Below, in pieces: positions 1-64,000 of a stretch of 64,000 nt of DNA. Source of the stretch: Plumapathes pennacea (lineage: Eukaryota > Cnidaria > Anthozoa > Antipatharia > Myriopathidae); contig OZ038463.1 in assembly GCA_964036295.1 (NCBI GenBank), positions 31,049,069-31,113,068 on the forward strand. The letters run 5' to 3'. Each line of letters starts with the position of its first letter. The first letter of the stretch is position 1. A program made the translations under genes and the position numbers. The notes under the pieces are model-generated. The model was given only the letters and a program-made list of their open reading frames with translations, ran no database searches and was not told the origin of the DNA.

Positions 1-384
1 TACTGTGTGATATTTTTATGGTGAGAAATTGGAAGTCTCTCTTGGGAGTTCCGCTCTTGTCCCCTACTTTCCATTTTATATTCTGGTCTCGACCCAACTC
101 ACGCCGCGAGCTCACTGGCAAGGCCAGTCTAGTTTATGAACAAGCGCTGGATCCCTTTAAAACCACATTTTGTATTCATCGAAATAGACTTGATCTAAGG
201 ACACTATTAAATAGTTTAGTCTCAATATTTTATCAGATTTTAGAGTAATGTTAAGATTGTTCTACATTCGGCAGATGTTCTGCCAAACACTAAAAAGGAA
301 GACTGATCATCACTTAATCATTTGACAAAGACGCGTTTAAATTCAAAGCACTGAACATCTATATTACTTATAAAATATGATATT
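1..384. other. Intergenic, nothing recognised
   Basis: AT-rich sequence without a convincing exon, repeat or RNA gene. The only open frame (18-248) has no family resemblance and no splice or promoter context. Confidence 0.4.
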
Positions 385-925
385 ACGCTCTAAAATTACA
401 ATAGAATTACATTTGAGCGACCGAACATACGCAAAACACGCAAACCCGGTAATTTGATCAGGGTCTTAGTTTTATAGTTGACCCCCACCAAAACTATAAA
501 ACTAAGACCTCCCTCCAAATCAACTTTATACTTCGCAAATGATGTTGAATACGCTCTAAAATTACATTAGAATTACATTTGAGTGGCCGAACACACTCAA
601 AACACGCAAACCCGGTAATTTGATCAGGGTCTTAGTTTTATAGTTTACCCCTACCAAAACTATAAAACTAAGACCCCCCTCCAAATCAACTCTATACTTC
701 GCAAATGATGTTGAATACGCTCTAAAATTACATTAGAATTACATTTGAGCGACCGAACACACTCAAAACACGCAGACCCGGTAAATTTATCAGGGTCTTA
801 GTTTTATAGTTTACCCCCACCAAAACTATAAAACTAAGACCCCCCTCCAAATAAACTCTAAACTAAAGTTGCATTTGAGTTACATTTGAGCGACCGAACA
901 TACGCAAAACACGCAAACTGTAAAC
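385..925. repeat. 166-bp tandem satellite with palindromic core
   Basis: The phrase acgctctaaaatta recurs at 385, 551 and 717, giving a 166-bp period over about 3.3 copies. Each full copy contains an inverted repeat with arms GGTCTTAGTTTTATAGTT and its complement, separated by about 12 bases. The same GGTCTTAGTTTTATAG string surrounds the Helitron and MITE at 1.2-3.4 kb, so the core is probably a small inverted-repeat element amplified in tandem. Confidence 0.85.
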
Positions 926-1241
926 CGGCAAACGAATATAATATATACCGTAACTCCTGAAATAAGCGCCGCGGGCAGACATGGGGCGCTTATTCGAAGG
1001 GGGGCGCTTATTTAATTTTTCAAAAATCGTGGTCAGATTTATTTTGTAATGCCACAACAACATAATGTAAGCCGTTTGTATACTGTTCTTATCGCGACAC
1101 ATTTTGTAAAATTCCGCACACGCCGGGGATACCCGACACGTCACACAAATGTCAAATCGCTTGATTGAGTACAGATTTGCATAAGTCGATATTCTCGAGA
1201 GGTAAATATTTCGAGTCTTCTTTGTATGGGTCTTAGTTTTA
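926..1241. other. Unannotated spacer
   Basis: No exon or repeat family recognised. Its right edge, GGTCTTAGTTTTA, is the target into which the Helitron at 1242 inserted. Confidence 0.4.
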
Positions 1242-1535
1242 TCCCCGAGCGAAGCGAAGCGAAGTGAGGGTAATAATCACGGCGCTAATGCATTATTTAT
1301 CGCCTAACTTGGGGACTCCAAGCGTGTCGCCATCTCGAAATTTAACGTTCGTCTGTCAGTCAGTCAGTCAGTCAGTCAGTCTGGCGTACGACTTTAGGCG
1401 CGGTTACCCTGCATAACCAATAACAAAGGCCGGATCGATCACGTGTGCACTGTAGTTTTACTCGGAATAACAGAAATTAGATTTGAGCGAAGCAATTAGA
1501 TTTGAACGAAGCAACAATATATCGTAGCTGCGTTC

Positions 1536-2015
1536 ATGAAAATGGAAAACTTAAAAACTGGAAAACTTGAAACACAACAGTCTCGCGAAGCTCGTCTTCA
1601 AATAAGAAGGGAACAGGCACGAGCAAGGGGAAATCGTGAAACGGTCGAACAGCGCCAAATACGTCTAGAGAAAAGACGACAATCATGTTATGACCGACAG
1701 CATCATGAACAGAAGCGTGCCGAAGAAACGACTCCGCAAAAAGAACAGCGCTTGAGAGGAAATTGGGAGCTTCAGAAGCAAAAGCGAGCCGAAGAAAATA
1801 CTCCGCAAAGAGAACAGCGCTTGAAAGCAAATCGGGAGCTATATATCCAGGATATATGCAAGAGCAGAATCGAACCGAAGAAAAGACACATTGCACAACA
1901 AAGTACGATCGCGACGCCGTTTTGTGTTAAACTCAGATACTTATTCAGAAAGGACAAGCAACAAAGGTCAGTCAGTGGAAATCGAACAATCACCGTGGCA
2001 AATTTCACCGTTTGA
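1536..2015 (+). pseudogene. Helitron-carried STPR-like 23-residue repeat ORF
   Basis: An open frame of 159 residues rich in Arg, Glu and Gln. It contains charged units of 23 residues built on RAEE-TPQ-EQRL-N-ELQ (residues about 66-115). This resembles the STPR (score-and-three peptide repeat) DNA-binding domain known from silkworm FMBP-1. Similar decayed frames occur in the other Helitron copies, most clearly at 45190-45765. It is best read as the remnant of the N-terminal part of a protein once encoded by the autonomous parent. No catalytic domain follows, and whether it is expressed is unknown. Confidence 0.5.
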
Positions 2016-2626
2016 CCGTTCACAGGATTATCCAAGTTTTGACAAGATCGCCGCGGGCGCTCAATGCAATGGAGATTGGAATTTTCGAATTGTATGAGGG
2101 CTGCTCAGTATTTCGAATCACTGAAGGATAATGTAGACGATAATGTTTGGGGTTTTGCTTCATTTGCTGGAAAAGAAACACTACAACTTTCAGTAACCGG
2201 TGAGCTTTTAATAAATACAGTTGACTGCACTTGCAAACGTCTTTCGTGTACATTTCAACAGTCGCAGTATATTTTGTGGTTTGATGCCCCGGGACTGTGA
2301 TGAAGGCGAGTTGTGACGTTTTCGCTAATTTTCGAAGCTATTTCAGAGTGCCTTCGTGCAAGATAACCTTTGCCGTTATTTTGAATCGTGTGTGAACCAG
2401 ACAATATAACTAATATATTCGCATAATTAACGTATTCCGAGACAAACAAGCAGCTCTCGCTTCCAGTTTTAAATGTTTTTCGCACTTGAAGAAACGTACT
2501 TTATAAAATAAAAAAAACATACACGTATTTGGTTAGGATCCAGCGTTGGTTGGAGCAATCGCGGCTTCTGTTAAAAGAAAAAAAAAGAAATCGAAGATCG
2601 ACTTCGCTGACCGAGAAAACTGATTG

Positions 2627-2840
2627 ACATGCCGTATTTACACCCGACTCATTTACCTCGGTGAAAGCATTTACTTTACTGCAGTAAACGTACCACGCGT
2701 GTAGACAATTTATAAAACCTTGCTAAATGTAGTTCATGAAGAAATGTACTGTAATAAATGCAAATTTACCACCTTGCAGATTACAAATTTACCGCGGTAA
2801 TTTTTTTACTGCGGTAAATGTCTCGTGTAAACACGGCATC
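2627..2840. mobile_element. MITE nested in Helitron copy 1
   Basis: Imperfect terminal inverted repeats: GCCGTATTTACACCCGAC on the left and GTGTAAACACGGC on the right. Internal ATTTACCGCGGTAA-like stretches add to the fold. A diverged relative lies at about 11084-11308 and 31740-31970 in the two segmental copies. Confidence 0.55.
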
Positions 2841-3159
2841 TGAGTCACGATTCTAATTGCGCGTTCCTTAGCTTGCTGTAGTTCGTCTGGAAAGTTGTCT
2901 CAGCGAATTTTAGAGTTTAGCTTCCACGAAAACTTCAAAACGCATCACTCTGCATTACACGTAGTCTGAACTCATACCAAACTTCGTGCGACAAACGTAT
3001 TTTTTAGCGGCCGACCGACTGGTGAAGTTGCGATACACAACCATGGTTTGTAAACGATTGATAATCACCAAAGGGAAAATAGAGAAGAATCTCACATCCC
3101 GAAAATCCACCCACAGAGCGAGGGGATATCTGCGATTATCGTATTTCTAGTAGGTCTTA

Positions 3160-3415
3160 GGCCGCGTTCACACTTGGTACCCAAGCAAGGTGCCCGAACA
3201 CGATTCTCGCTGGGCACTAGTGTGAACACACCTTTTTTTCAAGTGCCCACGCCAGAACTCGGGCACGGTGCCGGTGCCCGAGTACAAGGTCGAGACCTTG
3301 TACTCGGGCACTAAAGTGGGACCCGGTTCGCAGTGCACGGAACGCGTTTTATTTTTCTTTTCATTTTTGCCGGTGCTCAGGTACTAGTGCTCGGGCACCA
3401 AGTGTGAACGCGGCC
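3160..3415. mobile_element. MITE with TTA target duplication (PIF/Harbinger-like)
   Basis: Terminal inverted repeats GGCCGCGTTCACACTTGGT flanked by TTA on both sides (3157-3159 and 3416-3418). Removing the element and one TTA restores GGTCTTAGTTTTATAG, the sequence seen in the satellite at 385-925. The 3-bp TWA duplication is typical of PIF/Harbinger elements. The interior contains further inverted segments around CGGGCAC. Confidence 0.8.
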
Positions 3416-3434
3416 TTAGTTTTATAGACACCCC

Positions 3435-3610
3435 GAAATGTTGTGTCTCTTTATACAGACAGCAAATATCGCCCCGTTAAATAACGGCGAAATGTTGTGT
3501 CTCTCTATGTACAGACAGCAAATCTCGCCGTTAAATAACGGCGAAATACTGCTTCCTTCTATATACAGACAGAAAATCTCGCCGTTAAATAACGGCAAAA
3601 TACTGTTCCT
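3435..3610. repeat. 53-54-bp tandem repeat
   Basis: GAAAT(G/A)(T/C)TG followed by a TCT-rich stretch, ACAGACAG and the palindrome CGTTAAATAACG recurs at 3435, 3489 and 3542, with a partial copy at about 3595. A related stretch reappears at about 4508-4545. Confidence 0.75.
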
Positions 3611-4619
3611 CTAACCAACAGTCAATCAATGTCAAACGCGCGACTTCTTATTGGACGTTGAAAATTCACGCTGTGAAAATTTGCATAACGCAAAACTCAA
3701 GTCAACGAGGATCACTGTCTTGAATAGCCTTGAATGAAAGACTGAGTTTACCCTGAGCTTTGCTATGGAACTCTTTATGGATGAAAGTCACCGAACAACA
3801 GAACCGCTGAAACGGCATAACTGGCTGCCGACAATCTCCGAAAGGAAGAGAAACCTGAGTTTACGGCAAGCTGCTGTTCAGTGAAAAAATTGCTGTCGTA
3901 TCGTGAAGGCTTCAAGCTTCAATCATAAAGTTCTGCAAAAATGCCGATCGACACACTCGCGAACATTGAGCGGCTAAACTTTCACCAACAAGCTTTTCAG
4001 CAGAAGAAACTGGATCGAAACTAGATAAATCAATTTACGAAGTTTACTGATCACGACCTGTCGATGATCTCTGAAGTTTCAGACTATTCCCGCTGCGGAT
4101 GGCTTGGTACTTTGCTGATCTCCGAACATAACTTGACTTTGGGCTCGTAGATTTCCACTTTCATTTGACGATAATTCTGCCAGCTCCTCCCCGAATTTCT
4201 TACAGGCATTTTCATCCATGTTTTAGAGTCGATTTCGTGCGTTTGAATTTCCCAGTTTAAGCCTTTATGGCTGCTTTGTTTATGTTTTGGGAATCTCTCG
4301 CTCTTGGCCACCATTTTTTTCTCGATGCAAAAGTTGAGCTTGCGTGATTGTCATGGCAACGAAGTGTGCAAAATCAATTAATCTGTGCAATTAACTCTGA
4401 TTAACTACTTTTGCACATCTGATTAACCTTTTTTGTACACTTGCACACTAATTTAAATATAACATCCCTGTTCTCAGCCAATAAGAATCGAGTATTTTTG
4501 CATCTATATTATTAACGGCGAAATACTGTGTCTGTATATAAGGTGTGAAGTAATGTTTATGTCTTCACCGCTTCTTTGTTGCAATAATTCATTCGTGTCT
4601 GTATATAAAATTAACGACG
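3611..4619. other. Unassigned, probably repeat-derived
   Basis: A roughly 1-kb stretch bracketed by related AACGGCGAAATACTG motifs (about 3590 and 4508), suggesting the body of one larger element. A 76-codon minus-strand frame at 4084-4314 has no recognisable domain. Confidence 0.35.
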
Positions 4620-5724
4620 AAATTCGTCATTGTATAAACGCCGGGGTATTATTTATGGAGTACGAGTATTGATAGCTTTCTCGGATGAAAGTTGATTCAA
4701 CTATCAACTTCTTACTCGCAAGTTTTCTTCTCGAATGAAATGGGAGTGTGAATAATTCAATGCGGAGGTTAGATGAGCGCTTGCGCAAATTCTGAATATA
4801 ACGATTTAGCGATATCAATATTCGTTGTTTGCTTAATTTATTTTGATGACAAACATTCTTCTAGCGTTGAATAGAGTTTGCATTCTTTAGATTTGTCTGT
4901 AGTTAGGTCACATGCGTTCCTTATAGCTTCTCGATCGAATCAAGATAAATATTTGTTTAAGAAACTGAATCCGAAGCGAAGTCATCGGCGTTGTAAGTTT
5001 TTCAAATTCTCAATAATGCACGTCTTCTAGTGGACTACATGTATGCGTATCATGTTCTAGTCGATATTTTGCATCTTCTCTGGATTATAGTGATTGACAG
5101 GGTATTGAATCGATCGATGTTCTTCTGTCAATTTTAAGAACAGCCAGCTAACATGCACTGCTAACGCTGCTTAGCACACTTTTATATAGCATATAATACG
5201 GAAGAACCTGGGACAATAGCTGGATTTGCGTGAACTCGGCATTCATTCACAGTTGAAACTCAAAGTTAACACCTTATTGGATAATGATTTTCTTTAAGTG
5301 CATGCTTTAAAATAAACATCGGGCCACAAGGCAAGAAAAGAATCTGAGTCGTTTTCTGCATTTCAGATCACTCACAAGTTGTAAGGTTTTCCTTGTCATC
5401 TGAGTAGAAATCATAGAAACTGCCAAACTACATCGTTTCCGCACACATCGAAGATGCACTGATTAGCGTCTCTCACAAAAGTGCCTTTTAAATCCCAGCT
5501 TTTAGTGAAGGAAGTTGACTGACGTTCGATGCTTTCTGCAGATCGCTAGCTGTCGGCAGACTCAAGCAGTTCAGTTTTATGTAACTCATCTAAGAGAGCC
5601 GTGATGTGAACCCGCAATTTTTCCCCTTGAAGCCGTATTAACAGGGGCCTACAAGATTAGCTTCAAGTTTATCTATGACCGATGAATAGTAGCATGAAAT
5701 GACTAAAGCATGGAACTTACTCAC

Positions 5725-5773
5725 CCCAAAATATTACAGATAGAGCGGCCAGCAAAAGTTTCCAAGCAGGCAT
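5725..5773 (-). CDS. Orphan signal-peptide first exon
   Basis: Reading on the minus strand, ATG opens 16 codons plus one base and ends at a GTGAGT donor (phase 1). The peptide MPAWKLLLAALSVIFW is a typical hydrophobic signal-peptide core. It shares its length class, ending (W then a split Gly codon) and donor with the exons at 9509, 10380 and 27549. The rest of its gene would lie at lower coordinates, off the window, or has been lost. It sits in the part of copy 1 missing from copy 2. Confidence 0.45.
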
Positions 5774-6613
5774 GTCTGCAGAGCGGAACTCGGAGGGGAG
5801 ACTGAGCTAAGCTTCGCGTGTTTACTGCTTTGACAACGAGATCTAACTATGACAACATTGAAGAAACTTACGCAATTTCCTTTCTACACAGAAATAACAT
5901 TGTCATTAAATGACAGTTTAAATATTTGAAGAGCGGAATACTTATCCATGCGGTCTGAGTCAGTTAATTTATAACATATCTCAATGTGTTTAACTCCGAG
6001 TATCCTCTAAAATTTTTCTAGCGTCAGATTGTTTGGGCAGTTAAAAGCTAATATATATTTTTTGTAGAATGATCGAACCGATATGCGCCTATCAATATGT
6101 ACTGGTAATATGTTGACACTTCCAAGTTTTGTCGCGTGAAAACGCGACAGATGCTGGGATTCAAGTTTGGTGTGGCAAGTGTCCGCACGCACCATAAGAA
6201 TTGTTGAATAAGCAATCTCTGGACTAGAGCGAGACTCCCAAGAGTGATCAACTTCAATTTTCTCTTTCAATTTCTCACCCGAAAAAATATTATACAGTAT
6301 GGGGAACTTAGATCTCATTTTCATACATAATTGTTTTGACAGTTTGACTTCGAACATTTGTTTCTAATCGCAGGCCACGATTAATCTAGCCTGCGCTTCA
6401 TTACTTACCTGTTTTCCGTCTTCTAAATTGCGTTTCTTCTACCAAGCTTTCTAAATTTCCAGTCGGCCTGTTTCATTCTGAGCTATTATCACCGCGGTTT
6501 TGATGAATTCACGGTTGTTTGATAAGCATATGTTAAAGCTGAAAAACCCAGCCGGGAGCCACTTCAGGTTGTCAAAATGGTATCGTTTGATTATGTTAGC
6601 TTTCCTTCGCTTA

Positions 6614-6845
6614 AGCCTGGTTTCCATATAATCGTCTCTGACGTAAGGATCGTCTCTGCATTTCCGGTCGTCTCCGACGCAAGGATAGAACATGGTTCTA
6701 TCGGGACGATCGAGTCGCTTCTGACATAAAGGATCGTTTGAAACAATCGCAAGAGTGTTTCCATATAATCGTCCCGATCGCTTGACAAAAAATTCTGCGA
6801 CAGAGACGATCCTTACGTCAGAGACGATTATATGGAAACCGGGCT
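6614..6845. mobile_element. MITE, AGCCTGGTTTCCATATAATCG family, TTA duplication
   Basis: Terminal inverted repeats AGCCTGGTTTCCATATAATC and GATTATATGGAAACCGGGCT are flanked by TTA (6611-6613 and 6846-6848). Internal GACGATC/GATCGTC motifs make it highly foldable. More copies lie at 8240-8690. Confidence 0.85.
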
Positions 6846-8239
6846 TTAGTTTTAACCAGCTGGATGAAGAAAAATGCGAAAGTGAACATAATGAACAAAA
6901 GCCGCAAGAGCGCAAGTATACGTCAACAAAAATCTCACGTTACATACTTTGAAACTCAGCCAAGAAAAGAAAGGCTTTCACGCCGCTTGCACGTGAACAT
7001 TATCCAAACAAAATATAGCATTTTTGCTTACACGTCAATTAAAATTCAAAATCGTAGAGGGGCGACTTCTTTCACCAATTGTCATGATACCTACGCTGTG
7101 GTTTTTGGGTGAAAACAATTATATGCAAATACAAATATAAAAATAGTACAGTGTGTGTCTAATCAGCCTGCATGTGTGTATGTTGGCATAAAAAGTAAAC
7201 CGAGCTTATTCTACAGAGTTTTCTAAATTCTATCCATAAACATTGTAAAGTAGGCTCAGTAATGAACATACAAAAACTGGTTGAGGGTTAAAATAATGTT
7301 TTGGTTTCATCTGCTAAAACATCATAACACGCTTCTATGTTTATAGACATGTTGGGAATATTTTGTAAAACGTTTTCATGTCATGTTCCTGATCAGTCAA
7401 GTCAACTCAGGTGACAGTAAGTTGATGTGAAAAAGACTTGGGCCTGGCTCGTCAGATATGGAGAAAAAGTCCGGAGGAGGGGGCACCCTCTTCCTCCAGT
7501 AATCCTGGGCGCGCCAGTTTATACACGCTTTCATAATGATAATAATGGTCGCCCCTCCCCTCCCCCCGCCCCACCCCGAGTATCGAAACACTTGTATTTT
7601 GATGTGATTTTGAGCTGCAACCTGCCTGGCTTTTTTCGCAAAGGTAACGAACAGTATTCCGAAACTGATACCAGGCCTGCTGGTTTTTTGAAGCTTCTAT
7701 GGATTAAGTGATTTCTTAGCACGGCTTTTAAATATATCCGGCATAGATCTTATTTCACTCAATTGACGACGTGCCAGAATTCAACACGGTGCCAACTTGC
7801 TCGGGAAATGGACAAAGCCCGAAGTGTGTGTTCCTGCAGACACGCTGACACTGAAAGATACATATTCCCACGGGGGATTACTTTCGTATTGTGTTCATCC
7901 TGTGGGCGTTCGGCGCGTGACATAGTATCTGTTACTATTTTTACTATATACTCATCAAGTATTTTAGCTGACTCTTGATAACGACAACTAAAATCAACTT
8001 CGAAGTAAGCGTTGTGTTGACTGATCTACTATCATTCAGATATCCGAAGGGGAAGGGAAAATGCTTTTCAGGGTTGCATGACGTGACACTACCAACGCAA
8101 GTAATCTATTTTCAGACATTACAGAGCAGACATCACTCAGCTCACCACGTGCTACGTCTATAGTTTGAAGTAAATGTGGCCGGATATATTTTCAGAGTGC
8201 AGCTTCAACAGCTACAGAATGGTAATGTATTACAGTAAA

Positions 8240-8690
8240 TTAAAGTCTGGTTTCCATATAATCGTCTCTGACGTAAGGATCGTCTCTGTCGCAGAATTTT
8301 TTGTCAAGCGATCGGGATGATTATATGGAAACACTCTTGCGATTGTTTCAAACGATCCTTACGTCAGAAGCAACTCGATCGTCCCGATAGAACCGTGTTC
8401 TTTCCTTGCGTCGACAAAAAAAGAAGCCTGGTTTCCATATAATCGTCTCTGACGTAAGGATCGTCTCTGTCGCAGAATTTTTTGTCAAGCGATCGGGACG
8501 ATTATATGGAAACACTCTTGCGATTGTTTCAAACGATCCTATGTCAGAAGCGACTCGATCGTCCCGATAGAACCATGTTCTATCCTTGCGTCGGAGACGA
8601 CCGGAAATGCAGAGACGATCCTTACGTCAGAGACGATTATATGGAAACCAGGCTAAAAGCGGCAGAGACGATTATATGGAAACCAGGCTT
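8240..8690. mobile_element. Cluster of AGCCTGGTTTCCATATAATCG MITEs
   Basis: At least two tandemly placed copies: a truncated one at about 8243-8420 and a full one at about 8428-8655. A further fragment of the right terminus ends at about 8688. Segments match the MITE at 6614-6845, partly in inverted order. Confidence 0.75.
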
Positions 8691-9508
8691 AACATCGCTG
8701 TGTGTGTACACGGACACAGCAACTGATTGTTCTTCAAGGAGTCCATTATTTGTCTGGACTAGACAGACGAAGTTGGCGTCATTTCCGTACTAACAGTAGC
8801 CTGCCGTTTTATCAGTGCATTTTTTGAACACATAACTGGCGAGTAGTTCTGTCGCTTAGTGACCTGCGGCTTGGCCATTTGTTCCGAGAGTCAGCACAAA
8901 GATCAAGACAGAAATTGGGATTGTGGTGTCACTTCTTAGCCCACCCAATTCTCCTAGATAATTCACCCAGTAAGGAAATTTACAGCATCTATTATTTCAC
9001 AGTAACATGCTTAAACGTTTTCTACCGAATCAGATTTTCTATATACTCAACAGATAGTTTCGCGTTGTCAAAAGCTTCAAATGATGGGTCAACTGTGCTG
9101 CTCACGTGCTTGTACAGACGCGGGCAGCGTAAATGCAATTTATTGAGTATAAATGCGGTGTTAAACATCAATTTCGTTAAAAGCACCTGGTAGTAGTTCA
9201 AAGGCTTATAACAGTGCTCTTAGCTTTGCAAATCGGCCAATGAATCTTTATAGGCTTCCGTCTCAATACGGGACAGTCGGCCTCTATGAACTTTTGAATG
9301 TTAAGCTATCTGGAGTCGTTTCACATATTACAATTTGTTTCGCTTTCGGAGATAGGATTGGGCGTAGGTAACAAATTTACTAGTAATTCACCTTCGATAT
9401 ACGTAGGAAGAATGTGTATACTAACCCGTACACACCTTCAAAACTGTCAAGCATTCAGTCTACACCAACGAACTTATGGACGCTTATGTGTGTTAGCTGG
9501 TTACTCAC

Positions 9509-9563
9509 CCCAAGAAGCTAGGAATATAGCAGCCACCAAAAGGGGCAAAGTAGAACGACTCAT
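9509..9563 (-). CDS. Orphan signal-peptide first exon
   Basis: Minus-strand ATG, 18 codons plus one base, then a GTGAGT donor (phase 1). The peptide MSRSTLPLLVAAIFLASW has a short polar n-region and a hydrophobic core. It is homologous to the exons at 10380 and 27549, with conserved upstream sequence (CTTCCGAACTCCACTGAAATG and surroundings). No downstream exon of the same gene could be identified. Confidence 0.5.
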
Positions 9564-10159
9564 GCCAACAAATTTGTCGATATGCGGCTTCCGAACTCCA
9601 CTGAAATGCTCTCCTCGTGGTCTGAACGCCCACGGTATGAATTATGTCATTACCGACATTACGAAGGAAATGCGTTCCAGGAAATACTTTGTGACGTCAG
9701 GCGATAGGCATTGCATTCCACGGCGCGAACACCGAATGTATCAACTTGGGTTTGATCGTCCGGTGAAGAAACAGTGAATGGTGCTGGCCAGTTAACATGG
9801 CAAGCAATATTCAAATCGATCGGCCAATCGATTGCTTCACTTGGGATAGCAAATCACAGGACCACGTCTATCAATTAATTCTTGGCAGATTCTCGACACG
9901 TTGTCGACTGATTACTTTCGTTCATATATCCGCAGAGGAAAGGAATTTCGGTCACATGACCTGACACTACAAACGAAAACATTTCATTATCAGAGATCGC
10001 AGACCGGATGCATATTCCCCTGTTGATTTTTGCCGAGATGAAGGGCTAGCGCTCGAAACGTCAGCAGGACAACAGCAGTAACTGTATTTGTTTTCGAGAT
10101 AAGATCGGGAACTTTGTGAGGAAACCTAACACCTGTACTTGTAATTCGCCCAGTCAAAA

Positions 10160-10262
10160 AGACAATAACAAAAACAAAAACAAAAACAAAAACAAAAAAA
10201 AGACAAAGAAAAAAAAATAGACAAAAAAAAAAAGAAAAAAAAAAAAAAAAAAAGAAAAGAAG
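10160..10262. repeat. AAAAC microsatellite and A-rich tract
   Basis: Repeated AAAAC units followed by poly-A with scattered G. The matching site at about 26540-26575 also has an AAAAC run, so the tract predates the segmental duplication. Confidence 0.85.
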
Positions 10263-10379
10263 AGGGAAAAGAGGAAAGGTGTGTAGAGTACTGACTCAAA
10301 TACACAGCTCCGAAAAGATATGGTCAGCAGCATTTAGTCTGCACTAACGACATTCTGGACGCGTATGTTAGTTACTTAC

Positions 10380-10434
10380 CCCAACATGCTAGGAATACAG
10401 CGGCCACTAAATGTGGCGAAGTAGAACGACTCAT
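10380..10434 (-). CDS. Orphan signal-peptide first exon, possibly decayed
   Basis: Minus-strand ATG, 18 codons plus one base, GTAAGT donor, phase 1. The peptide begins MSRST and ends LVAAVFLACW, but a Pro-His pair interrupts the start of the hydrophobic core. It is the closest positional match of the exon at 27549 in copy 2. Confidence 0.4.
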
Positions 10435-10585
10435 TTCAACATATTCGTCGATACGGCTTCCGAACTCCACTGAAATGCTTTCCTCGTGGTCTGAACGCGG
10501 TATGATGTCATATGCGAAAACAAGAAAAACGAAAGAGTTAGTTAATCAGACAGGTTCGTGGAAATCCCTTGACGTGGAACAATTT

Positions 10586-10760
10586 AAGAAATATGTAACG
10601 CGTTCCCGTGTAATATAGCCTCATCTAAACACGCGGGAAGTTGGGAGAACACGAGAGTAGCGTAGGGAAATCACGAGGCCGCCGGCTACTCGAGTGTTCT
10701 CCCAAATTCCCAAGTGTTTAGATGAGGCTATATTACACAGGAACGCGTTATGTATTTCTT
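10586..10760. repeat. Large imperfect palindrome (foldback MITE)
   Basis: The left arm (AAGAAATATGTAACGCGTTC, then GTGTAATATAGCCTCATCT) is mirrored by AGATGAGGCTATATTACAC and GAACGCGTTATGTATTTCTT on the right. The centre reads GAACACGAGAGTAGC... with ...GCTACTCGAGTGTTC. A second copy at 27756-27921 is cut at its right arm by Helitron copy 3. Confidence 0.8.
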
Positions 10761-12005
10761 TTATAAATAATTAGTCAAAAAATACATCAGGTATCACGTC
10801 AGAGTGGAATATACTCTCATCTTACACGGTTATTTCAATAAGAACGCGTGTAGTATCAGTTATTTCATAAAATAAAATACTGCATTCCACCGTCTGTCAA
10901 TCTCAAATATTTCAAATTCAGTCTTTTTACTACTTAGGCTCGTCTGAGTTATGAATCGCAAATACAGTTTATTTTATTTTTATTTCTTTTCACAAGGTGT
11001 TGCGACCACAAAAACGGCTGAGAGGAACCTTGTGGGGGTGGGGTTGGGGGTCGATTAACAGTATATTCTGTATTTTATACACGAGAGCCATTTACCTCGG
11101 GAATATATTTTATGTTTACTGTAGTAGTAATATCACTCGTATCTATAGACAATATTATAAACCTCGGTAAATTCATAGTTGAGACTGAGTAAAAAAAAAA
11201 TCCCATAGTAAATTTGAACTTACCATCTGTCAGGGCATGGAAAGTGGAAATTTATTGTGGTAAATGGGTTACCACGGTAATTAATGTCTTGTGTAAACAC
11301 AGCATTAGTCATTCTACATGGCAAAGCACTCGGTAAATTTTCAAGCTATTTTCTCCGCCTAACGAGACGTAATTGCACACTGAACTGTCGGCAAACCCTT
11401 CGAGTCAGTTTCTGTTTTTAGTTCTTGAGTGAAAAAATAAAAAATAAATAAAATAAAATAAAATAAAAACCTAAAATATCATACATTGACAGATAACAAA
11501 GATGTAGTGTGGCCGACATACTTACCAGCACTGAGCTCTGAGCACCGAGCTCCGAGCAGCAATTTCCGTGTGCTGACCGATATGTTCACGTGGAAGATCT
11601 AAGGCGACGATTACTTTTCTGCAGATGGAGTTTCGGTCACTGCAGGGAGCTGGGAATTCGATGAAATAAATAGTGCTGCAGACAGTCTCCTACGAATGCG
11701 ACGAAAGGTGAGTACCGAGAAAAGGCAATAAATTTGCGGCGGCCGTATACGCAATTCCTTTTACCGAAGCTGCGAATATATATCACTTCCAGCAAACAGG
11801 CTTTTTCGCATTTTTCACTTCAAATTGTGATTGACTTGTCCGGTTGGATTAGCCAATCAGAATGTTCCGTTTCTCCACCATCTGGAAAGCTTTTGTACAT
11901 TATGCATTTTAGTGTATTGAATGGTTTAGACACAATTAAAATTACAGCGACATTAAACGCACTTCCTTTTACCAAAGCTGGTTTATTGAGTTTGTCACTA
12001 AGTAA

Positions 12006-13752
12006 CTAGAAATACGATAATTGCAGATATCCCCTCGCTCTGTAGTGGGTTTTCGGAATGCGGGGTTGTGTAGCGACGTCGCCAGTCGGCCGCTAAAAAA
12101 GTCGTTGTCGCAAGGCAATCTGGTTTAGTTCAGACAACGTGCACAGTCTGCAATTTTCGTGAACACCTGAGACAACTTTTACACGCAACTACAGAATACT
12201 CCCGAGATTTGAAAGCCAAGAAAAGCGCAACTAGAATCGTGACTCGATCAGTTTTGCACAGTCAACAAAGTCGATCTTCGATACCAAAATTTTTTATGAA
12301 TTTTAAGAAAAGCCGCGATTGCTCCAGCCAACGCTGTATCCTAACCACATACGTGTATGTTCTTTTTTTACTTTATCAATTTAATACGTTTCTCCGAGTG
12401 TAACAAATTTAGAACTGTCAAAGCGAGAGCCGCTTGTTTACGCGCTTTCGAAGTCTCGGGAATGTGTGAATTTTGGCAAGGATTCAATTTTGAACACAGC
12501 AACTTTTCAAACCGCGTTTGACGAATTTAAAATCTTTGATAGAAAAAAGAAATCAAGTCATCAAATAATACAAGTTTCGATTGTGTCGAGCGAGCAAACC
12601 CGGTCACTAAATACAAGGTCCGATTGTGTTGAGCAAGCAAATTTCGGCCACCCATAGACAATAATATACAGTAGACTGTAATTGTTTAATTTAGAAAGCA
12701 GTGGCCCCTGGCCGGGTATTTTCTACCTTAATAGCCTTCAGAAAGCAAGAGCACCTCAACCCGGTTACATTTCATCCTTGAATACAGTGTGTCAACAAAC
12801 ACGGCGAGAAAACTTCACAGCATTTCCATGTGTCAGACTGTCAGCGAAATTATGCAACTATGTCAGGAATCGGATGACACAATGTTGCACCAAGGCACTC
12901 TGAAATAGCTTTGAAAACTAGCGAAAAGATCACAGTATAATCCTACTTGGCCTTCATCACAGTTCCCGGGGCATCAAACGACAAAGTACACGGCGATTGT
13001 TGAAATACCATAATGATAACACGACTTTAAAATATCAAACGCGTACTGTACGTTAATTGATGTAATTTTTCAAAACTTACCGGTTCCTGAAAGCCATGGC
13101 TTTAGCTCTTTTCCAGCAAAGGAAACAAAACTCAAAACACTATTGTTTACGTCTTCAATGATTTCAAAATACACTGTATAGAGCAGTCCTCATACAGTAC
13201 GAAAATTCCACTTTCCATTGTATTGTGCGTCGTCATCTTGTCAAACTTGGATTCTGAAACTATATTCCTGTTATTGAAAAAGGTGAAAATTGCCACGGTG
13301 ATTGTTCGATTTCCACCAACTGTATTTTGCTATTCCTTGCCGAAGAAGTATCTGCGTTTTTAACACAATACTGGCGTCTGAAATTGTGTTCAGGTCCAAT
13401 CCGTTTCACGACTAGCAAGTTTGCCTCCCATACACTGGCAAAATATCCGGGCAGTTTACAGGCGTCCATCGAACTGCTTGGCCTTGTATCTGCATCTTGT
13501 TGTACAAAATCACTTCCGTTCGTACTTTACCGCATGTCACCAAGAAAGTGGCGGTTTACAGTTAAGCTGCCGATGTAACCTCGTCTGCAGTGGTCGCTCG
13601 ACGCGGATGGCCCTGGGGACAAGATCGTACGCCAGACAGACTGACAGACACACGAACATTAAATTTCGAGATGGCGACCCGCTTGGAATCTCCAAATAAG
13701 GCGATATTACTGCGTTAGCGTCGTGATTATTACCCTCGCTTACCCTCGGGGA
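12006..13752 (-). mobile_element. Helitron copy 2, reverse orientation
   Basis: On the plus strand it opens with CTAGAAATACGATAATTGC and closes with CCCTCGGGGA, the reversed 3' and 5' ends of this Helitron family. The other segmental copy is uninterrupted here (ACTAAGTA then AAAACACAAAG at about 32700), which fixes both ends. Fragments of the STPR-associated region lie near 13270-13400. No helicase or Rep domain is visible. Confidence 0.75.
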
Positions 13753-14702
13753 AAATACAAAGTAATAAAAAGTAAATAGAAATACAGTAAGTAAGCATGT
13801 GACAGGAAGTGGTAACAGAAGAGAGTCCCAGATGACAGTCGTTCCCTAAAGTACATCTGCTGCATCATCATTTGCTGCAAACTACGTCTCTTACATTAAA
13901 TTGTGATTGACATGTCCTGTCGGATTAGCCAATCAGAATTTTCCGTTTCTCCAGCATCGAGTAGGCTTCGGTACCTTATGCTAGCAATTTTAGCATTTTA
14001 GTGAGTTAAGTTAGGCATTAAGCATAACGCTGCTACTTTAGTGACATATTTGACCATTGAAAGTCGAAAGGACCTGGACCCAGTGACGATGACGAGGAAA
14101 AGAATACAGCGACATTAAACTAGGCTCAGTCCTCAGCCGTCGGCCGGTGTTTCGGCGCCCGCGATCCTCCCCACTATCGCGAAAGCTGCAAAGTACATCT
14201 CTACAAGCAAACAGCCAGTATTTCAAATTTTGATTAACCGTATCCTGTCGGATTAGCCAATCGAAATTTTCCGTTTCTCCAGCATGATCGGAGAATTAAT
14301 TTTATTATCCGTACGTACTACACGGATTCGAAGTCATGATGGATGATTAGGGCAAATAAACTGCATATTAAAATTCGTTATTCTGATCGGTGGAACTTCG
14401 GAGCACTCCAAATTGCCATTTGCAAGCTTTCAGTGGTTTTAGATTTTGAGCGATTTCATTATTAAACCGAGGCTTCTCGCACACGTCGCCGCCATGTTTC
14501 TTTGTTTTTGCCCTAATTACCCATCATGCATTCAAATCCGTGAAGGGCTTTATAAGTTGTGCGATTTGTAAGGATCGTAACTTCACTTTTAGTTGTCGTG
14601 AATACTTTTATCGATCCGTACGGATCGACGACTGTTCTTGCGACTCGTCTTCATTATCGTGATTTCACTTCGTTGTCTGAGGAGACAAGCAAGATGATGG
14701 AT

Positions 14703-14724
14703 CCCCCCCCCCCCCCCCCCCCCC
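14703..14724. repeat. Poly-C tract
   Basis: 22 consecutive C followed by A and more C. Length is likely unstable in assembly. Confidence 0.9.
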
Positions 14725-14741
14725 ACCCCCCAAGAAATAAC

Positions 14742-14957
14742 CGTTTTTCTTCGTAACTGCTTTTACCGGAAGCCGGTCGACTGAGACGTCAAACAATGCG
14801 GTCCTTTTAAATACTTCGCCAACATTCCCCAGGGTCTTAGTTTTCGAGATCTCGCAAACTAAGACCCCCGAAAATACGCTAAACAAATCGACCGTTTTTC
14901 TTCGTAACTGCTTTTACCGGTCGACCGAGACGTCAAGCAATGCGGTCCTTTTAAGTA
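14742..14957. repeat. About 70-bp direct repeat pair
   Basis: About 14742-14810 and 14889-14957 share ACCGTTTTTCTTCGTAACTG, CTTTTACCGG and GAGACGTCAA-CAATGCGGTCC. The second copy lies inside the inverted-repeat cassette described next. Confidence 0.75.
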
Positions 14958-15341
14958 AGCCCTCCAAGAGTGCTCTCACCGTCCCCGACAAGCCTGCTGC
15001 AGGAAAGAAAGGCACTTGCCACAAAAGTCCGTGGCGACCGAGCCGTGTGGTAAGAGCAGCGACGGATGTCCTCAACTTGTCACCGTGGATCGGCCTTACA
15101 GCGATGTCCACCACAGTGACAGACCACTGATTGTTTGCTTTTTAAATGACGAGCCCAAAGCCAAAGAGTGCAGGCTGTGCCGAACAGAGTTTCCCAGGAG
15201 GAAAACCATGGTGCCGTTCGACATGCTGTCCCATGAAGAAAAATGGCTCTACCCAGACCCGAACAATACATGTGCGAAACGTACTTCTGCATCTCGAAAA
15301 CTAAGACCCTGGGGAGTGTTCGCGAAATATTTGAAAGGACT
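14800..15341. repeat. Inverted-repeat cassette of about 540 bp
   Basis: The left arm 14800-14850 is mirrored by 15291-15341 over about 51 bases with a handful of mismatches. The arms include CAGGGTCTTAGTTTTCGAGAT and its complement. A smaller palindrome with the same GGGTCTTAGTTT motif sits at 14832-14868. Between the arms lies a coding fragment (15016-15290), so the cassette looks like a small transposable unit with captured sequence. Confidence 0.65.
15016..15290 (+). pseudogene. Coding fragment with CxxC motif inside inverted repeats
   Basis: An open frame whose middle reads like a real protein: a C-x10-C-x2-C arrangement (ending ECRLCRTEF) followed by a stretch ending FDMLSHEEKWLYPDP. 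The rest of the frame beyond the right repeat arm looks non-coding. It resembles the small zinc-binding segments seen in transposon-associated proteins of cnidarians, but I cannot name a family. There is no splice or promoter context, so a captured or decayed fragment is the best reading. Confidence 0.35.
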
Positions 15342-17434
15342 CCTTAAAATATTGGGTTACTGTGTGCTGCTCGGGACTGAAAACCCTTACCCTGCTTCAG
15401 ACCACAGTTTGTGATTTTCGATCCTATTTCAGACCAAATATCAAAATCTCTTACCCCAGACGAAAGGCTCAAAATCGATACCCTAGTTCAGACTAAAACG
15501 CTGAAACTTATGGGGCGGCACATAGTTATATGATGGAGTATCCCCGAGATTGAAACAAAGCAATAAAGTGTAAAGTACAGCTAGTACCTTCATAATAAAA
15601 CTACTAGCTCTTTTCTTCCAATTTCGTTTAAAAACTGAAATTTCACGAAAAATATTTGTTGAGAGAAAAAAATTCAATGGCCCTGTGGGAATTGAACTTA
15701 GACTAATTTGCATATGAATTTGTAAACACTCACAGGGAATGGATTTGTTTACGCTTCTTTTAATCGAGGTTAAATAGTTATTAAGCATAGTATCCCCCAA
15801 GACGAATTTCAGATCGCCACAGAAACTTTGGCTTGCAACTGATTCAACGGCTTCCGAGCTATTTGCGATTTAGTTTCGTAGCGGTTAACCTGAATGTGTG
15901 AACGTGACATGTGTAAAGCCATATCTTATTATTGTTCACGCATTGTTTTACGGCTCTTCGTTGCTTTCGTGGCCAACACGCTCCCGTTTTCTGACTTTAC
16001 GTTGGTTTCGGCCTATAGAATCTTCCAAGAAGTATTTTGTGTCGTCATACAAAATTTAGGCGACACCAATTTAGCGGTGAGAGAGTTATTTGCGACACTG
16101 TTCCGTTGCGGTATCTATCAAAATATGTGCAAAACCAATCAAAGCGCAATGTGAATTTGTCTTGCGGGCCGGGAATGGATTTTTTCGTTTCTTTCGGGAC
16201 AGAATTTGATATTATCTTGACAAAAAACCTTACCAAACAGCCACGGTATAAATGAGACAACACGGATCATGTACACAATTTAATTCATCAAGCTTTTTTT
16301 TTTTTTTTACCGCTATATTCAAAGCTTCCGACGCTGAAATCAACAGCACAAAACCAGCTAGGAGTAATTTTCGTCTAAACTTGTCCCCCTGTCAACAGAA
16401 AGTTTTGCTCAGCTCGAACGTCCACTCATCCAGAGTCACAACCACCTCGCTTCTCACTAACATAGGTTGGACATTAGCATGTCCTCCCAAAAAGATGCGT
16501 TCCACCCTTTCGTCCACACTAAAACGACAACAAACAACATCGTCTTCACACCGACAACGGAGGTTTCTGAAAACTCTTCCCATAGTGGAGACTTGAAAAA
16601 GCATGCGTTTTCAAATGAAAACGGATCAGCTGGACGGGTGAATTTGAAATTGGAGAGGTTTTCCAAGTGGTGCCACCAATCCGTTTGGACGGACGACTTC
16701 GAAAACGGCGATTAAAAATGTATTGGTGTGGACATGGACGTGGACGTGGGGCCTTGTAATTTGATCTAAATTTAAGTTTTGTTTCTCTGTTATCCGAAGC
16801 AACAGAAAAAGAAATTAAACCTTCTCGCTTTTCGTACAGCCCAACGTCGAGACCGAAGTCAGGAAGACCGAAGGGGGGGTGGTGGTTAAATTTAGAAGGT
16901 ACAATTTTTTTGGGGGGTAATTTTTTCTGACGTCGAGAAGAGTAGGGGGGTAAAAGTTTGAAATCATGTCCCTCTTAGAAAGGTACTACTAGAAAAGCTG
17001 TAACTCTAAAGAGACAACTAAGTATGGGCTTCAAAAAAATATCAGCGGCAAATAAAATTATCAACAGAAAGTATCCACGCGAAGATTACACAGAGATGTG
17101 CCCGCCTTTTCACGAAATAACTCGGTTGCAATTTTAAAAGGAAAGTTATGTTTACCGTTTCGCAAATTAGCAGTTTTTCAAAGTTACTATTTAGCGAAAA
17201 GCGCTTTAGAACTGATTTACCGTTTTCCTGGAGGGATTCTTCTCATCACCACAAAGCACAAGCAGTTATTGTTTCAGTGATTCATTTATTTTCGTATCAT
17301 TTTCGTTTCGTTTCGTTTCGCAAAACAGAATAAACCCATGCTGTGTAGGATCTTTCTGAAGGCATCTCTTGTTCCCGCGCGTGTTACGTTCTAGCAATTT
17401 TGTTGTGTTTTTAGCAGTTTGCCAAGGTTTCTTC
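15342..17434. other. Spacer downstream of the mucin gene; repeats only
   Basis: No supported exon on either strand. At about 16420-16740 a GC-richer, partly self-complementary segment (repeated AAACG, TTTCAAATGAAAACGG) looks like MITE debris. At about 15370-15510 several TTACCC..TTCAGAC phrases form a degenerate short repeat also seen near 21905. Confidence 0.4.
17285..17290 (-). promoter_or_regulatory. Candidate polyadenylation signal for the mucin-like gene
   Basis: AATAAA on the minus strand about 145 bases past the stop codon at 17435. Chosen by position only. Confidence 0.4.
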
Positions 17435-17491
17435 TTATATTGCGCACTCTTGTATTTCACTGGAGGCCCCTCTGTGGATATTCTTAAAAAC
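17435..17491 (-). CDS. Mucin-like gene, last coding exon
   Basis: A TATTGCAG acceptor is followed by 18 codons beginning VFKNIHRGASS and a TAA stop. The phase-0 entry matches the phase-0 end of the previous exon. The peptide is short and polar, as expected for the end of a cytoplasmic tail. Confidence 0.6.
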   Translation of the reverse strand, partial: VFKNIHRGASSEIQECAI

Positions 17492-20150
17492 CTGCAATAA
17501 TACAGAAAACAGCTATTTTACAGATTACCCAAGACCGACATTGAAAAACAACAACAACAACAACAGCAGCAAAGAAACAAACGAGTGATAACGCGGAGAG
17601 ACTAGTCGGAGACAAATGACACAGAGACAAGCTACTTGCAGTTAGCCCTCTATCGAAAAGTGAGAGAAATCAACTGGGATGGGAAAATTCTGGCGTTTTT
17701 GTTTTATATTTGTCGTGTATATTCATCTGTTGCTCGGTTATATCAGATGTAGACTGACAGATATTCTATTACTTTGTGATCTCACCAGCACTTCATCTAA
17801 TTGTTTAACCTCCTGTTGGTGATCATAATTTTGTTCCTCTTCTCCACGCAGTCTTTGAACCTTCACGGGGATAAGTGTTCCCGCTGTACTTGCTGGCTGA
17901 TTCAACATTCCCATTGGCAGATCGTCGCCCCAATAAGAGACTTGGCCATGGTTCAGATCAAAGGATTTTCGACGTCTGGACCTCGCGCAAATCTAAAAAA
18001 ACAAACGTATGTACCATGAAGTCTTGCTTCTGAAAACATTTTTTTTGAGGGAGTGGGGGGGGGGGGGGGGGGGGGGGTGGGGAGAAGAAAAAGCTATCTC
18101 CGTGGTACCATGCTTAGCCGCTATGCTGAACTCTCTAATATACTTAGATGGGATCCCAACAAAGTAGTCCATCTCTTCCTGGCCTAATATAGTTATAATC
18201 CTGATCTTATGTAACGTGAACACGACGTGCAAAAAGTAGCATGTCTTGGGCGTGACTGTCGAAATACCTCGAAAGACTTGTTATCATCTGGACTATTTAA
18301 ATTAGGAAGTAAAAATAATTATAAGCTCGCAGTGTCCGGCTTGTTTTAGTATTCTTCATGTTGGCGCTCCCTAAGCCAATCAGCGCCCAAAATGTACAAC
18401 CAGTGATATGAGGCCCATAACTCTTTGCTTGTCTAATAACGGCAGTACGCTGAATTAGAACTGATTTTTTTTAGTTTCAGCAAGAAATACTTCACGAATT
18501 GACTCGAAAGGCAACTGATCTATTTTTCTGGGCAATTCTTTGAGAAAATACGCTCGTCGATTTACTCCAAGATGTTAAGCTAGTCGTACGCAAAAGATCC
18601 TGCTTTTTTGCTTGGTTACCCACAAGGCAACTGGATCCAGACTTATTCAAATTACTCGTGATGGATTATGTGTTCATCACAAAAGTTCATCTAATATGTC
18701 TTCTTATGTAAAATAAGGGTTAAATGTTTCAGAATGTATTTGAAAGAAGAATCAAAGCCCCACCACTAACCACCAAAACAAAAGGAACTTAAATTACTTA
18801 CCCTGTAACTCAGTATCACAACGAAAACAAGTACAATCACTCCTCCTGCAGTTGCTATCACTATAATCTTCCACAATGTCCACCATTCGTTGGTAATAGG
18901 AGTTGACACCATAGTTGATGTAGTCCTATTGGAAGTAGGAGTGGACGCGACAGTTGATGTCGTTGTCTTCGTAATAGGAGTGGACATCACAGTTGATGTA
19001 GTTGTATTGGTAATAGGAGTTGACACCACAGTTGATGTAGTTGTATTGGTAATAGGAGTGGACATCACACTTGATGTAGTTGTATTGGTAATAGGAGTGG
19101 ACACCACAGTTGATGTAGTTGTATTGGTAATAGGAGTGGACATCACAGTTGATGTAGTTGTATTGGTAATAGGAGTGGACACCACAGTTGATGTAGTTGT
19201 ATTGGTAATAGGAGTTGACACCATAGTTGATGTAGTCCTATTGAAAGTAGGAGTGGACGCGACAGTTGATGTAGTTGTATTGGTAATAGGAGTGGACACC
19301 ACAGTTGATGTAGTTGTATTGGTAATAGGAGTGGACACCATAGATGATGTAGTTGTATTGGTAATAGGATTGGACACTACAGTTGATGTAGTTGTATTGG
19401 TAATAGGAGTGGACACCACAGTTGTTGTAGTTGTATTGGTAATAGGAGTGGACATCACAGTTGATGTAGTTGTTTTAGTAGTAGGAGTGGACATCATAGT
19501 TGATGTACTCCTACTGGTAGTAGGAGTGGACGCCATAGTTGATGTAGTTGTATTGGTAATAGGAGTAGTCATCACAGTTGATATAGTCCTATCGTTAGCA
19601 GTAGGAGTGGACATCACAGTTGATGTAGTTGTATTGGTAATTGGAGCGGACATCACAGTTGATGTAGTTGTATTGGTAATAGGACTGGACACCATAGATG
19701 ATGTAGTTGTATTGGTAATAGGATTGGACACCACAGTTGATGTAGTTGCACTGGTACTAGTACTGGACACCACAGTTGATGTAGTTGCACTGGTACTAGT
19801 ACTGGACACCACAGTTGATGTAGTTGTATTGGTCATAGGATTGGACACCACAGTTGATGTAGTTCTATTGGTAATAGGAGTGGACACCACAGTTGATGTA
19901 GTTGCACTGGTACTAGTACTGGACACCACAGTTGATGTAGTTGTATTGGTCATAGGATTGGACATCCCTGTTGATGTAGCCCGGTTGGCAAGGGGATTGG
20001 ACAGCACAATTGATGTAGGTGCATTGGTATTGGAAGCTGATAAAACAGTTGATGCCACAGCTGATTGAGTCACATTAGTGATGTGAGGGAATTTTGTAGT
20101 TGATGTAGTTGCTTTGGCACTGGTTAGGATCGCAGTAGTTGTTGTATTAC
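17435..20150 (-). CDS. Mucin-like type I membrane protein (3 exons seen)
   Basis: The model joins exons 18802-20150, 17786-17992 and 17435-17491 on the minus strand. Splice phases agree (phase 1 in, then 0 and 0), with consensus donors GTAAGT and GTGAGA and acceptors after pyrimidine tracts. The protein has a Thr/Ser-rich ectodomain of about 28 thirteen-residue repeats. Most repeats carry an Asn-Thr-Thr or Asn-Arg-Thr sequon plus many O-glycosylation candidates. A single membrane helix (VIATAGGVIVLVFVVIL) and a basic stop-transfer cluster (CARSRRRKS) follow, then a cytoplasmic tail of about 88 residues. The ectodomain begins with a split codon, so a signal-peptide exon lies upstream; the phase-compatible exon at 27549-27603 is the best candidate. 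Likely a surface or epithelial mucin. No EGF, SEA or other named domain is seen. Confidence 0.75.
17786..17992 (-). CDS. Mucin-like gene, cytoplasmic-tail exon
   Basis: Exactly 69 codons between a TTTTTTTAG acceptor and a GTGAGA donor, phase 0 at both ends. The exon starts ICARSRRRKSFDLNHGQ, a basic stop-transfer segment continuing directly from the membrane helix. It then becomes acidic and Gln-rich (EEEQNYDHQQ). No ITAM, TIR or SH3-type motif was recognised; a WGDD and several Ser/Thr/Tyr could be phosphorylated. Confidence 0.7.
18055..18077. repeat. Poly-G tract in intron
   Basis: 23 consecutive G in the intron of the mucin-like gene, at the edge of a G-rich stretch. Confidence 0.9.
18802..20150 (-). 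CDS. Mucin-like gene, repeat and membrane exon
   Basis: One 1,349-base exon from a TTGTCTCAG acceptor (phase 1) to a GTAAGT donor (phase 0), fully open. The first roughly 60 residues are Thr/Ser/Ala-rich and irregular. Next come about 28 repeats of the type STPITNTTTSTVV, with variants such as SSTSTSATTSTVV and STPTFNRTTSTMV, and one 14-residue unit. The exon ends with EWWTLWKI and the membrane helix. The open reading extends upstream of the first apparent start codon to the acceptor, so that codon is internal. Confidence 0.8.
18887..19996. repeat. 39-bp coding minisatellite
   Basis: A tandem array of 39-base units (about 28, one of 42 bases), each encoding 13 residues on the minus strand. 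Neighbouring units differ by a few bases. Some variants recur as groups, suggesting expansion by unequal exchange of multi-unit blocks. Confidence 0.9.
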
Positions 20151-21202
20151 CTGAGACAAGATGTAGCGCTGAACCTGTGTGGAATAGACGAATGCTTTTT
20201 ACTGACAGTCTTTCAAAAGGCTTTAGAATTTACTGCCTGTATTAGTTGTTATTATGGTGCAGGTCAGCTAAACAGAGCCCATTGTCTAAATGTATTTGTG
20301 TTTTAAGTATGGTAGATTGAACTGAAAATGTTTCAGTTCAAATTTCCAACAGGCAAATTTGGATCGTGTGCGGCCGACACCCTGGTAACTTAAATTCTCA
20401 ATTGATTGCCTTAACCTTCCTTGGAAGGTGCCTGATTTCTCTCCAGAGGATTATGACTGAGATTTTGCTTAGATCGGAGGCTTTAACTGAATATCCCAGA
20501 TGGGATTCAAAATCAACCATTATGGCTAAAACTGCCTCTTTCTTAACCGTTATCAATCTACACCAATCGGCTTAATAAAAAATGATGCAGATAAAGCGAC
20601 CACCAAAAGAAACCAATGTTGATTATTCACAGAATAAATATCTTTTTAACGGTCTTGGATTGTAGGTTGTGGGTAACTCAGTTTAACTTACAAAAGACAT
20701 AATAATATCTGATATTTGTTGTTTGCGCAATTTCCTTAAGGTAGTGTTAAAACCACAAAAGTTCAGTAATATGCGGAATCTTGACTGCATATGTTATTCG
20801 TTTAATTAAAGTAGAAGTATGCTCTGAGTGGAAGCATCATACAGAGATGAAATAAGAATAACTACATTTAGTTGTTTTTTGTGTCAGGTTTTGGGTAATT
20901 TATCTGATAATTAATATTTGTATAAGTACCAAAGGGCACGATTACGAATTTTTTTATTTAGCTATTTCAAGATAATATAAACATAAAAACGTTGGGACAA
21001 TATCACGTTTCTTCCACACTGGGGAAACCAAGTGAACTACATATATGTGAGTTGAAAGGCGCGCATTGGGCTCTTTGCACGGAAACTGGCACGAGCTTCA
21101 AAGCGAGGCTGTCCTGGCATAATTGAGAAAGCTATCTCGGAAATTTGTGCACGTAACCCCACATGAAACAAGTGGATATCTTCTGAAGACGCCCTTGTAT
21201 TT
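20151..21202. other. Intron or 5' region of the mucin-like gene; nothing else recognised
   Basis: AT-rich. No exon with both splice sites and compatible phase was found on the minus strand. Confidence 0.4.
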
Positions 21203-21482
21203 TAAATAAATAATAAATAAATATCGTTTATTTAAAGTTGAAGCATTAGGGAGTGGTTGCCCATTCTCCCCAGCCAGAGGCTCATTTTCCAAATGTCCGA
21301 CCGGTGGAATACCTGTAGAAAGAAGACAGGTTCAGAAGGGATAAACCGTTGGAGTTGTCTCCTCGGATGAAAAACCTTCTTACTGCTGCCGGCCGTGGGA
21401 ATTGAACCCACGACCTCCTGGCTTGGAGCTTCATTATGGATTCAGGTCCACCACCTTCAAGCCGCTCGGCCACCAAGTCAGT
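21203..21482 (-). mobile_element. tRNA-derived SINE
   Basis: On the minus strand, an A box (GGCCGAGCGG, plus 21462-21471) and a B box (GGTTCAATTCC, plus 21398-21408) form a tRNA-Ser/Leu-like head. An unrelated body follows, ending in a TTTA-rich tail (about 21203-21234). Acceptor-stem halves do not pair and the anticodon arm is one base short, so it is a SINE, not a tRNA gene. Confidence 0.65.
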
Positions 21483-22295
21483 ACGGAATTTCGTGTAAGG
21501 TTAGCCTCACTTTGAATCTAGGATGGCGACACTGTGGAGTGAGCGAATACAGGTGTCCCACATATTTTGTCCAGGATTGTAACATATTATGTACCGAAAG
21601 TTTCGAAATTCGCACATACCCGTACGGGCACTAAATGTATCTATTTGTCTAGTGATAAAATTTCAAACCAGTACCTTGATCGAAGCAACGCTTCAAAAAC
21701 TTTAGCGAGATGTTTCTATCACGTAATGGAGCAACATCCGGAGATCGATCTGCCACGTGCAGTTGGACATCGACGAATGAACGTTCTGCTTGCAAGTTCC
21801 TCTGTCAAGCACTTAACACACGCCGTACGCACGGCTGAATCGAAGCTAAGCGATTTTCCCTAAATGTGGTAATAAATTTGGATGGGGTGCCGCCGTCTGG
21901 GTCTAAAAACCCTTACCCTATTTCAGAGCAATACGCAAAATCTACTACCATATTCCGGACCAAAAAACTCAAAATCGATTATTTATGGAGTACGGGTGTT
22001 ATTTATGGAGTACGAGTATTGATAACTTTCCCGGATGAAAGTTGATTGAACTATCAACTTCTGCGCCGATACCTTACTCGCAAGTTTTCTTCTCGAATGA
22101 AATGGGAGTGTGAATAATTCAATGGGGAGGTTAGATGAGCGCTTGCGCAGATTCTGAGTATAACGATTTAGCGATATCAATATTCATGGCCATTGTTTGT
22201 TTAATTTATTTGATTATTTATTTATTTATTTATTTGATTATTTGATTTTTATATGATGATAAACATTCTTCCAGCGTTGAATAGAGTTTGCATTC

Positions 22296-23318
22296 CATTG
22301 GCAGAAATATCGGACAAGATGGCCGCCCCGCATGCGCATTGACGCACACAATCCGTTGGCTCTCTCTCAGATCAATAAAGGAAAATGTATGGGAGAGATG
22401 ACAAATTGCATAATTACTTGTTCCTGACAAAAAACCAGCAAAATGTCCAGCTCGGTAGTTGTAGTTATGACTTAAAGACATCGTTTTAACCGTAGCTCGG
22501 TACAGTATTTCGAGTCCTTCATTCTTCTTTCGAGCGGTAAAACTTACCTTCATTTCACGCTCTGTGAGCACACTGTTTCTTTGTAATTTTCGCAATTAAG
22601 CTACATTTCATGTCTTCCGATGACTTGCTTGTGTCGGGTACAGTTTGAAGAAGCTTTATAGAGTCCGTAGAGCCCAAAATGACCTTCGTCTTTTGAGCAT
22701 TAATCTCTTCTCTAAGCCAAAATATATTGCCATGTTTCCTCTAACTCGATGCCGTTATGGAAGGCCCGTAGGCGAAGAAACCACGACCGTGAGATCAATC
22801 TGCCATGTTTTCTGGCCGCCATGTTTTGTTATGTCAGTTCCTAGTCCTCCTCAGTCTTAAGTAAGGGTGCCTGACTGTTTTGGTAGGAACGGGGAGGGTT
22901 TTTGTGGAGTTTTTGCCGATTTGCAGGACAGTCATGTCCGAGGTCAAAGGTAATTTTACAGACTATGACAGTTATTTGCTGCAGGAGATCTAGTGCAGTG
23001 TTTCAAAACATATTTCTAGCTTTGGACAGCACTGTTCAGCTATAACAATCAGAATCACAAACGCTGACATTTGTTGACACTGTTCTTGGTCGTTATTTGT
23101 ACCGAGCAGTCAAATCTGGCAGTTTCCCAACGTTTCCATATTATTATTAATGGCAGTATTTCGAATCTAAAATTGATAAGCGCTGCTTGTGATGTACTAA
23201 AAATGCTCAATACATTCTTCTGGCCAACTTTCTCGCACAATTTAGCGGTTTATTGAAAAACTAAGGGAATAACCGCTGACATCGGCGTGCGGGCTAAAAA
23301 TGTCCAACATTTCTCCTG
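22296..23318. other. About 1.0-kb segment present only in segmental copy 2
   Basis: Copy 1 reads straight from TTGAATAGAGTTTGCATTC into TTTAGATTTGTCTG (about 4870-4895), whereas copy 2 has about 1,020 extra bases. No terminal repeats or protein family are recognisable, so insertion here and deletion in copy 1 cannot be told apart. Confidence 0.5.
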
Positions 23319-26300
23319 ATGCTTTAGATTTGTCTGTAGTTGGGTCACATGCGTTCCTTATAGCTTCTCGATCGAATCAAGATAAATATTTGTTTAAGAA
23401 ACTGAATCCGAAGCCGAAGTCTAGGCTAGCCACCCAATCCACCCCCTCTAAATCCGCCCCTGAGAGCGGAACTCGGAGCGGAGACTGAGCTCAGCTTCGC
23501 GTGTTTACTGCTTTGACAACGAGATCTAACTATGACAACATTGAAGAAACTTACGCAATTTCCTTTCTACACAGAAATAACATTGTCATTAAATGACAGT
23601 TTAAATATTTGAAGAGCGGATACTTATCCATGCAAGTTTGAGTCAGTTGATAAATAATATATCTAGATGTGTTTACCCCGAGTGGCCTATGAAATTTTTG
23701 TAGCGTCAGATTGTTTGGGCATTTAAAAGCTAATATCTATTGAGGATTATGCAATTTTCCCATTTTTGCCTTTACATGTGCACTCGTGACTGTAGTCGAC
23801 GGATCATCAACGGTTAGTAACATTCAGTGTTGTCTGTTCCAGCAGGTAACGAGTAACAATATTTTGTGAAGTAGTGGGAAAAGGGCGGTCTCAACATAAC
23901 ATTTCAGCTCTTGAATTATAAAGAGTTAAGTATGTGGCGTGAATTCACGCAGTATAGGTGACTGCAGCTTGTGCATTATGTTTTGCAGAATGATCGAACC
24001 GATATGCGCCGATCAATATGTACTGTTAACATGTTAACATCCCCCCCGGGAGGCATACCCCCGAACGTTTGAACTTTTCTATTTTTGGCGGTCGTACCCA
24101 CCCTCGGGACCAAAAAGCCGTTCAAGTGCCCCCAGATGTAAATCGAAAATGGATGTGCAAATGTCCCACCCCCGGGTCATTCTCGATCAATTCTCATAAA
24201 TGCTAGCTTTACTCCCCACACGGTCTTTTTCAGCAACTTAAGCAGGGGGGATTTAAACAGGGCAACTCACTATACGGCTGTGCGATGGCCCTGACGCCGA
24301 TAGAGTCGCAATCAAAATGTAGATCTGACGCTCAGAGCCAGGCACGAACGCAAATCGAAAATCTATTGTTTCGTGTTCGAGGTTGCAATACAGTCCCGGC
24401 GAAAACAGTTGGTCGATTTCTCAGCTAAAGGCGCTACTTCACTGGGATAACAGCGGCATTGTGTTATATTAACGTTTCAAAGAATTTGTGAGGATATTTG
24501 AGTTCCTCTGAATCGAGTTGCGTGTCAAATCGATGACGTCATGTGAACATTTTCATTCGCATCTGCAATAACTGAGTGAAAGACGAAAGGTGTCCTTTTT
24601 ATAATGTTCTATTACTGTTCGACGTAGCGCTGAGAACACAAACTCCATAAAAATTAATAGCGTAATACAGCTAAGTAAATCGAGCTTTATTCTACAGAGT
24701 TGTCTAAATTCTATCCATGCATAAACATTGTAAAGCAGGCTTAGTAATGAACATACAAAAACTGGTTGAGGGTTAAAATAATGTTTTGATTTCATTTGCT
24801 AAAGCGTCATAACACGCTTTTATGTTTATAGACATGTTGGGAATATTTGTAAAACGTTTTCATGTCATGCATGTTCCTGATCAATCAAAGTCAACTCAGC
24901 TGACAATAAGTTGATATGAAAAGACTTGGGCCTGGCTTGTCAGAGCTAAAGCCTGCCTGGCTTCGCAGAGGAAACGAACTTTTTCGAAACTGATAGTCAG
25001 GCCTGCTGTTTCTCTTGATGCTTCTATGGTTTAAGACTTACGGCTTTTAAATAAATCACAGTGATCTTATTTCACCCAATTGACGACATGCCAGAAACCC
25101 CAAAATTAATTCAACACGGGGTAAAATTGCTCGATATTGGATAAAGCACAATGTGGGTGTTCCTACAGCTGACACATGCACTTCCCACGGGGGATTAGTT
25201 TCACAGTGTTCATCCTAGCATGACAGAGTGTCTGTTACTGACTAATCAAGTATTTGTGACATTTTTTTGTTACTAACCAATCAAGTATTTTGTTTGACTC
25301 TTGATAACGACAAATCAAAACATCTTCGAATTTTAAAAGCGTTGTGTTGACTGATTTACTGTCGAACCGCACTATTTCGAACTCGGATAATTCGAATGTA
25401 TCAACTTGGGTTTGATCGTCCGGTGAAGAAAGAGTGAATGGTGCTGGTAAGTTAGCATGGGCATGTAATATTCAAATCGATCACCAATCGATTGCTTCAC
25501 TTGGGATAGCAAATCACCACAGGACCACGTCTATCAATCAATTCTTGGCAGATTCTCGATACGAAAAAGAAAAAGGAAAAATCATAATCTGCGGACGTTC
25601 GCTTTAATACTAACCGGATATCTGTTTAAGGCGTTAGCATACTTTTGGCTGACTCTTTTGATAGACGACAAAACATCTTAGTTTGAATTACAAAGCGTTG
25701 TCGACTGATTTACTTTCGTTCATATATCCGCAGAGGAAAGGAATTTTGGTCACATGACCTGACACTACAAACGAAAACATTTCATTATCAGAGATCGCAG
25801 ACCGGATGTATATTTCGCTGTTGATTTTTGCCGAGACGAAGGGCTAGCGCTCAAAACGTCAGCTTCAAATTCTTTCACGGCGTCCAGCTTTCACACATCG
25901 ACCCTTAGTCGATCCAAGTTATACGTAATACGTTTAACAACTGTCAAAGTCCCGAAAATCTACTGCTTAGGGTGTCATCTGGCCACTTTATACAGGATCT
26001 TGCACCGCCAAGTGTGCAGATGGACGGCAACTCTTAAATCCCCGACGGAAGTCCAAATTATGCAATCTTTTGCTTCTTTCACACCGGTAATGTAACGATT
26101 CCTTGCTGATCTGAGTGCGGACCAGTATGAGTTCGAGTAGTGGTCTCATGCCCCCACCGAGATACAGGTAGAGATCAAGGTGGAAATATACATAATTGAG
26201 TTCAAACTATCTAAATTGCCTTTAATTAAACTTTCCTTTAGTAAGGAAGGTTATGATTGTCAAGATCTTCTCAGGAGTCAACTGTGTCACGTGTCGTGGG

Positions 26301-26743
26301 CAGCATAAATGCAATTTATTGGTATAAATGCGGTGTTCAACATCATTGTTCGATCAAAACGATGGTAGTGGTTTACTGGGCTTGTAAGAGTGTTACCTGG
26401 TTTTGCAAACCGGCTGATGAATGCTTAAATATACTTGGTTTCTGTCTCAATAGGGGACAACTGCAGTAACTGTATTTGTTTTCGAGATAAGATCGGGAAC
26501 TTTGTGAGGAAACCTAACACATGTACTTCGCCAGTCAAAAAAACAAAAACAAAAACAAAAACAAAAACAAAACAAAAAGAAAGTCAGTTTACAACTTCGA
26601 AAGTTATTTCGCAAAATCAAAATAGATTAGTTGTGCATTTCGTTAAATGGAGCAAGTATGTTAACGCATGAACGTATATTATGTTGGAATGTGACGTATT
26701 GGAAATGTGTATTAATTAGGTTATTTATTTAGTAATTTAGTAA

Positions 26744-27270
26744 GGCCAGGTTCAAACGTCGCGCCAGCGTCGTGTCGAACTCAATTATATTAAGTTCGAC
26801 TGCAGCACGACTGTGGCACGACAACTGATTCAAACGTCGCTCTAAATTCCATCGCGCCGTAAAATACTCTCGTGACTCGTACCCAGTCGTCTCTGGAAAC
26901 CGCATTGTGAGACTGAGTACAGGTCGGCTGCGAAACCCGCCATGTTTTAAATGGACACTACGCATGCGTTCAAGTTGAAGCCGCTGCGATAGTGCTAACG
27001 GTCACATTATGAAACCAATTCAGCACGACGTTTGAATCAAACATCGCGCCAATGTCGAACTTAATTCCTAATTAGCACGACACTAGCGCGACTGTAGCTC
27101 GACGTTTGAATCAACGTCGCACCAGAGACGGGTAGCGCGACACAGGCTGTCGTGCTACCCGACTCTGGCGCGACATTTGATTCAAACGTCGAGCTACAGT
27201 CGCGCTAAATGTCGAACTTAATGGATCAATTGAGTTCGACACGACGCTGGCGCAACGTTTGAACCAGGCC
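26744..27270. mobile_element. Foldback MITE, TAA target duplication
   Basis: Terminal repeats begin GGCCAGGTTCAAACGTCGC and end GCAACGTTTGAACCAGGCC. TAA lies on both sides (26741-26743 and 27271-27273). The interior is built from many mutually inverted GTCGTG/CACGAC and TCGAACTTAA segments, so most of the 527 bases can fold. Confidence 0.85.
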
Positions 27271-27548
27271 TAATTCATTTTTTGTGTAGTAATAATATAG
27301 TCGTTCATCCATGGAAATTTCGTAAAATGCGTAAATGAAATGTACTGTACTGTAATCACTTTGTAAAATGTATCTACTTATTGAGACAATAAACATTATT
27401 GAAATACAAAAAAAAAAAAAAAAAAAAAGAAAAGAAAAAGAAGAAGAAGAAGAAGAAAAAGAGAGAGGTGTGTAGAGTACTGACCCAAATACACAGCTCC
27501 AAAAACATTACATTAACGAGATTCTGGACGCGTATGTTAGTTACTCAC

Positions 27549-27603
27549 CCCAACATGCTAGGAATACAGCGGCCAATAAAAGTGGCGAAGTAGAACGACT
27601 CAT
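27549..27603 (-). CDS. Signal-peptide first exon, candidate exon 1 of the mucin-like gene
   Basis: Minus-strand ATG, 18 codons plus one base, GTGAGT donor, phase 1. The peptide MSRSTSPLLLAAVFLACW has a good hydrophobic core. The phase matches the phase-1 entry of the mucin repeat exon at 20150, and the junction would give a Gly followed by NTTTAILTS. The implied intron of about 7.4 kb is filled with repeats. The match is by phase, strand and logic only, not by transcript. Confidence 0.45.
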
Positions 27604-28119
27604 TTCAACAAATTCGTCGATACGGCTTCCGAACTCCACTGAAATGCTTTCCTCTTGGTCTGAACGCGGTATGATGTCATATGCGAAAAAAAAGAAAAAC
27701 GAATGAGTTAGTTAATCAGTCAGGCTCCTGGAAATCCTTTGACGTGAAACAATTTAAGAAATATGTAACACGTTCCTGTGTAATATAGCCTCATCTGAAC
27801 ACGCGGGAAGTTGGGAGAACACGAGAGTAGCGTAGGGAAACCACGAGGCCGCCGAGCTACTCGAGTGTTCTCCCAAATTCCCAAGTGTTTAGATGAAGCT
27901 ATATTACACGGAAACGCGTTATCACTATAAATACGATAATCGCAGATACCCCCTCACTCTGCCACTGATGGGACTTTTACTTTGGTAACTCCCAACAAGA
28001 GTAGCCTTTTTTTTACCAAAATGTTGACTCAATCTTTTCTTCGAACTCAAGTGCTACACGCAAAGGAAGGAAAAAAAGAATGGTGTGTGTTATACTTTTG
28101 CGTTGAAAAAAGAATCGAT

Positions 28120-30456
28120 AGACCGTTTGCAAATATGGCGACGATATCATGGGAGCGAGGCTTTTCGGTGGTAACCGTTGCCATGGGCGGATGCACTCTT
28201 GTTTATTTCACAGACGTGATCGGTAAGATGTGCTTTTCCGTGCTCCTTTTCTTACTTTGAGCGCTGAAATGTAATTCCTATAATGTAATTCTTATTTATA
28301 GCTTTTAGAAGGGAAGGGAAGGGGTGGGGTTGGGAGGGTTTTTAAATTAGGTTTATAAATAGATGTAATATCTTTCTATAGTGTAAAATTTTATTTTTAG
28401 CTTTTAGAAGGCGAGAGATTGGGTGGGGAGGGTTTTTAAATTAGGTCTTATAAAATAGGATTTAGGATAGTTTAGCATAATTAGGATAGTTCAACATATT
28501 AATACAGTATCAGCTATTTATATTATAATAATTTATTGCTAGTTTACTTGTCCGATTACACTATTTTTGTAATGTTTTATGAATTATTGAGATAACCAAG
28601 GTGGTATAATAAAGTTAAGTTAAGTTAAGTTAAGTTTATTTCTTGTTTATTCACTCCTGGAGAAATAACGCGCGCAGCTACCTTCAATTACTTTTACGAG
28701 AAGTTGTACGGGAACGATAACGCAACGCGACTCGCAAAAATAAACCAAATGCGCATTAATTACAGAAGCAAGATACCATTCCTAATTAAAATTTATTTGA
28801 AACTAGAATACATGACCAAAGCATATAATAAAAAGGACAAGAGATAATTCAAAAGGCAATAAAACGTGAAATTATAAATCACTAAAGCCTGGTTCACACG
28901 AGTAAAGCAAGCGCAAGCGCAAGCGACCGGTTCACACGATAAAATTTGTGAAGCAAGCGCAAACGCAAGCGCAAGCGAATGGAAAAGTTTTCATTCTCTT
29001 GCGCTTGCGTTTGTGCTTCCTTTACCGTGTGAACCAGCCTTAAATGAAATATTTTGTTCGCAGCGTTCGTCCATCCGAAGACGAGCAGCGAATTTATCTA
29101 TGCAAAACTTAAGTGAAATGGTTCTAAACTTCAGACTGATATTCTAAATTCACAGATCAATCTCGTTAAAACAAATCTATCAAATCTGCAGACAAAATAG
29201 AAGCAAAATTAGCAATCGGACTGGAAATAATTGTGCAAAGTACATCGCCACGCGGTGATAAACAAAGTCAGTTTCACAAAAAAAGAAATTGAACGATATT
29301 TCTTCCCTACGGATTCGTTTCGCGGTCACTATCAAAACGAATAACTCCACAAATCCATCTCTGGTAAACACAACGAAGAAACATACTGTCTTGGACAGAT
29401 CAGAAGCTTACAAGAATCCGCGTTCGTACCTCCGCCATTGTAAGTTCAAACAACATGACATCTCTCCTTTCGTCTTCATCGGTCGAAGGCTCTTTCAGAA
29501 TTTAAATCTGCCAAAATCTGTTCATAAGTTGCCAGAGGAGATAACCTTCCACGTTTAGCAGCATTGAGTCGCATTTTTTGTCCGTGAAAGTACGAAAACA
29601 AATGACTCGACTTCTGTCTTCCTCGATAGACACCGCACGTGGTCCGATAATATGCGGGGCAGCTCATTGAAGAGCGAGGGCTTAGGCGTCTGCGTTCCTA
29701 ATTGGCCGTCAGCTGTCACATGACTGAAAATCTGGAACGACACATTCCACAGTATTTCGAGATTGGTTGCAAGATTAGTGTTGCTGCGTCGCCGGTGCTC
29801 CGCAGCAACAAAAGGCCGCTCCCGCGCGTTCGTGAGTTGACACCCATGTACACAATTGAGCAAAGAGGTTCTTCTCTGGCCGCCACTGTAATATATTATG
29901 TGCTCTCTGACCAATAGCGAGAGTTACAGTTCCTTAAAATTGGATGATCGGACAGATTATAAAGCGCAGACACAGACCTAACAGATCAAGCGGGGACGGC
30001 GGTCAGATCGCATCGTGCTGTGGGAAGCGCTTACAAGTTCGAGTTAATGCTCGTCGGCAAGCGCTCATATCACACAAATTCCAACCCAAATACAACTACA
30101 GTCCCTCGCACAAAACTAAACACAGGTAATAACACTAAATGTGGCATAAATCGGATGAATGTATTAACATTTCAGAGCAGTCTATCAATATGTGCATGAC
30201 GCTAAATATTTCGACTATTTGCTAGTTTTCTCGCATAACTTACGCCGCAGACGCCGTTCTCTATCCTACAGGGATTTAACAAACATCTCAAAGTGATCCA
30301 CGAACTTTTTCAGCGCTCAAAGTAAGAAAAGGAGCACGGAAAAGCAATTTCAACGCTCGCATTTGTGAAGTAAACAAGAGCTAATTTGCCCATAGCAACG
30401 GTTACCACCGAAAAGCCTCGCTCCCATGAAATCGCCGCCATATTTGCAAACGGTCT
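28120..30456. mobile_element. 2.3-kb element with about 148-bp terminal inverted repeats
   Basis: The left end AGACCGTTTGCAAATATGGC and the right end, its complement, extend into inverted repeats of about 148 bases with scattered mismatches. Uninterrupted Helitron sequence at about 33535 (AATCGATTGCGTGACG) shows the empty site. The filled site reads AATCGAT, element, ATTGCGTGACG, implying a 2-bp AT duplication. The interior holds a MITE (28886-29040), a GTTAA microsatellite (about 28611-28636) and minus-strand frames near 29476-29914 that I cannot assign. No transposase is seen, so it is non-autonomous. Confidence 0.75.
28886..29040. mobile_element. MITE, AGCCTGGTTCACACG family, TAA duplication
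   Basis: Termini AGCCTGGTTCACACG and CGTGTGAACCAGCCT are flanked by TAA (28883-28885 and 29041-29043). The interior is made of repeated GCAAGCGCAAGC motifs. It is nested two levels deep, within the element at 28120-30456 and Helitron copy 3. Confidence 0.85.
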
Positions 30457-33343
30457 ATTGCGTGACGAAGTACGTATTTCCCACGGTCGGCACGTCAAAT
30501 TAATTCATACAGTCTGCCAAGCACGTTCTCAAAATTTAATACTCAAAGTTTGAAGTTGGTCGGCCGTCGTAGTACGGGAAAAAAGGAACACTGATTTTCC
30601 AATTTTGAATTCATAGGCGGTACAATTAAATAGGCTTCCTGTGCGATTTGTTTTTACTCTGAATTGCATGCACCAGACTCAGGCATGCATATTTAATGAA
30701 CTCGAATTTTTTTGTATGTGAACCCACTCAAAACAGCATGATTTCTCCCAGAATCAAAGCAAAACTTGAACAGCTAACTACTTATTATACACGGGCTTCA
30801 GACCCAGTGATACTTCTAAGGGCTTGTGAACGATTCTCGCTGCAATCACCGCGTGTCAGATTACAGAAAAATAAGACATCTGGCTAAATCATTCAAGACT
30901 CCAAGTTCCGATTGCTCTGAGCGAATACGGAAGCCGAAACTGGCGACAGAAGCGTAGTAAAACAATACTTCGAGGGAAAATGATCAGCATACAGATTTCA
31001 ATACATTCTTGAAGTGATCGAGTTACAAGCTGTACGGAATAGAATATATTTGTTATGGTGATTGTTCGATTTCCACTGACTAACCTTTGATGCTTGTCCT
31101 TTCTAAATAAGTATCTGAGTTTAACACAAAACGGCGTCTGAAGCTCCCGATTTGTTTTCAAGCGCTGTTCCCTTTGCGGAGCCGTTTCTTCGGCACGCTT
31201 CCGTTCAGGATGCTGTCGGTTACCACATGTTTGTCGTCTTTCTCTAGACGGATTTGGCGCTATTCGATCGTTTCACGATTTAGCCTTGCCCGTGCCTGTT
31301 TCCTTCTCTTTTGAAGACGAGCGTCGCGAGACTGTTGTGTTTCAAGTTTTCCAGTTTTCCATTTTCGTAAACACAGCTGCGATATACTGTATCTAATTTC
31401 TCTTACTGCGAGTAAAACTACAGGGCCACACGTGATCGATCCGGCCTTTGTTATTGGTTAAGCAGCGATAGGAACTGGGGACGAGGTCGTACGACAGACT
31501 GACAGACTGACAGAGGAACATTAAATTTCGAGATGGCGACACGCTTGGAGTCTCCGAATGATGCGATACTACTGCATTAGCGTTGTGATTATTTCCGTCA
31601 CTTCGTTCGGGGATAAAATACTGCATTCCACCGTCTGTCAATCTCAAATATTTCAAATTCAGTCTTTTTACTACTTAGGCCCGTCTGAGTTATGGATCGC
31701 AAATACAGGGGTGGGGTTGGGGGTCGATTAACAGTATATTCTGTATCTTATACACGAGAGCCATTTACCTCGGGAATATATTTTATGTTTACTGTAGTAG
31801 TAATACCACGCGTATCTGTAGACAATTGTATACCTCGAAAAATTCATAATTGAGAAAAATAAAAAAATTACCGTAATAAATTTAAATTTACCATCTGTCA
31901 GGGCATGGAAAATGGAAATTTATTGTGGTAAATGTTTTACGGTAATTAATGTCTTGTGTACACACGGCATTAGTCATTCTACATGGCAAAATACTCGGTA
32001 AATTTTCAAGCTATGTTCTCCGCCTAACGAGACGTAATTGCACACTGAACTGTCGGCAAACCCTTCGAGTCAGTTCCTGTTTTTAGTTCTTGAATGAAAA
32101 AATAAAAAATAAAAAAATAAAATAAAATAAAATAAAATAAAAAAACTTAAATATCATACATTGACAGATAACAAAAGATGTACTGTGGCCGATATACTTA
32201 CCAGCACTGAGCTCTGAGCACCGGGCTCCGAGCAGCAATTTCCGTGTGCCGACCGATAAGTTCACGCGGAAGATCTAAGGCGACGATTACTTTTCTGCAG
32301 ATGGAGTTTCGGTCACTGCAGGGAGCTGGGAATTCGATGAAATAAATAGTGCTGCGGACAGTCTCCTACGAATGCGACGAAGGGTGAGTACCGAGAAAAG
32401 GCAATAAATTTGCGGCGGCAATATACGCAATTCCTTTTACCGAAGCTGTGAGCATATATCTCTTCCGGCAAACAGGCTTTTTTTTTTGCATATTCCACTT
32501 CAAATTGTGATTGACTTGTCTGGTTGGATTAGCCAATCAGAATGTTCCGTTTCTCTACCATCGGGTATTAAGCTTTTGTACATTATGCTAACATATTTTA
32601 GCATTTTAATGCGTTAAATAGTTTAGACACAATTAAAATTACAGCGACATTTAACGCAATTCCTTTCACCAAAGCTGGTTTATTGAGTTTGTTACTAAGT
32701 AAAAACACAAAGTATAAAAAGTAAATCGAAATATAGTAAGTGAGCATGTGACAGGAAGCGGTAACAGGAGAGAGTCCCAGATGACAGCCGACCCCTAAAG
32801 TACATCTGCTGCATCATCATTTGCTGCAAACTCGTCTCTTACATTAACTTGTGATTGACATGTCCTGTCGGATTAGCCAATCAGAATTTTCCGTTTCTCC
32901 AGCATCAAGTAGCCTTTGGTACATTATGCTAGCAATTTTAGCATTTTAGTGAGTTAATTTAAGCATAATGCTGCCAATTTAGTGACACATTTGACCATTG
33001 AAAGTTGAAAGGACCTGGACCCAGTGATGATGACGAGAAAAAGAATACAGCGACAATAAACTAGGCTCAGTCCTCAGCCGTCGGGCGGTGTTTCGGCGCC
33101 CGCGATCCTCCCCACCATCAGAAAATCTGCAAAGTACATCTCTACAAGCAAACAGCCAGTATTTCAAATTTTGATTAACCGTATCCTGTCAGATTAGCCA
33201 ATCGAAATTTTCCGTTTCTCCAACATCGGAGAATTAGTTTTACGATCCATACGTACCACACTTTATCTTTAATCTTTAATGTGATACTCCTAAAAGACAG
33301 TTTACACTATACCAGGAGATAATAGTAAATACTAATAATAATA

Positions 33344-33560
33344 CTAGAAATACGATAATCGCAGATACCCCCTCACTCTGTCATTGATGGGACTTTTACT
33401 TTGGTACTCCCAACAAGAGTAGCCTTTGTTTTACCGAAATGTTGACTCAATCTTTTCTTCGAACTCAAGTGCTACACTCAAAGGAAGGAGAAAAAGAATG
33501 GTGTGTGTTATACTTTTGCGTTGAAAAAAGAATCGATTGCGTGACGAAGTACGTATTTCC
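33344..33560 (-). mobile_element. Helitron 3'-end fragment
   Basis: Starts CTAGAAATACGATAATCGC and follows Helitron copy 3 for about 215 bases, without the nested insertion, then breaks into LINE sequence. It provides the empty site for the nested element. Confidence 0.75.
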
Positions 33561-33656
33561 CACAGTCTGCCTTTGAACATTCGTAATGAAGTTAACTTTA
33601 ATAAGTTTAAAAGCTTGTTAAAAACCTATCTTTTCAGGGCAGCTTTTAATTTATAG
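33561..33656 (+). pseudogene. C-terminal end of a LINE reverse-transcriptase ORF
   Basis: An open stretch ending in a stop at 33654-33656, with the sequence LPLNIRNEVNFNKFKSLLK then TYLF. This is the usual C-terminal signature of CR1/Jockey-type non-LTR ORF2 proteins. It is followed by about 245 bases of 3'-UTR-like sequence and a TTA repeat tail (33903-33998), as in a 5'-truncated LINE copy. Confidence 0.6.
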
Positions 33657-33901
33657 AACTTGTTAAGCTATTGATTTTTACTTAGAATAGAGACTTTCTG
33701 TAAGTTACCTAGTATCCATATGTATTTATCGTTTTAGTTAGTTACTAAGATGAAGGTTCCTGATAGTGATTTTACCATTTTAATGTAATTTTTACTACAT
33801 ATTGATTCCTTGTATACTATTGTAAATACTTTTAATTTTCAAGTTATGTAATGCTCATTTGATCATATGCATATGCAAATTTGCGCAATATAAGTATTAA
33901 A

Positions 33902-34001
<100 letters not shown>

Positions 34002-34002
34002 T

Positions 34003-34461
34003 ATTCTTCTCAACAGACCAAGAGTGCTGTTGGCTTTTTTTCCATATGGTGTCACAGTGCTCATTCCAGCTCAGGTTTTTGGTAATCGTGACACCTAGGT
34101 ATTTAGTAGAGTGGACACTTGATATGACTTGACCATTTACAAGATAGCAAAATTAGTGAGGGGTTTTCTTGAGTGTGATTCCAAGGTGGTAGCATTTGGA
34201 AACATTAAAGTTTAGTTGCCAGCGGTCGACCCAAATGGACAAGCAGTCTAGGTCACTTTGCAGTTGTTGTTGGTCATGTTGATCGTTGATTTCTTTGTAC
34301 ACCAAGCAGTCATCGGCAAAGAGGCGCATGTTTGATTTGATATCAATTGCAATGTCATTTATGTAAAGTAGAAATAGGACGGGGCCCAAATAGTCCCCTT
34401 GGGAACTCCAGAAGGATTTGAATGCATGATGGATGATCAGGGCAAATAAACTGCATATCAA
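34003..34461 (-). pseudogene. Decayed LINE reverse-transcriptase fragment
   Basis: The minus strand encodes reverse-transcriptase blocks LGPVLFLLYINDI and MRLFADDCLVYKEI, containing the FADD variant of the catalytic YxDD box. WQLNFNVSKCYHLG follows, and after a stop near 34152, STKYLGVTITKNLSWN. GVPKG lies upstream in a different frame, so at least one frameshift and one stop are present. A CR1/L2/Jockey-type non-LTR element is the best fit. It lies opposite in orientation to the LINE 3' end at 33561. Confidence 0.75.
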
Positions 34462-34765
34462 AATTCGTTATTCGAATCGTCGGAACTTTGGAGCACTCCA
34501 AATTGCCATTTGCAAGCTTTCAGTGGTTTTAGATTGCGAGCGATTTCACTATTAAACCGAGACTTCTCGCACACGTCGCCGCCATGTTTCTTTGTTCTTG
34601 CCCTGATTACCCATCATGCATTCAAATCCGTGAAAGGGGTTTATAAGTTGTGCGATTTGTACGGATCGTAGCTTCACTTTTAGTTGTCGCGAATACTTTT
34701 ATCGATCCGTACGGATCGACGACTGCTCTTGCGACTCGTGAATTCATTATCGTGATTTCATTTTT

Positions 34766-35380
34766 GCGGGTCGTCGTTACGAGCCATAGTATTGGACATG
34801 CATGTATTTTGGATACGCGAAATATTTTGAAGAAGCTGTGCCGCGTATGTACAGCCGGAACATAAACTAAGCAAATCACGCAATCACCGAGTTAGAGTTA
34901 TTTTATTAATTAAAAGCTCTATGACCGATGCTTATCAGTTGTGCTAAAAGTTGGCATAAATTAATTTTTACGAAATTTTCCTAATAGCCTTATTTCAAGT
35001 CGGTCACTATGACCATGTTTATCGGTTTTGCTAAAAGTTGCCTAAAGAAAGGCTTTATGGAAAAAAAATGCTCTAGATATTTTTGAAAACCGGAGAGGGG
35101 AGATGGCCAGATTTAACTCCCCCCGGTATATCTAAGGGCTAAGATCATTTGTGCAATAATTCATTTGTCGGGGGCTAATCCATGGGTCGAGTGTCATCCG
35201 ATACCCTGACTTTCACCTCAGAAAACAGTTTTTCTCCTTCCACACAGGGGTTAAATTCCAGTATCTGTAGAATTTTCCTGCGACAAAACTTGTTAATTTT
35301 AAGGTCCTTTCTTCCTTTCTTTTATTTATTTTTTGCTCCGTTAACAATTTATGACATTTTTTTAACCAATCAGCATAATT
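34766..35380. other. Unique-looking spacer between segmental copy 2 and unit A
   Basis: No exon, repeat or RNA gene recognised on either strand. Confidence 0.4.
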
Positions 35381-35586
35381 TAGTCGAACCCCGCTATTTC
35401 GAAGTCCCACAGTTCAATTAAAATTCGATATTTCCAGCTGTGCTCTGATGTGTTCTGTTGTTTGTCCATAAAAGTTGACGTAGAATTCGAAATAACGGGA
35501 TTGAATTTATGTCAAGGGGAACAAGGATCAGTTCGAAATAGCGGAGAGTTCAAAATAACCGAGTTTGAAATAGCGGGGTTCGACTG
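35381..35586. mobile_element. Tc1/mariner-pogo-like MITE
   Basis: Ends GTCGAACCCCGCTATTTCGAA and, on the right, AAATAGCGGGGTTCGACTG. TA flanks the left side. It belongs to the same TIR family as 35701-35837 and 52038-52211 and abuts the left edge of unit A. Confidence 0.65.
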
Positions 35587-35700
35587 CAGTAGCAATTACG
35601 TAAGAATTCTATGCAACAACAGACAGATAATTTACTGATTTGCTGCTACCGAACTGTTTACAGCGACCAGACGCTAACTTTTCCATATCTTACTCAGCTA

Positions 35701-35837
35701 CAGTCGAACTTCACTATTTCGAACACGGTTAATTCGAAGTCCCCGTTGTTTCGAACTCGAGCCGAACCCTCTAGGCTTTATTTTTTCAGTCATTTACTAT
35801 CGCCTACTTCGCGACCCCACTATTTTGAGTTTGATTG
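35701..35837. mobile_element. pogo-like MITE, internally shortened copy in unit A
   Basis: Starts CAGTCGAACTTCACTATTTC after TA and ends TTTGATTG before TA. It matches 52038-52211 but lacks about 37 internal bases and has a degraded right terminus. Confidence 0.7.
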
Positions 35838-37094
35838 TATTTCTTTTCGGAAGTCGTAAACAGGAATTCAATTTGACTCCGCACGGCTGCCAGAGAGTGA
35901 ATACTATTCAGGAAGCGATTAAACATGCTAATAACTTTGTTGCGTCACTACAGTGACGTGGCCAGGCGCCCCAAAGGCGCTAGAAATCGAGGCGCACACA
36001 ATACCAGTTTTAATACCAGTGGGCTTTGTTACATAGATTGATGGCAATGATAACGCGTGTAGGCTGAACAATAATTACGCACGACCCCACCAGCTATGCT
36101 CTATTGTATATCATGTATAAATAAAGCATTCATTGTTCATTCATTCGATGCTACAGAGAAGTGGGCAAACAAAGAAAGTGCATCTTGCAGGGAGATAGGC
36201 ATCATGCGGAGGCTTGACAAACCACTAAACTAATGTAGGAGTTATACTTAGTAAACATGTTGTGTAGGAGGAGTAAGAAAACACCATATTGCACTAGAAA
36301 TTAGATGTTTGAAAAACCGGTAGTCATTTCGTACGATCTGTAGGCTCTGACAGGGTATTGAGTTTGAACCGTTGCTCTGGAATAGAGTAGAAGATTTTGA
36401 TATTTGATGTAAAAGAGGGTCAAAAACTGTCAAAAGTCGCAAAATTTGGTCTGAAAAACGACGTCTTTTCTTTACTTTATTGACCTCCAGTACCAGGTAG
36501 AAAAGCGCGTCGCACGTTGATTAATAATGTTTGTCATGTCATGTATTACCGCTCAAATTGCCATTTTTATTCGGAATAAAGCAGCTTGCATATATAGTGA
36601 AGGTTGTAGAGACTGGTCATAATTTAGAACTCTTACTTTTCTGTCTTCTGTCCAAACCCTTAACGATGATGATGGAAATAATGAACAGGAACGATCCCAT
36701 ACTTTCATTTACTTGGGGAGGAATCATAAAGTTCTTGGCTTATTGTTAAAATTAAGTATGAGTCTACTGCTTCCACGAAGCTCTGGGCATTATAATTATG
36801 CTAGCATGTGTATAATAAACAAATATAGGACATATGGTGTAACTGATCCGTGCGGTATAACTGAGCTTTAATTGATGTGACGAGTCACTAACCCGCCGCT
36901 TTCTTTTCTTCGGCATAATAAAACAGCTTGCTTGTAAAGTAAAGATTAGAGATAATGTGCATAATTTAACACTTACACGTTTTTGTCTTTTAATTCGTTA
37001 TGTTTAGTAAGAAGATGAACCATCGTGGTTTTCGTCGCGTACGGCCGTGTATTACTAAATTACGCCACTGATCTTAGCACTCCAGCTATGTTGC

Positions 37095-37540
37095 ATATGA
37101 TGACCCATCAAATATTTCCTCCCGCGCGTGATTGGTAGAATCGTGACACGTGACCGAATAACGTCCGCTTGTGAGCGGACGTTATCAGCGAATAACCCCC
37201 GCCTGGCGAACTAACGCTGTTTATTGACAATATCCGAGCACAGGTTTAGACATTTAAGCACAAAAATCATTACAAGACGACTACTGAGGAGGACAGTTTC
37301 CGCGCCGTTATTTGCGCTGCGAGAGGAAATATTTGAAGGATAATAAAGACAACAAACTACTTTTGGCTTCGGAAATATGCACAAATAATTGTCCTTGGAC
37401 AATTCAATCGGAACAGATAATATCCTCGGACAATTAAGTAGTTTATTGTTTATATATGCTCGATTCATTGTTGTTTTTTTTTTAAACTGCCCTGTGTTAA
37501 TGTTCAAATGCTTACTTGTTTTAGCATGAGCCGGAAACTA
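37095..37540. other. About 440 bases present in unit A only
   Basis: Unit B joins the two flanks directly near 53500-53515. The segment contains a strong hairpin at about 37157-37182 (AACGTCCGCT, loop TGTG, AGCGGACGTT). No target duplication or coding signal was found, so insertion or deletion is undecided. Confidence 0.5.
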
Positions 37541-38216
37541 GAGCGAAGTATTATTTTCGTTTGGCGATTCTCAACTCTGCAGAGTTTCTAAAATATTTTT
37601 CATTTATGCTTTCTGGTTGAAAATTAACTCGGTACCTATAGTATTCTTGTATGTGGATATGGTAATATATTATTCCTTGAACAAAGAGAAAGAAGAACAG
37701 ATGGCAGCTAAACGTTCATATCTTTTATAGTAACGTTGAATAACTGTAATTGTAAATTAAAGACAGTACTTATCTTTTGCAGACATATATTTTCCCAACA
37801 GCAGTGTGACACAGGAATTATGTTTAGTGCTCTTTTCGTGATCAGCTAACTGAAACCCCGCATTTAATTTATATTAATGTTGGTTATACGACCTAACCTT
37901 ATGTCGCTCAGATACCAACCCCGGCGACGAATTCTATTCAGCAAGATAAGAAATTGTAAGTCCAAGTGTGATCCACAGTCTTATCGGCTAAAATAATTTC
38001 TTTCATCCATTCCTTCTGTGCAATGTGCGATTTTCCTCTAATCATATGCAAATTGTTTAGTGGTTTATTTCTTTGTGGAGAAGCCATCTGTTTCATTGGC
38101 GAAAAGCGAGGAAGCTCGATGCAGGGAAATAGAGCGAACAGCACGATCGTGCTTACTTGAGAAGTCAAGCTCGCACCCGAATGACAAAGAAAACAAGCAG
38201 AATATTTATAATAGTA

Positions 38217-38222
38217 TTTATT
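38217..38222 (-). promoter_or_regulatory. Polyadenylation signal, peptide gene A
   Basis: AATAAA on the minus strand begins only a few bases past the stop codon at 38228. The same arrangement is conserved in unit B (about 54201-54206). Confidence 0.55.
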
Positions 38223-38227
38223 ACTTG

Positions 38228-38542
38228 TTACATTTTCATCACGATGTAGTTCCCAGGGACAGGTATGGTACCTTTAAAAACACATTCGCCCTGAACTTCC
38301 TCACAGTAGTTTATCTTTTTGCATTCACATGTACTACGTTGTAGGCCATTTAATGTGCCAGCCGCGGTTTGTACGCATATATTTTTGATTGTACATTTAT
38401 CTGGGACAATGGCAATAGGCCCCCTTTTTACGGAGTCTTGGTGCTTCACAGTGGGCATGTCTTCTTCAGCCAGTTTGCCATGGTCTTCCGATTGAATGAC
38501 CCTAAACAGGCGTTGGTTAGGGTAAGCTGAAGCAGCAGCGAT
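38228..38542 (-). CDS. Peptide gene A, exon 2
   Basis: Carries the end of the signal peptide, the propeptide (starting YPNQRLFRVIQ, ending DSVKR) and the mature cysteine-rich part. The acceptor is preceded by a pyrimidine-rich TTCTTCGTCGGTGCTC. Confidence 0.75.
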   Translation of the reverse strand: MAAASAYPNQRLFRVIQSEDHGKLAEEDMPTVKHQDSVKRGPIAIVPDKCTIKNICVQTAAGTLNGLQRSTCECKKINYCEEVQGECVFKGTIPVPGNYIVMKM

Positions 38543-38969
38543 CTTTATAGAGCACCGACGAAGAACATTAGTACCATGAATTTCACATTAGGATGTAATG
38601 GACAATGCAAGATATCGGAAATGTTGATAAATTTTAAAATTATATCCTATTTCTTGTCAGACTACGTATTTAAGAGAATACCAAAGTAGCACCTATGACG
38701 TCTCACGCTTTAGAGTTGTAAAATTATCTGTTAAACTTAGGTGTCAATTTGCTGATTGAAGATAAACACCGTCAAACTATTGATAAATTGGGCATTAACG
38801 TCCTTTTGACGTGAAAATAGATTCGTGGACAATCCTGCTTATATTTGGTAAAGTTTTCAGTTTATGCCGACTATTGGTATATGAAACTTTCAAGGAACTC
38901 AGTTCGGATGAAACAAAGAAAAAGACTACATACCAGAAATGTCAAAAACAGAATTGTCTTCAGCTTCAT
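38228..38969 (-). CDS. Secreted cysteine-rich peptide precursor, copy A (2 exons)
   Basis: Exon 1 (38934-38969) encodes MKLKTILFLTFL and ends at a GTATGT donor in phase 0. Exon 2 (38228-38542) enters after a CTATAAAG acceptor in phase 0 and runs 104 codons to TAA. Together they give an 18-residue signal peptide ending IAAASA and a propeptide of about 34 residues closed by a Lys-Arg site. A mature part of 64 residues follows, with six cysteines spaced C-x5-C-x15-C-x1-C-x5-C-x6-C. This is the layout of secreted host-defence, toxin-like or signalling peptides. I do not recognise the family, and the spacing differs from the eight-cysteine coral SCRiPs. It lies about 2 kb downstream of the SEFIR receptor on the same strand. 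Confidence 0.7.
38934..38969 (-). CDS. Peptide gene A, exon 1
   Basis: Twelve codons from ATG to a GTATGT donor. Identical at the protein level to the exon in unit B (54917-54952). Confidence 0.7.
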
Positions 38970-39020
38970 GGTCTTCCTTTACCGAGTGGATGTAGCGCGG
39001 CTCGATGAAGCTGTCGCACG

Positions 39021-39028
39021 TTATAAAG
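39021..39028 (-). promoter_or_regulatory. TATA-like box, peptide gene A
   Basis: CTTTATAA on the minus strand about 52-60 bases upstream of the start codon, conserved at the same spacing in unit B (about 55008). It would give a short leader. Confidence 0.4.
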
Positions 39029-39910
39029 GCACACAAAGTACCGCCCACAAACAGACAGACGCCATTAATTATCGAGGGTAAATCCCATCAATGCCTAACG
39101 TCACTGGTATCAACCATCACTACTATCACCATTTTACTGTAGCTTCATACGTGGGCAGCAAGAGTGGTGTCGTTGTAACGACAGTTGCAGGAGACTTCAT
39201 TTAAGACCTTTTACGCGCAGGCGGTAAACAAACTGGAGTGTTATTAGTGGTTTGCATGTGACGGCATCAAACATTATCTCGGAGGTTATGCATTCTGCAA
39301 AACCAATACGTTTGTATTTTCTAGAATACCATAGTTAAGCCTCCATGCAAAGTTTTGGAAAGATACGAAATTTCTATCAAGAATTATAGATTCGTGACTA
39401 GAAGGCCGTGTGCCACGCTTTCCGCCGCGGAAATAATGTTTGTGTGTGTTAATTCTGGAATCATTTAAAGAGTGGGTGGAAAATAATTCCAAGCAATACA
39501 GAATCAAATTAAGGTCCAAATCAACTTTAGTTCGTGCCGCATAAGAAAGGTCGCCATGTTGGTTTACTGAAGCTGTACACCAACAATGGCGGCTCCATAC
39601 AAAGTCCCAATAAATTTCGTCGAAAATTAGGTCTCCATAAACGCACAGCAAAGTGCGAAATTTCTCTATAATTTTGACTAGTGATGTATTTTCAATATAT
39701 CCATCGATTCGAGACATCAAACTATGTTTGGGATCAATAATTTAGAGGATACTTTTCCGATGCCGATCGTGCAAACCACCAATTGAATGACATGTACGTC
39801 ATGTGTCTACTAAGCAGGTGTTCATTGAAATGTATTAGTGAAAGGTCTAAGAAAAGGATTTTCTTCTCGCCACACAGGTGCACTATAATAGTGACATCAT
39901 TTTATCATTG

Positions 39911-40050
39911 CAATCAACTCTCTTTAAGGCGGACACCCTCAAGACTACACTTAGAGAGAGTTCATTTACGGAGAAACAATTGAAAATCGGCAAGGACCAA
40001 ACTCTGTATGCTGTCCGCTTTAAAGAGGTGTCCGCTTAGAGAGAGTTGAC
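39911..40050. mobile_element. MITE with CAGTCAACTCTCTTTAAG termini, unit A
   Basis: Termini CAATCAACTCTCTTTAAGG and GAGAGAGTTGAC are inverted, with GCGGACA/TGTCCGC just inside. The same element is in unit B at 55906-56055, so it predates the duplication. Confidence 0.65.
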
Positions 40051-40932
40051 TTTATTCCAATTTCCGTCCTGAACCGATCCTCCCTCATGCAGCGAAATCT
40101 TTTGGGAACGTCAAATGTATCAATCTGGAAAAATTGGGGAGCTGCAAATTAAGGTGACAGTCGACTTAAGAGAAGAACCAAGCTCGACTTTAAACCAAAT
40201 GACAGTGTATTTTCTCCAAAAAAGAAATAAAGTTGAATTTGTTTGGAGGTGGATGCTTGTATTTGCATGAAAATTTATATTTTCAGGATGAGTTTTCTTG
40301 TGTTTTTAAAGTAGTTGTTTATTTGCTCTTCGGACAACTTTCGGCGACTATTTATTTTATGGTTTCTTACATCTTACTGTCCACCATCTTGCTTTACACA
40401 CGTCTGACGTATCGCACCACGTGACCGATAAACCGCGCGTTTCAAACGGCCGCCAAAATTATGAGGGAACAAAACCGTTATTTGGGTTGAAGTTTATTAG
40501 AACCAGATTCGTTTATATTTCTTTCGGAAAGTGATTGTGATTGTGTTTATGCTAAAGGACGCATTGAAAGTACAAAATCTAACATAAACATTTGGTGACT
40601 GTTGCCATTTTATTAAGGTAATCTGATATCATAGTCGGCCTTTAACGTTAAAGTTAAACGAACTTGGAATTGAGAGCCTGATGTAAAATCCTATTGTTCT
40701 GGCCTCCGACATGGCCGACATTCCCACGATATGAAATAAGTGTCTTTTGTAGTTTTTGCAATTTAAGCGTAATTTTGGTAAAAAATATCAGTGACAATAT
40801 TACGGTGACTGTTTAGGCTAGCGTTTCGAACCTAAGGGGCGAAAGTTATAGGAAAGCTGTCATTAATCTTATACATCATGGGGAAGCAACTTAAAGATAA
40901 AAGTTTGTTTATGTTTCTGTTGTGCATTCACC

Positions 40933-41438
40933 TTAAACTTCTACGAAAACTTCTATTGGGGCAATCTCTGAAATGTCATTTAAACGCATGACTATTTTAT
41001 CACGATCTTGTGGCCAGCGGTATGTCACAACCGCCCATGGAGGCAAGTTCTGGGTATCCATTTTATCATCCAGCAACACACAAACGATCTTGGTGGCTGA
41101 CCGTGTGTTGCAATACATATATTGAAGAAGCTGCATCTCGTACCAAACTCGTTGCTCCTCATCTGTCAATCTTTGAGACGCGTCATCGTCATGAGTGTAC
41201 ATGGCGTTGTAACCAGGACTCAGGAACACCAGCACTTTGTCGGCTTTCTGGATCTGGCTACCAGCCCACCTCACATGCCCTTTGGAACAAATTTCTGGGG
41301 TTGCCATCTTGTCCATAATCATAGGATAACCCGCATGCTCTCTGAACCAGTTTACGATTGAAGCAATTTCGTCGATGTAATCTTCATTCTCTGGAAAATA
41401 GGACACCATGAAGGAACGTTCCTCGCACTTTGGAGCGG
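40933..41438 (-). CDS. Receptor A: SEFIR exon and stop
   Basis: An ATTACAG acceptor (phase 1) opens 168 codons to a TAA stop. The domain runs from about residue 7 (CEERSFMVSYFPENEDYI) through FREHAGYPMIMDKMA, SQIQKADKVLVFLSPGY and ATKIVCVLLDD. These correspond to the box-1-like start, the Asp-containing strand and the later strands of SEFIR/TIR folds. Copy B differs at only a few residues, a sign of constraint. Confidence 0.85.
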
Positions 41439-41620
41439 CTGTAATATAAACATGAATTGTGTTAATTTAGTGCGCTGTTCTAGAATAATAATAGCCGCAT
41501 ACTCATTCGTTTGGGAGCTGTACCTATTCCGGAATTTTTCAATTACTATTCTGTCAGTTTTTTTTCCTCCTGCAAGCGACCAGCTCTCTTAAAAGCGACC
41601 ACTTATCAAATGAACTGTAT

Positions 41621-41655
<35 letters not shown>

Positions 41656-44600
41656 ATCATACACATACCCAACCATCTTAAGAATAATCTTAAAATAGCA
41701 GTCTTACTTATCGCTGGATCTTGAATGAGATTTTTCCTCCAATTGTTTGCCACGTTGGGATCTGTGAAGAAAGTGCATAACGCAAATGAGTTCATCTGTG
41801 ACTACATATCGCTTAGTACTTAAATCGACTGCTCTTTACCTGCGCGCTCTACCAGACAAAGGAGAGGGGACAGTGGGTAGGAAATGGCGCGCGTCTGGAA
41901 CATAACTGTAAGTTCTGGGTTGGAGATAGGGTGGAAGTGAAGGTGGGGTGGGGGTGAGGACAAAGTGTCAATGATTAATGTTGTATTTTACCTTCGTGTG
42001 TGCCACTGGATTTGCGGCGTCTTTTCAGATATACATAGACTGTCAGTATCAGTGAGATAACTGTCAGACCTACTCCCAGAGTCATCACTACTGTGGTAAA
42101 TACTAAAAAATAATGCAGAAAAAGTTAGCTTACCAGTCAACTGTGATAGTAGATTAGATTTGACTTGATTCCGAGAAGTAGGATTCTTTTTTAAACTAAT
42201 TGCGCCTGTTGTTATGCTGTTTTTAACTAACATCCGCGGCATATTGCTGAATCAAACTCTAAATGCGGGGTTACTAAGTGTTTCATTAGATTAGTGTCAT
42301 GTGTTGGGAAATTTCCCGGGGAGATGGACTCACACTTAAAATTACGGGAACGCTTGTCGGGAATTTTCGTTTTGACCCCTGAGAGGTACTAAAACGGGCG
42401 TGGTTCGAGCTTATTTTGACTCATAAAAAGTATCAATAAAGCATACCAACAATTTACGGTTGCGATGCCTTTAAGCGCTTTGCCCCTTGCTGCTTTCAGA
42501 AGTTTATTTGACTGACACCCGGAAAAATTTAATTGATTATTTGCTGTGTGTAGCTGTACCTGTTGACGTTGTTGGTGTTGTTGATTTTTGCTCTTGAGTA
42601 AAGAAAGTGCTGCTCATATTTTTATCTGCGAAAGGAAGCATACTATAATATTAAACAGAAATTAATGCAATTGTTTAAGTTTTACTTTATTACTGCAAAG
42701 CTCACTCTCACTTTAATTCTCGGTCCGCAGTTCATACTGAATTAATTATACAGCTATTGCACTACTACGACTAATATACAATTAGATTATGAGCTTGAAA
42801 TTTCCATAAGGTGATAGTTGATAAGGGCGAAGCCTACAATCTTGGACAAAAGTGTTGACACATTCTCCCCTCCCCCCATTCAATGTTGATAAATCAATTA
42901 TTTAGCAACGATTTTCCGTCAAAGTCTTACCGGAACTCTTCCAAATTCAAGCTACAACATTGATACGGGGAGGGGGGGGGGGGGGGGGGGGGGGGGGGTT
43001 ATTAAAAGCAGTTTTCTTTGGAACTGGTGACTCACAGCATGGTAGTTTTGACAAAAGTACGACATTTAAAGCATGTGTCAACACATTTTGTCCGGGATTG
43101 TAGTTTTCATTTATATAAACACACACACACACAAAATCTCTGTTGTTACGCTCTTTTCCAGAAGACCTTAACTAATGTCCGGGGCATATTGCTGAATCAA
43201 ACTCAAAATGCGGGGTTACTAAGTGCTTCATTCAGATTAGTGTCATGTGTTGGGAAATTTGTGGAGTTTAATTGATTATTTGCTGTTTTTAGCTGTTACC
43301 TATTGACGTTATTGATGTTGTTGGTATTTGCACTTCAGTAGTTGTTTGAGCTGCGAAAAGAAACATAGTATATTATTAAACGGAAATTAATGCAACTGCT
43401 TAAATTACTTCATTACTGCAAAGCTCACTCTCACTGGAGCTCTCGATCAAGAACATCCAAATCTGATGAAAAGTGGTTATTGAGGGGGCTGATACTTTAA
43501 GATTCATGTGAAATTGCAGTAATTTATTGTTAGGAATAAGTTCCCGCGCATGCTGTTTAGTGCACTGGAGCTACTGTGGTGTTGTACCTGTTGTTGTTGT
43601 TGTTGTTGTTGTTGACGATTTTTCTGTTAGAGGACGCGGCGTACTGCTTACGTTTTGACCTGAGGAAGCACATAAACCATTATATTATATCATTAAATGG
43701 AACTTGTTGTGATATCAGTGTATATATGTCGTGCTACCAAGAACATCCACATAATTAATGTTCACAGGTACTAACATTTAAAGGACCCAAAAGGGAATAT
43801 AAAGCGCACAGCAGTTATGCAAAGCCACAGCCCGGTATTAAAGGTTTGAATAGTTGATGAAATTGAAAAACTAAGAAAATTACTGCAGTGACTGCGATTC
43901 TTGCCGCTAGGAAACACCAGGGGCAACAATATCTGATTAATCTCGTTTAGTTGGTCTGTACGGGAAAAATATCGGTCCTAAAGGTCTTGGTAGACCCCGC
44001 AGCGGCGAACCTAATTATCCACATCTTTTACGTGTTCTTTCAAACCATTCCCCGCGTGGTTCTATAAAAGATGATGCATTTATGATGATGATGCATTCAT
44101 ATAACGCAAATTCTAAGTGTATATATACAAATGCGCTTTCCAGTGATCTCTTAATTAATGATATGGTAATGGAGGACAGTTCACAGCACCGGGGAAATTC
44201 CCCTGCCCTTTTCAGCCTTCCCTAACCCTCATATTGGGTTAGTGAAGTTGAGAGACTAGGTAAACGGCTTAATGTCCCCACCCAAGGACGGAGACTCAGA
44301 GAGGAACACATTCCTTCCCACTTACGGCGCCGTGGTCAGATCCCAAAACCGGGAATCAAACCCGGGCCGCATTGGTGAAAGGCCGGCGTGCTAACCGCTC
44401 GGCCGCCTGAAGATCCACTAAAACATAGGAAGCCGATGCGTGATTTGTGTTCACGGATTATGTGATAAGGTGGATAGTACGCGCAGTCTGATTGGTAAAC
44501 GTGCGTGCATTATAACTCAACATACGCATGCGCGTGTCAATTTGACGTCAGCTTGCTTAAAATTCGTTTTTTTCTTTGTTGTTTTTTGTTTTACAAAGTT

Positions 44601-47600
44601 TCGTTTGCCTTATCTTATAAAAGCAATAAAGCACTTTTTAGCGGACGTATATTTGGTTATAGATGCGCTTGGGAATTTGAACGGACACTCGAGAAGTTTG
44701 GAGAAGCACTCGGCGGCCTCGTGCTTCTTCTAACTTCTCTGGTGATCGTTCAAATTCCCGCGTGCACGCTGACGCGTTATTGAGTTATAGATGCTTGCTT
44801 TATTTCTTTAATAGAGCACGTGTCAGCACGAGAGAAGTAATATGGAGAAGCACGACACTCGTGTTCTGTCAAATTCTCAAGTGCTTCTATAACTCAATAT
44901 ATAGCACGTTGACAAAGTGTTTTATTTCTTTTATCCCCGAGCGAAGCGAGGGTAATAATCACGACGCTAATGCAGTAGTAACGCCTTATTTGGAGACTCC
45001 AAGCGGGTCACCATCTCGCAATGAGTTTGTTCGTGTGTCAGTCTGTCAGTCTGGCGTACGACCTCGTCCCCAGGGCCATCCGCGTTAAGCAACGACAAAG
45101 GATCGATCACGTGTCCCGCTGTAGTTTACTGATACTGAATGAGATTGAACGATCGAAGCAACAAATATCGTATAAACTGCGTTCACGAATTTGAAAACTG
45201 AAAAACTTGAAACACAAAAGTCTCGTGAAACTCGTCGTCAAAAGAGAAGGGAGCAAGCATCGTGAAACAATCGAACAGCACCAAATCCGTCTCGACAAAA
45301 GACGACAATCCTATTATGACCAAAAGCATCATGAACAGAAGCGTGCTTAAGAAACGACTCCGCAAAGGAAACAGCGCATGAATAGCGGCATGAACACAAA
45401 CGGGCCGAAGAAAAGGCTTCTCAAAGAGAAGAGCGATTGAAAGCGAATCGGGAACTTCAGCAGCAAAGGCGGGCCGAAGAAATGACTCCGCAAAGACAAC
45501 AGCGCATGAATGCCGATCAAAAGCGGCATAAACACAAACGGGCCGAAGAAAAGACTCCTCAAAGAGAACAGCGATTGAAAGCGAATCGGGAACTTCAGCA
45601 TGCCAGCAAAGGCGAGCCGAAAAAACGACTCCGCAAAGAAAACACCGCATGAATGACGATCGAAAGCGACATGAACAGAAGCGGGTAACGCAGACAACTC
45701 CGCAAAGCGAACAGCGCTTGAGAGCAAATCGGGAGCTTCAGCAAACAACAAAGGTTAGTCAGTGGAAATCGAACAATCACCGTGACAAATATATTCTACC
45801 CGTATCTTGTAACCCGATCGCTTCAAGAATGTATTAAAATCTGTATGCTGATCATTTTCCCTCGAAGTATTGTTTTATTGCGCTTCTGTCGCCAGTTTCG
45901 GCTACCGTATTCGCTCAGAGCAATCCCAACTTGGAGTCTTAAATGATTTAGTCAGATGTCTTTTTTTTCAAGACTAAAACTGTAACAAATGCTGTAATCT
46001 GACACGCGGTGATTGCAGCGAGAATCTTTCACAAGCACTTTGAAGTATGACTAGGTCTGAAGCCCATGTATAATTTGAAGTAAACCGTGCGAGTTTTGCT
46101 TTGATTCTGGGAGAAATTATGCTGTTTTTAGCGGGTTCACATACAAAACAATTCGAGCTCATTAAATATGCATGCATTAGTCTGGTGCATGAGTAAAAAA
46201 AAATCGCACAGGAAGCCTATTTAATTCTACTGCTTGTGAATTTAAAACTGGAAAATCAGTATTCTATTTTTACCGTACTACGGCGGCCGACCAACTTCAA
46301 ATTTTGAGAACGTGCCTGGCAGACTGTGTGAATTAATTTGACGTGCCAACCGTGGGAAATACGTAGAGCGTCACGCAAAAATCGACTCTTTTTCAACGCA
46401 AAAGTATAACACACACCATTCTTTTTCTCCTTCCTTTGCGTGTAGCACTTTACTTCGAAGAAAAGATTGAGTCAACATTTCGGTAAAACATTAAGGCTGC
46501 TCTTGTTGAGCAGTACCAAAGTAAAATCAATGGCAGAGCGAGGGGGTAACTGCGATTATCGTATTTCTAGTAAGATAAGACAAACGAAACTTTGCAAAAA
46601 AAAAAAAAAAAAAAACAAGAAAAAGAACCCGAGTTTGACGCAGGATGACGTCAAATATACGCGCGTGCTATGTTGAATTATAATGCACGCGAAATTCGTC
46701 AGCGTTCACCAATCGGATCGCGCGTATTATCCACTTTATCTTATAATTTATTTATTTAGTTGCTCGGGACCTGACGAGAGTAGGTCCGCAGAAGTTGAGC
46801 GTGAGTCCTGTTACGTGAAATAATAAGTTATCCCAAGACGGTATTCGTTATGTCCAATGCAGAAACGACATGGTATATAATATTTGATTGTTGTTTCAAC
46901 GAATAAATTTAAATTAAGGATTTTTAATTATGCTCAAATTGTATTAAATAAATCTTGCCATAGAAATCTTACACAAAATGAACTAGAAAATCAAAACACA
47001 AAAGCGTGTATTGCTACTCCCATTTTCTTCATAAGTATCTTACCTGAAACTGTGCAGGGGACTTGATCAATTTGATTTCCTATAGACCATGTAAATACAA
47101 CATGTACTTTAAAATACCGTCATACGACACCGCGGAAATAAGTTTTTCGGCCATGCAGTTACTTTGATTTTAAGTCAGCGGTTATTGCACAAAACCGTGG
47201 ATTCAGTTGCAGATTTTGAAGTTAAATGAAATGCTCGTAAAACTTCAAGAAAAATGAGGCTTGCACACGATGTGAAATTTTTACTCGAATTATGAGAAGT
47301 TAGATAGCCATGGCGACAAACGCTGACCAAAGGAAGTGACGTCATTAAAGTATTTCCGCGGTGTCCCGTCATGCAGTATAACGAAGTCTATACTGGAACA
47401 TGTCTTTTACATTTGGGCGTTCAAGGATAAGAGAGGAAGGGTGTAATTGGGGGGTTCGGAATGGATGTTGAAGGGGGCAGTGAGGGGAATGAGATACCTA
47501 AATCTCATCCGTGATAACTTGGCATGAACATCTGAGCCGGTTAAGCGAAACCGCCACCCGTCGTTTGCACGATGGAGAGGTATGATGTTACGTGTACGAC

Positions 47601-49812
47601 CGACGGTTCAGATGGTTAAGTTCTGCGCTACGTCCTTACAAACGCACCATGCCTTTTGGCTATCCTAGTACATTAAGTGAAATAATTATATCACACTTAC
47701 CTGAATCCAACAGCCGAAAAGTTCCAGGATAATAAGAGCGTGAGTTTTTTTGGAAGAGGATAAGCGTCAACCTTAAGAGCGATCAAAAGTATTCCAGTTA
47801 CGCGAACTAAACCAAACAAGGTCGCAAATGTAAAGATGTGTTTTTGAAAAGTAGACTAAGGGGAAGCATCCTCGTTCTCAGGCTCTTTTCCCTCCTCGCC
47901 TTAGATATACAAGAACTAAGTAAATAATAATGTGTAAAATTATGATAATTTAGAGCAAATCGAGGGCAATTAACATCGAGCATAATTTAAGAAAGAGGGT
48001 AGCATTGTATTTTCAGTATACAAACTAAGAAAGTACGATTCGCATGACGTAAAATATGGATATTCGGCCATACTATGTTTTTCATTTTAGACGAGTACCG
48101 AAGACCGAAGTGTGATTCTGCAAAAAAAAAAAAAAAAAGGATAACATCCGATGATTGAGAACAACTGTGATGTCACAAAATATATAGTATACACGTTAGC
48201 TCATATCTTCGTTCCTTTATCCCCTCTCTATCAACTCTTTTCCCCACATCACGTATACTATACTCTATACTAGACCTGAGGATCCCTTGTGTGTATTTTA
48301 GGGAGTAGACCAGACGGTCAGATTATCTCGCGGTGAATTTGTCAGATACTGAGTATATTATTAGCCTAAAATCTCATAGGAGTAACTGACCACTAAATTT
48401 TAATTTTTCGTACTATTGAGTGCAAGTACAGACTTCAAATCGAATCTCTCGTTTGCCGTCGTCCTGCTCAAAAAAAAAAAAAAAAAAAAAGAGAGTCCAA
48501 TTATTTTTTGTTCAGTAATCGTCATTTAATCTTCCTTACGGTAGTTGTGTTGACTTATCATAATTTCTCAAAACTAAACATCCATAACCTTTTTACCTAC
48601 CATTGTCAATAAAGCACAGCTGTAATTTTCATTCTTGTCAAAACTCCATCGAATCATATATTGGTTCCACATTCTTGGATTGGCTGGGACAAAAGAAAAA
48701 GAGAGAGCAGATAATCGTTTTTACAAAATCATCAACTATATAGAAACTTGCAACGGTTAGAAAAGAAGAGTTCAACGAGCAAATCATGATTACTTGTTTA
48801 TGATGTGACTATAAATGTTCTTTGGGACTCTCCTCATTGTAAGCACGCGTGCTAATGTCAATTGGCAACTTGTTTTCGGACACTATTGTCGTGACATGGA
48901 AAAGCTACAGAAATTGAACGCGATTTTTGATTGCTGTGGTAACATAATTGCACTCAGTGCATGTAATATTTTAAATTACATTCAGTTCAAATTAACGATT
49001 GACTTGCTTGCTCACAGCCAAATCAGATTTTTGTATAGTCATATGAGATTTGTAATCATGCAAGTGATTAAGTAATTAGACGACCGCAAAGCTGTGAGTC
49101 TGACTTAATTTGACTTTTGTCTTTGGGAGTCTGTGACGTAAATTTTAAAATTAGGGGGATATTTCAAGTAAACTGTGTACTGTAATTTGCGAGTCTTGCT
49201 ATTCTGCTATTGATATTGCTATATCAGATTTTGATACAACTCACATTTATAAGGAATCCACTTGATCAATACATGACTTTTGTTGACAAAATACACCTCA
49301 GTTTTTTGCGTCAGTGGGTTGAAATATTCACTTGATGTATAGCTATAGTCTCTGCGTTTGAATGGGGGTTGACCACAGGAGCCTAAAAATATATTGATTA
49401 TAATAAAAATCATTAGATAGAGCACAAAGCAGTTCAATGTTATAAATTATGCAAGAACATGATACCTAACATTCTAGTTTACCACTGGAAATTGTGGTTT
49501 TTCGGATAACTGTTGAATCATTTCATTTATCCAAAAATGCTTGGAAGCATCCTTAGACATTCAGGAATAATGAAAAGAAAAAAGAAAGAAAAGAAGAAGC
49601 GATTGCGATTACGATTGCGACTTTCCTACACAAGCAATCGGTTATGGTGTTTATTAGTGCAGTTAATTGATATATTTTTCAAGGTGAACAAAACCCTCTC
49701 TAAGCTCTGCAATCCTTGCTGCACTTACAGTTTGTAATGTGAATAATATTAAGCTCAAGGAATGCAATTCATTACCAGCACACTGCTCTTTTTTTGAAAA
49801 AGCCACGCTTGC
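40933..49812 (-). CDS. SEFIR-domain (IL-17-receptor-like) membrane receptor, copy A
   Basis: Eleven exons could be chained on the minus strand: 49776-49812, 49245-49382, 48597-48683, 47701-47806, 47044-47079, 43588-43659, 43300-43350, 42560-42625, 41992-42102, 41708-41761 and 40933-41438. Every internal junction is phase 1. Order: a short ectodomain of about 125 residues, probably fibronectin-III-like (KSHVLIKW, QYMIRWSFD), then a Ser/Thr-rich stalk from three mini-exons. A membrane helix, a short linker and a C-terminal SEFIR domain follow. SEFIR domains recruit Act1-type adaptors in IL-17 signalling; the protein ends right after the domain, without the extended tail of vertebrate receptors. 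Exon 47701-47806 has one extra base relative to copy B and would break the frame unless skipped. The first exon is uncertain. Confidence 0.75.
41624..41653. repeat. AC dinucleotide microsatellite, unit A
   Basis: About 15 AC units in an intron of receptor A. The copy in unit B (57576-57628) has about 26 units. Confidence 0.95.
41708..41761 (-). CDS. Receptor A: juxtamembrane cytoplasmic exon
   Basis: 54 bases, phase 1 to 1, CTTCACAG acceptor and GTAAGA donor. Encodes PNVANNWRKNLIQDPAI, conserved in copy B except for two residues. Confidence 0.75.
   Translation of the reverse strand: MPTWQTIGGKISFKIQR
41992..42102 (-). CDS. Receptor A: membrane-helix exon
   Basis: 111 bases, phase 1 to 1. 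Encodes a hydrophobic segment (VVMTLGVGLTVISLILTVYV) followed by the basic YLKRRRKSS stop-transfer sequence. This fixes the orientation with SEFIR inside the cell. Confidence 0.85.
42560..42625 (-). CDS. Receptor A: stalk mini-exon 3
   Basis: 66 bases, phase 1 to 1, TTTCGCAG acceptor and GTACAG donor. Encodes KNMSSTFFTQEQKSTTPTTS, Ser/Thr-rich. Equivalent to 58915-58980 in unit B. Confidence 0.7.
42972..42998. repeat. Poly-G tract in intron of receptor A
   Basis: 27 consecutive G, not present at the matching place in unit B. Confidence 0.9.
43300..43350 (-). CDS. Receptor A: stalk mini-exon 2
   Basis: 51 bases, phase 1 to 1, TTTTCGCAG acceptor and GTAACA donor. Encodes QTTTEVQIPTTSITSI. Related exons in unit B are 58323-58370 and the defective 59544-59609. 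Confidence 0.7.
43588..43659 (-). CDS. Receptor A: stalk mini-exon 1 with Thr run
   Basis: 72 bases, phase 1 to 1, TTCCTCAG acceptor and GTACAA donor. Encodes QNVSSTPRPLTEKSS then eight Thr from an ACA (GTT on plus) triplet run. Unit B has five Thr here (60188-60250). Confidence 0.75.
44059..44432 (-). mobile_element. tRNA-derived SINE inserted in unit A only
   Basis: Unit B reads uninterrupted across the site (GCGTG then CCGACGCGTGATTTG at about 60681), giving a 374-base insertion. On the minus strand it has an A box GGCCGAGCGG (plus 44395-44404) and a B box GGTTTGATTCC (plus 44352-44362). An unrelated body follows, ending in an ATGATG-rich stretch. Target duplications are not clear. Confidence 0.7.
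44934..46570 (+). mobile_element. Helitron copy 4, insertion absent from unit B
   Basis: It starts TCCCCGAGCGAAGCG and ends ATTATCGTATTTCTAG, 1,637 bases. The left flank ends TTTTA and the right flank begins TAAGATAAG. Unit B reads TTTTATAAGATAAA at 61177-61190, so the insertion lies exactly between A and T with no duplication. It carries the STPR-type coding remnant at 45190-45765 and no helicase. Confidence 0.9.
45190..45765 (+). pseudogene. STPR-like repeat remnant in Helitron copy 4
   Basis: Several frames each encode parts of a highly charged repeat protein. The longest (45437-45652) contains RAEEMTPQRQQRM, RAEEKTPQREQRLKANRELQ and similar units with 23-residue spacing. Frame changes between segments show decay. 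Its start (TEKLETQKSRETRRQKRRE-like) is homologous to 1536-2015. Confidence 0.5.
47044..47079 (-). CDS. Receptor A: short ectodomain exon
   Basis: 36 bases, phase 1 to 1, CTATAG acceptor and GTAAGA donor. Encodes NQIDQVPCTVS with one cysteine. Conserved in unit B at 61666-61701. Confidence 0.65.
47701..47806 (-). CDS. Receptor A: ectodomain exon with a one-base frameshift
   Basis: The acceptor TTTGGTTTAG and donor GTAAGT are conserved with copy B, where the exon is 105 bases. Here it is 106, because a T run at 47745-47751 has seven T instead of six (62665-62670 in B). Read from the acceptor, the frame is VRVTGILLIALKVDAYPLPK and then shifts. The frame needed for the next exon (ending YYPGTFRLLDS) is present after the run. 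Skipping the exon would keep phase 1. Confidence 0.65.
48597..48683 (-). CDS. Receptor A: ectodomain exon, fibronectin-like strand
   Basis: 87 bases, phase 1 to 1, TTGTCCCAG acceptor. Encodes NPRMWNQYMIRWSFDKNENY and then SCALLTMV. Of two overlapping donors, GTAG|GTAAAA is chosen because it keeps phase 1. Confidence 0.7.
49245..49382 (-). CDS. Receptor A: N-terminal ectodomain exon
   Basis: 138 bases, phase 1 to 1, ATATTTTTAG acceptor and GTGAGT donor. Encodes a segment with SCGQPPFKRRDYSYTSSEYF and KSHVLIKWIPYK. Asn-Lys-Ser is a possible glycosylation site. Confidence 0.7.
49776..49812 (-). CDS. Receptor A: possible second exon
   Basis: 37 bases between a very strong pyrimidine tract ending TTTTTTCAG and a GTAATG donor. 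Encodes ASVAFSKKEQCA, phase 0 in and phase 1 out, which fits the next exon. Unit B's equivalent lies outside the window. Confidence 0.5.
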
Positions 49813-51420
49813 CTGAAAAAAAAAAAGAAAAAAAAAAGTGATTTCGTAGTTAAATTTTGTAGTTTCTGTTAACTTGGTTAACAGTAAAATGTAGGATTTG
49901 AAAGTTCACAGTTCTTTGCACACTGATGTAAGTTTTTTGACATAAAAAAATGACAGGTCAATATTTGTTTATTTGTATAGCGGTATCCATTCAGACCTTA
50001 GTTTGTCAGACCCCCGGGATGTCTGAACAGCCAAAAAGCTTTGTTCGACAGGAATTGGAAACCCGGCACCGCATAGTGTATTACTAAATCCGTCTTGCCG
50101 CCCTTCTGCTCTGTGGCTCTTTGCGGTTTGACCGGAGAAATGACTAAATTTCTTGTCGGTTTGGAAAAACTGACAGAAGCAAACACTGCTTATATTAGGA
50201 ACTCGTTAGACAAGAAGCCATTGCAAAATATCTTTCTGTGGAACCGGAGGCGGCTTAAACCTGCAGAGCAAGGGCGCGCGTATCACCCTCCGCTGGATGA
50301 CGAATCCTGCCCTGCCAGTGCCTTCCACCCACATACGCTAAAATTTGTCCCCTGCCATTCCTTCAAACCCACAGTCTACTTCTCCTTCCGATCCCGCTAA
50401 ACAAAGCGTATTCATAATCAGGAGGTCTTATTTCACCACTGACAATTCCCGTATACTAATCGAAAACCCCAAGAAAAAGTCAATGGTGGGGTAAAGTTCC
50501 TCGGGAACAGCCCGCAAACGCAAAGTGTAACCACAGCTTATGGTTTGAAAGCTCTGGCGGCCTATCAGACATATTTTTTATTTTCTTTCAAATGACTTGA
50601 TAAGAAGCCAGAAAGTTCGAGCGAGGATATACACAAGCAATATTTTGGGAACTGTATCTCGCTGGGAAGTGCAGAAGAGCATGAGGACCTCGACTTCCTT
50701 GATCCCGGACAAGCGTTTTAGTTGGTCTTATATGGACTCACTGCAGCTTGTTGGCCATGAGTTTAGAGAATTTGGTCAATACCGAGAGATGCGGAAAAAA
50801 ATTATGTGTTGCTATTAATTTGTCTCATGCAGTACGGAGTATACTGCCGGTAACCGGTAACACTCATACAAACAGATTATGAACGCAAATCAAAACAGAC
50901 GCCTGCAGTAGGTAAGTCACACAAATGCGTGACTGCATGATTACTTGCGATGTTTAGAAGAATCATTACCAAGAACAAGGTAGACATGTCTGGAGCTTCA
51001 ACAGCACGTACCGATCACTCCTTCTGCGTATTGCAACTGAACGGTACTGATACGGTGTGTTTGGTTTTGATGTCCTTCAGGTTAACACGCAATACGTCTA
51101 GAATGTCCGGATTACCCACGCAGAAGGCGGACATTGACATCAATCGGGTTTTTAGTTTGTTCTAGAGACTTTGTATCCTTATAGAAAAATACATTCCCTT
51201 ATTGAAGCAGGATTTACTGCGTTTCTAAGGGTGCTTTTGAGCAAGTTAAAACAAAAAAATTCTTTCATCATTTTATCGCGAAATAACGTCCGAGATAACA
51301 GTCATTGGTCTTCCACCAGATACTGCGAAGCTTTGACCCGTACTGTCATGGAAGTTAAAACTATTTATGCATAGATAATAATAGTGAGAAAAGAAAAACT
51401 CTTGTTTCAGTTGGCTGACC
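49813..51420. other. 5' region of receptor A; start exon not settled
   Basis: One candidate first exon is 50970-50987 on the minus strand (MSTLFL, GTAATG donor, phase 0). It would join the exon at 49776 to make a rather short hydrophobic leader. No better candidate was found, and the rest is without recognisable features. Confidence 0.25.
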
Positions 51421-51931
51421 AATAAGTTCTGACCAATAAGTTCACGCGGAAGATCTAAGGCGACGGTTACTTTCCTGCAGATGGAGTTTCGGTCACTACA
51501 GGGAGCTGGAAATCCGATGAAATAAATATTGCTGCGGACAGTCTCCTACGAATGCGACGAAGGGTGAGTACCGAGAAAAGCAATAAATTTGCGGCGGCAA
51601 TATACGCAATTCCTTTTACCAAAGCTACGAGTATATATCTCTTCCGGCAAACAGGCTTTTTCGCATTTTCCGGTTTAAATTGTGATTGACTTGTCCGGTT
51701 GGATTAGCCAATCAGAATGTTTCGTTTCTCCACGATCGGGTACTAAGCTTTTGTACATTATGCTAACATATTTTAGCATTTTAATGTGTTAAATAGTTTA
51801 GACACAATTAAAATTACAGCAACATTAAACGCAATTCCTTTTACCAAAGCTGGTTTATTGAGTTTCACTAAGTAAAAACACAAAGTATAAAAAGTAAATA
51901 GAAATACAGTAAGTGTAGTAAGTAAAGAGAA
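51421..51931. repeat. Fragment of the segmental-duplication sequence
   Basis: Matches about 11570-12005 and 32255-32720 (AAGATCTAAGGCGACG, ATGCGACGAAGGGTGAGTAC and others). It ends exactly where unit B begins, so the A/B junction lies in this third, partial copy. Confidence 0.75.
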
Positions 51932-52037
51932 ATTACGTAAGAATTCTATGCAGCAACAGACAGATAATTTACTGATTTGCTGCTACCGAACTGTTTACAG
52001 CGACCAGACGCTAACTTTTCCATACCTTACTCAGCTA

Positions 52038-52211
52038 CAGTCGAATTTCGTTATTTCGAACTCGGTTAATTCGAAGTTCCCGTTGTTTCGAACTCGAGCC
52101 GAATCCTCTAGGCTTTATTTTTTCAATCATTTACTATCGGCTACTTCGAAACCCCGCTATTTCGAACTTTTTTCATGTCCCGTGCTACTTCGAAATAGCG
52201 GGGTTCGACTG
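52038..52211. mobile_element. pogo-like MITE with TA duplication, unit B
   Basis: Termini CAGTCGAATTTCGTTATTTC and AAATAGCGGGGTTCGACTG are flanked by TA on both sides. This is the better preserved copy of 35701-35837. Confidence 0.8.
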
Positions 52212-54211
52212 TATTTCTTCTCGGAAGTCGTAAACGTAAACAGGAATTTAATTCGACTCCGCACGGCTGCTAGAGAGTGAATACTATTCAGGAAGCGATT
52301 AAACCTGCTAATAACTTTGTTGCGTCACTACAATGACATAGCCCGGCGCCCCAAAGGCGCTAGAAATCGAGGCGCACACAATACCAGTTTTAATACCAGT
52401 GGGCTTGTTTACATAGATTGATGGCAATGTTCACGCGTGTAGGCTGAACAATAATTACACACGAGCCCACCAGCTATGCTCTATTGTATATCATGTATAA
52501 ATAAAGCATTCATTGTTCATTCATTCGATGCTACAGAGAAGTGGGCAAACAAAGAAAGTGCATCTTGCAGGGAGATAGGCATCATGCAGAGGCTTGATAA
52601 AGCACTAAATTAATGTAGGGGTTATACTTAGTAAACATGTTGTGTAGGAGGAATAAGAAAACACCATATTGCATTAGGAATTAGGTGATTGAAACCGGTA
52701 GTCATTCGTACGATGTAACTGTAGGCTCTGATAGGTATCGAGTTTGGGCCGTTGGTCTGGAATAGAGTAGGAGATTTTGATATTTGATGTGAAAGAGGGT
52801 CAAAAACTGTCAAAAGTCGCAAAATTTGGTCTGAAAAACGACGTCTTTTCTTGAATTTATTGACCTCCAATACCAGGTGGAATAGCGCGTCGCACGTTGA
52901 TTAATAATGTCTGTCATGTCATGTATTACCGCTCAAATTGCCATTCTTTTTCGGAATAAAGCAGCATATATAGTGAAGGTTGTAGAGATTGGCCATAATT
53001 TAGCACTCTTAGTTTTCTGTCTTCTGTCCATACCCTCAACGATGATGATAAAAATAATGAACAGGAACGAGATCCCATATTTTCATTTACTTGGGGAGGA
53101 ATCATAAAGTTCTTGGCTTATTGTTAAAATTACGTTTTCTACTGCTTCCATGAAGCTCTGGGCATTATTATGCTAGCATGTGTATAATAGACAAATATAG
53201 GACATATGGTGCAACTGATCCGTGCGGTATAACTGGGCTTTAATTGATGTGACGAGTCACTGACCCGCCGTTTTCCTTTCTCCGGCATAATAAAACAGCT
53301 TGCTTGTAAAGTAAAGATTAGAGAAAATGTGCATAATTTAGCACTTGCACGTTTTTTGTCTTTTTAATTTTTAATTTTTGTTATTTTGTTATTTTGTTTT
53401 TTTGTCTTTTTAATTTGTTATGTTTAGTAAGAAGATGAACCATCATGGTTTTCGTCGCGTACGGCCGTGTAGTACTAAACTTAGCACACCGGCTATGTTG
53501 CAATATGCTTGATTCTAGAGCGAAGTATTATTTTCGTTTGACGATTCTCAACTCTGCAGAGTTTCTAAAATATTTTTCATTTATGCTTTCTGGTTGAAAA
53601 TTAACTCGGTACCTATAGTATTCTTGTATGTGGATATGGTAATATATTATTCTCTGAACAAAGAGGAAGAAGAACAGATGGCAGCTAAACGTTCATATCT
53701 TTTATGGTAACGCTGAATAACTGTAATTTATTGTAAGTTAAAGACTGCACAGTACTTATCTTTTGCAGACGTATATTTCCCAACATCAGTTACAAAAGCA
53801 TTATCTTTAGTGCTCTTTTCGTGATCAGCTAACTGAAACCCCGCAGTTAATTCATATTAACGTTGTTTATACGACCTAACCTAATGTCGCTCCGATATCA
53901 AGCCCGGCGAGGAATTTTATTCAGCAAGATAAGAATTTTTAAGTCCATGTCAAAATCCACAGTCTTATCGGTTAAAATAATTTCTTTCATCCACTCCTTC
54001 TGTGCAATGTGCGATTTTCTTCTAATCATATGCAAAATGGTTGAGAGGTTTATTTCTTTTGGAGAAGCCATCTGTTTCACTAGCGAAAAGCGAGGAAGCT
54101 CGACGCAGGGAAACGAGCGAGCAGCACGAGTCGTGTTTACTTGAGAAGTCAAGCTCGCACCCGAATGACAAAGAAAACACGCAGAATATTTATAATAGTA
54201 TTTATTACTTG

Positions 54212-54523
54212 CTATTCGTCCTTCACGATGTAGTACTTAGAGAAAGATATGGCACTTGGTGTAATAAAACATTCGCCGTCAAATTTCATGCAGTAGCTTA
54301 CTTGTTTGCATATACAGGAGCTAGTTGTTAAGCCTGTTCCTAATGTTTTAGGCGTCGTTTCTACGCATATATTTTTATCTGTACATTTAGGTGGTTGTGG
54401 CGCCCTTTTTACGGAGTCTTGGTGCTTCACAATGGGCATGTCTTCTTCAGCCAGTTCGCCGTGGTCTTCCGATTGAATGACCCTAAACAGGCGTTGGTTA
54501 GGGTAAGCTGTAGCAGCAGTGAT
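54212..54523 (-). CDS. Peptide gene B, exon 2
   Basis: Same acceptor (TTGCTCTATAAAG) and propeptide as copy A. The mature segment is rewritten between the cysteines and one codon shorter. Confidence 0.75.
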   Translation of the reverse strand: MTAATAYPNQRLFRVIQSEDHGELAEEDMPIVKHQDSVKRAPQPPKCTDKNICVETTPKTLGTGLTTSSCICKQVSYCMKFDGECFITPSAISFSKYYIVKDE

Positions 54524-54952
54524 CTTTATAGAGCAACGACGAAGAACATTAGTACCATGAATTTCACATTAGGAATGTAATGGACAATGCAAGATATCGG
54601 ACATGTTGATAAATTATAAAATTATATCCTATTTATTGTCAAACTACGTATTTAAGAGAATACCAAAGTAGCACCTATGACATCTCACGCTTTAGAGTTG
54701 TAAAATTATTTGTTAAACTTAGGTGACAATTTGCTGATTGAAGATTAACACCGTCAAACTAATGATAAATTGCGCATTAACGTCCATTTGACGTGAAAAT
54801 AGATCCGTGGACAATCCTGGCTATATTTGGTACAGTTGTCCATATTATGTCAACTATTGGTATATGAAGCTTTCAAAGAATTCAGTTCGGAAGAAACAAA
54901 GAAAAAGACTACGTACCAGAAATGTCAAAAACAGAATTGTCTTCAGCTTCAT
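54212..54952 (-). CDS. Secreted cysteine-rich peptide precursor, copy B (2 exons)
   Basis: Exon 1 (54917-54952) encodes MKLKTILFLTFL with a GTACGT donor. Exon 2 (54212-54523) runs 103 codons to TAG. Signal and propeptide (52 residues, Lys-Arg at the end) differ from copy A at only four positions. The 63-residue mature part keeps six cysteines (C-x5-C-x16-C-x1-C-x5-C-x6-C) but fewer than half of the other residues. TATA-like box and AATAAA positions are conserved. The family is not recognised; a host-defence, toxin-like or signalling peptide is possible. Confidence 0.7.
54917..54952 (-). CDS. Peptide gene B, exon 1
   Basis: Twelve codons from ATG to a GTACGT donor, phase 0. Protein identical to exon 1 of copy A. 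Confidence 0.7.
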
Positions 54953-55905
54953 GGTCTTCCTTTACCACAGTGGGATGTAGTGCGGCTCAATGAAGCTGTC
55001 GCGCGTTATAAAGGTACACAAAGTACCGCCCACAAACAGACAGACGCCATTAATTATCGAGGGTAAACCCCATCAGTGTCTAACGTCACTGCTATCAACC
55101 ATCACTACTATCACCATTTTACTGGAACTTCATACGTGGGCAACAAGAATGGTGTCGTTGTAACGACAGTTGCAGGAGACTTCATTTAAGACCTCTTACG
55201 CGCAGGTGGTAAACAAACTGGAGTTTTATTTGTGGTTTGCATGTGACGTCATCAAACATTATCTCGGAAGTTATGCATTCTGCAAAACCAATACGTTTGT
55301 ATTTTCTAGAATACCATAAGTTAAGCCTTCATGCAAAGTTCTGAGGAGATACGAAATTTCTATCAAGAATTATAGATTCGTGACTAGAAGGCCGTGTGTC
55401 ACGTTTTCCGCCGCGGAAATAATGTTTGTGTGTGAATTTACATGTTTTAATTCTGGAATCATTTAAAAGGTGGGCAGAAAATAATTCCAAGTAATACAGA
55501 ATCAAATTAAGGTCCATATCAACTTTAGTTCGTGCCGCATAAGAAAGGTCGCCATGTTGATGTACTGAAGCTGTACATCAACATGGCGGCTCCATACAAA
55601 GTCCCTCAATTTCGTCGGAAATTAGGTCTCCATAAACGCAAAGCACAGTGTAAAATTTCTCTATAATTTTGCCTAGTGATGTATTTTCAACATATCTATC
55701 GATTCGAGACATCAAACTATGTTTTGGATCGATGATTTAGAAGATAATTTTCCGATACCGATCGTGCAAACCACCAATTGAATGACAGGTACGTCATGTT
55801 TCTACTACGCAGGTGTTCATTGACATGCATTAGTAAAACGTCTAAGAAAAGGATTTTCTTCTCACCACACAGGTGCACTATAATAGTGACATCATTTTAT
55901 CATTA

Positions 55906-56055
55906 CAGTCAACTCTCTTTAAGGCGGACATTCTCGGGACTATATTTAGTGTCCGCCTTAGAGAGAGTTCAGTTACAGAGAAACAATTGAAAATCGGCAA
56001 GGACCAAACTCTGTATGCTGTCCGCCTTAGAGAGGTCAATGTCCGCTTAGAGAGT
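55906..56055. mobile_element. MITE with CAGTCAACTCTCTTTAAG termini, unit B
   Basis: The counterpart of 39911-40050, with a slightly longer interior (GTCCGCCTTAGAGAGAGTTC) and a truncated right terminus. Confidence 0.65.
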
Positions 56056-56891
56056 ATTCCAATTTCCGTCGTGAACCGATCCTCCTTCATACAGCGGAAT
56101 CTTTTGGAAACGTCAAATGTACCAATCTGGAAAAACTGGGGAGCTGCAAATTAAGGTGCCAGTCGACTTAAGAGAAGAACCAAGCTCGACTTCAAACCAA
56201 ATGAGAGTGTATTTTCTCAAAAAGAAATAAAGTTGAATTTGTTTGGAAGCCGCTGCTTGTATTTGTACGAAAATTTATATTTCCAGGATGCGTTTTTTTT
56301 GTTTATCAAGTAGCTGTTTATTTGCTCTTCGGACAACTTTTGGCGACTATTTATTTTATGTTTTCTTACATCTCTCTGTCAGCCATCTTGCTTTACACAC
56401 GTGTGACGTAGCACCACGTGACCGATAAACCGCGCTCCAAACGGCCGCCAAATGAGGGAACAAAACCGTTCTTTGAGTTGAAGTTTATTGATACCAGATT
56501 CGTTTATTGTTTTTTTTCGGGAAGTGATTGTGTTTATGCTAAAGGACGCATTGAAAGTACAAAATTTGATATAAACTGTTGTAGACCGTTGCCATTTTAT
56601 TTAGGTAATGTGATATCATAGTTGGCCTTAAACGTTAAAGTTAAACGAACTCGTAATTGAGAGTCTCATGTAAAATCCTATTGTTCTGGCCTTCGACATT
56701 GCCGACATTCCCACGACATGAAAATAAGTATTTTTTGAAGTTTTTGCAATTTAAGTGACAATATTACGGTGACTGTGTAGACTAGCGTTTCGAACCTAAG
56801 GGGCGAAAGTTATAGGGAAGCTGTCATTAATTCTATACATCGTGGGGAAGCAACTTAAAGATAAAGGTTTGTTTATGTTTCTGTTGTGCAT

Positions 56892-57391
56892 TTACACGAA
56901 AACTTCTACTGGGGCAATCTCTGAAGTGTCATTCAAACGCATGACTATTTTATCTCGATCTTGTGGCCAGCGGTATGTCACAACCGCCCATGGAGGCAAG
57001 TTCTGGGTATCCATTTTATCATCCAGCAACACACAAACGATCTTAGTGGCTGACCGTGTGTTGCAATACATATATTGAAGAAGCTGCATCTCGTACCAAA
57101 CTCGTTGCTTCTCATCTGTCAATCTTTGAGACACGTCATCGTCATGAGTGTACATGGCGTTGTAACCAGGACTCAGGAACACCAGCACTTTGTCGGCTTT
57201 CTGGATCTGGCTACCAGCCCACCTCACATGCCCTTTGGAACAAATTTCTGGGGTTGCCATCTTGTCCATAATCATAGGATAACCCGCATGCTCTCTGAAC
57301 CAGTTTACGATTGAAGCAATTTCGTCGATGTAATCTTCATTCTCTGGATAATAGGACACCATGAAGGAACGTTCCTCACACTTTGCAGCGG
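56892..57391 (-). CDS. Receptor B: SEFIR exon and stop
   Basis: 166 codons including TAA, ATTACAG acceptor, phase 1. The same motifs as copy A (FREHAGYPMIMDKMA, KADKVLVFLSPGY, KIVCVLLDD). Confidence 0.85.
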
Positions 57392-57572
57392 CTGTAATAT
57401 AAACATGAATTGTGTTAATTAGTGCGCTATTCTAGAATAATAGTAGCCGCATACTCATTCGCTTATGAGTTATACCTATTCCGGAAATATTCAATTACTA
57501 TTCTGTCAGTTTTTTCTTTCTCCCGTAAGCGACCACCTCTCTTTAAAGCGACCACTTATCAATGAACTGTAT

Positions 57573-57631
<59 letters not shown>

Positions 57632-60600
57632 CCAAACAATCTTAAGAATAATCTTAAAATAGCAGTCTTACTTATCGATGAATCTTGAATAAGATTTTTC
57701 CGCCAATTGTTTGCCACGTTGGGATCTGTGAAGAAAGTACATAACGCAAATGAGTTCATCTATGACTACATATCGCTTACTTAAATCGACTGCTCTTTAC
57801 CTGCGCGCTTTACCAGACAAAGGAGAGGGGACAATGGGTAGGAAATAGCACGCGTCTGGAACATAACTGTTCTGGGTTGGGGATAAGGTGGAAGTGAAGG
57901 TGGGGTGGGGGTGAGGACAAAGTGTCAAGAATTAATGTTGTATTTTACCTTCGTGTGTGCTACTGGATTTGCGGCGTCTTTTTAGATATACATAGACTGC
58001 CAGTATCAGTGAGATAACTGTCAGACCTACTCCCAGAGTCATCACTACCGTGGTACTTTCTACAAAATAACGCAGAAAAAGTTAGTTTACCAATCAGCTG
58101 TGATAGTAGATTGGATTTGACTTGATTCCAAGAAGCAGGATTCTTTTTTAAACTAAGTGTGCCTCTGTTGTCATGCTCTTTTTCAGGGCACTTTAACTAA
58201 CATCCGGGGCATTCTACTGAATCAAACTCTAAATGTGGGGTTACTAAGTGCTTCATTAGATTAGTGCTATGTGTTGGGAAATTTGGGAATTTAGTTGATT
58301 ATTTGCTGTGCATAGCTGTTACCTGTTGATATTTGCACTTGAGTAGATAAAGTTCCCTTCATTGTTTGAGCTTCGAAAAGAAAACAGACTATAATATTAA
58401 ACAGAAATTAGTGCAATTGCTTAAATTACTTTATTACTGCAAAGCTCACTTTCACTACAATTCTTGGTCCACAGTTCAGGCGAAGCCCGATTCAACTATC
58501 ACCTCATAGAAATTGAGAGCGAACAATCTAATTGCTGTAGTAAAAATCAACTAGTTTTCATCCAGAACACTTTAACTAACATCCGGGGCATATTGCTGGA
58601 ATCAAACTCTAAATACGGGGTTACTAAGTACTTCATCAGATTAGAGTCATGTGTTGGGAAATTTCCCGGGGGTGGACTCCCACTTAAAAATGACGGGAAT
58701 GCTCATCGAGAATTTTCGTTTTGACCCCTGAGAGGTACTAAAACGGGCGTGGTTCGAGCTTATTTTGACCTCTAAAAGGTACCAATAAAAGCATACCAAC
58801 AATTTAAAGTTTCGATTCCCTTATGCACTTTCTCCTTACTGTTTCCAAACAAAAAAGTATACTCGACTGACACCCGGGGAAATTTAATTGATTATTTGCT
58901 GCGTATAGCTGTACCTGTTGACATTGTTGTTGTTGTTGATGTTTGCTCTTGAGAAGATAAAGTGCTGCTCATATTTTTATCTGCGAAAGAAAGCATACTA
59001 TAATATTAAACAGAAATTAATGCAATCGTTTAAGTTACTTTATTACTGCAAAGCTCACTGTCACTTTAATTCTCGGTCCGCAGTTCATACTGAATTAATT
59101 ATACAGCTATTGCACTACTACAACTAATATAATTAGATTATGAGCTCGAAATTTCCATGAGGTGATAGTTGATAAAGGCGAAACCCGAATCAACTATCAC
59201 CTCATGGAAATTTCGAGCTCATAATGTAATTGCTTTAGTAAAAATCAACTAGTTTTTATTCATATAAACACACTTCAGTACTGCAAAGCTCACTTTCACT
59301 ACAATTCTTGGTCCACAGTTCAGGCGAAGCCCGATTCAACTATTACTTCATAGAAATTGAGAATAATCTAATTGCTGTAGTAAAAATCAACTAGTTTTCA
59401 TCCAGAACACTTTAACTAACATCCGGGGCATATTGCTGAATCAAACTCTAAATGCGGGGTTTCTGAGTGCTTCATTTAGATTAGTGTCATGTGTTAGGAA
59501 ATTAGGGAAGTTTAATTGGTTATTTGCTGTGTATAGCTGTTACCTGTTGACGTTGTTGATGTTGTTGGTATTTGCACTTGAGTAGATAAAATGCTTTTCA
59601 TTGTTTGAGTTGCGAAAAGAAAACACTATAATATTAAACGGAAATTAATGCAACTGCTTAAATTACTGCATTACTGCAAAGCTCACTCTCACTGTATCTC
59701 TCGGTCCGCAGTTCATATTGCATTTATATTAATAAATTTCCACTGGTTTGCCGTGGTGTGGACTCTTATTTACCACGATTTACGTCATCACATGGTCAAA
59801 ATGTTGTGGGCTCACGAGACGCTTCGTGAAATTTGATTTTTACCACAATACTTCGAAATATAAAAGAAAGTTTCGTATTTCGTTGCAAAGCGTGACACGA
59901 TGGCGTCAGCTGGCGTCACATCGTTTTCTGGACTCTATTCCATGGTTAATCGACCAATCAGAGAGCGAGAAACTAGTGTGTTGTGGTAAAATAGCTGTTG
60001 CTACTGAAGCCGTTGCTACACTACTACTACGACATTAGTAGTAGTAGTATAAAAATAAAAATCTGATGAAAAGTGGTCATTGAGGGGGCTGATACTTTAA
60101 GATTCATGTGGTATTGCAGCAATTTATTGCTAGGAATAAGTTCCCGCGCATGCTGTTTAGTGCACTGGAGCTGCTGTGGTTTTGTACCTGTTGTTGTTGT
60201 TGTTGACGATTTTTCTGTTAGAGGACGCGGCGTACTGCTTATGCTTTGACCTGAGGAAGCACATAAACCATTATATCATTAAATGGAATTTGTTGGGATA
60301 TCAGTGTATGTATATATATCGTGCTATCAAGAACATCCACATAATTTATGTTCACAGGTACTAAACACTCAAAGGACCCAAAAGGGACTATAAAGCGCGC
60401 AGCAGTTATACAAAGCCATAGCCCGGTATTAAAGGTTTTAGTAGTTGATGAAATTGAAAAACTAAAAATTACTGCAGTAACTACGAATTTTTGCGTTTAC
60501 AAATTGCCCAAACTACGATTCTTGAATTGTGCCTAGGAAACGCTAGGGGCAACAATACCTAATTAATTTCGTTTAGTTGGTCTGTACGGGAAAAATATCA

Positions 60601-63078
60601 GTCCTAAAGGTTTTGGTAGACTCCGCGTCGAGTCGTCTTAATTATCTACATCTTTTCCGTGTTCTTTCAAACCATTCCCCGCGTGCCGACGCGTGATTTG
60701 TATTTACGGATTATATGATAAGGTGGATAGTACGCGCAGTCTGATTGGTAAAGGCGCGTGCATTATAACTCAACATACGCACGCGCGGGTCAATTTGACG
60801 TCAGCTTGCGTCCAATTCGTTTTTCTCTTTGTTGTTTTTTGAGAAAGTTTCGTTTGCCTTATCTTATAAAAGAAATAAAGCACTTTATAGCGGACGTGTT
60901 TTGAGTTAGATGCACTAGGGAATTTGAACGGACACTCGAGAAGTTTGGAGAAGCACTCGGCGGCCTCATGCTTCTTCAAACTTCTCTCGTGTTCGTTCAA
61001 ATTCCCGCGTGCATCTATAACTCAATAACGCACGCTGACGCGTACTTTATTTCTTTAATAGAGCACGTGTCAGCACAAGAGAAGTGATGTGGAGAAGCAC
61101 GACACTCGTGTTCTGTCAAATTCTCAAGTGCTTCTATAACTCAACATATAGCACGTTGACAAAGTGTTCTATTCCTTTTATAAGATAAAACAAACGAAAC
61201 TTTGCTAAAAACAACAAGAAAAAGAACCCAAGTTTGACGCAGGATGACGTCAAATATACGCGCGTGCTATGTTGAATTATAATGCACGCGAAATTTGTCA
61301 ACATTCACCAATCAGATAGCGCGTACTATCCACTTTATCTTATAATTTATTTATTTAGTTTTAATTATTTACTAAGTTATTCCTGACGAGGGTGTAGGTC
61401 CGCACGGGTTAAACGCAAGTTCAGTTACGTGAAATAATAAGTTATCCCAAAACGGTGTCCGTTCCATCCAATGCAGAAACGACATGATATGTTATAATAA
61501 TTGATTGTTGTTTCAAGGGATAAATTTGAATTAATGATTTTTAATTATGCGCAAGTTGTATTAAATAAATCCCGCCTTGGAACTCTTACGTAAAATAAAC
61601 TAGAAAATCTAAACACAAAAACGTGTGTTGTTACTTCCCATTAGTTTTCTTCTTAAGTATCTTACCTGAAACTGAGCAGGGGACTTGATCAGTTTGATTT
61701 TCTATAGACCCTGTAAATGCAGATATGTACTTTTTAATACCGTCATACGACATCGCGGAAATACGTTTTTCGGCCCTGCAGTCACTTTGATTTTGAGTCA
61801 GCGGTTATTGCACAAAACCTTGGATTCAGTTGCAGATTTTGTAGTTAAATGTAATGCTCGTAAAACCTCAAGACTTAACCAAGAAACTCAATACTAGGAC
61901 TCGATACCCATCTATAAGTTAGTTCAATGCAGTTTCTATATTTTGTAGTTAAATGAAATGCTCGTAAAACCTCAAGACTTAGCCAAGAAACTCTATACTA
62001 GGACTCGATACCCATCTATAAGTTAGTTCAATGCAGTTTCTATATTTTGTAGTTAAATGAAATGCTCGTAAAACCTCAAGACTTAACCAAGAAACTCAAT
62101 ACTAGGACTCAATACTCAACTGTAAGTTAGTTTAAGGCATTTTCTATAACGTGCGCAAGAAAAACGAGGCTTGCACACGATATGAAATTTTTACTCGAGT
62201 TATGGGAAGTTAGATAGCCATGGTGACAAACGCTGACCAACGGAAGTGACGTCATTAACGTATTTCCGCGGTGTCCCGTCATGCAGTATAACAGTATAAC
62301 GAAGTCCATACTGGAACATGTCTTTGTACCCTGGGGCGTTCCAAGAAGAAAGGGGAAGAGTGTGAATGGGGGCTTGGGAGTGGATGTTGAGGGGGGGGCG
62401 GTGAGGGGAATGGGATACCCACACCTCATCCATTATAACATGGCATGAACATCTGAGCAGGTTAAACGAAACCGCCACCCGTCGTTTGCACGATGGAGAG
62501 GTACGATTTTACGTGTTCGACCGACGGTTCAGATGGTTAAATTCTGCGCTTGCCCTTACAAACGCACCATGCCTTTTGGCTATCCTAATACATTAAGTGA
62601 CATAATTATATCACACTTACCAGAAACCAACAGCTTAAAAATTCCATAACGATAAGAGGGCGAGTTTTTTGGAAGAGGATAAGCGTCAACCTTGAGAGCG
62701 ATCAAAAGTATTCCAGTTATGCGAACTAAACCAAACAAGGTCGCAAATGTAAAGGGGGACTGTCCCTGCAATGTGTTTTTAAAAAGTAGACTAAAGGGAA
62801 GCATCCTGGTTCTCAAGCTCTTTTCCCTTCCTCGCCTTAGATATACAAGAACTAAGTAAATAATAATGTGTAAAATTATGATAATTTAGAGCAAATCGAG
62901 TGCAATAAACAACGAATATAATTTAAGAAAGAGATGCATTGTATTTTCAGTATACAAATTAAGAAAGTACGATTCACATGACGTAAAATATGGATATTCG
63001 GCCATACCTGAAGGCCTATTGTGCTTTCCTTTTTTAAGTTATGTTTTTCATTTTCGACGAGTAGCGAAGTGTGATTCT

Positions 63079-63131
<53 letters not shown>

Positions 63132-63773
63132 TGTTAGTTCAAGAAATCCGCTCCCCAGGGCCAGGGACTACGAAAATGTAAACAAGCCTTAGAACATCCG
63201 AGGATTAAGAATAGCTGGGATGTGACAAAACGTACTTGATCATAATACATATGACGGCACTAGACATATATAGTATACACGTTAGCTCATATCTTCGTTC
63301 CTTTAACCTTTCTATCAACTCTTTGCCCCACATCACGTATACTAAATATAGATAAAACGTTATATATAGGATATTAATGTCTGCTAGACTTGAGGATCCC
63401 TTGTGTGTATTTTGCCATCATAGGGAGTAGAGCAGACGATCAGATTATCTTGTGGTGAATTTGTCAGATACTGAGTATATTATTAGCCTGAAATCTCACA
63501 GAAGTAACTGATCACTAAATTTAGATTTTTCGTACTATTGAGTGCAAGTACAGACTTTAAGATCGCTCGTTTGCCGTCGTCCTGCTCGAAAAAGGTTCAA
63601 TTATCTTTTATTCAGTAATCGTCATTTAATCTTCCTTACGGTAGTTGTGTTGTTCTTTCAAAACTACACATCCATAACTTTTTTACCTACCATTGTCAAT
63701 AAAGCACAGCAGAAATTTAAATTGTTGTCAAAGCTCCATCGAATCATATATTGCTTCCACATTCCTGTATTGG
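56892..63773 (-). CDS. SEFIR-domain (IL-17-receptor-like) membrane receptor, copy B (5' end off window)
   Basis: Chained minus-strand exons: 63687-63773, 62621-62725, 61666-61701, 60188-60250, (59544-59609 defective), 58915-58980, 58323-58370, 57949-58059, 57672-57725 and 56892-57391. All junctions are phase 1. The domain order is as in copy A, and the exon of 105 bases is intact here. Upstream exons matching 49245 and 49776 of copy A should lie just beyond 64000. The SEFIR exon differs from A at few residues, and the last two residues of A are absent because of an earlier stop. Confidence 0.75.
57576..57628. repeat. AC dinucleotide microsatellite, unit B
   Basis: About 26 AC units in the intron next to the juxtamembrane exon, expanded relative to unit A. 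Confidence 0.95.
57672..57725 (-). CDS. Receptor B: juxtamembrane cytoplasmic exon
   Basis: 54 bases, phase 1 to 1, CTTCACAG acceptor, GTAAGA donor. Encodes PNVANNWRKNLIQDSSI. Confidence 0.75.
   Translation of the reverse strand: MPTWQTIGGKILFKIHR
57949..58059 (-). CDS. Receptor B: membrane-helix exon
   Basis: 111 bases, phase 1 to 1. VVMTLGVGLTVISLILAVYV then YLKRRRKSSS, nearly identical to copy A. Confidence 0.85.
58323..58370 (-). CDS. Receptor B: stalk mini-exon, extra copy
   Basis: 48 bases, phase 1 to 1, TTTTCGAAG acceptor and GTAACA donor. Encodes QTMKGTLSTQVQIST. It lies in a duplicated intron-exon block and has no counterpart at this position in unit A. Confidence 0.65.
58915..58980 (-). 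CDS. Receptor B: stalk mini-exon
   Basis: 66 bases, phase 1 to 1, TTTCGCAG acceptor, GTACAG donor. Encodes KNMSSTLSSQEQTSTTTTMS. Equivalent to 42560-42625. Confidence 0.7.
59137..59225. repeat. Perfect 37-base inverted repeat
   Basis: The arm 59137-59173 (starting ATTATGAGCTCGAAATTTCC) is exactly complementary to 59189-59225, with a 15-base spacer. Unit A has only the left arm (about 42785). Confidence 0.9.
59544..59609 (-). pseudogene. Receptor B: stalk mini-exon with lost acceptor
   Basis: 66 bases encoding QTMKSILSTQVQIPTTSTTS with a good GTAACA donor. The acceptor reads TTTTCGCAA where unit A has TTTTCGCAG, so normal splicing into this exon is not expected. Being phase 1 to 1, its loss leaves the frame intact. 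Confidence 0.65.
60188..60250 (-). CDS. Receptor B: stalk mini-exon with Thr run
   Basis: 63 bases, phase 1 to 1, TTCCTCAG acceptor, GTACAA donor. Encodes QSISSTPRPLTEKSS plus five Thr, three fewer than copy A. Confidence 0.75.
60711..61345. mobile_element. Foldback element, intact copy in unit B
   Basis: Arms of roughly 190 bases (TTATATGATAAGGTGGATAG on the left, ATCCACTTTATCTTATAA on the right), with TTATAATGCACGCG-like and GACGTCA motifs in both. The centre contains a second inverted pair around CACTCGAGAAGTTTG. The empty Helitron target is at 61180/61181. Confidence 0.7.
61666..61701 (-). CDS. Receptor B: short ectodomain exon
   Basis: 36 bases, phase 1 to 1. Encodes NQTDQVPCSVS, with an Asn-Gln-Thr sequon not present in copy A. 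Confidence 0.65.
61841..62150. repeat. About 104-bp tandem repeat in unit B intron
   Basis: GTAGTTAAATG(A/T)AATGCTCG recurs at 61841, 61944 and 62049. Unit A has a single copy near 47220. Confidence 0.85.
62621..62725 (-). CDS. Receptor B: ectodomain exon, intact
   Basis: 105 bases, phase 1 to 1, TTTGGTTTAG acceptor, GTAAGT donor. Encodes RITGILLIALKVDAYPLPKN and continues to YRYGIFKLLVS. It fixes the correct frame for the damaged exon in copy A. Confidence 0.7.
63081..63126. repeat. Poly-A tract
   Basis: About 46 consecutive A in an intron of receptor B. The matching place in unit A has about 18. Confidence 0.9.
63687..63773 (-). CDS. Receptor B: ectodomain exon, fibronectin-like strand
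   Basis: 87 bases, phase 1 to 1. Encodes NTGMWKQYMIRWSFDNNLNF then CCALLTMV. It differs from A in the loop residues, while the W-x-Y-M-I-R-W-S-F-D core is kept. Confidence 0.7.
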
Positions 63774-64000
63774 CTGGGACAAAAGAAAAAGAGAGAGCGG
63801 ATAATCGATGCAACATTATAAACTATATAGAAACTACAACGGTTAGAAAAGAGGAGGCAATATTCAATTACATCTAGTGTATGTAATGTTTTAAATTACA
63901 TTCAGTTTAAATTAACGATTGACTTGCTTGCTCTCAGCCAGTCAGATTGCAATCTTTTATAGTCATATAACAAAGTTTGTAATCATGCAAGTGGTCGAGT

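What the first reader, a model, noticed from the sequence alone, without database searches (positions are those of the whole stretch)
38228..54952. Two cysteine-rich peptide genes with a conserved leader and a rewritten mature part
Seen: signal and propeptide differ at 4 of 52 residues and the flanking non-coding DNA is very similar, yet the mature segments share mainly the six cysteines and fewer than half of the residues. This localised divergence inside a recent duplication is the pattern of diversifying selection (or of gene conversion limited to the leader), as in venom and antimicrobial peptide families.
Basis: partly seen in the sequence, partly recalled or inferred. Interest (0 to 1): 0.85.

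Follow-up and report, generated by a model that had tools for sequence, protein, structure and literature searches.

The report
Fast-diversifying secreted cysteine-rich peptide gene array
Two look-alike genes in this (probably animal) genome belong to a larger group of probably secreted cysteine-rich peptides whose active parts have been rewritten by unusually strong natural selection, and several of them sit next to a gene for an immune-type receptor, which suggests a recognition or defence system.

Summary
Confirmed, and larger than reported. A (38228-38969, -) and B (54212-54952, -) differ at 4 of 52 leader residues and 26/391 intron bases, but 59/186 mature-part bases. The genome holds at least 22 loci: 15 read intact with one plan (36-nt exon 1, phase-0 intron, propeptide, cysteine-framed mature part), 1 has a GC donor, 6 are broken or fragments. 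A second subfamily repeats the pattern more cleanly: pairs U-V, U-Y, V-Y have 1.2-2.4% intron divergence, mature dN 0.28-0.34, dS 0.03-0.06; mean mature omega over 8 copies is 5.6 (p 8e-8), with silent change at intron level, so hypermutation is unnecessary. A-B alone does not show this: mature dS 0.50, dN 0.43, so its mature part looks older than its flanks; exchange between copies is detected in subfamily 2. All 10 SEFIR (IL-17-receptor-type) exons found in this cluster have family sequence 2.0-9.2 kb downstream, same strand (with 12, 21, 24, 89). No relative was found in Pfam, NCBIfam, PDB or the large protein collection. Function is inferred.

The parts
38934..38969 (-). Gene A exon 1 (12 codons, start of signal peptide)
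   Evidence: open frame, GT donor; a 36-nt exon 1 recurs in the other intact copies
38543..38933 (-). Gene A intron (391 nt, phase 0)
38423..38542 (-). Gene A exon 2, rest of signal peptide and propeptide ending Lys-Arg
38228..38422 (-). Gene A mature six-cysteine part with stop
   Evidence: most divergent window in the A-F comparison
54917..54952 (-). Gene B exon 1
54524..54916 (-). Gene B intron (393 nt)
54404..54523 (-). Gene B exon 2, rest of signal peptide and propeptide ending Lys-Arg
54212..54403 (-). Gene B mature six-cysteine part with stop
40933..41466 (-). SEFIR-domain exon of the receptor gene upstream of A
   Evidence: PF08357 47.1 bits, cut-off 23; omega 0.24 over four units for 40939-41415
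41992..42102 (-). Transmembrane exon of the same receptor gene
   Evidence: splice sites and frame kept in 3 of 3 other units; hydrophobic stretch read by eye
48597..48683 (-). Predicted extracellular exon of the receptor
   Evidence: frame and splice sites kept in 3 of 3 other units; pN/pS 0.9; inferred
49245..49382 (-). Predicted extracellular exon of the receptor
   Evidence: frame and splice sites kept in 3 of 3 other units; pN/pS 2.1; inferred
50949..50987 (-). Candidate signal-peptide exon of the receptor
   Evidence: conserved block in four units, with GC instead of GT at the donor in A; read by eye, low confidence
56892..57431 (-). SEFIR-domain exon of the receptor gene upstream of B
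   Evidence: PF08357 45.4 bits
57947..58054 (-). Transmembrane exon of the B-unit receptor

Best explanation
A and B are two of at least 15 intact genes of an undescribed family of probably secreted, propeptide-bearing cysteine-rich peptides; 13 of the 15 lie in one cluster of about 0.5 Mb on contig C2, two on C11. SHOWN: the family multiplies by tandem duplication, often of a unit that carries a SEFIR receptor gene and a peptide gene. Six cysteines are kept, while the residues between them change under very strong positive selection (mean omega about 6-12 over the mature part in subfamily 2) at a normal silent rate. Upstream DNA, signal peptide and propeptide stay alike because copies are young and, in subfamily 2 at least, exchange sequence. 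INFERRED: the leader directs secretion, a convertase cuts at the dibasic site, disulphides fold a constant scaffold with variable loops, and the loops face a fast-changing partner. An immune or recognition role, as ligand of the linked SEFIR receptor or as effector expressed with it, is my first choice (about 0.4), then venom or defensive toxin (0.3), then antimicrobial peptide (0.25).
For: Site and mean-omega models; U/V/Y pairs intron 2-4 of 168 against mature 28-31 of 135-141; codon positions 1:2:3 = 38:42:8 summed over these three pairs, which also speaks for a translated frame; 0 silent variants in 11 invariant codons where hypermutation predicts 6.7-8.1 and the intron rate 1.9; exchange in subfamily 2; same exon plan in 5 lineages; 10 of 10 SEFIR exons found in the cluster with downstream family sequence (with 12, 21, 24, 89), one of them (F) only a leaderless fragment; SEFIR omega 0.24.
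Against: A-B have dN about equal to dS, and a single omega for subfamily 1 is 1.19, not different from 1 (p 0.58; C, D, E alone 2.3, p 0.095). Subfamily 1 has more silent change in the mature part than its introns predict (4 seen, 1.2 expected, p 0.03; neutral tree length 0.585 against 0.161). The subfamily-2 leader also has omega above 1 (3.2, p 0.007) and few silent single-base changes (4 to 29, p 0.06), so the signal is not confined to the mature part. Recombination and multi-nucleotide mutations can inflate the likelihood tests. Six of 22 loci are broken or fragments. Not every peptide has a receptor (no SEFIR hit on C11 or near C2:8.79 Mb), and the 2 places sampled of 6 in the other SEFIR cluster lacked the motif. 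Receptor ectodomain omega 2.4 is not significant (p 0.09). No expression data.
Confidence: 0.8

Rival explanations
1. Local hypermutation of the mature exon, with purifying selection only at cysteines.
For: In subfamily 1 silent divergence of the mature part is also high (A-B dS 0.50, intron 0.066); several conotoxin superfamilies show raised Dn and Ds in the mature exon (PMC3862624, passages seen).
Against: Subfamily 2 silent sites are not raised: U/V/Y dS 0.03-0.06, 0 of 11 invariant codons vary; its neutral tree length 0.25-0.29 is below that of the intron, 0.365. In subfamily 1 the invariant codons show 4 silent variants where hypermutation predicts about 14.
Confidence: 0.05
2. Old mature parts with recently homogenised leader, intron and flanks: conversion tracts overwrote everything but the mature part, with no selection needed on the latter.
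For: A-B: leader and intron 4-7%, mature dS 0.50; mosaic copy Q; tails and 3' UTRs group differently from introns.
Against: Does not explain dN far above dS in subfamily 2 or 1:35 synonymous to replacement changes in young pairs, nor D-E with 8 replacement and 0 silent changes up to the sixth cysteine. It probably contributes, above all in subfamily 1.
Confidence: 0.12
3. The peptides are venom or defensive toxins and the SEFIR linkage is incidental.
For: Leader-conserved, mature-hypervariable cysteine-framed design as in conotoxins (PMC3862624); peptides at C2:8.79 Mb and on C11 have no SEFIR hit nearby.
Against: 10 of 10 linkage in the cluster over about five diverged lineages; no match to a known family in the 6 precursors scanned with Pfam, the 3 with NCBIfam, or the PDB searches.
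Confidence: 0.3
4. The peptides are antimicrobial effectors under immune control.
For: 10 of 11 mature peptides have a positive net charge; amphipathic-looking C-terminal tails in subfamily 2 and the plus-strand copies (by eye); immune-type receptor neighbour.
Against: The charge is far from constant, -1 to +9.
Confidence: 0.25

Closest known systems
Conotoxin gene superfamilies
   Same: Conserved signal peptide, very diverse mature part holding most positively selected sites, introns conserved within a superfamily (PMC3862624, passages seen including part of the abstract)
   Different: There Ds rises with Dn in the mature exon of five superfamilies, and most have three exons with introns over 3 kb; here exon 1 is 36 nt, introns are 167-617 nt, and silent sites are not raised in subfamily 2; no sequence relation found
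Cnidarian SCRiP peptides
   Same: Small secreted cysteine-rich peptides, some with convertase sites, one subfamily under positive selection
   Different: SCRiPs have eight cysteines with three together near the C terminus and a highest subfamily mean omega of 1.30 (PMC10892658, passages seen); here six (two members seven) and omega 5.6
Brassica SCR/SP11 with receptor SRK
   Same: Variable cysteine-rich peptide gene physically linked to its membrane receptor gene (PMC8709392, passages seen)
   Different: Plant kinase receptor and allelic S-locus; here SEFIR receptor and tandem paralogues; binding and allelism untested
IL-17 / IL-17 receptor (SEFIR) signalling
   Same: Receptor-type gene with SEFIR intracellular domain (role of the domain recalled)
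   Different: The linked peptides scanned match no Pfam family, so they are not recognisable IL-17 ligands

Membership tests
Conotoxin superfamilies | Conserved signal peptide and propeptide with hypervariable cysteine-framed mature part | tested here: met
Conotoxin superfamilies | Both Dn and Ds raised in the mature exon | tested here: inconclusive
   subfamily 2: dN raised, dS at intron level; subfamily 1 does show raised dS
Conotoxin superfamilies | Sequence homology to a known superfamily | tested here: not met
   no Pfam (6 precursors) or NCBIfam (3) match above threshold, no PDB match beyond one chance hit at E 0.32; profile searches of the large protein set 0 hits
SCRiP | Eight-cysteine framework with three adjacent cysteines | tested here: not met
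   six cysteines in the mature part of 13 of 15 intact members, seven in the other two; no three adjacent
SCR/SP11-SRK type pair | Peptide gene physically linked to a membrane receptor gene | tested here: met
   10 of 10 SEFIR exons found in the cluster (with 12, 21, 24, 89), one with only a fragment; transmembrane exon recognised in 4 of the 6 SEFIR units of the fetched region
SCR/SP11-SRK type pair | Receptor ectodomain hypervariable and matched to the peptide | tested here: inconclusive
   two predicted ectodomain exons together omega 2.4, p 0.09; singly pN/pS 2.1 and 0.9
SCR/SP11-SRK type pair | Allelic polymorphism and cognate binding | not testable with these tools
   one genome only, no binding data
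Cationic antimicrobial peptides | Conserved net positive charge | tested here: inconclusive
   10 of 11 positive (+1 to +9), one -1
IL-17 cytokines | IL-17 domain | tested here: not met
   no Pfam family above cut-off in 6 of 15 intact precursors scanned, one chance match at E 0.14

The most novel reading that the evidence does not exclude
A linked ligand-receptor recognition system, in all likelihood of an animal: tandem units each pairing a SEFIR receptor with its own hypervariable cysteine-rich ligand, in which peptide loops (omega 6-12) and receptor ectodomain (omega about 2.4, not yet significant) change together while the intracellular SEFIR domain is conserved (omega 0.24).
Probability: 0.2. 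Interest if true: 0.9.

Novelty: new variant of a known kind. Interest (0 to 1): 0.64.

Why it matters
The cluster offers young copies with almost identical introns, leaders and flanks, so selection, mutation rate and exchange can be told apart inside one gene, a question debated for venom peptides (recalled). A mean omega of 6-12 over a whole domain with normal silent divergence is, as far as I know, extreme; the one figure I looked up for comparison is 1.30 for the fastest SCRiP subfamily. If the peptides bind the linked receptors, this would be a diversifying ligand-receptor system of a kind best known from plants.

Tried and rejected
Hypermutation: rejected for subfamily 2. Protection of cysteine codons, as once proposed for conotoxins (recalled): not needed; cysteine codons are invariant in 9 of 9 subfamily-2 copies and at 5 of 6 places in subfamily 1, but few silent changes are expected there at the intron rate. 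Second A-B hot spot at 50540-50780: read as non-coding misalignment. Structure: AlphaFold2 on mature A with two sequences gave mean pLDDT 43.9, useless, so no fold search was made. Naming the organism: the GFP family gave no match, but its controls did not ring either; the innexin search did not complete; paper searches by assembly size failed. Receptor ectodomain by tblastx between subfamilies: only SEFIR is recognisable there, the other matches being short pieces, many with stops. First M2a fit of the subfamily-2 leader was stuck in a local optimum and was refitted with several starts. A fourth conserved candidate exon of the receptor (49729-49812; pN/pS 1.05) was left out of the ectodomain omega. 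I dropped W from the likelihood and single-base tests because it equals V in the mature part; T (GC donor) and Z (one base lost in exon 1) were included in the eight-copy tests and left out in the six-copy test P,Q,R,U,V,Y, which still gives omega 7.2, p 1.6e-6. S, X, F, G and the C2:31.88-Mb fragment were left out of all codon tests, as were the three plus-strand members.

Full report
Observation. A: exon 1 38934-38969, exon 2 38228-38542; B: exon 1 54917-54952, exon 2 54212-54523; both on the minus strand, with GT-AG introns of 391 and 393 nt and open precursors of 116 and 115 residues. Signal plus propeptide differ at 4 of 52 residues and end in Lys-Arg; the mature parts share six cysteines and 43% identity. 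A-B K2P distance is 0.070 in the intron, 0.043 in the exon-2 leader, 0.414 in the mature part, 0.070 upstream and 0.104 in the 3' 500 bases. In 141-bp windows over the duplicated stretch (1140 windows, median 7.3%) the mature part reaches 33%; one other hot spot, up to 36%, is an indel-rich stretch that I read as non-coding.

The family. The window lies at C2:31049069-31113068 of an unnamed 290-Mb genome in 24 contigs. DNA and protein searches and the fetched neighbourhood give at least 22 loci; the tool calls its counts lower bounds. Subfamily 1: A, B, C, D, E. Subfamily 2 (leader beginning MKLGTILL and, in exon 2, IW.A.AVPN): P, Q, R, U, Y in the same cluster, V and W on C11. Three diverged members lie on the plus strand at C2:31473194-31473904, 31515093-31515801 and 31550894-31551903. 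These 15 read intact; exon 1 of the first plus-strand member was picked out by eye from the sequence printed. T (C2:8.79 Mb) has a GC donor. Six are broken or fragments: Z lost one base in exon 1, S and X have stops in frame, F, G and the C2:31.88-Mb piece lack the leader, G with a stop as well. All 15 share a 36-nt exon 1 ending at a phase-0 intron. The three plus-strand members are related to the others only weakly by sequence (E 2e-5 between two of them; 0.015 to 0.1 from these two to R and P; 0.07 from the third to S). Thirteen of the 15 have six cysteines in the mature part; the plus-strand members at 31473194 and 31550894 have a seventh. In 254 kb of six-frame translation the six-cysteine spacing motif hit 9 times, all family members; two of the three plus-strand members match it, the one at 31550894 does not because its last loop is longer.

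Selection, mutation and exchange. In subfamily 2 the pairs U-V, U-Y and V-Y differ at 2, 2 and 4 of 168 intron bases, 0-2 of 36 exon-1 bases and 3-5 of 165 leader bases, but at 28 of 141, 28 of 135 and 31 of 135 mature bases. By codon the mature dN is 0.28-0.34 and dS 0.03-0.06. Differences fall on codon positions 1, 2, 3 as 38, 42, 8, summed over the three pairs, as expected of a translated frame. For eight copies a single omega is 5.6 (better than 1 at p 8e-8; grid values 3-12 lie within 1.92 log units), and M2a beats M1a at p 1.5e-10 with 78% of codons at omega 9. Triplets, which need no topology, give omega 12 (U,V,Y p 6e-5; P,Q,R p 0.001), and six copies without T and Z give 7.2, p 1.6e-6. 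To avoid trees and multiple hits I counted codons with one changed base in the close pairs P-R, U-V and D-E: 1 synonymous, 35 replacement, neutral expectation 25%, p 5e-4. The same count on the leader as a control gave 4 to 29 in subfamily 2 (p 0.06) and 4 to 7 in subfamily 1 (p 0.9); the subfamily-2 leader also has omega 3.2 (p 0.007), so replacement bias there is not confined to the mature part, though total change is far lower. The neutral tree length of the mature part, 0.25-0.29, does not exceed that of the intron, 0.365, and 11 invariant codons show 0 silent variants where hypermutation predicts 6.7-8.1 and the intron rate 1.9.

Subfamily 1 is less simple. M2a beats M1a (p 1.5e-5; 43% of codons at omega 9.7), and D-E have 8 replacement and 0 silent changes up to the sixth cysteine. 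But a single omega does not differ from 1 (1.19, p 0.58), A-B have dN 0.43 and dS 0.50 against intron 0.066, and the neutral tree length of the mature part, 0.585, exceeds that of the intron, 0.161. Exchange between copies is the likely reason. In subfamily 2 neighbouring sites agree more than permuted ones over the whole gene (0 of 1000 permutations) and within the mature part (p 0.015-0.05); in subfamily 1 p is 0.06 and 0.33-0.44. Copy Q is like R in upstream part, intron and leader (9/500, 2/167, 1/165 differences) but groups with U and V in tail and 3' UTR (support 86).

Receptor linkage. The exon at 40933-41466 and its copy at 56892-57431 encode a SEFIR domain above Pfam's cut-off; a transmembrane exon lies upstream in 4 of the 6 units of the fetched region. 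The genome search found 16 SEFIR exons, all on C2: 10 at 31.09-31.55 Mb and 6 at 35.80-35.87 Mb. Each of the 10 has family sequence 2.0-9.2 kb downstream on the same strand, including three where the whole order is on the plus strand: partners A, B, F (a leaderless fragment), E with D, Q, R, U and the three plus-strand members (positions). Tandem copies are not independent, so this amounts to about five lineages keeping the order. In the other cluster I could sample part of the downstream stretch at 2 of 6 places, and neither had the motif. No SEFIR hit lies on C11 or near C2:8.79 Mb, where V, W and T are. Over units A, B, F and E the SEFIR part has omega 0.24 (p 1e-4 against 1), the transmembrane exon 1.1, and two predicted extracellular exons together 2.4 (p 0.09; singly pN/pS 2.1 and 0.9).

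What is known. No Pfam family in 6 precursors and no NCBIfam family in 3 (two sub-threshold chance matches), no PDB relative (one chance match at E 0.32), and no hit at E up to 10 in the large protein collection with two family alignments (198 and 314 candidates). The design resembles conotoxins (PMC3862624, passages), where Dn and Ds both rise in the mature exon of five superfamilies, and SCRiPs, which have eight cysteines (PMC10892658, passages). Linkage of a variable cysteine-rich peptide to a receptor recalls Brassica SCR and SRK (PMC8709392, passages). A search for at least three of SEFIR, cysteine-rich peptide, gene cluster, secreted peptide and tandem duplication found 67 papers; none of the 10 listed holds the word SEFIR. 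That is no proof of absence from print.

Limits. No transcripts, one genome, unnamed species (animal nature inferred from the SEFIR domain, recalled, and the gene structure), ectodomain exons predicted from conservation only, codon alignments of 43-48 codons. Secretion, cleavage and disulphides are inferred from sequence.

Noticed in passing
window 18766-20229 (-) and C2:31039865-31045993 (-): Serine/threonine-rich repeat frames ending in a transmembrane-like segment (487 and 2043 aa), mucin-like, in two copies.
   Followed up: partly
C2:31.00-31.03 Mb (upstream of the window; L025-L027): Several long plus-strand open frames rich in cysteine, possibly a second cysteine-rich gene group near the array.
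   Followed up: no
C11:8211649-8213308 (-) and 8250268-8251927 (+) (L042, L041): Copies V and W are nearly identical and in opposite orientation about 39 kb apart.
   Followed up: no
C2:31127605-31127829, 31142845-31143068, 31879074-31879156: Three leaderless fragments of subfamily 1 start at nearly the same propeptide codon, as if one truncated piece had been copied around.
   Followed up: partly
C2:35.80-35.87 Mb: A second cluster of six SEFIR exons; two sampled downstream stretches had no six-cysteine motif.
   Followed up: partly
window 42972-42998: Run of 27 G in the receptor gene region.
   Followed up: no
C2:31159376-31160260 (L013): Open frame that looks, by eye, like a retrotransposon polymerase inside the array; family not tested.
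   Followed up: no
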